From positions 1,604,501 to 1,668,500 of the forward strand of contig JAJGOT010000030.1 of NCBI GenBank assembly GCA_022457155.1: a DNA stretch of 64,000 bases. Direction: 5' to 3'. This document shows, one piece after another, positions 1-64,000 of this stretch. Numbering within the stretch: position 1 is the stretch's first letter; every line of letters begins with the position of its first letter. Source of the DNA: Cladopsammia gracilis. Its lineage: Eukaryota > Cnidaria > Anthozoa > Scleractinia > Dendrophylliidae. The translations under genes and the position numbers were made by a program. The notes beneath the pieces were generated by a model that saw nothing but the letters and a program-made list of their open reading frames with translations, had not been told where the DNA came from and ran no database searches.

Positions 1-296
1 TTAAAATAGGCACTGCGACAGACAGTTTTATGGTTTAAATCAGAGCTCTACCAAACAACTGGGCTGTTAACGTAAGACTTATACCAAGCAGATGAAGCAA
101 CGAATTGTTGCTTAGCGATATAAAGTCGAAAAAACAAGTACACTAGTAAGTTTTTCACGTTTCTAGTCCGAATCGTTGCAGGATTTATCTTTGGAGCTAA
201 TTCCTTGATATATCGTTCGCTTTGCCGATTCAACGAACGCCATGCTTTTCTCTCTAGTGAAATTATTTCGTTCTTCTTCCTGACCGCCTCTTGTAA

Positions 297-331
297 AGTA
301 AATAAATAAATAAATAAATAAATAAATAGAT
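297..331. repeat. (AAAT)n microsatellite
   Basis: A run of about eight AAAT units. It accounts for the low-complexity open frame seen on the minus strand here. Confidence 0.9.
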
Positions 332-446
332 GGATAGACAAAATTAAAAATGACATATAAAATTTCATCGCAGCACCAACGAAATAAACAAATAACATAG
401 TGCGTAGTGATTTCCGCACGTTCTTTTTATCAATGACTGATACTGC

Positions 447-939
447 CACAGGCAGCCCAAGCTCACGTCACGAGAAAGCGAAGGGTTAATTATTAGCGGT
501 GTGTGAGACGGGACGTGACCCTTCGATGAAAGCGGTATTGGGTTACACGGCGGCCGTTTTAAAAATTTAAGACTTTGTATTTGAAATATCCCGAAGGACA
601 AAAGAATACACCAGAGGTGAGTTCAATAGAATAAGACGGAGTCTTATGAAGGGAATAACAGTGGTGACAAAACAACCCAACACGGCTTGAAATACCCCGA
701 AGGACAAAAGAATACACCAGAGGTGAGTTCAATAGAATCACTTTATTGAATTAATGCCTAAATTTCGCTTTATTAAGCGTTCGAAATCTACGTTATTTTT
801 TCCCCATACAAAGTCTTAAATTTTTAAAACGGCCGCCGTGTAACCCAATACCGCTTTCATCGAAGGGTCACGTCCCGTCTCACACACCGCTAATAATTAA
901 CCCTTCGCTTTCTCGTGACGTGAGCTTGGGCTGCCTGTG
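447..939. mobile_element. Non-autonomous inverted-repeat transposon
   Basis: Inverted arms of about 130 bp (about 447-580 and 807-939) begin CACAGGCAGCCC and end GGGCTGCCTGTG. The flanks carry a 7-bp direct repeat ATACTGC at 440-446 and 940-946, which reads as a target-site duplication. The middle holds two copies of a segment with CCGAAGGACAAAAGAATAC. There is no transposase. The duplication length suggests hAT or a related group. A second, partial copy is at 27775-28310. Confidence 0.8.
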
Positions 940-1240
940 ATACTGCTCAACTCGTGAATAATAATCGTAGATCCGACTTTTGTAGCCGTAATCTATATTT
1001 TTGCAGCATGGCTCCACCGCTCGCGTAAGCGATGCATTGCAAATTAATTGCAAGAAATATTTGACTTGCGTTTATTTTGCCTGTTGTATTGAAAGATGAA
1101 CGTTTAAAACTGCTTTGTGTTTTTTTTCCAATTTGGTTTGCTATTGATTATTTCTAACGTCGCGATTAACACCTCAAAGTGACTCCATCGTGAGAAAAAT
1201 AAATTAACACTCATTTAACGATCGCGTAATTCGTATTTAC

Positions 1241-1440
1241 CATGGCTACTTTCTTTAAACCGGTAATATCCATGTAGTAACCTATAAATTGCCGCTCGTC
1301 GTCACCATCTATCTGAACCAAATGCCCTCCAGAGTCAATGCAGTTTTGTTGTGCCTTATTCCATGTAGCAGCTATTTCTTTGTTATGTTTATAACACGAC
1401 AAGCCATTCGGAAACCAATCAGCTGGGCAAGACGGTAGAC
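1241..1440 (-). CDS. C-type lectin gene exon 3: N-terminal half of a second lectin domain
   Basis: The exon opens after CCTTTAG in phase 1 and encodes LPSCPADWFPNGLSCYK, then WNKAQQNC and GGHLVQIDGDDERQF, the standard first half of a C-type lectin domain. It ends at ATG/GTAAAT in phase 0. No WIGL-type second half was recognised in the remaining 1,240 bases, so that exon is outside the window or lost. Confidence 0.75.
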
Positions 1441-4400
1441 CTAAAGGAAATTAGAAGCAATCTGAAATTCAGTACTTACCCGAGCTTTTGGAATGCTGGA
1501 TTATGTTACTTATTTATTCAGGGCGTAGCTAGGATTTTTCAAAGGGTGGGTCACACTGTGTCACACCCAGGGTACTTATCAGATTGTCGTGTCGACATCC
1601 ACACTGTGTTTTACTAAAATTATCTCACAAGGGGGGGGGGGGGGGGGGTGTCACGGCGACACCTCAGGCCCCCCCCCCCCAGCTACGCCCCTGTTATTGC
1701 ATGACCACATTATTTAACTACTTTTTATGTTTATTATCACCGCACCTTTTACTTTTAAAATATAAAGTGATCCTAGCAGTACAGGAAATGTCACCTTTGA
1801 TCATCCCGTAAGTAAAATCATCTAGTTGGTTGTATCTGACCCACCCTGGATCCAGGGGACCGTTCTCTGAATATCATGAGTGAAATTAACCGCATAAACG
1901 GTTAGAAGAAGCTCGCGAGACGGATCTCTGGTCACTCGAATATACAATCTCATTTCCATGCGAGGATCTAGTTCAGGAACTAGGTCGCTGATTGGTTATT
2001 CCTACTTGTTTCCAGACTCTACCGGTAGTTAATGATGCAACAGCAACTTCGATTGGCTGGACCAAAACAATTCGTAACGGGCGCGTGAAAAACCGGTTTC
2101 CCAAAGTGAAGCCACACAAACAACAATGGCGGACGTACACTTAGACAGAGCCAAGATTGCGGCTTTTTGCGATCTTTAAGAAACGCTGTGGATTACTCTT
2201 TAGTGACCTTTAGTATCCAAATTTTCAAAATATCAGAGAACTAAAGCCAGTTCAGAAAGAAGCGCTGTTGAAATTTATTCAGCGCAAGGATGTCTTGAAA
2301 AGAGGTGTTGACAAGCCAGACACGACTTATTAATTCGTGTTGTCGTGGAGTGTGACCTTTAGAGTTTTGTTTGAACGAGGAAAATTATGATCTCTATTTA
2401 ATTTTTTTCTCTAGCACGGAGGCGTGCTTTGGAGTTGCAGGTATTCTCGCTGAACGATTTCGCTGACCACTGGTAGGTGACAGGAAGAGAAATAGGTGTA
2501 CTGGATTAATTGCGTCAAGGATTCTTTGTTTGTTAAGGTGGTAATAAAATCTCTCGCCTTTGAAAACGGTTGTATCCAGAAAGTTTACTTCTTTGTCTGA
2601 AATTAATGTTTGTTTGCAAGGACAATAAAATCTTCCATCTCCTAATTATTCTCGACACTCTACAGTAAAAAAATGTCATCGATGTATCTTTCCCAATGGA
2701 GTGGATTTGATTTAATATTTCTGTCTCAACCGCGGAATATTGTCACGCATAGCGGCGTCACGTGCGTTTTAAACATGTCAGCTGTCAGATTTAATGTAAA
2801 CAAACAGACATGCGTTGGTCCCCAAGGTTTGAAACCGGTTTGGTGAGATATCCGATCCACAAATCCCATGGAAATGAGGTTGTGTACTCGAGTGCCCAGA
2901 GGATTTTACTCATGCACGTAGCGGCATGAGGTAAGGTTTCGGCTCCGTTTTTCTTGTTATTATTTTTATTATTATTTTTACTCATGCGCGAAGCGGCATG
3001 AGGTAAGGTTTCGGCTTCGTTTTTCTTGTTTTTATTACTCATGCGCGTAGCGCAATGAGTTATAAAATGCCCTCCGTTTTTCTTTTTACTCATGCACGTA
3101 GCGGCATGAGGTAAGGTTTCGGCTCCGTTTTTCTTGTTATTACTCATGCGCGAAGCGGCATGAGGTAAGGTTTCGGCTCCGTTTTTCTTGTTATTATTTT
3201 TATTTTTTGTGTCACGATTTTGCACGCAAATTTATGCACGCATATTTTAAATTGTGCACTACCGGTTCATGTCTTCGCCATTTACACTTCCTGTTTAGTG
3301 ACTTTCGGCTACTGTCACTTCCGGTAAAAGAGAGTTACTAACGTGTCACGACAGCATCTCCTACAACCCTACATACATTACTGTGTTCACGTTAGGTATA
3401 TATAAGACTTAGAAGAATCACTGGCTTCATTGTGGTACAGCTTTCATTTCCAAAACATTCAATAGTAAACAACGTGGTTTGCAGGAACGATGACTGAATG
3501 AAAGGAGTAACTTATCTCCAGGTCGGACATCTTCTTATCATGTTTAAAATATATCATAAAATTTTCTTACGCATGCGCATGAGTAAAGGCTGCTTGGAGC
3601 CTCTTGTTATTTTTATTTTTTGTGTCACGATTTTGCATGCAAATTTATGCACGCATACTTTAAATTGTATACTTCCGGTTCATAGCTTTGCCACTACACT
3701 TCCTGTTTAGTGACTTCCGGCTACTCTCACTTCCAGTAAAAGAGCGTTACTCAAGTGTCACGACAGCGTCTCCTACAACCCTACTTACATTAGCAATGTT
3801 CATGTTTGGTATATATAAGACTTAGAAGAATCATTTCCTTCATTGTGGTACAGCCTTCATTTCCAAAACAATCAATAGTAAACAACGTGGTTTGCAGGAA
3901 CGATGACTGAATGAAAAGAGTACTCTTCGCCATGTCAGACATCTTATCATGTTTAAAATATCATGAAACTAATAAATCATGAAACTAACTTACGCATGCG
4001 CATGAGTATAGGCTGCTAGGAGCCTCTTGTTTTTCATTTTTTGTGTCACAATTTTGCATGAAATTAATGCACGCATATTTTAAATTGTACATTTCCGGTA
4101 TATAGCTTTGCTCTTTACACTTCCGGTTTAGTGACTTCCGGCTACTCTCACTTCCGGCAAAACATCGTTACTAAAGCGTCACGGCAGCGTCTCCTACAAC
4201 CCTACTCACATCAGTAATGTTCACGTCAGGTATATATTATTGTCACAAGAATGACCGGCTTCATTGTGGTACAGGCTTCTTTTATAAAACATTCAATAGT
4301 AATGTAGTTTGCAGGTACGATGACTGAATGAAAGGAGTAACTCTTCTCCATGTCGGACGTCTTATCTTGTTTAAAATATTGAAATATAAATTGCTTCTTT

Positions 4401-7400
4401 GAAATATAAGACAAATGTTTCTTACGCATGCGCATGACAAACATTTTCCGTCATTTGGTCTTATAGTTGTTCAGTCCTGTATTTCTCCCATCGAGGTGAA
4501 CGTTGCTTTTGTACACAGCATACAACTTGAGGCCGAATTTGTCGCGATTATGAAAAACTAAGAGCTATTTTTAATCAGAGTTCTTCCAAGGCAAAAATGC
4601 CAAACATCGATCTCTCGCACTGGTAAGCATATTGTCAATTTATTCCCCTTTTTACTGCCGATTCTTTACAGTGCCTGTGTCGGAGCAGTCCTCGCAGCCT
4701 GTGGTGAGTAATTTCAAGACTTTTAAAGAAAGAACAATAGAAACACACGGCAAAACAGCGTCGTTACTTTAATAAAAAAAATTGAACTTCGGGACTGGAC
4801 TTCTGTGGATTATGGACTATGGAATGCGTGTCATATTAATGTCGATTTTTACTGACTTTATTGCTTTTTGTGGTTACTAGGTTACTAGTACTATGTTGTC
4901 ACCTGTGTAAGTAAGTCCGACTTTCCGAAGAGCAAGGTTGTTCCGAGTTTCACACGATTGCTGTACGATGAAACAGTTCTGAAGTTCGGATTGGACGACT
5001 CGATTGTCAAGGCAGTTCTGTTTGTCGGGTTTGTACGTACGCGCTTTGGATCCGTGGGAAAGGAAAATGGCGCTTTTTCGTTCTTTTTACTGCTTTACTA
5101 AGCACAGGTTTCACCAAATGTGGCCAAGTGTTGTTTTCAAAGATTTGGAAAATGGTTTAGTGAAAAATCGAGCTGTGAATCGAAGTGTTTGTTTGCAGAC
5201 CATGAGCTATTCGAACTCATGATTCAAACGCCGCCAGCATTTCATTTCTGTACCTTTGACCATTCAGAACTGCTTTTTTGATTAGCGAAAGCATTATGCG
5301 AATCATTTTTCCGGATAAGATTGGCACTCTATTACACAGGAAAAGTTGGCAATTTTAGAAAGCATAAAAAAATATAAGTTGTTGAATTGAATTATTTTGT
5401 GATGTTTATTTATATTTTTGCAGACTCTAGCCGGTTCCACGCAGTAATTAGAATACAATAAATCGCCAAGACTTCCAGAAGCAGAAAATCACTGAATTGT
5501 GAAAGGTGTTTGATTCTTTTAATCAAAGGAAAGACATTTTCATTCAAGGAAATACGAGTTTCATTCAAAAGTTTCGACCTTTTATAGAAAATATATTTTG
5601 GATTCAGTGGTCATATGAAAACAGCTTGCTGTATCAAATTACCGTTTCTCATGAAATTTGCATAAATCAAAACTGTGTATTTGCGACAACACTTTAAAGA
5701 AACTGTGAAGCCTGGAAAAAACTTATTATAGATGGCAAAATCAAAGCATTTTTTAAAGAAACAGCTTTAAGTTATGGAAACATTTCATTTCGATTTGGTC
5801 TTAAAATCACGGAGAGATTTTAGTGAATGCGTCACGCAACGTTTATTTACAAAACGTTTGACCAATTCATAGCAATTATCACCAAAGATTTGAAAACTTT
5901 AAAAAATCCCGGATCTCCTGAATGCAATTTCTTGTTTATTTAGGGCCCACAAAAAGTTAATGGCAATCCGGGCAGGAGGTGGTATCTGGGTTAAAAATCA
6001 AGGTGCGAGGGTGGGTCGGCCTGGCCGGGAAATCCGGGCGGGGGAGGGGCAAAAAAATATTGCATCCGTCGGGAAGGGGGGGGGGGGGTCTGGAATAACC
6101 CATTTTACACCGGTTGCATGCGATTTAGTAACACAGGAAAACTAAGTCTTTATATCGATTATCAATTTTCTTTTTACAGCATGTGGGCCACATGCTGTAA
6201 GTAGTCTTTTCAAATGTAACAGAAATAATTCACGGCTTGAAAAGTAATAGACGAGTGTGGATTTGATCGGGTATCAATAAATTAAATATTAAAAGCGAGC
6301 ACAGAAAAATTGGTAACTTCAATCAACGCGTCTTAGAGTCTCATGCGCATGAGTATAGGCTTAGTGTAGCCTCTCGTTATTTTTATTTTTTGTGTCACGA
6401 TTTTGCATGCAAATTTATGCACGCATATTTTAAATTGTACACTTCCGGTTCATAGCTTTGCCACTACACTTCTTGTTTAGTGACTTCCGGCTACTCTCAC
6501 TTCCGGTAAAAGAGCGTTACTCAAGTGTCACGACAGCGTCTCCTACAACCCTACTTACATTAGCAATGTTCATGTTTGGTATATATAAGACATAGAAGAA
6601 TCATTCCCTTCATTGTGGTACAGCCTTCATTTCCAAAACAATCAATAGTAAACAACGTGGTTTGCAGGAACGATGACTGAATAAAAGGAGTACTCTTCGC
6701 CATGTCGGACATCTTCTTATCATCTTCTTCTCATCTTCTTATCTTCTTATCATCTTCTTAACTTACTTACGCATGCGCATGAGTATAGGCTGCTGGGAGC
6801 CTCTTGTTATTTTTATTTTTTGTGTCACGATTTTGCATGCAAATTTATGCACGCATATTTTAAATTGTACACTTCCGGTTCATAGCTTTGCCATTACACT
6901 TCCTGTTTAGTGACTTCCGGCTACTCTCACTTCCGGTAAAAGAGCGATACTCAAGTGTCACGACAGCGTCTCCTACAACCCTACTTACATTAGCAATGTT
7001 CATGTTTGGTATATATAAGACATAGAAGAATCATTCCCTTCATTGTGGTACAGCCTTCATTTCCAAAACAATCAATAGTAAACAACGTGGTTTGCAGGAA
7101 CGATGACTGAATGAAAGGAGTGCTCTTCGCCATGTCGGACATCTTATCATCTTCTTATCTTTATATCATCTTCTTCTCATCTTCTTATCTTCTTATCATC
7201 TTCTTAACTTACTTACGCATGCGCATGAGTATAGGCTGCTAGGAACCTCTTGTTATTTTTTCTCGGCGCGTTGCGCCTCGTTGTCGCGGCTACGCCGCTC
7301 TAACTCGCCGTTTTCACTAAAAAATAACAACCACTGGCACCCAGGGTATATCTGACCGTATAACGTCCCGAAGGCGATGGCTTCAATTCCCAGCGGGGAG

Positions 7401-10400
7401 CCCCTTTCTCAGTTCTCCCATGCTTGCTACCAAACCGTTTTCGAAAAATAACTTGACGTTTTAAAATTTATTTTTAACTTTGCTGGCAAACAGTTCTCAG
7501 TCCGTCTTGTTGTCCTGAATGTACCTCTGAACAATTTAGACTTACCTTTCGGCTTTTTGCAGATGTGATGTTGATTTTCCTGGTTACAATCTGTGAGATT
7601 CCAACCATAACTCAACAGCTCAACACAATGAAATCCACTTGAGTTACTTGGTATGTCACTGAGCCAGTTGATGTCAACAGAATTGTTAAAAGGCGTACCA
7701 TCGCTCCAGAGATATTCACCTTTCTGAGACCGGTAAAACAACCCAATCCAAACGCTATCATTCTTGAGCTGTAATGACAGGCTATTAACAAATTTCATTT
7801 CCATGTCATTTGCGATGCTTATGAGATTCCCCCCAAATCCTAGACACCAACGTAGGGCTTTCACCCAGCTCAATTCTCTTGAGTATGCGGACGTGTTCAT
7901 CACCTTGTAGCAAGAGCTGTCAAACTCAACCCAGTCGTCATCGCAATCTAAAGCTGAACAACAAAAGAAAATACCATTATAAAAAAGGCAATAAGCTCTA
8001 TCAAACAATCACAAAGTATACCAGACAAATATGAAGGGAATACGAAGATGATATGTTAACTACGAACAATTTGTCTTTTCTCTTAAGGATTGTCGAGCGA
8101 TCAAAACACACAAGTATAAAAACAGGAGCTTTCGACAAGGCTACAGCGTTTGAACTACTGTATAACTATATGTTTCTCTCAAAATGAAAAGTTATAATTA
8201 TGGCTCTTGGAGATCACTCAACAATCGTAAACTCCTGTGATAACTCAAAACAATCAACAAGATCCAGTTTACCAAGGATCGTAAAGACTGTCGTCACTTC
8301 GCAATAGTCCTCGAGTAAAATCACAAAAAGTTGCAAACTTGGTAAGCAATCAAACAAGGTGTGTTTCTGTTGTGGTGGAACTTTTTCGCACGCTGGGGGA
8401 AGGATGAAATGTTCAGCCATGGGGAAGAAATGCTTGACGTGTAACAAAATGAATCATTTCGCCAAATGTTGTAAGATGAAAGGGAAAGAAGACAAGAGAA
8501 TGCTGAAAGCAGTCGAAAAGGACTCGGATAGTAGCGACGCGGAATCACTTTACGGTATTGAGAAAGTTGGGGCGGTAAAACACAAGCAGGGTCGCAGGCC
8601 CGTGAGCAGTGTGTCAGTGGAAAATCGTGATTTTCAAGTGCTGGTGGATACAAGGGCCACGGTAAATGTAATGGACGAGATAACATTCAAGAGGCTGCTG
8701 GCCGATAAAGTGACATTGAGAAAGTCATCGAGTGTTTTGCGTGCATACTAATCTAACGAAACCCCGTCGGCACCACTGAAGGTCATGGGAAAATTTGAGG
8801 TCATTGTTGAGCCGAACACCAAAATCGCCCCTGCCACGTTTCATGTTATAAAGGGACATACGAACACTGAGCCATTGATAGGTTTCCAGACCGCGGAGGA
8901 TCTTGGTCTTGTTAAGGTAGCAAACACGGTCCAAAGTGAGGAAACAATCACAAGCAATCTGCTAAAAGACTACACTGATCTGTTCCACGGTGTCGGAAAG
9001 ATGAAAGGAGTGAAGGTAGATTTGCACGTCGACTCTGCAATAACACCCGTGGTACAGGCCCACAGGAGAATACCGTTGAGTGCAAGACCCAAGCTGGAAG
9101 CAGAATTGGAAAAACTCGAGGATGACGACATAATTGAGAGGGTAGAGAAGCCTACCAGTTGGGTGTCCCCTGTAGTTATAAAGCCGAAGCGGTCCACCAA
9201 TGAAATACGGTTGAATGTGGATATGAGAGAAGCTAATAAAGCCATTCCACGAACCCACACTGTCATGCCTACACTTGATGATATCATAAATGAGCTCAAT
9301 GGGGCCACAGTATTTTCGCATCTGGATATGAACCATGGGTACCACCAACTGGATTTGGAGGAGAGTAGCCGCGACATCACCACTTTTGCAACACATGTAG
9401 GTCTCTACAGGTACAAGAGACTCAATTTCGGTCCGAGATCCGCTGGGGAGGTATTCCAGGAAACCGACAGCAAAGAAATCACTCGAGACATAGTTGGATG
9501 CATCAACATCAGTGACGATATCCTTGTGTTTGGCAGGAACCAAAAGGAACATGATCACAATTTAGAGAAGTTGTTCAAGAGAGCTATAAAGAGAGAATGA
9601 AATCACCTTCAACAGTGGATAACTGTTATCGAAACTGTTAACAAAGCTGTAAGGTCGCGAATGGGGCTCAATGAACGGTTACATTACACCGCCTTTAGTT
9701 TCGTTCATAGTCCTACTACTCGTTCGTTCACAACCTCGTTCGAGGCGGGAAGAAGAGAGACCCTAGGAACGAGGTTGGTTCGTTTACCACTCTCCGATAT
9801 CGAAATCCAGCGTTTACTTCCTTAAGCATCTAATTATTCTACATTAAGTCCTTTGAGACCCGACACTACATCTCCCCCCTTTTTTCTAGTGAGGCTCAAA
9901 TTCCCTATAAATAGTGTTCCAAGTGGACGTTCTTGCTCGCGGTGATCTTCTTTGCCCGCTTACTGCAGTATTGTCTGGCCGCTGCTGATGTCGCTCCGTT
10001 TCCGTCGCTCCTAAGAATGCCGGAGGACCATCAGGCTCGTTACGTGGACCGCCAGTTGTCATCTCACTGGATGCGCCCGGGTTGTCGGGTTGCAAACGCA
10101 AATCTTCCTGGGCTCCTGTTTCAGTTTCTTCTGCACTGGATGTATCCAGCCCTTCTTGGTCCAAATCCACAGCGACGTACTCATCCTCCCTCGCATGCTT
10201 CAGCTTCTCTCATCCGCGTACTCTTTCATCTGCTTCTTTTTAGTCGCGTCCCTTTGTCTGATTGGGTCGCATGGAATTTCTCCTGCAGGTACGATCCTTT
10301 CCGGTAGCTTCTTCCGTAGCTCTCTACCGAACATGAGCACGTCAGGGCTTTCCTTTGTTGCTGGGTGGGGCGTGGCCCGATAGTTGCAAACCGTTCTTTG

Positions 10401-13070
10401 CACTCCCAACCGAATAACTTTTCCTTCAAGTTTAGAAATTCTCGCACTCTTCTTGAGGGTTTTTTATGAAGCGAACCGTACGTGTTGAACATGCGCGTAA
10501 ATAGGGGAATGACGTAATCAGCAGAAGTACTTGATGTGAACTCAACGACCGAATACCTGGCATACTGGTCCCAAAAGACCAAAGCCATGTCTTTGTTTCG
10601 TAACGGCCTCTCGAAATCTACAAGGACTTTTTTCCACGGACTCCTTGGCAAGTCTGTCATCTGTAGAGGTTTTCTGGTGTGACAGGGCGTGGTAGATTGG
10701 CAAGCGAGGCATTTCCCTACATGCCTTTCGACCATTGTGTCCATACCAGGAAACCACACATGGGCACGGAGTAACTGCTTTGTACGAACAATATAATACC
10801 CTGGTAACCTTCGTGGGCAATCTTAGCCATGGCTCCCCTGAGCGTCTGAGGCACCACAATGCGTTCACCGCGGAGAACGAGCCCATCAACTACGGCCAGT
10901 TCGTCGAAGACGTTAGAGTACTTTCTCATGTCCGTGTCTTTATGATTTATACTCTTCTCTTCACACACTTAATCAATTTCTGAAATTCCCTGTCATTTCC
11001 CGTTGCCACGATTATTTCTTCCTTGCTTATCGCCTTTGGAATATCATTTTCAATTACAAAATTCACATAATGCCTGACATCTTTAGTCATGCCCAGTTCC
11101 CTTTTGCTGCTCTGCTCGAGAGGAAGGGGATGCCTCGATGTATAGTCTGAGATGTTAGTCTTCCCTGGCCTGTGTTCGACCCTAAACTCGCACCGTCATT
11201 CTCTGCAACTTATGGGCGTTGCATGCCTCGGGTTATTAAAAATAACCTCCAAGGGTTTGTGATCAGTGACAACCACGAATGGCTTGCCATACAGGAAGAC
11301 GTGAAACTTCCTACAACTCTATCTCGGAATATCTCCGCTCGGCGTCTGACAGCGCCCTGCTCGCATACTGTACCACTCTCCAATGGTCTTCATTCAGACT
11401 GCACTGACCCCGGCCAGGGGACAGCCATCAACATGTACTTCATGATCAGCGGCAGGATCAAAATACGCTAAAACTGTATCAGCGCTAATAGAGCACTTTT
11501 CAAAGTTTCGAATGCTTCCTGGTGTTTCTCTTCCCACTTAAAAATGTCAGCTTTAACCAGGCCCTCAGATCGTTGGTTTGTGGGGCGTAATTCTCCATGA
11601 ACCTTGCATTGTACTGGGCGGTGCACAGAAGAAGGCGTGCACAGAAGGTTGCGTGGAGGCTCAGCCTGTTTAATGGCCTCTACCTTCATGGGATCAGGGG
11701 AGGCCCCTTCTTTCGAAAACACCATTCCATAATACAGGTATCGTTTTCGCCCGTCCACATTACAACGCCGTATTGTTTTGAAAACGCTTTGATACCCTAA
11801 GTGCGCATGCTCAAATGAACTCTACGTATGCGCATTTCAATATATCGGCCCGCGAAATTGGCGCCATTCTTGATTCTTTGTTGTTGAGTGTTGTTTTGGT
11901 TTAGAATTCTTCGATATTTTCCTTCTAAACGATGCCAAGAACAGCTGGAAAGCAACCAAAACCTAAAACAGACTGTTTCACATGGACTGATGATGAAGTC
12001 GAGCTACTTCTGAAAGTCACAAACGAATACAAAGTGCAGAAAAGCACCGAGAGTGTAGACTGGGAGTCAGTCCAGTCGAAGTATGGCGACATCTTGGATA
12101 TGTTTCACGGTCGAGTGGTCTGGCTATTTTGATGACGTAACCGTTCTCAGATAGCATCGTTTTCTCCGTCCACACCAGAAAACACCGTTTTCAAAAAGCA
12201 TCGTTTTCAAATCGCTCCACTCTGGAGAGCGTTTTCGAATCGCTCCGCGTTTCAGTGATCGTTTTCGGCGTTGTAGTGTGGACGATAGCCGTATCCGGAG
12301 CAAAACAGCTCCGTTTTCGTTTGAAAACGGATTAGTGTGGACGGGGCCTAAGTATTTTTTTTTAAGTTTTTTTTTAAAATTCATTTACTGTCTTACATAA
12401 CTTAAGTGAGGGGTTCAGAGCTGGTGGATAAGAAAACCAAGACAAAAGTAATAGACTTTATCAATACAATTTCAATATTATTTTAACACGTTCCAAACCG
12501 TTGGGGGATATTCCAAACTTCAAAATTCAGCTGAAATAGCTTATTACAACCTCATTTTTCTGCGAAGTTCAATCCAAATTCGTAGCAAATTGACCAACTG
12601 CTTCGGGTGGTTGAATATTCTTTTATCTCGCAAGGAAAATCGACTGACAACCAAACATTTGATATCATCACATCCGTTAGCAAAATAGCGCTTATATAGC
12701 TTCTTATACCCAAATTTTCAGGTATTTCGCTTCAAAAAATGTGTAATATGTTTGCTGTGCACAATATGTGACACGAAAAAAGAAAACGGACATCGAACCT
12801 TAGCTTGGTGCCTTTAGCAAAGTAGCGGCTGGCATTACAAATTATTTTTTCTTGGTTTGGTCAAGCACAAGAAACAAGCATTTTCTTTTCCTTTTGCCAG
12901 CTTGCGTTTATTTGTGTTGCCTTACACAAGAAGAAACCAAGACAAAAGTTATAGATCTATCAATACAATTTTTATTTTATTTTAAAAATTGTACACTGAA
13001 ACAACTTACCAGCTATAGACATTGTTGATACCAAAAGGATCTTAAATGGCACAAGAAAAATCTTTACCAT
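1241..13070 (-). CDS. Secreted C-type lectin with tandem lectin domains (3 exons seen, 3' part off window)
   Basis: Three minus-strand exons join with matching phases: signal peptide (13070-13010, ends phase 1), complete lectin domain (7953-7546, phase 1 to 1) and the first half of a second lectin domain (1440-1241, phase 1 to 0). The frame is open for about 223 residues. C-type lectin domains bind sugars or proteins, and secreted invertebrate forms usually act in recognition of microbes or self cells. Introns are about 5.1 and 6.1 kb; intron 1 holds a rearranged Ty3 element and intron 2 holds the promoter-like repeat arrays. The end of domain 2 must lie to the left of the window, or the gene is broken there. 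The domain exons are secure. Their joining into one gene is inferred from strand, order and phase. Confidence 0.7.
1519..1693. mobile_element. Short inverted-repeat element, hAT-like
   Basis: The ends CAGGGCGTAGCTAG and CAGCTACGCCCCTG are inverted copies; CAGGG ends are typical of hAT. The interior has long G and C runs and no coding capacity. A target-site duplication is not clear. Confidence 0.6.
2420..2720 (-). mobile_element. Degenerate Penelope-like reverse transcriptase fragment
   Basis: Reading minus strand, pieces in different frames match this class: WERYIDDIF (the YxDD catalytic motif) near 2690, then DKEVNFLDTTVFKGERF near 2580, then a decayed C-terminal part. Stops and frame changes show it is dead. 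It is the same subfamily as the fragment inside the 54-kb element. Confidence 0.65.
2907..3205. repeat. Minisatellite, about five units of 51-74 bp
   Basis: The block ACTCATGCGCGTAGCGGCAT, followed by GAGGTAAGGTTTCGGCTCCG and a TTATT-rich spacer, recurs at 2907, 2981, 3037, 3088 and 3143. The open frame across it is a by-product. The same CATGCGCATGAGTA core sits at the junctions of the larger repeats that follow. Confidence 0.8.
3191..4440 (+). repeat. Tandem array of about 420-bp promoter-like repeats (three copies)
   Basis: Three copies start near 3191, 3606 and 4029. Each holds, in order, several ACTTCCGG or CACTTCC blocks spaced about 15-30 bp (ETS-factor core on the other strand), a TATATATAAGAC box about 80-100 bp later (3397, 3810; decayed at 4231), a conserved stretch ending CAGGAACGATGACTGAATG, and a junction ACGCATGCGCATGAGTA. 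The arrangement resembles core promoters directed to the right. No protein is encoded. Copies D and E are at 6377-7253. Confidence 0.75.
4441..5958. other. Lectin-gene intron sequence without a recognised gene
   Basis: AT-rich single-copy-looking DNA. The only coding hint is a possible chain of very small plus-strand exons (4591-4620, 4669-4700, 6180-6196), discussed as a weak finding. Other open frames here are short and lack coding character. Confidence 0.5.
6052..6090. repeat. Poly(G)-rich tract in a short G-rich repeat
   Basis: A purine-rich segment with a run of G around 6075-6088. No gene seen. Confidence 0.6.
6340..7255 (+). repeat. Second array of the promoter-like repeat (two copies)
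   Basis: Copies start at about 6377 and 6805 (period 428). They closely match the copies at 3606-4030: the same ACTTCCGG blocks, TATATATAAGA boxes at 6580 and 7010, and the junction CGCATGCGCATGAGTATAGG. Variable (TCTTATCATCT)-type runs sit just before each junction. Confidence 0.8.
7546..7953 (-). CDS. C-type lectin gene exon 2: complete C-type lectin domain
   Basis: The 408-nt exon is bounded by an acceptor (TTGTTCAG) and a donor (AAAG/GTAAGT), both phase 1. It encodes one whole domain: DCDDDWVEFDSSCYKV at the start, VWIGLF in the core, WSDGTPFN, FHCVELL, WNLTDCNQENQHHIC at the end. Six cysteines fit the long-form domain with an N-terminal loop. The usual EPN or QPD sugar-specificity triplet is not seen before the fifth cysteine (the region reads DIPSNSSG), so sugar binding is uncertain. 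Several N-glycosylation sequons are present. Confidence 0.85.
8359..9600 (+). pseudogene. Ty3/gypsy element, 5' coding part (gag zinc knuckle, protease, reverse transcriptase N-part)
   Basis: One frame, broken by TAA at 8749-8751. It encodes a gag-type knuckle (CFCCGGTFSH then CLTCNKMNHFAKCC, 8362-8475), an aspartic protease region (VLVDTRATVNVMD near 8640, where DTRA replaces the expected DTGA), and reverse transcriptase with SPVVIKPKRS, FSHLDMNHGYHQL and the catalytic region INISDDILVFG near 9510. The frame runs out just after the catalytic block. The internal stop and the altered protease site mean it is inactive. The rest of the polyprotein lies on the opposite strand to the right. Confidence 0.85.
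9601..9870 (-). mobile_element. Probable 3' LTR of the Ty3/gypsy element
   Basis: On the minus strand the polyprotein end is followed by a polypurine tract (AAAAAAGGGGGGAGA, plus 9871-9885) and then TGTAGTGTCGGG from 9870, the normal layout at the start of a 3' LTR. The far end is not clear and seems cut at the join near 9600. Confidence 0.6.
9886..11757 (-). pseudogene. Ty3/gypsy element, 3' coding part (RT end, RNase H, integrase)
   Basis: Minus-strand pieces in order: end of reverse transcriptase (YYGMVFSKEGASPDP, 11757-11470), RNase H (VVVTDHKPLEVIFNNPRHA near 11250), integrase zinc-binding region (HVGKCLACQ near 10720), integrase core (PWKKVLVDFE near 10640, then FWDQYARYSVVEF), and the C-terminal region (NYRATPHPATKESP, then MFGREL, near 10330). 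Frames shift between pieces. The protein begins almost where the plus-strand fragment at 8359-9600 stops, so the two look like one element whose right part has been inverted. Confidence 0.8.
11745..12350. mobile_element. Inverted-repeat element carrying a SANT-like open frame
   Basis: The left end CCCGTCCACATTACAACGCC and the right end GTTTGAAAACGGATTAGTG plus TGGACGGGGCC are imperfect inverted copies; both include GTTTTGAAAACG-like blocks. The inside holds a short gene-like frame (11932-12132). This end family recurs in many marine invertebrate genomes as a non-autonomous element. Exact borders are uncertain. Confidence 0.5.
11932..12132 (+). CDS. Truncated Myb/SANT-like DNA-binding protein fragment
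   Basis: The 66-residue frame starts MPRTAGKQPKPKTDCFTWTD and continues DDEVELLLKVTNEY, a pattern like the first helix of Myb/SANT-type domains found in transposon-associated and coral-expanded proteins. Coding quality falls off after FHGRVVWLF, where the frame runs into repeat sequence and stops. The domain is too short to be complete. Best explanation: the 5' end of such a gene captured by the element around it. Confidence 0.4.
   Translation: MPRTAGKQPKPKTDCFTWTDDEVELLLKVTNEYKVQKSTESVDWESVQSKYGDILDMFHGRVVWLF
12353..13009. other. Lectin intron 1, single-copy-looking AT-rich DNA with a short duplication
   Basis: The segment ACCAAGACAAAAGTAATAGA at about 12437 recurs diverged at about 12935, each followed by TATCAATACAATTT. 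No gene seen. Confidence 0.5.
13010..13070 (-). CDS. C-type lectin gene exon 1: signal peptide
   Basis: ATG at 13070 opens MVKIFLVPFKILLVSTMSIA, a basic start followed by a hydrophobic core, typical of a signal peptide. It ends after the first base of a codon at a strong donor (GTAAGT). The next lectin exon starts in the matching phase. A TATA-like box lies 125 bp upstream. Confidence 0.7.
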
Positions 13071-13194
13071 AATTTCCTCAGAATTAAGCTGTAATAAAAT
13101 TAAATAGAAAAGTATAAACGATGTAAAATTGCTACCAACTGCAAAGCACTAACGGCGGATAAGGCTATACCATTTTTCCCTTAGAATGTTTCAT

Positions 13195-13202
13195 TATTTA
13201 TA
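13195..13202 (-). promoter_or_regulatory. TATA-like box of the C-type lectin gene
   Basis: Minus-strand TATAAATA lies 125 bp upstream of the signal-peptide ATG at 13070, a suitable distance for a core promoter with a short 5' UTR. Such strings are common in AT-rich DNA, so the call rests on position only. Confidence 0.35.
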
Positions 13203-14639
13203 CAAATAATATCACGCTATCACTTAATTACGCAGTATATATAGCGTGTTCAAAGCTCTCAGATAGAGCCGGGGGCGAGCGAAAAATGTTGGAGCGAGCG
13301 AAGAAAACACTGAACGAGCGTGTCAGGAAATTGTGATTTGAAAAATATATATAATCCAGTGGCGCCGACCACTTACGCAACATGTACGTAAGACACAGAT
13401 ATCTCGCTATAAACCTGCAATCAGAATACTAGTCGAAAAAGCCCGACACTGTTTTGTTGATTGATCCCTTGTGAATAACACTATGCAGCTGTTTCGCTCT
13501 TGCCGCGGCATTCGATGCCCGATAAAATTCAATTAACCAACCCTCGGTCGTTTGGCAATTTAACGCTTCCTGGCCGTTCGTAAAGAAAACGTCGCTAAAA
13601 TTCTATTTTTATCGAAAACTACATTTATTAGCTTCCTATTGATAAATATGTTAGCTCTGTTATATTACTTTTGAAACTGGCGTGTGTGCGAATATTTTTC
13701 CGAAGGACACCGGCAAAGGTTGAGAGTACCCTTTTAAAGTTAAACTTTCCTTTTTTCCTTAGATCAGATGAATTCTATACTGAAGCGAAAATGAAACATT
13801 TGCTCTAATTATGTATTCAGAAAGTTTCGTATATTGCAGATAATTGTAGAATATTTGCAGAATAAAGACTCCACGTTTCGGAAAGAATAGCATTTTCTAA
13901 ATAAAAATTCATCTAGCAGCTTTTCCTTTCTAAACTACAAAAAGAAAAACGGTTGTTAAACTCAGGTTTGTGTTAACGAGCCTACTGGCAGGTTGGCCGG
14001 ATGTTATCGCCCGGTTATAGCCTCTATCGGTGGTAGCCATAGAAAAGGAAGGCAGATAAAAAAATTTGCTCTCTCTCTCTCTCCTCTTAAGTTGGTTCTC
14101 AAATTTTCCCCTATACCTTTCGTTTCTGCAAAGTTTAATATGTTATCGTCTGTGAATGTCTCAGTGCGTGGTATTTGCGTAATGCCGATCTCATAAAATT
14201 CGACCACTGGAACCTTCCTTTTACCTCAGTTTTTAGTACTAAGGCGACTTACCGACAAAAGATCCTCTTTTCGCCGACGTAAGTATAACAAGATAAAGGA
14301 AAGTGTATATCGTGTCCTCGCTAAACTACTTTGAGCACATTAGAACAGTCCGTGGTACTGGACGAAGGAAGCTGCGTTTGTCTGTTTTGGCACATGTGGC
14401 AGATCTTCCCAGCTGACAAAAATTAAAACGGATGTTAACGGAGCTATGAGTTCAGAAATGCATGGGACGGACAAAAAGGCATTATACAATAACATCAAAA
14501 TAGTCAACAGATAAGAAGTACCTGGCCAGAATTTGTATTACAATTCACACGTTTGTATTTGTTAGCATGCGATTTGTTCCGATATCCTTGAGTTATTTTT
14601 GGTTGCTTTTTTCAGAAACGTGACTTTTGCCCAACTTAA
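13203..14639. other. Divergent intergenic region between the two lectin genes
   Basis: This lies between the C-type lectin start (13070, leftward) and the fibrinogen-domain gene start (16703, rightward). It is AT-rich, with a (CT)n run near 14071-14091. Opposed 67-residue open frames at 13993-14207 are shadows of each other without domain character. Confidence 0.5.
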
Positions 14640-15760
14640 CAAAAATTGACTTTTCTCGTAATCAATATGCTTGCGTGTGATTAATATTTTAAACATTTTT
14701 TCTCTTTGGTTAGAAAGCAAACAGAGAACTGTTACGAAAGTGGAAACACGTAACAGATCAGAACTCTCGACAAACTGGGTATGACTTTTGAAATGTTTAG
14801 GATATGTATAATAAATATGGTCAAACTAAATACTGCTTAATTACAGATTATATATCTTACATGTTTCTTAACTCTTTATGACATTACGTCCCTATGCATT
14901 TGTATTTTTCCAAGGACAAAACCATCATCAAGGAACATGGTGTTTAATGGTGTTCTTGACTCACTTACTTACAGGCAGAACTCAAAGTTACTACTAAATG
15001 GACAATTGTCGTAAACGACTGGTAGGAAATAGTATTTCGACAACTCAGTTTGATTTACGTAAGCTAAACAAATGGAGGAAATTCTAATGATATTACTTGT
15101 CACGCCCTTAGAACCTAGAGCTCATTTCTTATTCGAAGGCTTTGTTGTAAGAGCAGGTGCATAACACCTATGCAACTAGCTTACGATTACAGAAGATTGT
15201 GCTGTTTCCAAATTGACTGAAAACTACATTTTTACCGAAAAATGTTCCGTAACACATGCTACTTGTTCAATATTCTTAGTTGTTTTTATTCCTTTTTTAT
15301 GAAATGTGACTTCTTTCTCAGTTAATACAAAAACCTACGCCCAGCTTAACATGACTTTTGCTGACTTCTTCGTAATCAATTATATTTTTGCGTGTGATGA
15401 ACATTTTAAACATTTTTTCTCGTAGGCCCAGTTCAAACGTCGAACTTCACATGTGCCGAACCTAATGCAAATTAGCAAGAACAATAGATTTTGCTCATTT
15501 GCATTAGTTCGGCACATGTGAAGTTCGACGTTTGAACCGGGCCTTACGTGAGAAAACAAACAAAGAGCTGCGACAAAAGTGAAAACACATCAGATCAGAA
15601 CTCTCGACAAACTGGGTATGTCAATTGAACTTTTTACGATATTTATAATAGATATAATATAGCTGGTCAAACTAAATACTGCATAATTACGGAATGAGCG
15701 ATGATATATCTAATATGCTTTTAACTCTTTATGACATTACGTCCCCGCTGTGCGAAATAT
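14640..15760. repeat. Tandem segmental duplication (about 14640-14895 and 15345-15745)
   Basis: Shared landmarks in the same order: GCGTGTGATTAATATTTTAA or a variant, CAGATCAGAACTCTCGACAA followed by ACTGGGTATG, TGGTCAAACTAAATACTGC, and TTTATGACATTACGTCC. The right copy contains a 120-bp hairpin element that the left copy lacks. Confidence 0.75.
15425..15543. mobile_element. Palindromic MITE, 119 bp
   Basis: Two arms, each about 52 bp, are near-perfect inverted copies starting GGCCCAGTTCAAACGTCGAA, with a short loop around 15482. TA-rich flanks suggest a Tc1/mariner-like target. A second copy is at 30867-30988. The matching position in the left duplication copy (about 14703) is empty. Confidence 0.75.
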
Positions 15761-16478
15761 ATATTAACAATGCCTTCCTTTTGTTCTGTGGTTAAAAAAA
15801 TATTTTAGCTAGGAGCGCTGTTAATTTTACTTCAGCCAATTTGATCCTTCATTATACACGTTGTTTAGATCAGTCCTTGCAGTAGTCTTCGGACCAAGTT
15901 GTGTATCTTATAATATTATTATATTTTGACTGATCACGATCTGTTAGTGATCCAACGCTATGCAAGCTTGATCGTGACACGGTTTCTTGCAGTGGTTTCT
16001 TTACCTTAAAACGCTTTTATTGTTCGAAGAATTCAACTCAACTACTCGGTGTCCAATTCGCCGCATCACCTTTGCCATTCATTTTTAGAAGGAGGTAGAC
16101 CGGAGGAATCCCTTTGAGTGTTAGTAAAAATTTTGTTTCCCTTTCCAGGTAGAGAAAAAAAAAAGATGACCCTCTCCTCCAGTGAAATTTAGAATTTGGT
16201 GCCCCCTTCCCCACCTATTTACCATTCTCCCCCCCCCCCCCCCACCCCCTCCCTTCCCCTCTTAAAAATGAATGGTCCCTTACGCCGAAATTTGCAAAGG
16301 AAGAAATGTTTTGAGTGGGTGTATAGGTAACTCGAGGAGATGATCACAAGTCGTTAATGAATCGAATTCCATTCAGTTTCAGCTTTGAAAACAAAATCCC
16401 CAAAAGAAACAGCGCTCCATAACATTTTTTAAACGGGTTAAAGACACGCGAACAAAGACGGTTTCTTTACTCCACCCA

Positions 16479-16485
16479 TATAAGG
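16479..16485 (+). promoter_or_regulatory. TATA-like box of the fibrinogen-domain gene
   Basis: TATAAGG in the context CCACCCATATAAGGTATG, 218 bp upstream of the signal-peptide ATG. Position supports it; nothing else does. Confidence 0.3.
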
Positions 16486-16702
16486 TATGATTGACGGTAG
16501 TCCGTTGACAACTGCGCAAAGGAGTGTTTTAATTGAAGGGTTGCGTGTCATTGAAGTCGATGGCACACCAATCAAACAAACAAACTAAGAAAATATTTTT
16601 AAAAATGAAAGCAAGAAAACACGGATACTAATTCCATTGAACTGTACAATAAAGTCCTCTTCCAAGCACTCGTGATTTTGTTTTACCACCATAGAATACG
16701 AG

Positions 16703-16787
16703 ATGGATTTCAAGAAAATAATGTCATTTTTCCTCTTCATCATGTCCCCGGTAGCCATATTGGGAAAATACCAAGGATGTCCAGCAG
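16703..16787 (+). CDS. Fibrinogen-domain gene exon 1: signal peptide
   Basis: ATG at 16703 opens [20 protein letters not shown], a clear signal peptide, followed by GKYQGCPA. The exon ends CAG/GTAAAA in phase 1. A second in-frame ATG at residue 7 is possible as a start. Confidence 0.7.
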
Positions 16788-19700
16788 GTAAAAATAAATA
16801 AAATTGAAACAAGTTACTGTTGATAAACGTCTTATTTAAGAATAGCAGAAACCCATAAGTGGGTTGAAACGTTCATGCAACTGTCTCTTGTACGCTTCAA
16901 AACTAGCCTCCGATTATTCAATTTGCTAAGAAGTTGTTACAGCCATATTTGGAAAATCAAGATAAAAATATTAACCAATCAATTCGCTAGAACAACTTGC
17001 TTCCAATCTCCCTGGACCGAGGGGTTTCCAAATATGGTAATAAGCAAAAAATGAATATTCGGAAGCTGTGAATAATGCGCGTTACACGTTTCAACCCACT
17101 AATGAGTTTCTGAGAATAGTCAAGTCGAGCGTGTTCGAGAAATCTCGATGGATTTTTAAATTTCCCAGTTTCCATATTTAGGTTAATTATAACAATTAAA
17201 AAACTCAGGAAATTCTACAACAGAAAAAATAGGTTATATCTGTTACATTCTATAAGAAGAAATTTGGCGTAAAAAGAATGAAAAAAATGACAAAAAAATA
17301 ACTTTTTTGAGAATTTATTTCAAAAGCTCCTGCTTCGTGTTTTATCAGATTTTAGCCCTTTTTCAATGCTCGGAAGCTAGCAAAATTAACTTAAATTTGG
17401 GTTTGTTGTAACCCCACCTCATTGATTTGTATAAGTAATACAATGGTTTCTAGGGTTATTTGGGATAAATACCTCGAGTAATATTTCAAAATTGTCCCAA
17501 AATATCACGAGCCGCTTATTTGTTTATACGAGGTTGAGAAATTTCGCTTTTTCTAATGCTCACATGTATGATCATCGATCAGCAACCAAACATTACTTTA
17601 CAATAATTTTCTTAAACACAGCGACAACTCAACATCTCTGCCTCATCATTTCATTTTAATAGTAATTAGAAACTTTGGTTACTAATTTCCAAGGCGCCAA
17701 GGAGTTCTTTACACCGCAACAAACCTTCATCTTGGGTGGTCAGTGCTTTTATAGCCTTTTTTGCTCGCGGAGGAAGCGAGCTTTCGATAAAACTTTGAAC
17801 ACTTTTCCCATTTTTATGGTTTGTCTGTCCTCAAAATTAGAAACACAACCGCACCTTCGTCTAGATAACAGACAAGGACGCTAGTGGTACAAGCAAAGTG
17901 TCTGGCTCCGAGTCGGAGCCATTCTTGACTTTGCCTTACTCACTTCGGCGAAGAACTTCTCCATTTGCTTATCGAGTTGTCTGGCATCGCAGCTAAAACT
18001 ATCTGCATTGCATCCTTTGCTTTCAACCCGGCCTGATCGTGTAAAGATATAATAGGTCTTCGTACCTTTTTTTATGTTGGCAATTTCTGAACTTTACTTA
18101 ATTTATTTTATTTTACTGTAGTTTTCAAATTCGGGAAAGCTATCCGCCATTGTTTCAACAACAAGACAAAGCCGTCTCCGTTGCCACGGCAACTGTAATT
18201 TTTACAAGTAGATACCGTATTTCCCCGAATAAGCGCCCACGCTCTAATAAACGCCGTCCCCCCGAATAAGCGCCCACCCTCTAATAAACGCCGTCCCCCG
18301 AATAAGCGCCCACGCTCTAATAAACGCCCTCCCCCGAATAAGCGCCCACGCTCTCATAAACGCCGTCCCCCGAATAAGCGCCCACGCTTTCGGCCAAAAT
18401 AGCAAATAAGCGCCCCCTCCCCCCCACTTCACTTTCTTTCTAAAGCCGAATCAGCCTTGTGCTACGTATCATTGACGAGCATGACATTGAGGATGACGAG
18501 ATAATCGATATTTTATAAACATGTATTCCGCACTGGGACTATGGTATGCTCGATTACAGGCCGCTGTTTTCTTTATTTTTTTTATTTTATTAACAATATT
18601 TCAACAGAGGTGCCCAGTTCAGCATAGCTGGTTTAAATGGGGCTCTCCCAAATAAAATGTTGAAGTTACGTTTAGATGGATAATGTTGTAGCAGCTCCTG
18701 AAAGTTGTAGTTTTTTCTTTTCATAGGAAGATTTAGCCAAAATAAAGTTACCGGTTCGTTGAAAGAAAAACTTAATAAGCGCATCCTCGATTAAGCGCCC
18801 TCCTTCCAATAAGCGTCCCCCCCCCCTTTTTTTTGGCCGAAATTTTTAATATAGGCCCGGGCGCTTATACGAGGAAATACGGTATTTCAAATTGGGCTGA
18901 AAAACAGCTCGTCTCAGCCAATCACATTTCAAAAATTTTCTCAGCCAGTAGTATAAACGCCGTAATACGGCATAACTTCAATGGATAGCCCATCATGTCC
19001 TCCACAATATATGTTGGTCACGTGGTTACAACGACGTCACATTATGTAAATGACGTAATTTAGGTTTAAAGCGCGAAGCGGCACTTGGATTCATCATCTT
19101 GGATTTTTGGATTTCCATAAAATCACCTTTTTATCCAAAAATAATAATAAAATAGACTAGAATCGTAAAATTGTCAAAAAAAACTTGCAAAACAGAATGT
19201 GACAATACAAAAATTGAACATTTTTGTCGTCTTGCTTACAAAATCCGGTTTCCATGGAAACGTCGGTAGAAAACTCTTTTCACATAAAAATGTGCCCGAA
19301 GAAAAAATGAGCAGCCACTCAGAGCCTTAGTCTTCCAAAATGAATGCCACGAAAGAAAATTACAAACTAAAGATTGCCTTCAATTCCGGAGGAAATAAAT
19401 CTGTTAAACCTTCTTTTGGTCGTTCACTAGTCTAGATCTTGGTGCGGCTTTTGGTATCTATTGATGACCATGTTAAGGAAATCGGTAAATCTTCTTCTGA
19501 CGTGAGGATTTATCTCGGATCAGAAAATGCTAAACTGCGTAAGCAGCTTTAGTTACCATTCGCACTTACTTCAATTATCTCCACCTGCTGTAATTCTGTT
19601 ATATTTGGCTTACCAAACTATCGCCTGAAGAAGTTACAGCACTGTGTGAATTCTAACTCCAAATCAGTGTCGCTCCGTCTACGAACAATTTACTATGCCA

Positions 19701-22700
19701 TGATGTTCAAGAGTTTTTAATAAATTATGGCGGCAGATCCAATTTTTCTTTTTCTATCGCAAAGTTATGGAAAAGCATTCCGTTGCATATTCGTTATAGG
19801 TAAAGTCGCGCTCGAGCCACAAATGGCCCATACGGCCGGAGCTTAACCCGGTTTCTGTAGCATGAAGCAACTAGGAATATTGCTACTCCCCCCTGGATGG
19901 GATGCTAGTCCATCGCAGGGTTACCCCCCCCCCCCCCCAGCATTTTATCGCCGGTACCCATTTATACACCTGGGTGGAGAGAGACAGTGTGGAGTAAAGT
20001 TTCTTGTCTAAGGAAACAACAACACGACGGCAGAGACCAGGCTCGAACCACCGACCTTCCGGTTGAAAGTCCGACGCACTAACCACTAGACCACCGTGCC
20101 GCCCACTGCATATTCGTTATAGCAATACTTTACAGTGGTGGTGCCCAAAATAATTCTACTTGTTATATTTCTCATTTTGTTGTTTGTTTGCAGCTTCCTC
20201 TGAGGTAAAGAAAGTTGCTGAAGCAATATACAAACAGAAGAAAGAGATAAAGGAAGAACAAGAAAAAGTTAAAAATGTACTCGATGAAGTAATCCGTCGC
20301 TTAAGTAAGTATAAAATAATAATACATTAACATTATTGATATAGTTGTAATTCTATAAAATATATAATGTTTAACGTTTTACAATAAAACAAAGCTATGA
20401 CGAATTACAGTAAAAATATATAAAAATTATATGAAAACACATATACCGTAAATCCTCTATTAAGCTCCCTATCAAATAAGTCCCCCTTCTCTAACAAGCC
20501 TCCCCCCTTCTCTAATAAGCCCCCCTTCTCTAATAACCCCCCTTCTCTAATAACCCCCTTCTCTAATAAGCCCCCTTCTCTAATAAGCTCCCCCTTCTCT
20601 AATAAGCCCCGCTTCTCTAATAACCCCCTTCTCTAATAAGCCCCCCTTCTCTAATAACCCCCTTCTCTAATAAGCCCCCCTTCTCTAATAACCCCCTTCT
20701 CTAATAACCCCCCTTCTCTAATAAGCCCCCTCCTCTAATAAGCTCCCCCTTCTCTAACAAGCCCCCTTCTCTAATAAGCCCCCTTCTCTAATAACCCCCT
20801 TCTCTAATAAGCTCCCCCTTCTCTAACAAGCCCCCTTCTCTAATAAGCCCCCATCTCTAATAAGCCCCCCTTCTCTAATAAGCTCCCCCTTCTCTAACAA
20901 GCCCCCTTCTCTAATAAGCTCTCCCTTCTCTAATAAGCCCCCTTCTCTTATAAGTCCCCCTTCTCTAACAAGCCCCCTTCTCTAATAAGCCTCCACCCCC
21001 CCCCCCCTTCTCTAATAAGTCCCCCTTCTCTAATAAGCCTCCAACCCACCCCCGTTCTCTAATAAGTCCCCCTTCTCTAATAAGCCACCCTTCTCGAATA
21101 AGCTCTCCCTTCTCTAATAACCCTCCTCCTTTTTGGAGCAAGAAATTTATTAGCGCCCCCCCCCCCCCCCCCCCCCTTTTAACTGTATCTCAGGGATAAA
21201 TCAATGCAATAGTTCACAGTTCAGCTGTGCACTATCACACTGTGACTATAGAGCTCATCTGGATGTACTACCAACGTTATGCCTCTCTTAACACTTTCAA
21301 ATCACGTAGTAGCAGCCAGTTAGCTTCGTAACGTCCCAAGGTCTCATCCGATACCATACGATCGAGGCTTACTTTATTACTTGTTACCTTTTGTGGCCTT
21401 TTAACCGAACGAACAGTAAACGCCGGCTTTCCTACCGTAAAACTGAGTATCATTAGTCTCGACATTAGTCCAGTTAGTATAAGATATGTGCTTTCACTTT
21501 GAGCTTATTGCAACAGAAGTTTGTCTTCGCTAGGTAACAAATAACTATTTATCATCTTGAACAATCCACTTTACACCATTGCCACAGCGGCAGTCCCTTT
21601 CCACTTTATTGTACCTAGCCACTCTATCACAGACAAGGAACTCATTCTACTTGAATTACAACCTACACTCAGCACATCGCAAGTGATCGTAAAGCACAAG
21701 AAGCATACCTCATAGATAGAGGTAAAACTTTACACCAGACAGCATAAACCAACGGAATGAACATTGATTTTAATCTCTGTATATTGCCTTTACCGTAAAT
21801 ATGCATACCTTTTAATCATGTTATCTAGTGTTTACATTTTGTTGTATTAGTTAACCATAAATCATAAATAAAAAATGGCGTATGTTCGTGTTCTTGGAAA
21901 TACATTTTTTAAAACTTTCCTTGGACATGTTGGAATAATATCTTAGACGTTGCTGGTTTTATAATTCACAATAGCGACTAAGACATTTATGTACATCAAA
22001 TTGCAGCTTGTTCTCTTGTTTCTGGAAGTAGAACTTGCAGGAAAAACAGATTTTTAACACTGCTTGTGTCATAAAAATGACTAACGCCAGGAGCTTATTC
22101 AGCTAATAAGTACATCAAGGAAATGGCATTTAAACGCATATAAGAGAGTTTTTGAGAATTTGCGTCCTATTAACACTTCAAAAATATTAATGATAATGAA
22201 AGATGGAAGATTAAAAGTACGTTAAACAATGTCTAAGCTAAGAAAGGTCACGTGACGTGATGTAAGAAGAAGTGGAAATTACGTCATGATTCCACATGGC
22301 CACCGTCTTGGATTCGCCATCTTGCATGTATTTGCCGATTATGTTGCGGCCTGAGGTTACTGTTCGTTTATCCCTGAGGCACATTTTGGCAAAGTTTGGT
22401 TAGAATCTGTTGTTATGGTACGACATGAAAATGAAGGAAAATGCGTGATTTTTCAACTTTTTGGTGGAAAAATATAAAATGCTGCCAAAAAAGCCGGGGG
22501 GAGGGGGAGGGGAGGGGGGGGGGGTAATGATATTTTATTTCCTTCGCCTTCCAGCTGTTTTTGTCTTTTCTTGTTTTTGGCTTGCACGATAATGATTAAT
22601 ATCACGAGTAAGGTCTACAAGCGCATGCCAGTAAACTCAAAGTAATCATTCTTCCACGCGAGCTGTTGTACATTTTGCTTTTGTGTCGTTGAAATTATTT

Positions 22701-24616
22701 TCACTACTGAACAATTGCATATGTTATCTTGCGGTCAGAACTAAGTATTCGCCCCAAGATTACTTTGACTGGTACCCTAAAAATCGAGTCTTCCTTACAT
22801 GCATGGTGCATGTTCTTATGTCGTTATGTCGCTAGTATGAACCAGGTCTTACCAGGGGCACCCAACGAATCTGTTCCTCACTTTATCTGTTCCCCAGCGG
22901 AATTCTTGCTGGCTGGCAAAATATTCTGTACATATTTTTTTAATTACCATTTTTCAGTGCGCTGGTTGACTTGAGAACAAACTGTGCTGGCTAATTTGAA
23001 CAGATCGAAAAGAGACTGGATCGAAGAAAATCGGAGGACACTTTGGGGCTTAAAAGGGTTCAGCTTCGTAGTAACAAATTTAAGCAGTACTTAGAAATAC
23101 CCGAACAGGTTAAGTTCGAGACGGCAGTAAATGTACAAAACAATAAACAAAAAGCTTCAATTATTTCCATTAATGTTTCATTAGTTCCCAAGCCCCTTTT
23201 GGCAACTTATTTTTTTTAATTGCTGGCTGGGAAACAGACATTTTTTTATCCAGCTAGCTGGGAATTTCCCTATGTGTTATGCTGGGAAAAAGGAACAGAT
23301 ATATTTTTCCCAGCAACGTAAAAGAACACCTGGAAATGCTTTTATATCATTTATTTTAATTTATTTGAGTAAAATAATACATTTACCAAAGATTGTTCGC
23401 TAGGTGCCCCTGTTTTACTAGCTTTATAAAGCGATGACCTTCGTTTAAAGCAATAACTTGTCTTTTAATGGCTGTAAAGCCCGGTTTTATACAACGAAAG
23501 GGCTTCTTGTTATTATATGTTATACCAATATGAAGACCATCGGTTACGACGCTAAGGTCACGTGACTGAAAACGTTTTTAATGTTCCGTTCTTTCGCAGG
23601 TAGAAGGAACTGCGCTGATCTTTACGTCGTTGGTGAACGAATAAGCGGTGTTTACACGATCGAGCCAGACAATGCGGGTGCCTTTGATGTGTATTGTGAC
23701 CAAACAACAGCCGGTGGGGGGTGGACAGTGTTCCAAAAGAGACTGAACGGCTCGGTTGATTTCTACCGCGGCTGGGACGACTACAAACGAGGCTTCGGGA
23801 ATCTGAATGGTGAATATTGGCTTGGACTAGATAAGATTCACCGCCTGACAAAAGGACGAAGCAAGCTTCGAGTGGATCTTGAAGACACGATCGGAACATC
23901 TGCTTACGCTGAGTATGACTTGTTTGTTGTTGCTGATGAGGCAAACAAATACAAACTGAGTCTTGGAACATACTATGGTAAGCATTTTATTTAAGGATTT
24001 AAGGTTGCAAAACGAAATATTTTTTTTTGTTAAGAAAATTTTTCAGGAAGGATTAGCCGTTAAGCGAGTTTCTGCATTTTGTTGGTTCAGTACTGCATGA
24101 GTAAGACAATGCTGCAAATCATACAAGAAAGAAAAAGTTTAAATCAGAGGTTTGAATATTATGACCCAATCCAAGCAATGTAGAAAAGAACAGTAACAGC
24201 CCCACAAATTAAAATAACTCGCCTAAAATTAAAACAGAACCAAAAGACGCTTCTTACGTCGATTGTTTTTTCTGTACTATTGCAACACACAGTAATATAA
24301 TAGATACATCTTGACCTCGAGATAACTGTGTCGTGCTGAATAAAAATGAAAAGTTACATATTAATAATCCGGGGATAAATTGAAGAAATATCGAGCTTTT
24401 TGCACTTGATTTGTAGGAACTGCTGGTGACTCGCTTTCATTTCATCGTGGCATGGCGTTCACCACCAAAGATCAAGACAACGACGACTGGTCCAGCAACT
24501 GCGCCACGGCATGCAAGGGAGCCTGGTGGTACAGAGACTGTCACAAGTCCCACCTGAATGGCCTCTATCGTCACGGCCAACACTTAAGCGCTGACGGAGT
24601 GAGCTGGAACAAATGA
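16703..24616 (+). CDS. Secreted fibrinogen-related lectin (ficolin-like), four exons, premature TGA
   Basis: Exons 16703-16787, 20194-20304, 23600-23977 and 24417-24616 join in phase 1 throughout to give 257 residues. Order: signal peptide (1 to about 21), a charged coiled coil (about 30-65), then a fibrinogen C-terminal domain from about residue 70. Short secreted proteins of this type are usually ficolin- or tachylectin-like lectins that bind acetylated sugars and act in innate recognition. The calcium site DQDNDD and the cysteine pair around [14 protein letters not shown] are present. The frame ends at TGA 24614-24616 inside the last conserved block; the following 19 codons to TAA at 24674 still read as domain sequence (PYYSAKRAEMKIKP). 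The allele is therefore truncated, or the stop is bypassed. Joining exon 1 to exon 2 is inferred from phase. Confidence 0.8.
16788..18211. other. Fibrinogen-domain gene intron 1, no recognised element
   Basis: AT-rich sequence. Two inverted stretches containing GGTTTCCAAATATGG or TTTGGAAAAT and GTGGGTTGAAACG (16858-16950 and 17020-17100) suggest an old inverted-repeat element. No coding signal. Confidence 0.4.
18213..18888. mobile_element. Inverted-repeat element with internal tandem repeats
   Basis: The ends TACCGTATTTCCCCGAATAA and a matching reverse GAGGAAATACGGTA (18875-18888) are inverted copies. Inside, about five units around CGAATAAGCGCCCACGCTCT repeat between 18230 and 18400. No transposase. 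Confidence 0.7.
18889..19783. other. Intron sequence, no recognised gene
   Basis: AT-rich. No open frame with domain character and no clear repeat unit recognised. Confidence 0.4.
19800..20106 (-). mobile_element. tRNA-derived SINE with 16-bp target-site duplication
   Basis: Read on the minus strand it starts GGGCGGCACGGTGGTCTAGT; TGGTCTAGTGGTTAGTGCG fits an RNA polymerase III A box and GGTTCGAGCCTGG a B box about 35 bp later. A conserved body (CCTGCGATGGACTAGCATCC) and a tail follow. The direct repeat TGCATATTCGTTATAG at 19784-19799 and 20107-20122 is the target duplication. It sits about 70 bp before the acceptor of exon 2 of the fibrinogen-domain gene. Confidence 0.85.
20194..20304 (+). 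CDS. Fibrinogen-domain gene exon 2: coiled coil
   Basis: Starts after TTTGTTTGCAG and ends TTAA/GTAAGT, phase 1 at both sides. It encodes [18 protein letters not shown] and a lysine/glutamate-rich continuation to DEVIRRL, with heptad-like spacing. Such segments trimerise or oligomerise fibrinogen-domain lectins. Confidence 0.75.
20447..21175. repeat. Tandem array of about 17-bp units (CCCCTTCTCTAATAAG)
   Basis: About 40 imperfect copies of CCCCTTCTCTAATAAG, opening with TACCGTAAATCCTCTATTAA and closing near a poly(C) run at 21160-21176. The opening resembles the end of the element at 18213, so it is probably an expanded relative. It lies in intron 2 of the fibrinogen-domain gene. Confidence 0.85.
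21177..23599. other. Intron 2 remainder of the fibrinogen-domain gene
   Basis: Mostly AT-rich sequence without a gene. A G-rich run lies at about 22495-22525. The segment 21560-21860 has the look of a decayed retroelement tail, but I could not place it. Confidence 0.4.
23600..23977 (+). CDS. Fibrinogen-domain gene exon 3: N-terminal two thirds of the domain
   Basis: The 378-nt exon, phase 1 at both ends, opens after TTTCGCAG. It encodes [61 protein letters not shown] and a region ending LSLGTYYG, all standard fibrinogen-domain landmarks. Confidence 0.92.
24417..24616 (+). CDS. Fibrinogen-domain gene exon 4: C-terminal part with calcium site
   Basis: Opens after GATTTGTAG with [19 protein letters not shown], then the DQDNDDW calcium loop and [15 protein letters not shown]. 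It ends GVSWNK followed by TGA at 24614-24616. Conserved sequence continues in frame to TAA at 24674-24676, so TGA occupies a position normally TGG (Trp). Confidence 0.9.
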
Positions 24617-24676
24617 AAGGGTCCTTACTACTCCGCTAAACGAGCTGAGATGAAAATTAAACCAGTTAATACCTAA

Positions 24677-26365
24677 AAATACAAAATGGTTTCGTTCCCT
24701 TTCGGCCAGTTTTTGTTTTATTTTTAAGTTAGGTTCATAACTGTTTTTTCATAGATTTACTTTTAAACTTTTTAGCGTTAAGATAAAATAACAAAAAGGA
24801 ACGCAAATTTAATGGCGAGAGCAAAAGGCGAAATGATTTTTGGAATGACTTACGTCCAAAGCGCCGTTTTCAAGTGTAGCCGCTTTCCGTGATGTGTGGG
24901 CTCAACAACAGCAATGACCGATGCAGCGTGTTAATCACCTTGGCCAATCGCAAAAGACGCAGACAATCCAATGAACCAATCAGAATTCGAAGGAAATTCA
25001 TGTAGCCGACGCAAAAGGCTGGAAAACGAGTGCGACTAAAGTCACGAAACAAGTCTTTAGCTTTGATCCTTTCTTTATATTTACTACAACATTAGAGTTA
25101 ATCTAGTTTTGTTAGAAATTATAAAGACATTTTTTGTGTTCCATATTTATTTTGTAAAGGAACTAAACCTTTACAAACGTGTTGTTTTTTAGAGTCGATT
25201 TAGTAGAAATTAAAAAGAAGAAAATTAGATTTATCTTAAACAATGTGAATTGATTACAGTCAGGTGTATTTTAAATATATAAAGCTGCGGTCTTTTCTAA
25301 TTCATACTTAGCGATAGAATAAAACCCTCCCAAAAAAGCTGGCAGCATTATTTTGAGTAGCATAAGAAAATGTACGATTTTACATTTCTTTGTATATTAG
25401 CGACGTGATGATTACTATTTGAAAGCATCAATTATCTTGTGATAAGTTCAAATAAACTTATCTGTCATCACCAAACGTTAAGTCGTTGTGATACAGCCTA
25501 TAGTCTCTACTTGGACTTCGCGCTCGAAGGAGAAAGCCTAACATCCGGGAAACGATAATAAGATTTAGTTCGCGCAGTTTTCGCCTGTCTTTTTTTTTTT
25601 TTGTTGCCTATTGTTCCGAATATCTGCTCCGACGATAGAGTTAAAAGTGCACAGGGCGCCCACAATTTTGTCAAGCGCATTCAACCTAGACGCGCTTCAT
25701 GTCGCATTTCAAAATTCAACAAGCATTACGCGACAGACCAAAAAGTGTGTTTGAAAACATGTTTTTATTTCACCTCATCATCTTGAACATTAACTGCAAA
25801 TTGATTCTCTAAAAATTATTGGGAAGACGAGCAGGTTGGCAATTGCGAAATATTAGTTTTCGAAATCAAACTCTCTCCATGTCGTTTGATCAAAGTACAT
25901 CAAACAAACTCGCAAAAAAGGACTTTTTCTAGTACAGTCTGTCGTGAGATCAGCGACTGGAGCTCCCATTCACGTTTTTATTCTTCCGCCATTTCCTTGT
26001 CTTTTGTTTATTTATTTTTACGAAAACCCTCAGTGACTAACTGGATCTGTCTATCATGAAGAATCTTTTTCTTTCAACCTCACTGCTAATGACACTGCGA
26101 AGCGCCAAGTCGGCCAAGATGTGACAACTTTTAATTAATTCACACACTTTCGTGGACATCAAGTATCCAATCAGAGCTCGTGGATATCTTCCGTAAAACC
26201 AATACACGTTCACTTGTGGCCTTGAGTTGGCTTCCTGCAAGCTTTTCTCAAATTCTAATTGGACGTCAAATTTTTGCGTTTCACGTTGTAACTGAACGGT
26301 ATTTATTTACAGAATATAAAGTACGATAATTATGTATATCGAAATGTGGAGTTCGAGTACAGCTT
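24677..26365. other. 3' flank of the fibrinogen-domain gene and intergenic DNA
   Basis: AT-rich. No AATAAA was found within the first 100 bases after the TAA; one candidate is near 25318. No gene recognised. Confidence 0.4.
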
Positions 26366-26433
26366 AGTCTCCCACGCAGCCATTATTTGTCTCGTCACGC
26401 AACGAGATAAATAACGGCTGCGTGGGAGACTAA
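26366..26433. mobile_element. Hairpin MITE, 68 bp
   Basis: TAGTCTCCCACGCAGCC at the left and GGCTGCGTGGGAGACTA at the right are exact inverted copies, extending inward through TTATTTGTCTCGT with one or two mismatches. The whole is almost a pure hairpin. Confidence 0.8.
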
Positions 26434-27353
26434 GTACAGCTGGGACCAACGACAAAATTGAAATTTTAAAGTGGAAAAGGAAGTTCAGGTCTATGTTTTC
26501 ACCCAATATTCCCTAAAATGTTAGAGAGGAAGAATGTCTTCCGGTTTAGTTAGGTTTTTGTTAGTCAGTAGCGCACAATACTTCTTCGTATTATTCATTA
26601 AACTTGGCCGGTAACAGCTCAAAGTCCTTGATGTACAACGGTAGTGAGTCGCTCTTCTTACAAGTTCTTGTTGGCCATTTGCTCTCCTCAGTTAATTCTA
26701 CAAAACAAGGATGGCAAAGAAAGCTGTAATAAGACGAGGCTAAAAAAACCTGTTTTAAATCAAGCTCGCTCTCATTTGATCGCCATGTGCGTCCCGACCC
26801 TCGCACGATCTAAACGTGTTTGACAATCAACAACTCTCATTATCAACTCAAAGTACTTGGGAAGGTTTTCTATTTACCCTATGGCGTGCAATTTTTGCCG
26901 GTTCTCAGTTACCTTTGAGTTAATGTGGTACCACGACGAAAATTTGTTATTTGGTTTTCCACTTTTTTCACCAGAAAACTATCAAATTAAATAGACTCAA
27001 AATAATAGGAATCGCGATAAATCAGTTCGGTATATGTGTAACCGCACTGGAAATTTCTGAATGAAAACTCCGTGAAAACCGTCCGCCATTACTCAGTTCA
27101 TGTGATGTGATAGGAAAATTAGCCACGTTTGCCACGTTTTTTGCTGCGTTGAGTCTTCTACGTCACGACTCGCCCCAACTCTCCGAAATTTGTGTCCCGG
27201 TCATTTTTTGAATCGAGTAATGGCGGCAAGACGATTTCAAATAAACACACTTTCAGAGCAAATTTCGACCCAAAATTTGGCACGGTAAGTAATACTTATA
27301 TTTTCAAAATATGTAAACAGAAATGAATTCACAAATTTGATCATTGTAACCTG
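26434..27353. other. Intergenic DNA, no gene recognised
   Basis: AT-rich; short open frames only. Confidence 0.4.
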
Positions 27354-27426
27354 CGATCAGGCGCTCTTTTTTTGGAAGGGAAAGTCGGCGGAGAGCAGGG
27401 AAGGGGAAAAAAAGAACGCCTGATAT
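27354..27426. mobile_element. Short hairpin repeat
   Basis: GATCAGGCGCTCTTTTTTT and AAAAAAAGAACGCCTGAT form an imperfect inverted pair around a purine-rich centre. Confidence 0.5.
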
Positions 27427-27774
27427 ATTTATTTAACGACCTGCCTGCCGCCGCCAAATTAAGAAATCTGTCAACAGCGATGTTGTCGATAAATGTAGCC
27501 AATCAGATTTTGCCGGATATCACGTTGCTTGTTGTTTTTAGCTGGCGCTTGGCAGCAAGTCGCAAAGTCTGCTGCTAGTAAAAATGTTTGGTTTTCCGAT
27601 CAGTAAAAAATGGCAAGTTGAGATGTCGCTAACGAAATCATTGCACAAGCACTGCTACTTTTGCGAAATCAGTTTAACCGTAGGTGCACTGTGGAAAGAG
27701 CTGTGGAACAGCAGAAAGCATCATTTTATCAGATTTGATCAAGAGCCTCGGAATGATAATTTCTATGATATAAA

Positions 27775-28310
27775 CACAGGCAGCCCAAGCTCACGTCACG
27801 AGAAAGCGAAGGGTTAATTATTAGGGACGGACCATTAGAAAAGTGATGGGGGGGGGGGGGGGGGTGGGGCAAAAGCAAAAAAAAAAAATTTTCCCAGTAA
27901 ATTATTAAGGAAAAAATTCCCACGCATTATCGCAAAAAAAAAAATCTGCCCAAGGACAATTAAAAAATAAACTATTAAAAAAATATATTCCAGCCATCGA
28001 GTGAAAAAAAAAAAAAAGATTTCCACCTTAGGTGGACCAAAAAAATTTCTTTCCTCTCCCAAAGTCTCTCCCCCCCCCCCCCCCCCCCATCACTTTTCTA
28101 ATGGTCCATCCCTTAGCGGTGTGTGAGATGGGACGTGACCCTTCGATGAAAGCGGTATTGGGTTACACGGCGGCCGTTTTAAAAATTTAATTTAGGCATT
28201 AATTCAATAAAGTGATTCTATTGAACTCACCTTTGGTGTATTCTTTTGTCCTTCGGGGTATTTCAAGCCGTTTTGGGTTGTTTTGTCACCACTGTTGAAG
28301 GGAATAACCC
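27775..28310. mobile_element. Partial second copy of the 447-939 element, interrupted
   Basis: Starts CACAGGCAGCCCAAGCTCAC like the left end of the first copy and follows it (AAGCGAAGGGTTAATTATTA, then GGGACGTGACCCTTCGATG after the insertion). The right inverted end is missing. It is split by the element at 27824-28112. Confidence 0.75.
27824..28112. mobile_element. PIF/Harbinger-like MITE, 289 bp, nested
   Basis: Ends GGGACGGACCATTAGAAAAG and, inverted, CTTTTCTAATGGTCCATCCC, followed inward by poly(G) and poly(C) runs. The TTA at 27821-27823 and 28113-28115 is the 3-bp target duplication typical of Harbinger. Insertion broke the older element at TTA. Confidence 0.85.
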
Positions 28311-28358
28311 TCTCTCGCTCCAGGGGGCGGGAAGAAGAGAGACCCTGAGAACGAGGTT

Positions 28359-28668
28359 GTATAGAATGGTCTATCGGAAATGATGCGTCTCGGAAAATAT
28401 CCACCGAGTCTCGAATTCTCGGCATTTGGAATTGGAGCTCGGGCTCGCTATAATTTTCGAAGTCTCGAATTTTGATAATTTGGATCTGGGGGTCTCGTAA
28501 ATTTTTCTCGTAAATCTCAGCTTCATTGGACATTTTCCAGCAATTGGAGTCTCGGGCTCGGATTTTTTAGAGGTAAAGTCTCGGGTGGTTTAATAGAAAC
28601 GCTAAAGTCTCGGCGGGTCTCGAATTTTTAAACAAGGGTCTCGCAGTCTCGAATTTACCATTCTATAC
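28359..28668. mobile_element. Small inverted-repeat element rich in TCTCG motifs
   Basis: TATAGAATGGT at 28360 and ACCATTCTATA at 28657 are inverted ends. The interior repeats (G/A)GTCTCGAATTTT-like words. No coding capacity. Confidence 0.55.
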
Positions 28669-29034
28669 CCCTTTAAAAGAAATCCGTTCTATTCTTTTAT
28701 TTTGCATTAGACTTGTTGCCAATAGAACAACTTACTTTACTAATGCACAAAGGACAAATATATCCTTGCTTCTCATCGGTCGTTTTGTCGGTTTAGGGTT
28801 ACGCCCGTCACCTTGTGTTGAGCAATGAGTAACTGGTATAAATCATTCCTAACACTCATACTGTCGTTTTGTAGAAATTCCTTTCACGTATTAAAACATA
28901 ACAAAAGGAAAATAAACCATCCAAATTATATAATCCAAATAATCCAAATAATCAAAATTATCAAAATTCGCGACTTCGAAAGTCTCTCGTCTTGCTGGCC
29001 CACAGTCAGAAATCTACGCTGAGTGTTGTCCAAT

Positions 29035-30280
29035 ATAGACGCACGGATACAGTCTGTCAAACCCACGTTACGATCTGTACGGTCTGACAAACTGTAATAG
29101 TGACCAGTCAGTCCGTTGACAGTCCGTAAACTGCATCTCATTAAGGGGACTTAGAATATTTTCACTACATACTCCGAGTGTGGGGTCAAACAGTTTGACG
29201 ATCTGTACGGTTTGTACGGACCGTAAAAGAGAGAGTCGGTCCGTTGACAGTCCGTAAACTGCATCTCATTAAGGGGACTTAAAATATTTTCGCTGTATAC
29301 TCCGAGTGTGGGGTCAAACAGTTTGACGGTCTGTACGGTTTGTACGGACCGTAAAAGAGAGAGTCGGTCCGTTGACAGTCCGTAAACTGCATCTCATTAA
29401 GGGGACTTAGAATATTTTCACTACTTACTCCGAGTGTGGGTTTAAACAGTTTGACGGCCCGGTCTGTACGGTTTGTACGGACCGTAAAAGAGAGAGTCGG
29501 TCCGTTGACAGTCCGTTAACTGCATCTCATTAAGGGGACTTAGAATACTTTCACTACATACTCCGAGTGTGGGGTCAAACAGTTTGACGGTCTGTACGGT
29601 TTGTACGGACCGTAAAAGAGAGAGTCGGTCCGTTGACAGTCCGTAAACTGCATCTCATTAAGGGGACTTAGAATATTTTCGCTGTATACTCCGAGTGTGG
29701 GGTCAAACAGTTTGACGGTCTGTACGGTTTGTACGTACCGTAAAAGAGAGAGTCGGTCCGTTGACAGTCCGTAAACTGCATCTCATTAAGGGGACTTAGA
29801 ATATTTTCGCTGAAAACTCCGAGTGTGGGGTCAAACAGTTTGACGGTCGGTACGGTTTGTACGGACCGTAAAAGAGAGAGTCGGTCCGTTGACAGTCCGT
29901 AAACTGCATCTCATTAGGGGGACTTTTTTCGCTGTATACTCCGAGTGTGGGGTCAAACAGTTTGACGGTCTGTACGGTTTGTACGGACCGTAAAAGAGAG
30001 AGTCGGTCCGTTGACAGTCCGTAAACTGCATCTCATTAAGGGGACTTAGAATATTTTCACTACATACTCCGAGTGTGGGGTCAAACAGTTTGACGGTCTG
30101 TACGGTTTGTACAGACCGTAAAAGAGAGAGTCGGTCCGATGACAGTCCGTAAACTGTATCTCATTAAGGGGACTTAGAATATTTTCGCTACATTCTCCGA
30201 GTGTGGGGTCAAACAGTTTGACGGTCTGTACGGTTTGTACAGACCGTGAAAGAGAGTCGGTCTGCCGACATTCCGCAAAT
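29035..30280. repeat. 128-bp satellite array, about nine copies
   Basis: The landmark TCGGTCCGTTGACAGTCCGT recurs at 29236, 29364, 29497, 29625, 29753, 29881, 30003 and 30131, with a decayed copy at 30257. Most intervals are 128 bp; one has 5 extra bases and one lacks 6. Each unit includes a dyad (GGTCTGTACGGTTTGTACGG, then ACCGT). The first part (29035-29110) is matched in inverted form at 40935-41065. Confidence 0.9.
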
Positions 30281-30866
30281 TTGTCGACATTCCGTAATGT
30301 TCGAAGGTAAATACTAAAAGAAGGAATGACCTACAACCACCTACAACCACCTACAACCATCTACAACCACCTACAACCACCTGCAACCATCTACAACCAC
30401 CTACAACCACCACCTAAAACCATCTACAACCACCTACAACCACCTAAAACCATCTAAAACCACCTACAACCACCTACAACCATCTACAACCACCTACAAC
30501 CACCTACAAGGAATGACCTAAAAGCATCTATAACCACCTAAAACCATCTGCAACCACTTAAAACTTCAGAAATATAAAAAAATCCACGCAGAATACTGTT
30601 TTTATCATTTCAGTGTCAATTTGAACGATTTCAGGTAGCCTGCGTGCTCACCGGAAATGTTGCGTGACTCTTTCCACGGGTGTCCCATTTCATGGAAAGA
30701 GCGTCTATCGTACTTGGTTCTTTTTTGCACTTTCATAATCATGCACAGGCAAGGCCGGGTCTATGAATGGAATTCTTACTGCAATATTCGCTGAGATACA
30801 GTTATTAATTTCTTAGCGGCCACCTTTTAAGCGGCCACCCCCTGTTAAGCGGCCAGTTATCTATAA

Positions 30867-30988
30867 AGGCCCTGTTCAAACGTCGAACTTCACATTTGCC
30901 GAACCTAATGCAAATGAGCAAGAACAATAGATTTTTCTCATTTGCATTAGGTTCGGCGCATGTGAAGTTCGACGTTTGAACCGGGCCT
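30867..30988. mobile_element. Palindromic MITE, second copy of the 15425 element
   Basis: Arms start AGGCCCTGTTCAAACGTCGA and are near-perfect inverted copies, nearly identical to 15425-15543. Confidence 0.8.
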
Positions 30989-30989
30989 A

Positions 30990-31874
30990 TTATGTACCAG
31001 TCAATTCCAAGACCGCCCATCCCCCCCCGGGCATACCCCGGGCATTTGACGAGAGGTTAGCTCCGCATAGTGGGGCATTTGACGTGAAACGAGGCCCGAC
31101 GGGGCGGGCATTTGACTTTAACAAAAACGTTGGTTAGCGGTCGCAAGGTAAAAGATTTCGTAATCCATTCTTTCCGGTTCCACGTGTCTGTTGCGTTTTT
31201 TTTATTAACGGACAAAACGAAAGTGACTAAGCAAGATCTTTGTTCACATTTAGTATTTCGAAACATATGTTCGTTCTATTTTTTCGCTGCAACTAAATCT
31301 AGCTAAGAGATATATAAACAACAGACGACAGCACAAGCAAAGATTTAGATATTTAAAGTGAACATGAAATATAATATACGATTTATATGTTGGTCGAATT
31401 CAAAACCACAACTGAAATAGTGGCATGCATCTTACAGCGTACGTGATCTCACCTCTAAAACAATCCGAACAGCACCAGTTTATAGATTTGTCTTGGCAAG
31501 TCTACAAAATAATGTTAAAGAAAACCATCCAGATCGGCTAAAAATTGTTTTGACTTCGCGAATAGTGTTTAAGAACAACTTCAGACTTTACATACAGGCT
31601 TCGTTGGCACCGAAGTTGCCTACTTCGTTTTAAAGTTCGCAATTTGGTTGGCAAACTGACAAATGTAATTGAGGCCAAACTAAGCTGAAATCCACTGTAA
31701 CTGCCCGGACGGTGGGGCATTTGACGCTCTGTGAAGCCCTGTACAGTGGGGCATTTGACCGTATAAACTGCCCACATAGTGGGGCATTTGACAATTTTTT
31801 TTTAAAAAAAGTCAAATGCCCGGGGGGTTGCCCGGGGGGGGGGATGGGCGGTTTTGGAATTGACTGGTACATAA
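30990..31874. mobile_element. Inverted-repeat element, 885 bp, with GGGCATTTGAC tandem motif
   Basis: Ends TTATGTACCAGTCAATTCCA and, inverted, TGGAATTGACTGGTACATAA, both followed inward by CCGCCCATCCCCC. The inner margins hold repeated AGTGGGGCATTTGAC words (31070-31112 and 31712-31790). No transposase found. Confidence 0.8.
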
Positions 31875-31939
31875 GTCCCGAATTTATTGTCAGTATAATA
31901 CTGTAAATAAAACCCCTATAAAGCGACCGCGGCCACCTT

Positions 31940-32288
31940 AGCCATGCTCCGTCACGCGTGACCAGTATTTTTAAAAATTGAATGGAGTTTTCAAGATTAC
32001 GCGTCGGTTTTGAAAATTCATTCCGAGATTCGGAATTCCCGTGAGAACTTTACCGCATTTTTGGAAACAAAGGGCAACAAAATATCATTTTGTTTGAAAT
32101 GTTACATATCCGAACAATATTAGGTTTTTTTATGCGTGCAGCGAAGTTATTTTCCGTTAATTCGTGACTTTCAAAGTGTTTTCCACAGAGATCTGCAAGG
32201 TTTCATTCAAATCTCGGACGTTACAAAGAAATATTCAAATGTTCATTTCATTCTCAAAATTACTGGTCACGCGTGACGGAGCATGGCT
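31940..32288. mobile_element. MITE with ACGCGTGAC ends, about 348 bp
   Basis: AGCCATGCTCCGTCACGCGT at the left and ACGCGTGACGGAGCATGGCT at the right are exact inverted ends, extending inward as GACCAGTA/TACTGGTC. Confidence 0.8.
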
Positions 32289-32762
32289 GTAAGCGGCCAC
32301 CAAAAATGTAATACGCGTAGCTGACATCGTTTTGAATAACCTGATGACAGATGAGAGTCCGAAATAGAAGGTGACGAATCTTTGCGTGATTTTGTTGTCA
32401 AGTATTGTCACTAAAATGCCTGAATCCCTTTTCTAGACGCTCTTGCCAAGTATTAAGTTTGTTTCCATGAAACGAAACACCCGTGGAAAGAGAAAGCAAC
32501 ATTTCCGGTGAGCGTCGCAGGCTACCTGACATTGAAATGATAAAAACAGTATTCTGCGTGGATTTTTTATATTTCTGAAGATGGTTGTAGGTGGTTTTAG
32601 GTGGTTGTAGATGGGTTTAGGTGGTTGTAGATGGTTTTAGGTCATTCCTTATAGGTGGTTGTAGGTGGTTGTAGATGGTTGTAGGTGGTTGTAGATGGTT
32701 GTAGGTGGTTGTAGGTGGTTGTAGGTGGTTGTAGGTCATTCCTTCTTTTAGTATTTACGAAT

Positions 32763-34178
32763 TTTCGAATAATTTCAGTGTGGAGTGAAACGGTTTAATG
32801 GTCTGTATTGCAATGGTTATTCGTTTAGGGATCAATGAATACGTGCGTGTTCATGAACAAGTAGTGTGGGAGCTAGTAAAATATCTTAGATAGATTTCCG
32901 CGCCCTCAGAATTCGTTTGATTCAATAATTTGTGTTTGTTACTTTCGATTGTTTCAGGGCGGGATGAAACAAAGAACATTGCTTAATTCATGCCGTTCCT
33001 TCAAGCCTCAGCTTGCTCAGCTCGACTGGAGAGCCCGTCGAAGTCAGTCAGGGCTACAAAAATATACTGAACTCGATCGGCACTGACTGGCGAGTAATAT
33101 AAATGTTTATACGGTATTCCGAATTATAAAATTCAAAGTGGAGCGACGCAAGTGTTCACTAGCAGGCTTCTATTCAACGGAACATCTATCAAAACTATAT
33201 CTACAGATGCGTAAGACTATTCGTATTCTAACAAAATACATCGCTGAATCATTGCGTGTTCGATTCGATCAATTTTATAACAACTGGAAATATAAATCAG
33301 ACATAAATGTAAATGTAAACACTAAAACACAATACTTTAAAATCTGTACACTTACAAACCGCCCAGCGGTTAAAATTTCCAGAAATGTTCAATCGCTGGC
33401 AAGACACTGGACTAAGAAGTTTAATTATTACGTATATACTTGAGTTTACACATTTTGAATAAATAAATAAATACGCTATCAAGGCGCCTTGCCGCTAAAA
33501 ATACACCATTCACATTCAATTCTCAGACAATTCAGCGCGCCAACTGAAAAACACCACCTCAGATATGCATAACATATTCAGTATAATTTAGAAACTTTCA
33601 ACTTGCAAGCCGCCAAGCAGCTAAGACATATATCCTTCGCATTGAAAACAGAACTTTAAGTAGACGGGCGAACTGCCAAGCCGATAAAATAAGCTCAAAA
33701 CCTCCACGCACGATCAATGAACTTCAGAGAAGACCGGCCGAGTCGCTAATATCATGTAATATACATTGTCTTGTTTGTACTACAAACAACGTTCGATAAA
33801 CGCTAGTCACAGAGCCACTAAAATGAAACCTCTGCGTTCAATAAGCTTACAACTCAACTGGCGAACCACTGAGACGCTGTGCTACTAAAATGTATACCTT
33901 TCACGTCCAATAATCTAAATCAAAGTCCGTCTTCTTCATGTTCACTTCCTTCGCTCAAGCGGCACAGTCGGTTCGCCTCGCTACGGCAAAACTACAGTGG
34001 ACACGATCATTTCATTTGATCAAGAGTGATCCGAAAACTGATCCACTTCGCATTCAGATCGAGGACTGTAAAGAAACATATTAGGCACATTTGTACAACC
34101 AAAAACGTTGGCAAAATGACCCTCACGCTATTAGGATTCCAAGGGAATTGTAGCGTAAACAAACCAATTTGCTTTCTA
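32763..34178. other. Intergenic DNA, no gene recognised
   Basis: AT-rich. The 101-residue open frame at 33138-33443 has no recognisable domain. The last part (from about 34130) leads into the Penelope-like element. Confidence 0.4.
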
Positions 34179-36368
34179 TGCCAAAGTTGATAAAGATCTC
34201 ACTCCTACCAACCAAAAAATTGTCAAAGAAACTATCCAAGACCTCATTACTAAACAACAATTACCAGTTACTGAGGGGGACATTGGGGATTTGCGGTGTT
34301 GCGGTGTTGCTTGTTTTTTAATGCGGTGTTGCGGTGAGTAAAATCCCAGCTTGCGGTGTTGCGGTGATCTCAAACCCTACGGTGTACGATGTTTGCGCTT
34401 TAAAGTCTTCGGTGTTCGGTGGAACGAAATTATCAGCGGTGTTGCCGTTTCCTGTTTGACCCTTGTCAGATCTAAAGTTAGCCTCTATATGTTATTTATT
34501 CCGTACTTACTTATGAAAAGAACGTACCAGCTAGTATGCTTAATTTGTAACAAAAAGCATTCCAGGCTGTCTAGTTAATCTTCAATACGCTGCCGGTCGC
34601 CAATCGTAAGCCTTTTTCATTTATAAGTTACTTGACAAAAATATGTATTGCGGTGACGGTGTTTCGTCGACTTTTCTTGCGGTGATGCGGTGTTCGGTAA
34701 TTTTTTTTGCGGTGTTGCGGTGTTCAGAGCCCCCCAATGTCCCCCTCGTTACTGCCAATAATCTCATCATCACTACTCCTAGAACCTCGCGCGTCTATTC
34801 AAGCTGAAAATCCATAAACCAAACAATCCGGGCCGACCAATTGTTTCCGCTTGTAGCTGTCCTACTGAACTAATTTCTAGCTATTTAGACAAAATCATGG
34901 CCCCCATTGTCAAATCACTACCCTCGTACATTAAAGACACCAATCACGCACTCGAAATTTTCCGTGATTTCAGTTTTCCCAGCGAAAACAATTTTTGAAA
35001 TTAATTTTCACTATGGACATTACCTCTTTATATACCGTCATCCCCAATGACGAAGGACTTTTAGCACTAAAATATTTTTTCGACCAGCGCTCCATCCAAA
35101 ACCCAAGCTCAGAAGCACTGCTCTGCTTAGCCGAATTAGTTTTGACACTTAACTGTTTTTCATTTTCCCAAAACTTCAACAAACAAGTAAATGGAGTCGC
35201 CATGGGCACCAAAATGGGACCAAGCTATGCTAACCTTTTTGTAGGCTACGTCGAAAAGAAATTTTTCGATCAGTACCAAGGAACCAAACCCGAACTCTAC
35301 GGCCGCTACATCGATGACTGCATTGGCGCTACCTCTTCCAGTAAAGAAGAACTTAATCAATTCATAACTTCTGTCAATACTTTTCATCCGGCTCTAAAAT
35401 ACACCTGGGAAATTTCTGAAACCTCTGTCGCTTTTCTCGACATCAATATTTCGATCAACAGCAACAGTTTATCCACAAGTGTGCACTACAAACCTACAGA
35501 TTCTCACAGTTATCTGTTACATTCATCCTCACATCCATCACACGTTAAAAACGCCATTCCGTATTCTCAATTTCTCAGACTTCGACGTCTTTGTAGTGAT
35601 GACTCCGATTTTTCCAACAAATCGGAAGAAATGTGCCAGTTTTTCAAGAAACGTGGGTACCCTGACTCTGTTGTTAATACGGGCCAACAACGTGCACAAC
35701 AGATCGACAGACAATCAGCACTACAAACATCACAGAAGGAAGAGAACGAGAGAATTCCATTCACCCTCACTTTCCACCCACACAATCACACAGTCAAAAG
35801 TATCATTTTAAAAAATTTCAAAATGCTCCAAAACGACCCCGAAACTGGCAGAATTTTTTTACAACCCCCACTAATTTCATTCAAACGTGACAAAAACATA
35901 GGCAACTTTCTAGTTACGAGTACACTGAAATCTGACGATGAACCGGGAACTTTTAAATGCGCACGCACACGATGCAACACTTGTCCTTTCATTCACAACG
36001 CCAACAAAATAACGGGACCTAAACGATCTATTAAAATCACTGATCGTTTCACATGCACCTCCGTAAATGTTATCTACTGCATAACATGTACTTTTTGCAA
36101 AAAGATATACATTGGCGAAACAGGGAGGAGACTGGGCGACCTTTTTCGAGAACATCTCCGAGACGTTGAAAAAAATGACAAAGACGCATCCAAACCAGTA
36201 GCGCGTCATTTCAATCTTGCTAACCATTCTAAACAACACATGACAATCTGTGGCGTTTCCCTACACCAGGGCAACACAGAAAGCCGTAAAAACTTAGAAC
36301 AAAAAATCATCTTTCGAATCGGCTCTCTCAAACCCCACGGAATTAACGAACGCTTTTCATTCAACTAA
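34179..36368 (+). pseudogene. Penelope-like retroelement: reverse transcriptase and GIY-YIG endonuclease
   Basis: The plus-strand coding region is readable as AKVDKDLTPTNQKIVKETI near 34179, [19 protein letters not shown] near 34806, FTMDITSLYTVIPNDEG near 35005, the catalytic GRYIDDCIG near 35305, FLDINISINSNS, and a C-terminal GIY-YIG-type nuclease (CITCTFCKKIYIGETGRRLG near 36080). A single 457-residue frame covers 34995-36368. Upstream, two frame changes and a 473-bp insertion (34274-34746) break the protein, so this copy is dead. RT plus GIY-YIG defines the canonical Penelope-like class, whose nuclease nicks target DNA for primed reverse transcription. Confidence 0.9.
34274..34746. mobile_element. 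MITE with GCGGTGTT repeats inserted in the Penelope-like element
   Basis: Ends AGGGGGACATTGGGG and CCCCAATGTCCCCCT are inverted copies. GTTACTG at 34267-34273 and 34748-34754 flanks it as an approximately 8-bp target duplication, which fits hAT. The interior repeats TTGCGGTGTTGCGGTG near both ends. Confidence 0.85.
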
Positions 36369-36455
36369 TTTACATTTGCTTTTCACGTCACCAAATTTCC
36401 ACCAATGGCGGAGCTCCTCCTACTATATAAAACCACACACTACCCACAATCCCTT

Positions 36456-36505
36456 GATTCGCTCCGACGAAGGGCTAGCGCTCGAAACGTCAGCTTTCTC
36501 GAATC
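36456..36505 (+). ncRNA. Hammerhead-ribozyme-like motif of the Penelope-like element
   Basis: Just downstream of the coding region: GATTCG (36456-36461) pairs with CGAATC (36500-36505) as outer stem I, and CT with AG as inner stem I. Then CCGACGA, stem II GGGC/GCTC with loop TAGC, GAAA, a very short stem III (AC/GT), and the cleavage triplet GTC ending at 36491. The layout fits the small type I hammerheads known from Penelope-like elements. The conserved CUGANGA box reads CCGACGA here, so a core U is C and activity may be lost. Confidence 0.5.
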
Positions 36506-36529
36506 TTTTTACGGTGGCTAATTTACCTT

Positions 36530-37241
36530 ATCGACTCAGTCGATAAAACCAATTTGTGATACTATTTACGTAATTTACGTCATCACTTACTCCCACTCGC
36601 CCCAGGCTCTCCAAAAATTGGAGCCACTTTTCAACCAAAGGGACGCATCTTCGAGCGGCTAAAAATACGATTTTCTTTCGTTTGCTCGGGAAATGATTAT
36701 TATTTTCCTTCTTTGGACATAATAAACTACTGAAAAACGAAGAAAAAATACATTTCATAGGCACTTTAAGATCTCAAACGGTCTTTTGAGACCGTTTCGA
36801 GGCAAAAATTGCATACGAGCAGTAAATATGTTACAAGATCCGTAGCTTTGAACTATTTTTCTATTAAAATGTTGTGTGCATTTACGATTTCCGTAAGATA
36901 GCCAAGCTAAAAGAGGCCTTAGCTGAAAAAGATATGCAAAATAGGAAATTCGAAATAATAAAATGAGATGAACTATTGGTTGCTTTCCAATGGGTTATCG
37001 TTGACAAGGCAGTGGCTTCTAACAAACAAATTAATCTGATAAAGAAGGATAATACGTTGGCCTCGTTATTGTTAATAACGCGCGACAAAAATTGGAAAAT
37101 TATAAAACCTATTATCTGGTGTGGCAACATGGCAGCGTAAACTACCGGTAAAGATAAAATTTTGGTTTGTACTCTCCGTAATAAAATGTGATCAATATAG
37201 ACACGAAAAGAAGCACTTGGTTCTATTTTGATATAGACTAT
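36530..37241. other. Intergenic DNA, no gene recognised
   Basis: AT-rich; one small dyad AAACGGTCTTTTGAGACCGTTT-like at 36777-36798. Opposed short open frames only. Confidence 0.4.
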
Positions 37242-37800
37242 AATTCTTGGCTTTCACATGACGTCATAAAAATTAAAAAAACTAAAGAAAACGTCCTACA
37301 AAGCTGTTTCTAACATGGTATGTGGATACAAGTGTTATAATCTTTCACAAAAAGTTTCAGGTTTTAACGATGTTTTGCTTCCGATTTACAAAGGTTTTAA
37401 ATGTGTCACGCAATATATATGTCACGCTATTTCAGATAAGCCACGAAAATAAACAAAATTGAATAAGCTGAAAGTTAATGTTTGCATTATAAGTGCTTAT
37501 AAGCCGAGTTAATTGAGCTTATAGCAAATAAAATATTTTTTGATGTGATTTTTGGTGTAATTAAATCTGAATTTTTGGCCGCCATCTTTGTGCCCCTTCA
37601 AATATGGCCGCTTCATACATTTCTTACTAAAAATATCAATACTCGTTCGCCTATAACTCTTGAACGAAATGTTTTTGCGCCTCAAAATTTGGCCAAGATG
37701 TCTAGTTTTAAACTCTCTACAATTCCATAAACATTTTGGATTCAAAATCTATTTTTTAATGCTTCTGAATTTTGATATGACGTAAGTGAAAGCCAAGAAT
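37242..37800. mobile_element. Inverted-repeat element, about 560 bp
   Basis: ATTCTTGGCTTTCACATGAC and, inverted, GTAAGTGAAAGCCAAGAAT mark the ends, with TGACGT at both inner margins. No transposase. Short open frames on both strands are shadows. Confidence 0.7.
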
Positions 37801-38026
37801 AAGCTGCTTCGTCTCAACGGTCTGCCAAGAAATGATGACTGACTCATCCTTAATCTTTTAGGAGCCACCGCATAAAATGGAAGCTTTGACCAACACTGTG
37901 CAACGCAATCGGTTAAGAAAAATTAAATTCCACGATTAATTCCCCTCTAAATTCTGCCGCTTTTCGGGATCTTGTTTTTACCTAACAGGGCGAATAATAA
38001 TCGTCGTTGATAATTCCCTTATAAAT

Positions 38027-38848
38027 TCCCGGCATAGTAAATCGAACCCAATCGAACTCAATTTCAATCGAACTCAATCGAACTGAATTCGTGGATTGAG
38101 TTCGATTGAGTTCGGCAATCGAACAAAATCGAGCTCACCGAATGAAAGAAAAAAAATCAATCGAACCCAATCGAACGTTCGATTTTCGAACTCGTGATTT
38201 GTGTAAAACAGGCGTTGAAAATCCACAACCAGATCTTGGAAGCTCGAGTTACTTCAGCCCGGAGTGTAGCATACTTGTTTTTCGTAAACGAAGAAATTCC
38301 GCAGAAATGGCTTCAGATGCGCTGTGGATTGTAAGCTTCAAATGCGTAGTAAATGCCGCTTTGACGTCAAGGATGACGAAGTTTTCAAGGCTTTAAAGAA
38401 AATAGGCGAGAAAGGCCGTGCATTCCGAATTGCAAACGAGCGCGGACAATTAAGTCATCTTCAACGTGAACTGGTTGCTTCGATGTGGCCTGTAAATGCT
38501 TCGATAACTTGGTAAGTGTTCTGTTCTGTTCTCTTAACTGCCGTGGACAGTTTACAAATGGGATTTCTGTTATTGAATAAATTGTAAAAAAAGCACAAGA
38601 AAAAAACCTGTTTGATGGGCTTGCTTTGTATAGGTTTACCAGAGCCAATCGAACGCAATTAATTTAATTGTGTTCAATTGAGTTCAGTTTCCGAACTCAG
38701 TCGAACACATTCAGATGGATTGAGTTCGATTGAGTTCGATTTGTTCGATTGAATTCGATTTGTTCGGAAATCGAACTCACTGAAAGTCCGGTGTTCGATT
38801 GAGTTCGATTGAGTTCGATTTCCGAACGTTCGATTTACTATGCCGGGT
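38027..38848. mobile_element. Inverted-repeat element with (ATCGAACTCA)n arms and a captured frame
   Basis: The ends CCCGGCATAGTAAATCGAAC and, inverted, GTTCGATTTACTATGCCGGG are matched. The arms are built from short words such as GAGTTCGATT in many copies. The middle (38210-38600) is ordinary sequence with a short coding-like frame. A similar right-end block recurs at 39060-39206. Confidence 0.75.
38324..38515 (+). pseudogene. Coding-like fragment inside the inverted-repeat element
   Basis: The frame reads RFDVKDDEVFKALKKIGEK, then RAFRIANERGQLSHLQREL, and ends SITW at TGG/TAAGTG, where a splice-donor-like sequence overlaps the stop. Composition looks like a genuine helical protein exon. 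I do not recognise the family. Likely a host exon captured by the element, or the end of an unknown transposon gene. Confidence 0.3.
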
Positions 38849-39462
38849 AAATTCTGTCGCTTTTCGGGATCGTGTTTTGACGTAACTGGGTGAATAATAA
38901 TCGTCGATGATAATTCCCTTCTAAATTCTGACTGGGCGAATAATAATGCTCGTCAGTTGCGCTTGTTTGATAATTACAATTACCTTCTAAATTCTGCCGC
39001 TTTTCGGGATTTTGGTTTAATGGCCTGACTGGGGAAATATACATTCAGATGGATTGAGAAATATACATTCAGATGGATTGAGTTCGATTGAGTTCGATTT
39101 GTTCGATTGAATTCGATTTGTTCGGAAATCGAACTCACTGAAAGTCCGGTGTTCGATTTCATTCGATTGAGTTCGATTTCCGAACGTTCGATTTACTATG
39201 CCGGGTAAATTCTGTCGCTTTTCGGGATCGTGTTTTGACGTAACTGGGCGAATAATAATCGTCGATGATAATTCCCTTCTAAATTCTGACTGGGCGAATA
39301 ATAATGCTCGTCAGTTGCGCGTGTTTGATAATTACAATTACCTTCTAAATTCTGCCGCTTTTCGGGATTTTGGTTTAAAGGCCTGACTGGGGAAATAATA
39401 ATGCTCATCAGTCGCGCTCGTTTGATTATTGCCTTCTAAATTCTGCTGCTTTTGTATCTTTC
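38849..39462. repeat. Duplicated block with AATTCTGCCGCTTTTCGGGA words
   Basis: The sequence AAATTCTGTCGCTTTTCGGG followed by ATCGTGTTTTGACGTAACTG and GCGAATAATAATCGTCG occurs at 38850 and again at 39207, with related forms at 37956 and 40170. It looks like host repeat sequence into which the 38027 element inserted more than once. Confidence 0.6.
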
Positions 39463-40755
39463 TATTTATGTCTATTGAAACGTGTAATTTCTTTGCACAC
39501 GCTTTAAGAACGAGATATATACATGTTCTTTAGTTTCGCTGTGCTGCATTGGTTCACTCTTCGTTGTGTATCTTCGTTTGTATTTATGACTATTGAAACG
39601 TGTAATTCCTTTGCACACGCTTTTTGAACGAGATATATACATGTTCTTTAGTTTTGCTGTGCTGCGTTGGTTCACCCTTCGTTGTGTATTTTCGTTTGTA
39701 TTTATGACTATTGAAACGTGTAATTCCTTTGCACACGCTTTTAGAACGAGATATATACATGTTCTTTAGTTTTGCTGTGCTGCGTTGGTTCACCCTTCGT
39801 TGTGTATTTTCGTTTGTATTTATAACTATTGAAACGTGTAATTCCTTTGCACACGCTTTTAGAACGAGATATATACATGTTCTTTAGTTTTGCTGTGCTG
39901 CGTTGGTTCACCCTTCGTTGTGTATTTTCGTTTGTATTTATGACTATTGAAACGTGTAATTCCTTTGCACACGCTTTTAGAACGAGATATATACATGTTC
40001 TTTAGTTTTGCTGTGCTGCATTGGTTCACCCTTCGTTGTGTATTTTCGTTTGTATTTGTGTGTATTGAAACGTGTAATTCCTTTGCACACGGTCTATTGA
40101 AACGTGTAATTCCATTGCACACGCTTTTAGAACGAGATATATACACGTTCTTCGGTTTCGCTGTGCTGCGTCTGCCGCTTTTCGGGATTTTGGTTTAATG
40201 GCCTGACTGGGGAAATAATAATGCTCGTCAGTCGCGCGCGTTTGATAATTCCCTTCTAAATTCTGCTGCTTTTGTATCTTTCCATTTATGTCTATTGAAA
40301 GGTGTAATTCCTTTGCACACGCTTTTTGAACGAGATATATACATGTTCTTTAGTTTCGCTGTGCTGCGTTGGTTCACCCTTCGTTGTGTATTTTCGTTTG
40401 TATTTATGACTATTGAAACGTGTAATTCCTTTGCACACGCTTTTAGAACGAGATATATACATGTTCTTTAGTTTTGCTGTGCTGCATTGGTTCACCCTTC
40501 GTTGTGTATCTTCGTTTGTATTTATGTCTATTGAAACGTGTAATTCCTTTGCACACGCTTTTAGAACGAGATATATGCATGTTCTTTAGTTTCGCTGTGC
40601 TGCGTTGGTTCACCCTTCGTTGTGTATCTTCGTTTGTACTTAATATGTGTATTGAAACGTGTAATTCCATTGCACATGCTTTTAGTACGAGATATATACA
40701 CGTTCTTCGGTTTCGCTGTGCTGTGTTGGTTCACCCTTCGTCGTGTATCTTTGTT
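39463..40755. repeat. 118-bp satellite array in two blocks, about ten copies
   Basis: ATTGAAACGTGTAATTCCTT recurs at 118-bp spacing from 39474 (39592, 39710, 39828 and on) to about 40060, then from about 40290 to 40755. The blocks are separated by a piece of the 38849-type repeat. Each unit contains AGAACGAGATATATACATGT. All open frames across it are by-products of the period (118 is not a multiple of 3, so frames shift). Confidence 0.9.
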
Positions 40756-41065
40756 AATGAGATGCAATTTACGGACTGTCGACAGACCGACTTCCGCTTT
40801 TACGGTCTGTACAGACCGTACAGACTGTCATACCGTTTCACCCGTTACCCGCCAGATTGATGCATATAATTATCAGTGAGTCGTACAGACTGTATGATCC
40901 ATTTGACAAACTGTATCTGTCCGTATTTTTTTGCTTGTACTTGCTTTAATGAGAAGCAATTTGCGGACTGTCAACGGACCGACTGGTCACTATTACAGTT
41001 TGTCAGACCGTACAGATCGTAACGTGGGTTTGACAGACTGTATCCGTGCGTCTATATTGGACATG
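40755..41065. repeat. Inverted relative of the start of the 128-bp satellite
   Basis: The stretch 40945-41065 ends TGCGTCTATATTGGAC and is the reverse complement of 29030-29110, including CGTAACGTGGGTTTGACAGA. The stretch 40758-40850 resembles a reversed satellite unit. Confidence 0.7.
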
Positions 41066-41278
41066 AGTGTCTACGCTTGGGGTTCCGCTGGGGCGAAAAA
41101 CAGTCTCGAACGCGTAAAGATCAAATTTGGCTCCTGTGCTCCCTGTGCTATAACTGGCACCATACAACCTCCAACACTAAAAGGAAATCTCATACCTCGC
41201 TCATTTACTAGCGCTCCAGTTGTCGCTTACCGGAAGGCCAATAATCTTTCCAAACGACTTTCTAGTCTGGGGGATTAA
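41066..41278 (+). pseudogene. Possible decayed Penelope-like fragment
   Basis: The frame ends with PRSFTSAPVVAYRKANNLSK, which resembles the region before the cysteine-rich linker in Penelope-like proteins (compare PPLISFKRDKNIGNFLV in the 36-kb element). Too short for certainty. Confidence 0.3.
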
Positions 41279-42819
41279 AGTTAACGGAAGGTCAATTACT
41301 CTCCCCAGATGACTTTCTAAGGGTTTAAATTCCTGAACTGAACACTGAATAACAGAGTTATATGCGGAGGGTAACATTACAACCAGCACTACTGGCGATC
41401 ATACAAAGACTTTCAGGCGATATTTAAAAGCTTTGCCCGCCTGATGACAACACAGGTGCTTAGTGAACATCTTGTGCAGTTTACATGAAATTAAAATGTT
41501 ATTATTATTATTATTATTATTATTGCTTGAGAATTTTTTAATAAAGATTTATTATTATTATTAATTAGTAGTATTATTAAAATGTGGCTTTAGAGAGCTG
41601 CGGGTCACACACTACGAGTTGATTGTGGGCTGTCGCGTTAAATGTCACCCTGAGAGCCTGAGAGCCTGGAACAGGCTTTTATGTGTACATGTCTCATTAT
41701 CGCAGACAAATTTCGCACAGCTTGTGAATTCAGAGTTGCTGTTTTGACTGTCTTGTTTTCCTTCGTGAAAGGCACGCGAACGTTTTGGCCGGGGTCATCT
41801 TCGGGTCTTTATTGGGCTCGTTCCAAAGATTGAAGGGGCTACTCCGTCGTGGGTATTTTTACGTTTTTGTTGAAACCTGTGGGCGAGCTACGGCATTTTA
41901 AATCCATGAGTGTCGAAAGTACATACATTAGTTAATGCGTGCTCCGGTTTTACATTTTACCCCTTTCAGATTGGTTACGAACACTACTGCCACTATTTCA
42001 AAACCAATGATAGTTAATTTGCTCGCAAGCGTTTTCCCGTGTCTGGCACCTGGCGTGGTTTCTCTAAGTTCAGATTGTTTCATTCGATTGCCTGCGTATC
42101 TTGTGATTTGCAAGAGTGGAAACTTAGTTTGTGGTTTTACGACCCTCAATTGAACAACGCCCCATTAACTTGCACAATATATGACACAAGAAAAATGTAT
42201 TGAAAGTTAACCCTATTTAACCTACAGCTTATGGGCTTTTCTTTTGGTGAGTTCCTAAGCCTGAGGGTGCCCTCCCCTCGTAACTTCAAAAGCATTAATT
42301 AAAAGCTGTGACAATATACTTTTAACAAGTTCTGAAACGTTTAAAGTCAGCGCGGGCACTTAACATCCTGGTCTAAACAGGGCGGATATATATCAGCATA
42401 CAAAACGTTTTCTAGTTAGTTTCAGATGAAATGTTAAAGTCGACAATTCAAAAACAGCAGCTACGTATACGTAAATTAAAATATTCAAACTGAAAGCTAT
42501 CCTGCACTTATCAGCCATTAATCTTGTCCAATAATTTAGATTTTATGGTTGCCTCACTTTTCAACAAATTAAAATGTAACTTGTTTTTGTTGATTATTGA
42601 TAATAAATACTTTTCTTCGTTGATTACTTGATATATAAGTTGTAAATTGTTAAAATTGTTGTTGTAAATCAATGCTGTTATTGCTGTTGTGCCAAACTGT
42701 TTCTTGAGAGAATATAATGCATGCCGGTCTCTTAAACTACGTTAAGCGATTTTTTCATGTGCCTTGTCTAATTAACATGACATCATCTTTGTTTTTATAG
42801 ACAATTGCCGCCATCTTTT
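41279..42819 (-). other. 3' flank of the receptor kinase gene
   Basis: AT-rich. An (ATT)n run lies at 41501-41523. Minus-strand AATAAA occurs at the stop codon (about 42819-42824) and near 41546-41551; either could serve polyadenylation. No other gene recognised. Confidence 0.4.
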
Positions 42820-43006
42820 TTATTTGCTTTCGTCAGCAGTGCTAGCCCCAGGGGGTACGTGGTAGTACGGACTGGATTCATCATGCTTTCCCAGGTCAAG
42901 GTACGGTACATCCTTCTGCATTATCACTTCCAGTTTTTCAATCAGCTGCGAGAAACTGGGACGAGAGGATGGGTCCTGTTTCCAGCACTCACTCATCAGT
43001 TCATGT
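42820..43006 (-). CDS. Receptor kinase exon O: last helices and tail, stop codon
   Basis: Encodes HELMSECWKQDPSSRPSFSQ, LIEKLEVIM and a short tail with PYLDL and SPYYHVPPG, possible SH2-binding tyrosines. TAA at 42820-42822 ends the protein. Confidence 0.93.
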
Positions 43007-46000
43007 CTGTTCAGGATAAAGAAATGAAACTGACGATAAATAATCATATTGAATTATTCAGTAAAGATTTTACGTCTATTGTGAACAAAGAAATGAAAGT
43101 AATTAACAGCTGTTCGCACGAATGCTGTATTTTATAGATCCATTAGCGGAGAAATTGCAAGGACAACTTTGTAAAATTGACACTTTCGATCCATGGCAGG
43201 TTAACCCTCGGACGTACACGCAAACTTATACCGCCACCGTGGTACGGGGGGGGGGGGGGGGGGGGGTTGTTGCAACCTCTCCTTTGGGTTTTTGTGATGT
43301 TGCAATATTTCGGAAATATTTTACGTCTAATGGATAGCCTGTGATGTGCTCTACAAGTTAAGGTAAACATTATGGGTTGTGGCGTTGCTGGGGTTCCGTG
43401 ACGTCATCCAATATGGCCGCCACCTCAGTGATTTTACTACAAATTCAAACTTATCGGAAAAATGCGGAAATTGCAGATATTTTTTTGCTAGAGTTGCAAA
43501 ATAGCATACAATTAAACAATTGCGATAAAAGGTGAAAAACACGCCGCATTTTTATACAAAAATGACTTGACTTCGTGCTGCTTATGACGACATATCTCGT
43601 TGCCGTAGCAACCGGTTGTCGCCAAAATGAGTCTCAAGCTTCTGAAGACGACATGGTCTTGAAAAATTCGGAGAAAAATCTTAAGGGGGGGGGGGGTGGT
43701 GGTGGCGGTGGCATCCCCCCTTGTACGTCCGAGTAGAAGAAGTAGTAGAACAAGGAGCAAAGGACCGCGAACGAAAATGTTGCTGGAGTACGTAGGATCT
43801 ATAGAAGATCTAATCAGCCAAAAATAGTAATACAAACAGTAAGCAAGGCTGATACTATGTAGATCATTTAACGCGACAACGACATGATAGAGCCCAAACT
43901 GAAAGCCACACTGCAACCGTGAACAGCTGTTTCGACCTGGTTGGGTCTCGTCAGCACGGTGTAGCAGCAAAAAGATAGAAAAATCAGCGCGAACGCCAAT
44001 AGTCTACCAAATTTCACGTGGTGATGACCTCAGATGAGCTCGAATTCAAATGTTTGCCAATCTGCCAACGTCACAGCGCGTGACGGATGAGTAATAGGCA
44101 AAGAATTTGAAATATCATGTTGTTGCCGCGATAAAGAAAGTGAGGATAGACACAAACTATCCTTCAGCGATTCACGCATGGGCAAAACTACTCAAGCAGT
44201 TTAAGGCCTGGGTTTAAAGTGTGTTCGGAAAATATGGTTGACACTTAATATCTTGACCGAGAAACCTTAGATCAAAATGAAATTTTCCCTGAATGTTAAT
44301 CTCGATGTTTTCTTTTGCCTTAAAGCAAAAGTTTGGTCACGTGACATGTCACGTGATCAAAATTTTAAAATTACGTAAATCGGCGATTTGGTAGCGGATT
44401 TTCTTTGTATAGTTAAATAAATTAGCTTTTCCGATAAAGGTTTAACATATTTAACCTTCTACGTTTGGAATGGTTGTCCTCAAGTCTTTAAATTACAGTT
44501 ATAAATAATTATAGGTTGAATTTTGGACTGAAAAATGACCTTTGTCCTCATAATTTATTTTTAGAGATTAATGGACACTCATTCCAAACGTGATGGGCTG
44601 GAGATATTTAATCTGCATCAGAAAAGCATTTTTATTTGATGTTTTCTCTTAAACCCGTCACCAATTCGTAAAATATTTGCTATTTTAAGAAAAATGGCCA
44701 CGTGACATGTCACGTGACTTATGCCAAAGCTTATTATACTTAAAAATGTTAAGGACGATAATATCTTTCTATATGCAAAATTTCGGTTCGGTTCCATTCC
44801 GTTTGTAAAAGTTATTACGAATAAACCGTTTTTCCTGGTCAAAGCCCTTGACCCAGGCCTTAAACTACTTGAGTATGTTAGAAAATAAGCAGCACATCGA
44901 TCAGGTCGAAACAGCCCCCCCCCCCCCCGAGGGGTACTCTGCAAATTTTTGGGTGGGGGTGTGCCCTTCGGGACTCTGAGACCCTTAACCTATACTAGAC
45001 CATTTTAGCTGCATTTTCCAACCCTGTTCTAGACTAAACACCGAAAAACCCTACCCTATTCTAGACCAAAACTCTCTGATAACTATACCCTATCCCAGAC
45101 TAAACTGCCTGAAAAACATACCCTTCACAGCGGCACATACCTATATAGCTCATATATGGGAGTACCCCGCCCCCCGGGGGGAAACAGCTGTCCAAGGTTG
45201 CATTTTACCTTTCAGTTTGGGCTTTATCATGTCGTTGTCGCGTACGTAGTATCAGCCTTGCTTACTAATTTTGTTTAATTTTTAATTCGATGATTTCTTG
45301 ACCACAACTGAGCACGAAGACTCTGAGAATAGATATCTAAACTTTTATCCCCTTGCGTTTTCCTAAGCTCATCAGAGGAAAGAAGACCCAGTTAAGCAAC
45401 TTACACTTCATCACTACACATGTCAGGCCTTTCCATACGATAACCAGTCTGGATAAGTCGAAAGAGCTCTGTATTGGTAAACGTAGGATATGGAACACCT
45501 CCTGAATTACAATGCGAGAGAATTTAATACGTTAATGGTAAGCCGATAAGCAACAAGCGTGACAATAACAGCGTATAAGCTGTGCGCGTATTACGTATGT
45601 TGAATAAATGCATATCGTTTGAGTGGTGTATGCTAATTCGTTGAATTCTTTCTTGTACCAATAAAATAACTGGTCGGTTAAGGCTGAGACGAAAACGGGG
45701 AGATAAGGTGACGGGGGTTGAGGGGCCTCGGAACTTCTTTTCATGATTCCTGGATGTGAAAATGAAACAATACATCAGACACGGTGTAAACGTAAACGAA
45801 CCGAGGCAACACCTTTTTGTAAGTGTATGCTTTTAGCCCACCAGGATATTAGAAAGTAGCAGGTGTCTGAAATTGGAAGTAAATGAACGTATAGACAGAT
45901 AAATAATGTAAAATAGTGCATTTTGAGCTCGGAAATAAAATGACAAGAAAAGAGTGATCATATGTCAGGAGCGCGAAAACACGATTCTTCAACGAGAATC

Positions 46001-46244
46001 GAACTCATGCCCTTCCGATAATATAGTTCATAAAACCTAAAAGGTTTACATACCTAAGGTGGCCATTTCCCAGAGAAGAACTCCATAAGCCCAGCTGTGT
46101 AAGAAATGCAAAAGCCACAAGTTAAAATTAGTATTAATCCCGATCAAAAAAGCTCGTTCCAACAAGCCTCTTCATGGTCGAGCGCGGCACACGTGGAATT
46201 TTAGAATTGATAGAGGAAGCCCTACGGTCTACGGTATTTAGTTA

Positions 46245-46281
<37 letters not shown>

Positions 46282-49200
46282 TACACATCAGTCTTGACAG
46301 TGAAAATGCTTTCTTGAAGCGATTCTGGGGCCATCCATTTCACCGGAAGCTTTTTTGTCTTCTTTGAATGGTACACATCCTGATAGATTTGACGCATCAA
46401 TCCAAAGTCTGACACCTTTATGCGATTATCACTGCCAACCAGGACATTACGAGCAGCAAGGTCTCGGTGAACCAAATCTTTTTCGGCGAGATGATTCTTA
46501 AAATGAAGAACAAATAAAGTAACAAAGTAAAAAAGGAAAAGCAAATGTAAAAGTAAGAATAATTAACTATTCACCTCAGTGTCTGTGACTAGTGGTGGAT
46601 GTTTACAGAGCCGTGCAGCGGCGAGGTAAATATCCACCACTGGCCACCGACGCTGAGGTGAATAGCTGTTTTAGTATATACTAAAACAGCGAAATAATGT
46701 AACACGAAAATGATGATTTTTAACTCATTTATTCCTGTTTATAACGATTACAATTTTCGCGCGCAAATGTTTGGAGATGAATAGCACTTGCTATCAGTAG
46801 CCAATCAGTGTGCCAACAGTGCTATCCACTATTTTAGTATATACTCATGTTATCCAACAAATTGACACTATGCCCATGTATGGTCAGTAAACAATCAATA
46901 TCTGTCATGTAAACATGACAGCTTTCCCCGCAGTAAACGTCACTGACCATATTTGGAAGTGTGTTGTTAAGTCCGAAGGCTTTGAGATGGACTCCATATA
47001 ATTGTAATTGTTGCAATTCAGTCTGTGATTGTTGCCGACTGAATTGCAACAATCGTGTTTCTATATAGTTGTAATTGTAATAATTCAGACGCCGATTTAC
47101 CCCTAGCACTCAGAACTTCTCGGTTTAGCAATCGCCGATTTATGTTGAAACTGCGCATCAGATTTCGAACATGTTCTTAACCTCTGCGACATCGCGCGAC
47201 AAATCGCGCCCAAATCGCACTGAAATCGCCGCCCTTTAACACATGCGATTTGAAGATGCAATTTGCGCGCGACAAAGATTGCACAAAAAATCGCCAGTGT
47301 AAACGGGCCGATCTACCCTTTAAAGACCCGTTTACACGGGCCTTAATGCTGATTGATTAGTAACATCACCAGTTGCACGTGTCGGCGACGAATGTTTCCA
47401 TTAAATGTTGAGACATAATTGTTGTAGAATTTGAACTGGTTCACTTTTTCTGCAACAGTCGGCGATCGTCACCGACTGAATTACAACAATTACAACTCGC
47501 GTTTCCATTAAGTCGTGATTCTTGTAAGACTTGATCGCCAGTAGTATATATAATGGGGGTTTTACGTCGGGTGGATCATGTGGATCATGTGGATTCATGT
47601 GGATCTGCATAATAAGAGATGTAATATTTAAAAGTGACGTCATTGCGGTAGACAATAGGTGTTAGACGGCTTACCCGAGTCAGTAAAGCATGACGTAAGA
47701 GTTAACGTATGAGACATTTTAACTGTTTTAGCTGTTTAAAAAGGTTTAGCTTAAAAAGACAAGGACAAAACAAGGACACCAGGAACAATTTAAGGACAAA
47801 AAGGACAAGACGAGGACTATCAGGACAAAAGGGACAAACGGGACATATCAAGTCTTAATGCTCTCTGCTCGAGAGGCATTAAGACTTTTATAACTTTACC
47901 GGTAGCTTCAAAGTTCAAACTTTTAATTATACGAACTTACACTGAACTAAATTTGCATGAAAAATTAGCACCTCGGAAAAATAAACAAAAGCAACCAATT
48001 ACATGCGTTACTTAAACAATAAACCCACACTCTGTTTAAGTAAAAATATATTTAATAATAACAAAACGCATTAAGGTTTCATCAAATCATTATGTCAACA
48101 AAAGCTGTTTTATTTAGAACAACTCAAATCCATGTACTACACAAATGAAAAGGAAATCAAGAACAAAATATTAGAATGAAATTACTTTACGGACGCAGCG
48201 CGAATTCACTCTAAGGCCGTATTGCAGCCCTAAAGCTTTGTTGGCTTTTTTCGGAAGCGAAGGTTTCCTCTGATAACGATTTTACGTTTGGTTCATCTCC
48301 GTGTAAGTAAATCCACTTTGTTTTATCGTTTGAATAATGTCTTAATTTAACTGGAGAACTCGGACGGGGGTTGTAAGGATTTTGGGAACTGGTATATTTC
48401 TATAACGTCGCGTTTTTCATCCAAGAAATTTTTATTCGATGCTGTTTTCGCAAATCCTTGATCATATATATTAAAAGTAACTAGATATCCGTGTTTTCTG
48501 TTGTGATCAAATGATAGGGGTACAGGAGGGGTACAGGAGGGGTACAGGAGGGGTACAGGAGGGGTACAGGAGGGGTACAGGAAGGGTACAGGAGGGGTAC
48601 AGGACGGGTACAGGAAGGGTACAGGAGGGGTACAGAAAGGGTACAGGAGGGGTACAGGAGTTTTTACTACCACCTCCTCCACCACCACCACAATTTTATT
48701 GTTTTCACCACCACCACCACAATTCTCCTCCACCACCACCACCACCACCACAATTCTCCTCCACCACCACCACCACCACGATTTTATTGTTTTCACTACC
48801 GCCAGCACCACCACCACCACAATTCTATTGTTTTCACCACCACCACCACAATTCTCCACCACCACCACCACCACCACAATTCTCCTCCACCACCACCACC
48901 ACCACAATTTTATTGTTTTCATCACCACCACAACAATTCTCCACCACCACCACCACCACCACAATTCTATTGTTTTCACCACCTCCGCCACAAATTGTGG
49001 TGGTGGTGGTGGTGGTGGTGGAGAATTGTGGTGGTGGTGGTGAAAACAATAAAATTGTGGTGGTGGTGGTGGTGGAGGAGAATTGTGGTGGTGGTGGTGG
49101 TGGTGGAGAATTGTGGTGGTGGTGGTGAAAACAATAGAATTGTGGTGGTGGTGGTGGTGGTGGTGGTGGCGGTAGTGAAAACAATAAAATCGTGGTGGTG

Positions 49201-52200
49201 GTGTTGGTGGAGGAGAATTGTGGTGGTGGTGGTGGTGGAGAATTGTGGTGGTGATGGTGGAGGAGAATAGTGGTGGTGGTGGTGAAAACAATAAAATTGT
49301 GGTGGTGGTGGAGGAGGTGGTAGTAAAAACTCCTGTACCCCTCCTGTACCCTTTCTGTACCCCTCCTGTACCCTTTCTGTACCCCTCCTGTACCCTTCCT
49401 GTACCGGTCCTGTACCCCTCCTGTACCCCTCCTGTACCCCTCCTGTACCCCTATCATTTGATCACAACAGAAAACACGGATATCTAGTTACTTTTAATAT
49501 ATATGATCAAGGATTTGCGAAAACAGCATCGAATAAAAATTTCTTGGATGAAAAACGCGACGTTATAGAAATATACCAGTTCCCAAAATCCTTACAACCC
49601 CCGTCCGAGTTCTCCAGTTAAATTAAGACATTATTCAAACGATAAAACAAAGTGGATTTACTTACACGGAGATGAACCAAACGTAAAATCGTTTTCAGAG
49701 GAAACCTTCGCTTCCGAAAAAAGCCAACAAAGCTTTAGGGCTGCAATACGGCCTTAGAGTGAATTCGCGCTGCGTCCGTAAAGTAATTTCATTCTAATAT
49801 TTTGTTCTTGATTTCCTTTTCATTTGTGTAGTACATGGATTTGAGTTGTTCTAAATAAAACAGCTTTTGTTGACATAATGATTTGATGAAACCTTAATGC
49901 GTTTTGTTATTATTAAATATATTTTTACTTAAACAGAGTGTGGGTTTATTGTTTAAGTAACGCATGTAATTGGTTGCTTTTGTTTATTTTTCCGAGGTGC
50001 TAATTTTTCATGCAAATTTAGTTCAGTGTAAGTTCGTATAATTAAAAGTTTGAACTTTGAAGCTACCGGTAAAGTTATAAAAGTCTTAATGCCTCTCGAG
50101 CAGAGAGCATTAAGACTTGATATGTCCCGTTTGTCCCTTTTGTCCTGATAGTCCTCGTCTTGTCCTTTTTGTCCTTAAATTGTTCCTGGTGTCCTTGTTT
50201 TGTCCTTGTCTTTTTAAGCTAAACCTTTTTAAACAGCTAAAACAGTTAAAATGTCTCATACGTTAACTCTTACGTCATGCTTTACTGACTCGGGTAAGCC
50301 GTCTAACACCTATTGTCTACCGCAATGACGTCACTTTTAAATATTACATCTCTTATTATGCAGATCCACATGAATCCACATGATCCACATGATCCACCCG
50401 ACGTAAAACCCCCATTATATATACTACTATCGCCGACTGAATTAAATCAATTATAACTATATGGGAACCAGGCTTAACAATTCTTTTCACGACATTTAAA
50501 GATCTTTTATCTCAGCACTTTCAAAATATATTTCATTTAGCTTAGTACATATCCGGAGGTCGAGTGCAAACTTACGAAGTATATGGAGCTCAGCCGAGAA
50601 AACGTTATGCTGCGTCAAAGACGAGAACATTATTTTAGTTTCATTTCCTTTCAGAAAGTTCATTGTTAAATTCACACCGTCGATGATAAAAGCTCGTTAA
50701 GATAGCAGCAATTTCTTCAATGAAAACTTGTTGATTATGCACGAGACGTCTACATGTTTGTAAATAATCGCCTTCAAGCGGTGGTAACTACACTTCAGCC
50801 GTACACTTCAGCGATTCTTGAGATTTCGCCTCAGTGTTTTTTTTTGTGATACCATAACTTAAGGCTTGTACATTATACAACCGTCTCTGTTCTTGTTTTG
50901 ACATGGAACTGGGTGACAATTTCAGTTGTTAAATAATTTATTGCGTTAAATATGCCTCACCAAGCTGGCTACACTTTGCCATCACGAATACACTACACGT
51001 ACCATTCCTTACCCCGTTTAACTCCCAAGAGTTCCAAATTAGTACAAAATTCAAGAAAAATCCAAAATTTCGTTTTGTAAAATATTGAAAAACAATTGGT
51101 ACCATGTAAAAGTACTGCCGAAGAGTTTTCAATAGCCCTTTTCGCGGTTAACCTTTCTCATTTGCATTACAGTAGAATTCAACATGATTGCGAGGTAATT
51201 TCGGGCAGAAACTACAAAATTGCCCGAAATTGCCTCGCAACCACGTTGAATTTTATTGTAATGCAAATGAGAAAGGTTAACCGCAAAAAGGGCTACTGAA
51301 TGGTCAGACCATCATGATAGGATTTCGTCGACAGACTCAAAAGTACTACATTTACATGTCTGAATAAAGTTCACTAACCAAGGTCTGAAAACAATAATAT
51401 AGGTTACTATATTCCAAAACAAAAACCATAATTACCATTCCCTTTGCTATTTGCCAAGCAAAAGTAAATAGTTGTTTAGTTGAAAAGCTGTCCTCATCTT
51501 CAAGTCCATCCTCCTCGAGATTTTCAGTTGAAAGGAACATGGCGCTTGTTTGACTTTTTACCTTTGATGTTGTTGGGATTGTCAGCAAATCTTGTTCAGC
51601 CTAAATGCATAAAAAAACAGTTACAAATTACAAGAAGTAAAGGAAGTGACGAGAGCAATCAAGAGTTTAAGGGTAAAACATGATCCACTGCAGGAGTTAC
51701 TTATACCCCAAGCGTGGTCCCGGTGCAAGGGTGGGGGGGAGGGTGGTTGCATCCCCTCCCCTTGGGTTTTTGCGATGTTACAATATTTCGAAAAGAATTT
51801 ACTTTCAATAGAGAGCCTGTGCGTGGACGCTTTACAATATGAGATAAATATGATGGGTTATGGCGCTGCTACCGCCATATTGGATTTTACTCTGAATATT
51901 TAAATTTGTCAAAAAAATTGCGAAATTGAAAATATTTCTTGCCAGAGTTGTGCTCATTCTACTTGTGACGTCATATCTTGTTATCATAGCAACCGATTCT
52001 CCCCCAAACTTTGCTAAAATGTGTCTCAGAGATAAACAAACAGCTACTGATAAAAATATGTGCTAACTGTAAATGCTCTTGAATGAGAAAATCGAAGATA
52101 AACCTTAAGAGGAGGGGGTGGCATCCACCCTCTCTTGTTCGTCAGAGGGTTATAACTTACTAAATAACTAATTGACTAACTAATGCTATATATGTGTTAT

Positions 52201-55200
52201 TCAATGGGAATGCGAGAAAAATTAATGGGTGGGTTATAAAATAAAACAGGATTAATGGCATTTTCTGCGCACGCGCGAAATTATCGTTTCCTTGCATAAT
52301 ATCTTAGCAGCTTTTTAAATTTTAAATTTTTTTCCGGATAATTACTGAATTTTGTTTTATATTGTTGTATGTAGTCTCTTCTTACTTTGACAGAAGTCGA
52401 CGCAGCTGTCATATCTAGGACAACATCCCTGTTATCTCGTGGTGGAGTCAGTACAATATTCACTGGGGCTGCTGAGCATGATGTCCGGTCTTCCTCAACC
52501 TTTCTAGAAACATCTCCTTTGTTCTACATGATTAAAAACATTGATCATAGTTTGTTTTGTTTTCTATCAATTATTATCATTCTTCTATTGAATGTTATAA
52601 TGTAAAACATTATGTGGACTTCATCCTTACTTCAAGCAGATTCTCAACAGACGATGCTTTGTCCGTGACGTCACAATCATCTTGAAGCATTGCTCCACCT
52701 TCCATCTTCTCTTTGGTGTCATTTTCCTCCAACTGTTCAAGAATAACTTTCTGATCCTGTAAATTATTGTCACATGAATATTAATGGTTTACACCGATTT
52801 CTTTCAATAAGAAAATTAATATCTCGTAAGCAATATGTCGATATTCACTTTTTTCTCTTGCATAGTAATATAACTTTAACGTCAGTGGATTATACACACA
52901 GTTTTTTCACTAAGAAAAACAGTATCTTGCAAATAATAGGATGCAATCAAACAACATCCTTAAGATGTTTAAATATTGCCCTGAGAGCAAAATATGAAAA
53001 ACAACTGGAGGATTAATGAGATTATCTGCAATGCAGTCTTACTTCAAGTACATTTTAATAAGGCGATACTCATTGTTTTTATTTTTTTATTTTATTTTAT
53101 TAACTTCGCCAAACTTGGCAGGGACACCACAACAGCTTGCGCCAATTACTGTGGCCCGTACCCACCTCCCTAGGGATAGGTTGCACACTGAGGGTGGTCA
53201 CAGCCAGGGTTTTGTTACGTCCTCAGTGGTTCTTTAACGTCCCCTACAGTTAGAATGCAAAGAGTTGAAGGAGACAAGGCCAACGGCTTAAAGTCACCAC
53301 CCAATGACGCGATCATCTGAACTGAGACAAGGTTTTTTTAGCACAGACAGCATGATCGTACCAGTTATTTAAAGACACTGGTTAGTGGTCCGGCCGGGAT
53401 TGTCCATACTAACCTCCTTAATTCCTTGTAATGGTATCCATTCCACCTTCCCTTGGATGTGACCTTCACTGACCTGTTCCGCGATAACTGTGTTCTCCTG
53501 CAAAGTTATTTTATGAAATTCAGTGAATTATAAATTTAAATGTTTTTTACTCAGAAAGAAGAAGTTTTGAACTCTACAGTTTCTAAGCTTCCTACAAAAG
53601 ACTTCAAAACAAAATTCCATAAAATCGAACCCAATCCTTGAGCTCACATCATCACGCTGCTGTTAAATATTTGATTCATGGCTTAATGTGGAATGATAAT
53701 GAAAAAAATGTATGCAGTCCATTCCTACTTTCATGATGACGTCGCTATTATTTTGTGATGGGGCCGTGAATTCCTGTTTCACTTGGGTGTCATCTTCTTC
53801 AATCTGTCCCAGAATAACTTTGTTATCCTATGTAAATTAAAGCAAAACTTGATCAATTGAAAGCTAAGTCAAACCTATTTGACCATATTTATACATATGC
53901 GACAAAATGTTATATATACAGTTTAATTTATAATTTTATATTTATTCAGTTCAAGGAGAACACTAATCCCGCCCAGCCGTTAAAAAATGCAATCATTAAA
54001 ATAAAATAAAATAATTCAATGATTTAAACGGTTGGCGGTTTTGAAATAATATGAACCAGGCATAACTAATCAATGATCAATGACATCAATGAGTAATCAA
54101 TGGGTAATCAATGGGTAATCAATTGATTAATCATTGAGTATTGCCAATACTCAATGAGTAATCAATGATTAATCGAAGCCAAAAAATTTTGTGGGTCATT
54201 GATTACTCATTGATGTCATTGATTACTCATTTTACACCAACAGAGACCTTCCAGTATACCCATTTCTCTTCCTGTCACCCACCAGGGGGCAGAAAAGGGC
54301 TCAGGAAAGGTGGAGCCCTGAGACTTTTAAGAGCAAATTCCTCAGCGAAATCATTCAGTGAGAATATCGACAACTTCAAAGCACGCCTCCGTGCTAGAGG
54401 CTACACTCACAATCTCATTGAGAAAATAATTTCCGAGGTAAAATTCAATGAACGGAAGTCATCTTTGCAGCAAAAAAAAAAAAAAAAAAAACGTGCGAAA
54501 AAACAATATTGCCTTTCGTAACAACGTACCACCTGGCGTTGCCTAATCTTAAAAAATATCTTAATGAACAAATGGCATTTAATTCAGAACCAATCATTGC
54601 TAAGAGAAATATACAGAGTCTCCCCTTATCTCATACAAAAAAGGAAAATCCTTGGGGGATATACTTGTTACAGCATGCAAAACTCTAAAGGTCATATTCC
54701 ACGTTATCACGAGCTTATGAGTCGTGTCTGGCCTGTCAACACCTCTTTTCATGCAAATTAATGACTAATCAATGACATCAATGACTAATCAATGACCAAA
54801 AATTTTGTGGGTCATTGATTAGTCATTGAGTACTCATTGAGTATTGACAATACTCAATGAGTAATCAATTGATTACTCATTGATTACCCATTGATTACTC
54901 ATTGATTACATTGATATCATTGATGTCATTGATTAGTTAAGCCTGGTATGAAAGGGCATTTTGGAAATATTTTGCTCTATGCAAATTATTCGCTTTATTA
55001 CTGTTTTGCCTATCATGCCCTAAAATGAGTTTTGATTTACTCCAAAACCGTCTTATAAATTTTCTTTGAAACTTCGTCAACACCTAGTGATAAGTGTGTA
55101 GTACAAAATTTGAAAGTTTCACTATGAAGTGTCAGACTAGGTTATAAGAAAAAAGACATGTTTAATACAAAGGGCAATAGGCTGGCGTTGGAAACCAGTG

Positions 55201-58200
55201 GAACATAAAACATTTTATAAACTTGGTGAAGTATGAAAACAATTCCGAAGCATGGCTTCCCCGTTCGAAATTTTGATTTAAAAACTCACACCCCACCCGG
55301 CAAAGAAAACGAATACATTACTTGTCAAAAAATAATAAATTTTGGCTTATTAAGTAACAGGTATATTTCTTCAAAGCTGGTTTTCATATAAAATGTCATA
55401 CAAGAGAAGCGTGTTTCATCAGAATTTTCCGGAGTTTTTTTGTTTTGTTTTGTTGACAAGCAAGTTATTCACGCAAGGAGGCACCTCGTCGCGGAACCGT
55501 TGCTCATGCACTGTACGTGATTCGCTCCCCATTGGACTATTCAGAAGGGATTTTTATATAAAGTAAAAGGTTAAATCAACGGACAACCTACCTTATCAAA
55601 TTCTCTGTTTGTTTCTCGATCGTTTAAAACATCTTTGTTTGCATATAATTGATCAGAGTCTTCGTGTTTGACGATCTAGAAAAAATAAAACTAGCATTAG
55701 CACTGTCACAAATCAGTACACCCGTGAAGGCAGACTCTGACGAAATATCATACGCCGTCTCAATTCACAAGAAGGAGCATCAAGGTAGGCTTTGGCTTAA
55801 AGTGAGCAGACTGATAAGCATTTAAAAGCAATGTGGCACTAGAGGTGTTGACCACGCACTTGAAAAACATGTTGAGTCACATGCACAACAGGAGTTCGCG
55901 TGGCTGGTGTTATGAAAGTTTCGAGAGAAAATAGCTAAATATAACCCCATATTACCCCTCGCGCCGTCTAGCTTAAATTTAAATATACATATACATTGTT
56001 TATTATCTTTCCCAAAGGGGCTTTTTAAAGATAATACAAAAGATAGAAATAAATTAATTAATAAAAACAATAAAAACTACCGCAAAATACATATTACAAT
56101 AAATGTAGTAAAACTTAAAGATATAAATATACAAGTGTTTAAAAAGTTATATACAGTTTTGAGAATATGTACAATATGTACAATATGTACACAATATGAA
56201 TATGTAGAATATGTACAAGTGATTAAAAATTATATACAAAGATAGAATTATATCTTATTAAATTCTTTTAATAGCGGAGCACTTGCCAGGCCGAAGGCCT
56301 GGCTGCGCAGCCCCATACTCATTGAACCTATGCCGTCATTTTTCATGGTCATGGCTAGCGGAATGTTTCGCGGGCGCGCGTGAGCCCTTCGCCGTCACGC
56401 AGGACCGGGCTCCGTCACGCAGGGCTAGCTCGCGGGCGCGTATGACGTCGCAAAACATGCGCGTACGACGTCATGTTGAAACCAAAGCGAGGCTTTTTTT
56501 CGCGCGGTTACACGGCCGAATGTCACGTCAGCAACACTTTGATGTTTTTCTGTGTTTACTGAGCGGAGAAAACGGTTTAAATTAATTAAGATATACTCAG
56601 AAGCCGCTTTAGTGGAAAAAGACGAGCTTTCAGGGATAAAATCTTGCTTCGAGGAACTTCATGTATTACGTTTTTATCAATGCGGGAGATGTTTGTTTTC
56701 TACGGATTTCAGAACCAGAAGCGGAGATTTGAATTTCCAAGCAAGCGAGGGACTTTTTGACAAACATAAACTGTATTTTATTCGGAAACTAGTGGTACTA
56801 GTTATTCTAGACAGAGAAAAGTTGTTTTTGTGAACTTTTGTACGGTCTATAAAAATGTACTGTGCAGACGGTCGCGTAATACTATTTTTGAGAATTGCTA
56901 AAATTGAAAATAGCCCGTTCGTCAATCTTAATTCTTGTGCTTCCAACCTTTCACCTTAGTTAAGTTTCACCTTAGGCTTGGGCTATCTATATATATTAAA
57001 GACTAGCATGCTAATGCAACGATTGTAATTGTCTTCCAGGCTTAAATCCATTCAAACATGTATGGAATAAACTATTAATTCTAGATGTTATTTTCAATTT
57101 TATGCTTGAAACTTTATAAGCCCTATTCAGACCAGGCCCATTATGGGTTATGGCTGTTTATATAGTACTTCAAACATGTATAAGTTAAGGTAAGTCACGG
57201 GAGGCGATCACGTCACATTACTTGGGAATACGATGTGGTCTCGAATGGCTGCCACTAGACAGCTAGAAAAAGGATATATTTTTCTCTTAATTTTAATTTT
57301 TTCTCTTAATTTTATCAGTAAATTCCAAATTTACTGTAGGTAAACGTGCCTGTCAAAAATGGCCACAATGGAGACGTAACATGTTATGAACAAAAAATCG
57401 TCACATCCAGATGTTCCAAGATAATTTGAAGAAAAATTCACGAAGTTTAGTGAGGATTGGTTTAACGCTTTTAAAGCTATAAAGTAAAACGTTCAAAGTC
57501 CGCGAGGGCACTCCCCTCCATCCCCCCCACCCCCTACCCCCACTCCCCTCCAGGCACACACACACATCGGTCGGTCTGAATAGGTTTTCTTTCTCAATAT
57601 TTTAGAAGTAAACTGTTTTTTTTTTCACTTATCATTTCGGGAATCCCAAGCGAAGAGATGGTCGGTTAATTTTCATTTTCTTACCATTTTCCTCCTGTGA
57701 CGTAACCAATTTAACAGGTCACCAAACGGAACGTACTCAATCACCAGGAACTTTTCCGCCTGAAGTGTGCAGCATCCAACCATGGATACTATATTCTTGT
57801 GTGAACCTAACAGCTTCATCTGCTGAATCTCAAACATGAACTCTTCTTTTTGCGCTTCAGTTGGATTATCTAACCACAAGAAAATAATTTAATAATAAAG
57901 TCGAGATGTCAGTCTCCGAATGACATCCTACATGTTAGATTTCATTACGAATGGAAAATAATTCGCCGTTTCCATCACGTCCAACACCCGGCCTGCGCAT
58001 GGTCAAATCAAATTTGTTAGAGCTGAGTATGGATCTAGTGTATAAATGGACATTGGAACTGGGGAACTGTTAAGAAACCTGATTACAAACAATGACTTAC
58101 GTGAGTCGCAAGTTGTGCAAACCTTTTGATTGGTCAATGTTGCTCAATTTTACAGCTCGTCATTTTTGTTGTTCCTGAAAACATCATCAATGCGGTTTGA

Positions 58201-59817
58201 AAATGTGACGTTCTGCTGTTGGAAACGCAACTTTTTCAAACTCTAACAAAGTCGAAAAATTTTGGTGGTTCCCAGCGCGCTCAAATGCAAACTATAGTAA
58301 TTTACCTTGCAAAACTTTGACTGCAACAACTTGACGTGATTTCTTTCGATCATTTAACATCCGTTTTCCCCTGTAAAACACTTCTATCCCAACTCGCTTT
58401 GTAAAAGTTGCTTTGTGAACCACACCAAACGCTCCTCGTCCCAGCTCTTCCTCGTATTCTATTTGATCAGGAAGAATTTCCCACTTGTCGAGTGGAATAA
58501 TCTCGCGCCGTGGTGGCGCTGATCTGGAAAGTATGGAGAAATACGGTTTAATAATTAAGCCATTCGAACAGGTATCCCAGTACTTTCTAAACTTTCTCAA
58601 AGTTCATGATCACTTCTCCTTTTTTCCGGGTCTGGTAAAACCGCGCCGCGCCAATGAATTTTCTTCTAGCTGTTGCGGCATTTTCTAAGCGCCCGTTAAT
58701 CAAGCCTGCAGAGCAAGCTAAAGGAGCGAAACTTAAACTCTTTCAGCAGAAATTGACTCTAAATTAATTCCTCGTCGACGTTTATTTTTTGGGGGAATAT
58801 CATTTTGTTTTCGTCCTGTTTAGATTCTAAATATTTGTTAATTCGACTTCAAATTAAATCAGTACATTGCCTAAGGCCAGGATACCGTTGGTAGTTCATT
58901 CTTTTTCGCTCTGAAAACAAATTTACTACGCGCTTAATAATATTTTCATCGGCAAACTTGATTGCTTAAAAAACAGAACAAGAAATTTTTGGAATTCGTT
59001 TAGAGAAAAATGCTGAAACGTTCGGTAGAAGAAATACCTTCTGTTTTGCTGAAGGGATTCTGTCGAACATTTGACGGTCACTCGATTTACTTGCAGTGAA
59101 AACAATGTATAAACTTGCGAAACAAATATTAATTTACCGCACGCTAAATAAAATGTTTTCTTCGGTAACGGTAAGAACACAACACTTTTTTAAAGCAAAA
59201 TGCTCCACAGATTCAGAGAAAAGGCATGCTATTTTGCCGTAAGGAAAAAGTAAAAGGTTTGGCGTTATTCGATTTTCCGGCTGTGAAAAATATTTTTTTA
59301 CGAGACGCTGAAAAGTTCGGGCCAAAATGTTATGACGTCACTCGATTCAGTTTCTTGCGAAGGAAACAACGAAGTTCCTCTCGCCTCTCACTGACTAAAT
59401 AATTATTTAGCCTTAACGAAAGGAATTCTAATGTCTCTAATAAAGGGGTCATTTAGTTTCGAAAAAGAGTCTGATAATAGTTTACTTCTTAAGTGCATTC
59501 GAGTCTTGTTTGGTTACAATGAATGTATCAAGTTATTAAGATAACATTGTTAAAACCTTTCCAGTTGCTTGTGGTGTAACTTCTTGTAGCAACGAAAACC
59601 AATGATAGACAATAGCAGCAACAGAATGAAGGCGACACCACATGATACATAAACAATCGTAGTGATGGAGTTTGAGTTCCCCGGTAATTCTGTGAAGTTG
59701 TTAACTGTAAAGTAAATAAGGATAAGTAAGCCACAGTAACTGATAGCGCGAAAGTAACCAGGGACATGCAGACAATTATCGTTTTCACTCATTTAACGAA
59801 AGGTTGATTCCCCCCCC

Positions 59818-59866
<49 letters not shown>

Positions 59867-61141
59867 CCTCCCCATTAAAATTAGCATGGGATAATTATAG
59901 ATTTTTTTTCTCGTTATTGTTAAAAATAGCGTAGGGTAAAAAATATGACCTAAGGGTTTCGCCTGCTGGCTTCAAACAAAAAATATTATTTATAGAAATT
60001 TTATTTCGCATAATTAGATTTTTTCTGAAATAGTGTGAAGGTTTTCGACTCTGTATCACAAGGAATTCCGATTGTCACATCTGGCTTGAAATAGTAGTTT
60101 TCTGTCCATTATGCAAGTAAAAAATGCGTTTATACACAAACAAACTAAAACAAGGAATACGATCTAACCTCTGTTGCACAGACTTCCATGACAGCACTGT
60201 ATAAAATATTTGTTCACAGTTTTACCACAATTATGTTGCTTGGTGCATCCGGCGTATTTAAAACTCTTTTCGACACTGGAACCTTGCTGTTTCCAAGCCC
60301 AAGCAGAAAAGCACTGGCCATCGTTGAAAATACACTGACGGACTGAGCACTCTTCGGTAGACACGGTATTGGCACATTCATAGCATCTGGGTCCTAGATC
60401 TAATTACAATAAAAAGCTGTCAACAAACTAATGTGTGATTCAAAGACGTAATTTTAACATGCCCAGTATCGTTAACAGAGCTTTTTATCAGTTATGACAA
60501 CTTTGTACATCATCTGACTTTCTGAAAGCAATTAAAAGCTTGCGAAGCTCTGTTGGAAGTAACGTGCATAAGAATGGTACAGGAGGCAGTAACAGGAAAT
60601 TGAACTACGAAATATGCTAATGAAAAGCATTTTAAAAAAACCGATCATTTGACTTTTCAAATAGCACAAATGATTATTGCTAAATGATAACGAATATACT
60701 TTGTATTACCTGTATTACACTTATCATCATCGCAACAGTCCACTTTCACATTACTGGTTTGTTTACACTGATCAGTAGTGGTGCATCCCTTGTTATAACG
60801 TGTATTACCTGTATTACACTTATCATCATTGCAACAGTCCATATTCACATTACTGGTTTGTTTACAGTGATCAGTAGTGGTGCATCCCTTGTTATAACGT
60901 GTATTACCTGTATTACACTTATCATCATCGCAACAGTCCACTTTCACATTACTGGTTTGTTTACACTGATCAGCAGTGGTGCATCCTTTGTTATAACGTG
61001 TCTCTAGTTTCCTATCTTTGGTTTTTGTTTTATATTCCATTTTGGCACAATGGTGCACAGGTATCGGGCAATCAACTATTCTTTGATGTTTAGTGCAGTC
61101 ATCCAATGATACGTTGCTTGAACACTGATAACAGGAGATTT
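42820..61141 (-). CDS. Receptor tyrosine kinase with two Ly6/uPAR three-finger ectodomains (15 exons)
   Basis: Fifteen minus-strand exons join with matching phases at every junction, giving about 813 residues without a stop: exons at 61141-60710, 60393-60169, 59704-59557, 58523-58306, 57869-57685, 55675-55592, 53827-53729, 53497-53414, 52756-52631, 52523-52386, 51600-51436, 46496-46285, 46094-46054, 45501-45405 and 43006-42820. Order: three-finger domain 1 with two extra third-finger repeats (1-145), three-finger domain 2 (145-220), transmembrane helix (about 234-256), kinase N-lobe (about 290-403), kinase insert (about 404-618), C-lobe, and a tail with PYLDL and PYYHVPPG. All catalytic residues are present (K338, E355, HRD 645-647, DFG 665-667), so it should be active. 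The kinase is nearest FGFR-like receptors. A signal-peptide exon upstream was not found, so the N-terminus is incomplete. An extracellular ligand or partner is not predictable. Confidence 0.88.
43203..43733. mobile_element. Inverted-repeat element with poly(G) margins, copy 1
   Basis: Ends AACCCTCGGACGTACA and TTGTACGTCCGAG (inverted, imperfect). Inside are TTGGGTTTTTGTGATGTTGC, TGACGTCATCCAATATGG and other blocks shared in order with the copy at 51695-52152. Confidence 0.7.
43838..45271. mobile_element. Larger inverted-repeat element with nested elements
   Basis: The outer arms (43838-43940, and 44902-45271 interrupted) are inverted copies: AGTAAGCAAGGCTGATACTA at the left and TAGTATCAGCCTTGCTTACT at the right. 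An inner inverted pair, CAAGCAGTTTAAGGCCTGGG and its reverse, spans about 44192-44874. Within that, the perfect dyad TCACGTGACATGTCACGTGA occurs at about 44338, and again almost unchanged at about 44699. Confidence 0.65.
44916..45180. mobile_element. hAT-like MITE, 265 bp, with 8-bp target duplication
   Basis: GAAACAGC at 44908-44915 and 45181-45188 flanks an element with C-run, GAGGGGTACTC and GGAGTACCCC ends. Inside, CTAGACTAAAC- and TACCCTAT-type words repeat. It interrupts the right arm of the surrounding element exactly at the duplicated site. Confidence 0.85.
45405..45501 (-). CDS. Receptor kinase exon N: C-lobe
   Basis: Encodes GVPYPTFTNTELFRLIQTGY, then RMERPDMCSDE. Acceptor TAATTCAG; donor GAAGT/GTAAGT, phase 2. 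Confidence 0.93.
46054..46094 (-). CDS. Receptor kinase exon M: helix F
   Basis: A 41-nt exon that completes DVWAYGVLLWEMATLG across both junctions. Acceptor TTACACAG, donor TTAG/GTATGT. Confidence 0.92.
46242..46280. repeat. (ATT)n microsatellite beside exon L
   Basis: About a dozen ATT units begin five bases past the exon L donor region. Confidence 0.85.
46285..46496 (-). CDS. Receptor kinase exon L: catalytic and activation loops
   Basis: Encodes DLVHRDLAARNVLV, KVSDFGLMR, an activation loop with two tyrosines (QIYQDVYHSKKTKK), and LPVKWMAPESL. Phase 0 in, phase 2 out (GATGT/GTAAAT). Confidence 0.95.
46564..46670. mobile_element. Imperfect hairpin element
   Basis: CTATTCACCTCAGTG and, inverted, GCTGAGGTGAATAG enclose a second inverted pair (AGTGGTGGATGTTTAC / GTAAATATCCACCACT). 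The palindrome TTTTAGTATATACTAAAA follows directly. Confidence 0.65.
46835..47533. other. Repeat-rich intron with GTTGCAATTCAGTC motifs
   Basis: Related words (CCGACTGAATTGCAACAATC, CCGACTGAATTACAACAAT) recur at 46986-47055 and 47460-47500, and CCCGTTTACACGGGCC marks a repeat edge at 47327-47342. A probable patchwork of small elements. Confidence 0.45.
47540..50428. mobile_element. 2.9-kb near-perfect palindromic (foldback) element
   Basis: The sequence from 47540 reads as the reverse complement of the sequence ending at 50428, centred near 48984: AGTAGTATATATAATGGGGG at one end and its complement at the other, and the same through each 1.4-kb arm. ATCGCC at 47534-47539 and 50429-50434 is a direct repeat at the borders, a probable target duplication. 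From the outside in, each arm has unique sequence, GGACAA-type short repeats, unique AT-rich DNA, a GGGGTACAGGA minisatellite (48515-48660 and 49330-49455) and CCACCA/TGGTGG arrays. Minisatellite copy number differs between arms. No transposase. It sits in the intron between kinase exons K and L. Confidence 0.9.
48510..49460. repeat. Minisatellite (GGGGTACAGGA) and (CCA)n/(TGG)n core of the palindrome
   Basis: About 13 GGGGTACAGGA-type units, then CCACCACCACCACAATT blocks with ATTGTTTTCACC spacers, then the mirror image. Long open frames on both strands rich in P, T, H, V, W are by-products of the repeats. Confidence 0.9.
51132..51297. mobile_element. Hairpin MITE, 166 bp
   Basis: TAGCCCTTTTCGCGGTTAAC and, inverted, GTTAACCGCAAAAAGGGCTA are ends of arms that stay paired for nearly the full length, through CTTTCTCATTTGCATTACA and AATTGCCTCGCAA. 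TA-type target likely. Confidence 0.85.
51436..51600 (-). CDS. Receptor kinase exon K: end of insert and helix E
   Basis: A 165-nt phase-0 exon. An acidic serine-rich part (STENLEEDGLEDEDSFSTK) leads into QLFTFAWQIAKGM, the conserved helix before the catalytic loop. Confidence 0.9.
51695..52152. mobile_element. Inverted-repeat element, copy 2 of the 43203 type
   Basis: Shares ordered blocks with copy 1 (TTGGGTTTTTGCGATGTTAC, GGGTTATGGCGCTGCT, GTGACGTCATATCTTGTTAT, GGTGGCATCCACCC). Ends near GTTCGTCAGAGGGTT. Confidence 0.65.
52386..52523 (-). CDS. Receptor kinase exon J: kinase insert
   Basis: A 138-nt phase-0 exon from AAC after AATCATGTAG to AAA/GTAAGA, encoding NKGDVSRKVEEDRTSCSAAP and NIVLTPPRDNRDVVLDMTA. 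No tyrosine; no similarity to a known motif. Confidence 0.65.
52631..52756 (-). CDS. Receptor kinase exon I: kinase insert, VILEQ repeat
   Basis: A 126-nt phase-0 exon encoding DQKVILEQLEENDTKEKMEG and a serine/acid-rich end (TDKASSVENLLE). A duplicate of exon G by sequence. Confidence 0.75.
53085..53413. repeat. Interspersed repeat fragment between kinase exons H and I
   Basis: A block of mixed composition with GGCCCGTACCCACCTCCCTA and GACAAGGCCAACGGCTTAAA, unlike the AT-rich intron around it. It resembles a retroelement tail common in corals. The family is not certain. Confidence 0.4.
53414..53497 (-). CDS. Receptor kinase exon H: kinase insert, VIxEQ repeat
   Basis: An 84-nt phase-0 exon encoding ENTVIAEQVSEGHIQGKVEW and IPLQGIKE, between good splice sites (TTTGCAG; GAG/GTTAGT). 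Confidence 0.7.
53729..53827 (-). CDS. Receptor kinase exon G: kinase insert, VILxQ repeat
   Basis: A 99-nt phase-0 exon encoding DNKVILGQIEEDDTQVKQEF and APSQNNSDVIMK. It is clearly similar to exon I and more weakly to exon H. Confidence 0.75.
54059..54943. mobile_element. Foldback element with ATCAATGA arms carrying a Penelope-like fragment
   Basis: Ends ACCAGGCATAACTAATCAAT and, inverted, ATTGATTAGTTAAGCCTGGT, flanked by ATGA on both sides (4-bp target duplication). Both arms (about 180 bp) are built from ATCAATGA-type words and contain GAGTATTG(C/A)CAATACTC dyads. The centre (54225-54760) is decayed reverse transcriptase sequence. Confidence 0.75.
54230..54725 (+). pseudogene. Penelope-like reverse transcriptase fragment inside the foldback element
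   Basis: Frame pieces in order: FTPTETFQYTHFSSCHPPGG, ALRLLRANSSAKS, NFKARLRARGYTHNLIEKII, an (A)19 run near 54473, FVTTYHLALPNLKKYL, then NKWHLIQNQSLLREIY one frame over. The order matches the region between the catalytic domain and the linker in Penelope-like elements. Frame shifts at the A-run and at about 54562 kill it. Confidence 0.65.
54944..55591. other. Kinase intron, no recognised element
   Basis: AT-rich sequence without gene or clear repeat. Confidence 0.4.
55592..55675 (-). CDS. Receptor kinase exon F: kinase insert
   Basis: An 84-nt phase-0 exon (TTTTTTCTAG before, AAG/GTAGGT after) encoding IVKHEDSDQLYANKDVLNDR and a charged end. It is the first exon of the kinase insert, with one tyrosine (QLYANKD). 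Confidence 0.75.
56275..56560. other. GC- and CpG-rich block in a kinase intron
   Basis: CpG-dense sequence in an otherwise AT-rich intron, with CAGGCCGAAGGCCTGGCTG at its start, repeated CCGTCACGCAGG words and three TGACGTC/GACGTCA motifs (56441, 56467 and nearby), the core of CREB/ATF sites. Open frames to 56833 have no recognised domain. It could be an inserted repeat or a CpG-rich regulatory region. Confidence 0.4.
57119..57590. mobile_element. Possible inverted-repeat element
   Basis: AAGCCCTATTCAGACC at 57118 and GGTCTGAATAGG at 57575 are inverted ends. The right part has poly(C) and a short (CA)n run. No coding capacity. Confidence 0.45.
57685..57869 (-). CDS. Receptor kinase exon E: helix C and hinge
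   Basis: Opens after TGTGGTTAG. Encodes EEFMFEIQQMKLLGSHKNIV, with the helix-C glutamate, and LVIEYVPFGDLLNWLRHRR at the hinge. Ends ATG/GTAAGA in phase 0. Confidence 0.93.
58306..58523 (-). CDS. Receptor kinase exon D: juxtamembrane and glycine loop
   Basis: Encodes IPLDKWEILPDQIEYEEE, then the loop LGRGAFGVVHKATF and QVVAVKVLQ with the ATP-anchoring lysine. Phase 2 in, phase 1 out (CAAG/GTAAAT). Confidence 0.93.
59557..59704 (-). CDS. Receptor kinase exon C: stalk and transmembrane helix
   Basis: Opens after ACTTTACAG in phase 1. A short stalk with an NFT sequon is followed by TIVYVSCGVAFILLLLLSII and then the basic stop-transfer stretch RCYKKLHHK. Ends GAAAG/GTTTTA in phase 2. Confidence 0.85.
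59808..59872. repeat. Poly(C) followed by (TC)n microsatellite
   Basis: About 18 C, then roughly 19 TC units, then CCCC-rich sequence, between kinase exons B and C. Confidence 0.95.
60169..60393 (-). CDS. Receptor kinase exon B: Ly6/uPAR domain 2
   Basis: A phase 1 to 1 exon of 225 nt. It encodes PRCYECANTVSTEECSVRQC, NDGQC, KYAGCTKQHNC and IQCCHGSLCNRG, i.e. all ten cysteines of a canonical three-finger domain in order and spacing. Confidence 0.9.
60710..61141 (-). CDS. Receptor kinase exon A: Ly6/uPAR domain 1 with tandem third-finger repeats
   Basis: Opens after TTCTTTCTTTAG in phase 1 and encodes ISCYQCSSNVSLDDC, VDCPIPVHHC, then RYNKGCTTADQC and VDCCDDDKCNTG: the ten-cysteine three-finger pattern ending CCxxxxCN. 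The last 33 residues recur twice more in tandem (RYNKGCTTTDHC and RYNKGCTTTDQC units; 99-bp period). Each unit adds five cysteines. Each unit ends CAG/GTAATAC, so donors exist at 60908, 60809 and 60710, all phase 1. Using the first gives a canonical single domain. Confidence 0.88.
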
Positions 61142-62200
61142 CTAAAGAAAGAAATGAAACATAAAACGATCTTAGTTGTCATTTCATTAAGGGCTTCGAC
61201 AGACTAGACCAGTTTTTATCGATAACTATATATTGAGGTGTCGTTCATTAAGGTTGTCGATAACCATAGATTGAAGCTAGTTTGTGAAGCAAGCTATCGA
61301 TAACGAACTTTAAAACAGTGGTAATCAAAATAAAAACAAAACTAAACTACAGGTGCAAGCCATATTACCAAATCGATTAGCATACGTTTCGCCGCGCGAC
61401 AAGCCCTGGAAACGAGGTTGACATGCACACCAAATTAAAACGCTGGACAATAAGTTACTTACCGGGAATTGTGTACTATAGTGTGCGAGAAAAGCTCTCT
61501 CGAACATTGATAGTTGTCGAATCAATTTAGATTTCGAATAAGTCAGTCAGTCAACTAAAGGCGACAGGTGGGTCATTGTTCATCGTGGTAGAGAATGATA
61601 ACATTGAAGCGTAATATCGCTTTTCTGACGATGAACATGCAGTAAATAGTGACGTCTCGACGCCTTACTGCTAGTCTCCATAAGGCGAGAGAACTGGGCT
61701 ACTCTTTCGGTGATCGGCTGCGGTAGCACCATTCTCCAGTTGTTTTGATTCTTGAACCGTTGGCATCCACGCTTCTGGAATCTTGATTCCGATATCCCGG
61801 CATGTTGATAAGACTAATGCGAGGGGATAGCCTCATCAGTGATGTCAGATTTACCCAAGTCACTACATCGCGAGACAAACGTACACGATAAACGATAAGA
61901 GCGACGTGACACAAAGATTGCAATGTAATCTATGGATGCGAGGACAAACAAAAACAAAAACAAAACCTTCTATACATATGTAGTGGTCACCTGCTCCTAG
62001 ATTCTTGAAGTGAAATGAAATAAAACAAAAAAAGGTGGATAGAGCAAGAATAAGTCATCGCTGTCGAATCACTTGTTTAATGTGCTCCTTTTAGTTCGCA
62101 GGTTACCATGGAAACTATGAAGAATTGAAACGGGGATGTTATGGGATAGTGCAACGTCATGAAAGACAAAAGGTCGGTTATTTAAGGTGGCTCCAAGTAA
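61142..62200 (-). other. Upstream of receptor kinase exon A
   Basis: The signal-peptide exon should lie here or further right. The only hydrophobic start found (MACTCSLVLFLF, minus strand from 61363) stops at once without a donor. Nothing else convincing. Confidence 0.4.
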
Positions 62201-62204
62201 TTTT

Positions 62205-62770
62205 TTGGGGGTCACATTTCCCTTTTTGAATGCGCAGTATACATAATCTTATTTTAGCTCAATGAATCTGAATTTGATACCAGATGTTAGGCTTGGCATT
62301 TTCACTCTTTTAAAACTGCATTTGAATAAAAAGCTCGATCTCTTTTTTGTCGAGGAGTTAGTCAGAGTTATTTGCAGGGAGTAGTGATTTATGTCTGAGG
62401 AAAATGTCTGTGGTAATTTAATGACAATATATGAGACCTATGGAATGTTTTGACCGCTTATATCTCAAACATGAAAAACCGCATGTTAAAAATGTTTCAG
62501 CGATTTATTCAAAATCGAACAGTTTAATTTGTTTGAAATTTCACCATTTAGTGTGCTACACTGTGTAGATTATAGGGCATTTATTCGTTTGTCGCGGAAA
62601 AACTGTTTTCCGCCATGTTTATTTACCGTTGCTATGGACACGCTGATTAGCATAAAAAGAGCACCGTCCAAAACTTTCATCCAAGCCTAACATCTGATAT
62701 CAAATTCAGATTCATTGAGCTAAAATAAGATTGTGCGTAAGCGCATTCAAAAAGGGAAAGACAATTTATG
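62205..62770. mobile_element. Inverted-repeat element, about 560 bp
   Basis: TTTCCCTTTTTGAATGCGCA at about 62218 and, inverted, TGCGTAAGCGCATTCAAAAA plus GGGAAA at about 62737 head arms that stay matched through AATCTTATTTTAGCTCAATG and CAGATGTTAGGCTTGG. No transposase. Confidence 0.8.
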
Positions 62771-63121
62771 GAACACCACATCTGTTTATAAGTTGGCCAT
62801 TTTAAGTTGATGAATGTTTTCTAGTCTGTGCCATAACTATATGCCTTCTGGACACTCGTTACAGTAAATAACGTTTAATATTTGGGATGGCGCGTAGACT
62901 AGCGATCAGTTGTTTTTTTTTTTTCAAAAAGAATTGAATCAGCATATGCATCTGTTTATTCATGTAAAAAGCAGTATGGTTTCCAAAAAAGGATTTCACC
63001 TGGTTTTTGTTTTCTAAGATCAGAATTCACGACAAAATATTTCATTTCAAATGTTGAAATATTTTTCCAGTTTCGCGCTTTTGAGATGATTTTAGTTTTA
63101 ACCAGAAAAGACAGAAAAGTC

Positions 63122-63200
63122 TCGAGTCGATTATGAAAGCCACAAGTCGATTATTTAAGCCACAAGTCGATTATTTAAGCCACAAGTTGATTATATAAGT
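63122..63200. repeat. Short tandem repeat, 20-bp unit
   Basis: GTCGATTATTTAAGCCACAA occurs about four times in a row with small changes. Confidence 0.8.
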
Positions 63201-63797
63201 TTTACTAGCTTGGGGCTTTTATTTGTAGCTTTCCTGTTTCGACAGACTGAAATTTGTAAAGCTGGAGTTTCAAGCCGTAAAACTAGATTTCTGCATGTGT
63301 TCGATTTCGTATTAAAATCGAACTTCATTGTGAAGTATACACGGACCAGATGTTTACACTGCTGCTACGACAAATATATTTTTTATTTTTTTCGAAATTT
63401 TTTACTCAATTCATGTAATGGGTTCATAATTACACAAATCGCTATAATTAAGAGCGATATAAGCGGCTTCCTGAGCCTGCAAATAGCTGGCTAAAAACCG
63501 TCGAAACCCCGTCCGTCATTATTCAGTTCGCAAAACTCAAGCCGACAATTATTCCAGAAAGCGGTCGCCATGTGAGTATTTTCTTGTATGTTTACAAAAA
63601 CATCTTGCTGCAAAGCAGCCCGTCACACTAAGATGAAAAAAGGCCTTGTCTGTGCGAGATCGGTCTTTCCACACAATGAAGCAGCGAATTTTGTGTTGAT
63701 TGGATGTCATCCATGCAATCGTTCTTGATCATTGTAATCAAGTTATGGCGCAAGCCGAAGCTGAACTGTATGTTTGAAATAACTTACCATTCTATTT

Positions 63798-63843
63798 AGC
63801 CTGCGACAGCCGCCTGAGGGGAGGAGGCGGCTGTCACAGGCTA
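63798..63843. mobile_element. Small hairpin element
   Basis: TAGCCTGCGACAGCCGCCTG and, inverted, CGGCTGTCACAGGCTA form an almost perfect hairpin with a GAGGGGAGG loop. Confidence 0.65.
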
Positions 63844-64000
63844 TTTGAACTTAAAATTTGGCGTGCTAAGTATACAGCACTTCTACTTTCCAAAACTGAA
63901 GAGAAAGGGAAATGCAAAATTTTAATCATGATAGCAATTTAAAAATTACTCCCGCCAGCGTTTGAATGTTTCTTTTTTATCGCTGGAGTATTTTCCTCCG

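Follow-up and report, generated by a model that had tools for sequence, protein, structure and literature searches.

A coral gene encoding a receptor tyrosine kinase with Ly6/uPAR-type domains, and its relatives with other ectodomains

Introduction

The TGF-beta, activin and BMP receptors are serine/threonine kinases. They share with the coral gene described here a Ly6/uPAR-type (“LU” or three-finger) ectodomain on a single-pass receptor kinase; however, the Activin_recp profile stays below its cut-off on the coral domains. FGFR, PDGFR, VEGFR and RET are likened to the coral gene on two features, kinase sequence and a long insert between helices αD and αE, and have another ectodomain. Tandem ten-cysteine LU domains ending in CCxxxxCN are found in uPAR and other Ly6/uPAR proteins, although uPAR is GPI-anchored and has no kinase, as described in the available part of a review of LU proteins (PMC6600238). 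The same part of that review treats LU as a proto-module at most.

Going by the available parts of the papers describing or citing it (PMC2680970, PMC3531485), Hydra Sweet Tooth, a known lectin receptor tyrosine kinase (RTK), is the nearest named precedent. Like it, coral relatives of our gene are cnidarian RTKs with a lectin in the ectodomain; unlike them, Sweet Tooth has no LU domain in those descriptions, which are the sole basis of the comparison. We do not equate Sweet Tooth with P0139, a Hydra lectin RTK among our sequences; the kinase of P0139 is 45.6% identical to ours, below the values within the coral family.

A holozoan tyrosine-kinome study (PMC8662651) discusses, in its available text, both ectodomain shuffling and long DE inserts, and sets its FPVR subgroups by sequence motifs; a term search of that main text gave no mention of Ly6, uPAR or lectin. 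The available part of a paper on cnidarian pattern-recognition receptors (PMC8260672) counts U-PAR/Ly6 among the domains that it takes as marking lectin proteins as extracellular and names no LU-bearing RTK. Term searches of the available text of PMC10236652 and PMC12314368 (coral gene expansion) and of PMC9897584 (P. damicornis receptome) found none either, nor did full-text searches of a collection that most subscription journals and all preprints fall outside. The same searches yielded no published name for the coral RTKs with CUB-Ig or FN3/laminin G ectodomains. The LU-bearing RTK architecture is thus apparently undescribed. A first-pass annotation of this DNA had called it a distinct receptor architecture. 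In the literature searched, that description stands, but the same pairing is already present in database coral proteins. These relatives are deposited with names taken from the kinase or with none, so databases already have the sequence type, which is apparently just undescribed.

A 15-exon gene for a single-pass receptor

We use “the window” for the whole 64,000-nt stretch of Cladopsammia gracilis DNA that was analysed. Its minus strand holds 15 exons running from 61141 down to 42820, each located once. All internal borders are GT-AG, phases agree at every junction, and joining the exons gives 746 aa in one open frame that ends with a stop at 42820. In protein order, the exons encode two LU domains, a stalk, a membrane helix, the juxtamembrane segment, the kinase N-lobe, an insert and the C-lobe. 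The single, strong membrane helix (residues 169–187) lies between ectodomain and tyrosine kinase and is encoded, along with the stalk and the start of the juxtamembrane segment, by exon TM (59557–59704, phase 1-2).

Only one database protein matched the ectodomain end closely. With residues 1–205 as the query (lengths set by the whole protein), a search of 5.8 billion proteins returned 122 candidates, one of which, P0001, matched at E up to 1 (E = 1.5e-44). P0001 is a protein of 673 aa with an unbroken LU-LU-TM-kinase-insert-kinase order, encoded on one contig of 2,696 nt. That length is far below the 18 kb of the gene, so P0001 is most likely a transcript. It begins within its first LU domain, such that its own N-terminus is not covered, and is 55% identical to the window protein over 735 columns, from LU through kinase. 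The kinases are 79% identical, and the LU cysteines are retained in the aligned part. An in-phase joining by chance is ruled out by this unbroken protein. Judged from sequence, therefore, the window carries a real gene with a conserved, unusual LU plus tyrosine kinase architecture. The structural claims of the first-pass annotation are upheld accordingly: 15 in-phase exons on one strand (by borders, phases and the 746-aa frame), one gene for an LU-bearing RTK (by the continuity of P0001 across the junction), and two ten-cysteine domains, one helix and a tyrosine kinase (by cysteine counts, Pfam and motifs).

The LU domains

Each LU domain is encoded by one exon of symmetric phase 1-1, TFP1 at 60908–61141 and TFP2 at 60169–60393, and each has 10 cysteines and a CCxxxxCN end. 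TFP1 narrowly passes the Pfam cut-off for PF00087 (Toxin_TOLIP; 21.7 bits vs 21.2) and lies below that for PF00021 (UPAR_LY6; 18.9 vs 24.8), which TFP2 passes (29.7 vs 24.8). Activin_recp scores 12.6 bits on TFP2, below its cut-off of 20.9, and gives no report for TFP1. In profile searches with the LU domains, uPAR is the top match, and BMPR-IA appears merely at E = 0.41. The predicted fold of TFP1 is three-finger, with uPAR domain III as the best structural match of the model (VIA-align); the TFP2 fold model is poor (pLDDT 56.5). By sequence, then, the ectodomain domains resemble uPAR/Ly6 proteins rather than TGF-beta receptors, and the earlier label of a “TGF-beta-receptor-style” ectodomain is not supported. 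Kinship with those receptors is ruled out by the Activin_recp scores, by the uPAR-first profile matches and by PDB matches to tyrosine kinases (see below).

An alignment that took in 20 of 31 LU segments from the window and its relatives has 8 cysteines invariant in all 20 rows and 2 more present in 90% or above. Porites rows with a single LU have 8 cysteines instead of 10. The symmetric phase-1 exons are consistent with exon shuffling, as had been proposed at the outset. Symmetric, single-exon LU domains in RTKs, standing beside lectin domains in relatives, bear directly on the proto-module view in the available part of PMC6600238.

Within and after TFP1, a 99-bp unit is present in three tandem copies (60702–61001, minus strand; 95% matches), duplicating the final third of that LU domain. 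The copies end in possible donors of the same phase at 60908, 60809 and 60710, their context having been read by eye. Because every copy has the same possible donor in the same phase, alternative splicing could yield one to three copies of the unit.

The kinase domain, its insert and its tail

The kinase (Pfam score 293.7 bits) begins in exon K1 (58306–58523), which covers the juxtamembrane segment and the glycine loop up to VAVK, and continues in K2 (57685–57869; αC to αD). After the insert exons, K3 (46285–46496) encodes HRDLAARN, DFG, the activation loop and APE, K4 (46054–46094) encodes αF, K5 (45405–45501) part of the C-lobe, and K6 (42820–43006) the end of the C-lobe, the tail PYYHVPPG and the stop. 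The catalytic motifs GRGAFG, VAVK, HRDLAARN, DFG and APE are each present once and intact. HRDLAARN is a tyrosine-kinase motif, and the best 60 of 2619 PDB matches are all tyrosine kinases, with no serine/threonine kinase among them. In these 60, FGFR3, FGFR1 and FGFR2 rank first and RET is close behind, setting aside one EGFR entry that tops the ranking by summing two kinase copies. Describing the kinase as FGFR-like, as had been done, is fair on this ranking.

Six phase-0 exons make up the long αD–αE insert and run into helix αE: KI1 (55592–55675), with a similar stretch in P0001, KI2 (53729–53827), KI3 (53414–53497), KI4 (52631–52756), KI5 (52386–52523) and KI6 (51436–51600), which carries the insert end into αE (FTFAWQIAKGM). 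The insert is 223 residues long by the borders set in our script, and ranges from 48 to 284 residues across the 20 rows where it could be measured. That KI2 and KI4 are paralogous is clear, their score being reached by 0 of 500 shuffles. KI3, the weakest exon in the chain, was placed by its splice sites and by weak similarity to KI2 and KI4; its score was reached by 2 of 500 shuffles against KI2 and by 1 of 500 against KI4. P0001 seems to hold one exon where the window has both KI2 and KI4. Judging from these alignments, insert length variation arises partly by exon duplication. The insert of Oculina P0002, read by eye, has a separate duplication of its own.

RTKs activate by trans-phosphorylation. 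The intact catalytic motifs, along with the activation-loop tyrosine pattern IYQDVY, fit this standard mechanism as far as sequence can indicate. Grb2-type SH2 domains bind sites like the YxN pattern. It occurs, as YYNV or a close form, in 20 of 26 complete tails; the window tail has YYHV instead and so lacks YxN, as do 14 of the 20 measurable inserts. YxN as a conserved adaptor site was rejected: it is found in those 20 tails but missing from the window’s own.

The intron between KI6 and K3 contains a large inverted repeat (47540–50428), with arms of 1096 nt that are 99% complementary and 697 nt apart. Its centre is rich in CCA/TGG.

LU-bearing relatives

With a two-sequence profile of the window protein and P0001, 5288 candidates were obtained, 54 of them at E up to 1e-10. 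In a kinase-only search, the best 120 of 6158 matches were taken, so the coral distribution given below covers the retrieved proteins and may not be exclusive to corals. The CCxxxxCN motif is present in 15 of 142 retrieved proteins, and all 15 also have kinase sequence, covering from 0.22 (P0046) to 1.0 of the kinase query. Fourteen of the 15 come from eight named coral species: Oculina patagonica, Porites harrisoni, P. lobata, P. lutea, P. evermanni, Pocillopora verrucosa, Stylophora pistillata and Desmophyllum pertusum. Some of the models are incomplete or of poor quality: P0011 keeps just the end of an LU domain, and P0046 just the start of a kinase. In a Pfam scan of the 15 other than P0011, LU passes its cut-off in P0002, P0003, P0007, P0008, P0044 and P0077 and scores below it in P0046. 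At E up to 0.01 it reports no LU in P0001, P0004, P0005, P0030, P0035, P0043 or P0047, so in these the LU assignment is based on motif and alignment. Some relatives are named FLT3-, PDGFR- or KIT-like in public databases, presumably from kinase resemblance, and others have blank names. This points to a receptor family that has been left unnamed or labelled by its kinase.

One kinase clade with several ectodomains

The kinase tree was built from 298 columns, with 47 family rows and 12 outgroup rows of our choosing. Four of the 51 rows above 60% kinase identity (P0046, P0047, P0049 and P0050) were excluded for coverage under 0.55. We assigned ectodomain labels from Pfam and motif, and rows with no modelled ectodomain are unlabelled. 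The family splits from the outgroup at 100/100, and its rows are 60–81% identical to the window kinase; the window’s own row reaches 98% against the insert-free kinase query, a shortfall presumably due to BLAST extending into the insert. Twenty-five Porites rows form one clade (100/98), and the placement of the window gene and P0001 is not firm.

Ectodomains in the family comprise LU, lectin plus LU, CUB plus Ig, CUB plus Ig plus laminin G, CUB plus lectin, and Ig. The CUB-Ig RTKs (P0006, P0012, P0022, P0026 and P0056) are in a common kinase clade with the window gene but differ in ectodomain, as do the FN3/laminin G RTKs P0070 and P0073, outgroup members about 55–56% identical to the window kinase. 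The window kinase is 76.6% identical to that of CUB-Ig P0012 and 68.5% to that of lectin-LU P0007. The branch between 13 LU rows (P0044 left out) and 11 rows with CUB, Ig or CUB-lectin has support of 73/90. The fewest ectodomain changes are three among three coarse states and four among five states, or three of the latter when P0040 and P0044 are omitted, with only one change needed from an LU-bearing to a CUB/Ig head or the reverse. We also considered whether CUB-type ectodomains were swapped repeatedly and independently, which is unsupported: a constraint uniting the seven CUB rows is not rejected (p-AU 0.0565), and the tree needs the LU-CUB/Ig exchange just once.

Precomputed Pfam annotation lists further domain combinations in more distant RTKs: lectin, sushi, F5/8 and laminin G in P0112 (Porites lutea), CUB and EGF in P0086 and P0087 (Stylophora), and FN3 and laminin G in P0070 and P0073 (Oculina).

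A proposed mechanism

We think it likely that the window contains a single-pass RTK gene of a stony-coral family, complete except for its 5′ end, with a lectin-LU head that would work as follows. From the relatives, exons for a signal peptide and for one or two lectin domains of the C type are expected upstream, beyond 64000. A glycan and/or protein ligand, on a surface or in solution, would engage the lectin and LU modules and bring receptors together. Trans-phosphorylation between the kinases would follow, on the activation loop (IYQDVY) as well as on tail and insert tyrosines, and the phosphotyrosines of tail and insert would recruit SH2 adaptors. Since the kinase is retained while the ectodomain varies between members, the family may couple one shared output module to a range of recognition heads.

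Sugar recognition can be considered head by head. A motif of EPN, EPD, QPD or QPN with a later W, which we take to resemble calcium-dependent sugar sites, is kept in 8 of the 12 lectin-bearing relatives scanned (P0002, P0004, P0007, P0008, P0017, P0023, P0046 and Hydra P0139); it is missing from the scanned P0005, P0040, P0043 and P0047, and from the lectin domain of a neighbouring gene (see below). The presence of the motif in some relatives and not others makes glycan binding plausible for some heads of the family and less likely for others. If the ectodomains do recognise glycans or cells, they would offer a testable link from surface recognition to phosphotyrosine signalling in reef corals. 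A bolder proposal is that this is a coral RTK family with one kinase and interchangeable heads (lectin plus LU, CUB plus Ig, CUB plus Ig plus laminin G, lectin), which would parallel in animals the lectin receptor kinases of plants and might sense symbionts, microbes or neighbour colonies, with LU a truly mobile module; we regard that proposal as doubtful.

Alternatively, the receptor could be chiefly a growth-factor or developmental receptor rather than one for recognition. The kinase is indeed nearest to FGFR and RET among the best 60 of 2619 PDB matches, the EGFR entry aside, and some relatives bear FLT3-, PDGFR- or KIT-like names. However, those names were presumably taken from the kinase, and ectodomains vary among members. 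Moreover, of 9 pairs compared, 7 have an LU part that falls behind the kinase in conservation, with gaps of about 6 to 30 points; in the other 2, both close pairs, the two parts are about equally conserved. Ectodomains are often less conserved than kinases. A chiefly developmental role has some claim but is rather unlikely, and we favour recognition.

The 5′ end of the gene

TFP1 must be preceded by an exon that ends in phase 1, and the gene is therefore incomplete at its 5′ end in the window. The remaining 2.86 kb (61142–64000) has no LU or lectin match (the best tblastn hit, at E = 0.029, is to a kinase fragment). A strict scan of this segment for signal-peptide exons found none, at a threshold that would also miss 6 of 14 real donors; when relaxed, the scan picked out a single weak candidate (61507–61423) with a poor donor, against two on the opposite strand used as control.

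The relatives suggest what lies upstream. A hydrophobic stretch starts within the first 30 residues in 5 of the 15 LU-bearing relatives, and in four of these five a C-type lectin precedes LU: P0005 and P0043 are lectin-lectin-LU (Pfam calls the first lectin; the second was read by eye), P0007 is lectin-lectin-LU-LU-LU, and P0047 is lectin-LU. In the model of the fifth, P0035, there is a single LU and no lectin. Lectin also precedes LU in P0002, P0004, P0008 and P0046. Given this order, and a lectin gene downstream in the window, lectin exons are expected beyond 64000, and they are probably located there.

The other reading is an ectodomain of two LU domains and nothing more, preceded by a signal-peptide exon at the window end or shortly past it. 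TFP1 does start in phase 1, as expected after a signal-peptide exon; there is the candidate at 61507–61423; and the models of P0003, P0030, P0035, P0044 and P0077 have LU and no lectin, P0035 with a hydrophobic start. However, P0003, P0030, P0044 and P0077 have no such start and look incomplete, the candidate has a poor donor and is outnumbered by the control strand, and an LU-only ectodomain is made less likely by the lectins that precede LU in four of the five relatives with a signal-like start. We judge it distinctly unlikely. With upstream lectin domains as the preferred reading, the three-finger and kinase part of the first-pass gene model stands, and its ectodomain is probably not complete, with more modules upstream as in those four relatives.

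Integrity of the locus and neighbouring features

It is very improbable that the locus is a decaying copy that has lost translation. The window does contain transposon-like fragments, a large inverted repeat lies inside one intron, some donors are weak and the first LU exon is partly triplicated; against this, 746 codons are free of stops and frameshifts, the catalytic motifs are all intact, and P0001 retains 79% kinase identity and, in the aligned part, the LU cysteines. That a GPI-anchored Ly6 gene merely lies next to an unrelated kinase gene, their exons joining in phase by accident, can be dismissed as almost certainly wrong, in spite of the many GPI-anchored or secreted LU proteins described in the available part of PMC6600238, given that P0001 reads through the junction in a single frame on a 2.7-kb contig and LU is paired with kinase in five named coral genera.

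The receptor gene has a possible relation nearby. On the same strand, 30 kb away, a second gene starts with a possible signal-peptide exon (13010–13070, proposed from phase, hydrophobicity and donor only) and two lectin exons, all in phase: a C-type lectin domain exon at 7546–7953 (phase 1-1; Lectin_C 75.3 bits) and the start of a second C-type lectin at 1241–1440 (51.5% identical to residues 114–178 of P0002). It leaves the window before any kinase exon and is perhaps a paralogue of the receptor gene.

Transposon fragments with similarity to reverse transcriptase and an integrase zinc-binding domain are found on the plus strand at 8752–9597 and 34968–36365, the latter match being below its own Pfam cut-off, and on the minus strand at 10229–10822. 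The plus strand also has an open frame for a fibrinogen C-terminal domain at 23566–23991 (Pfam 164 bits).
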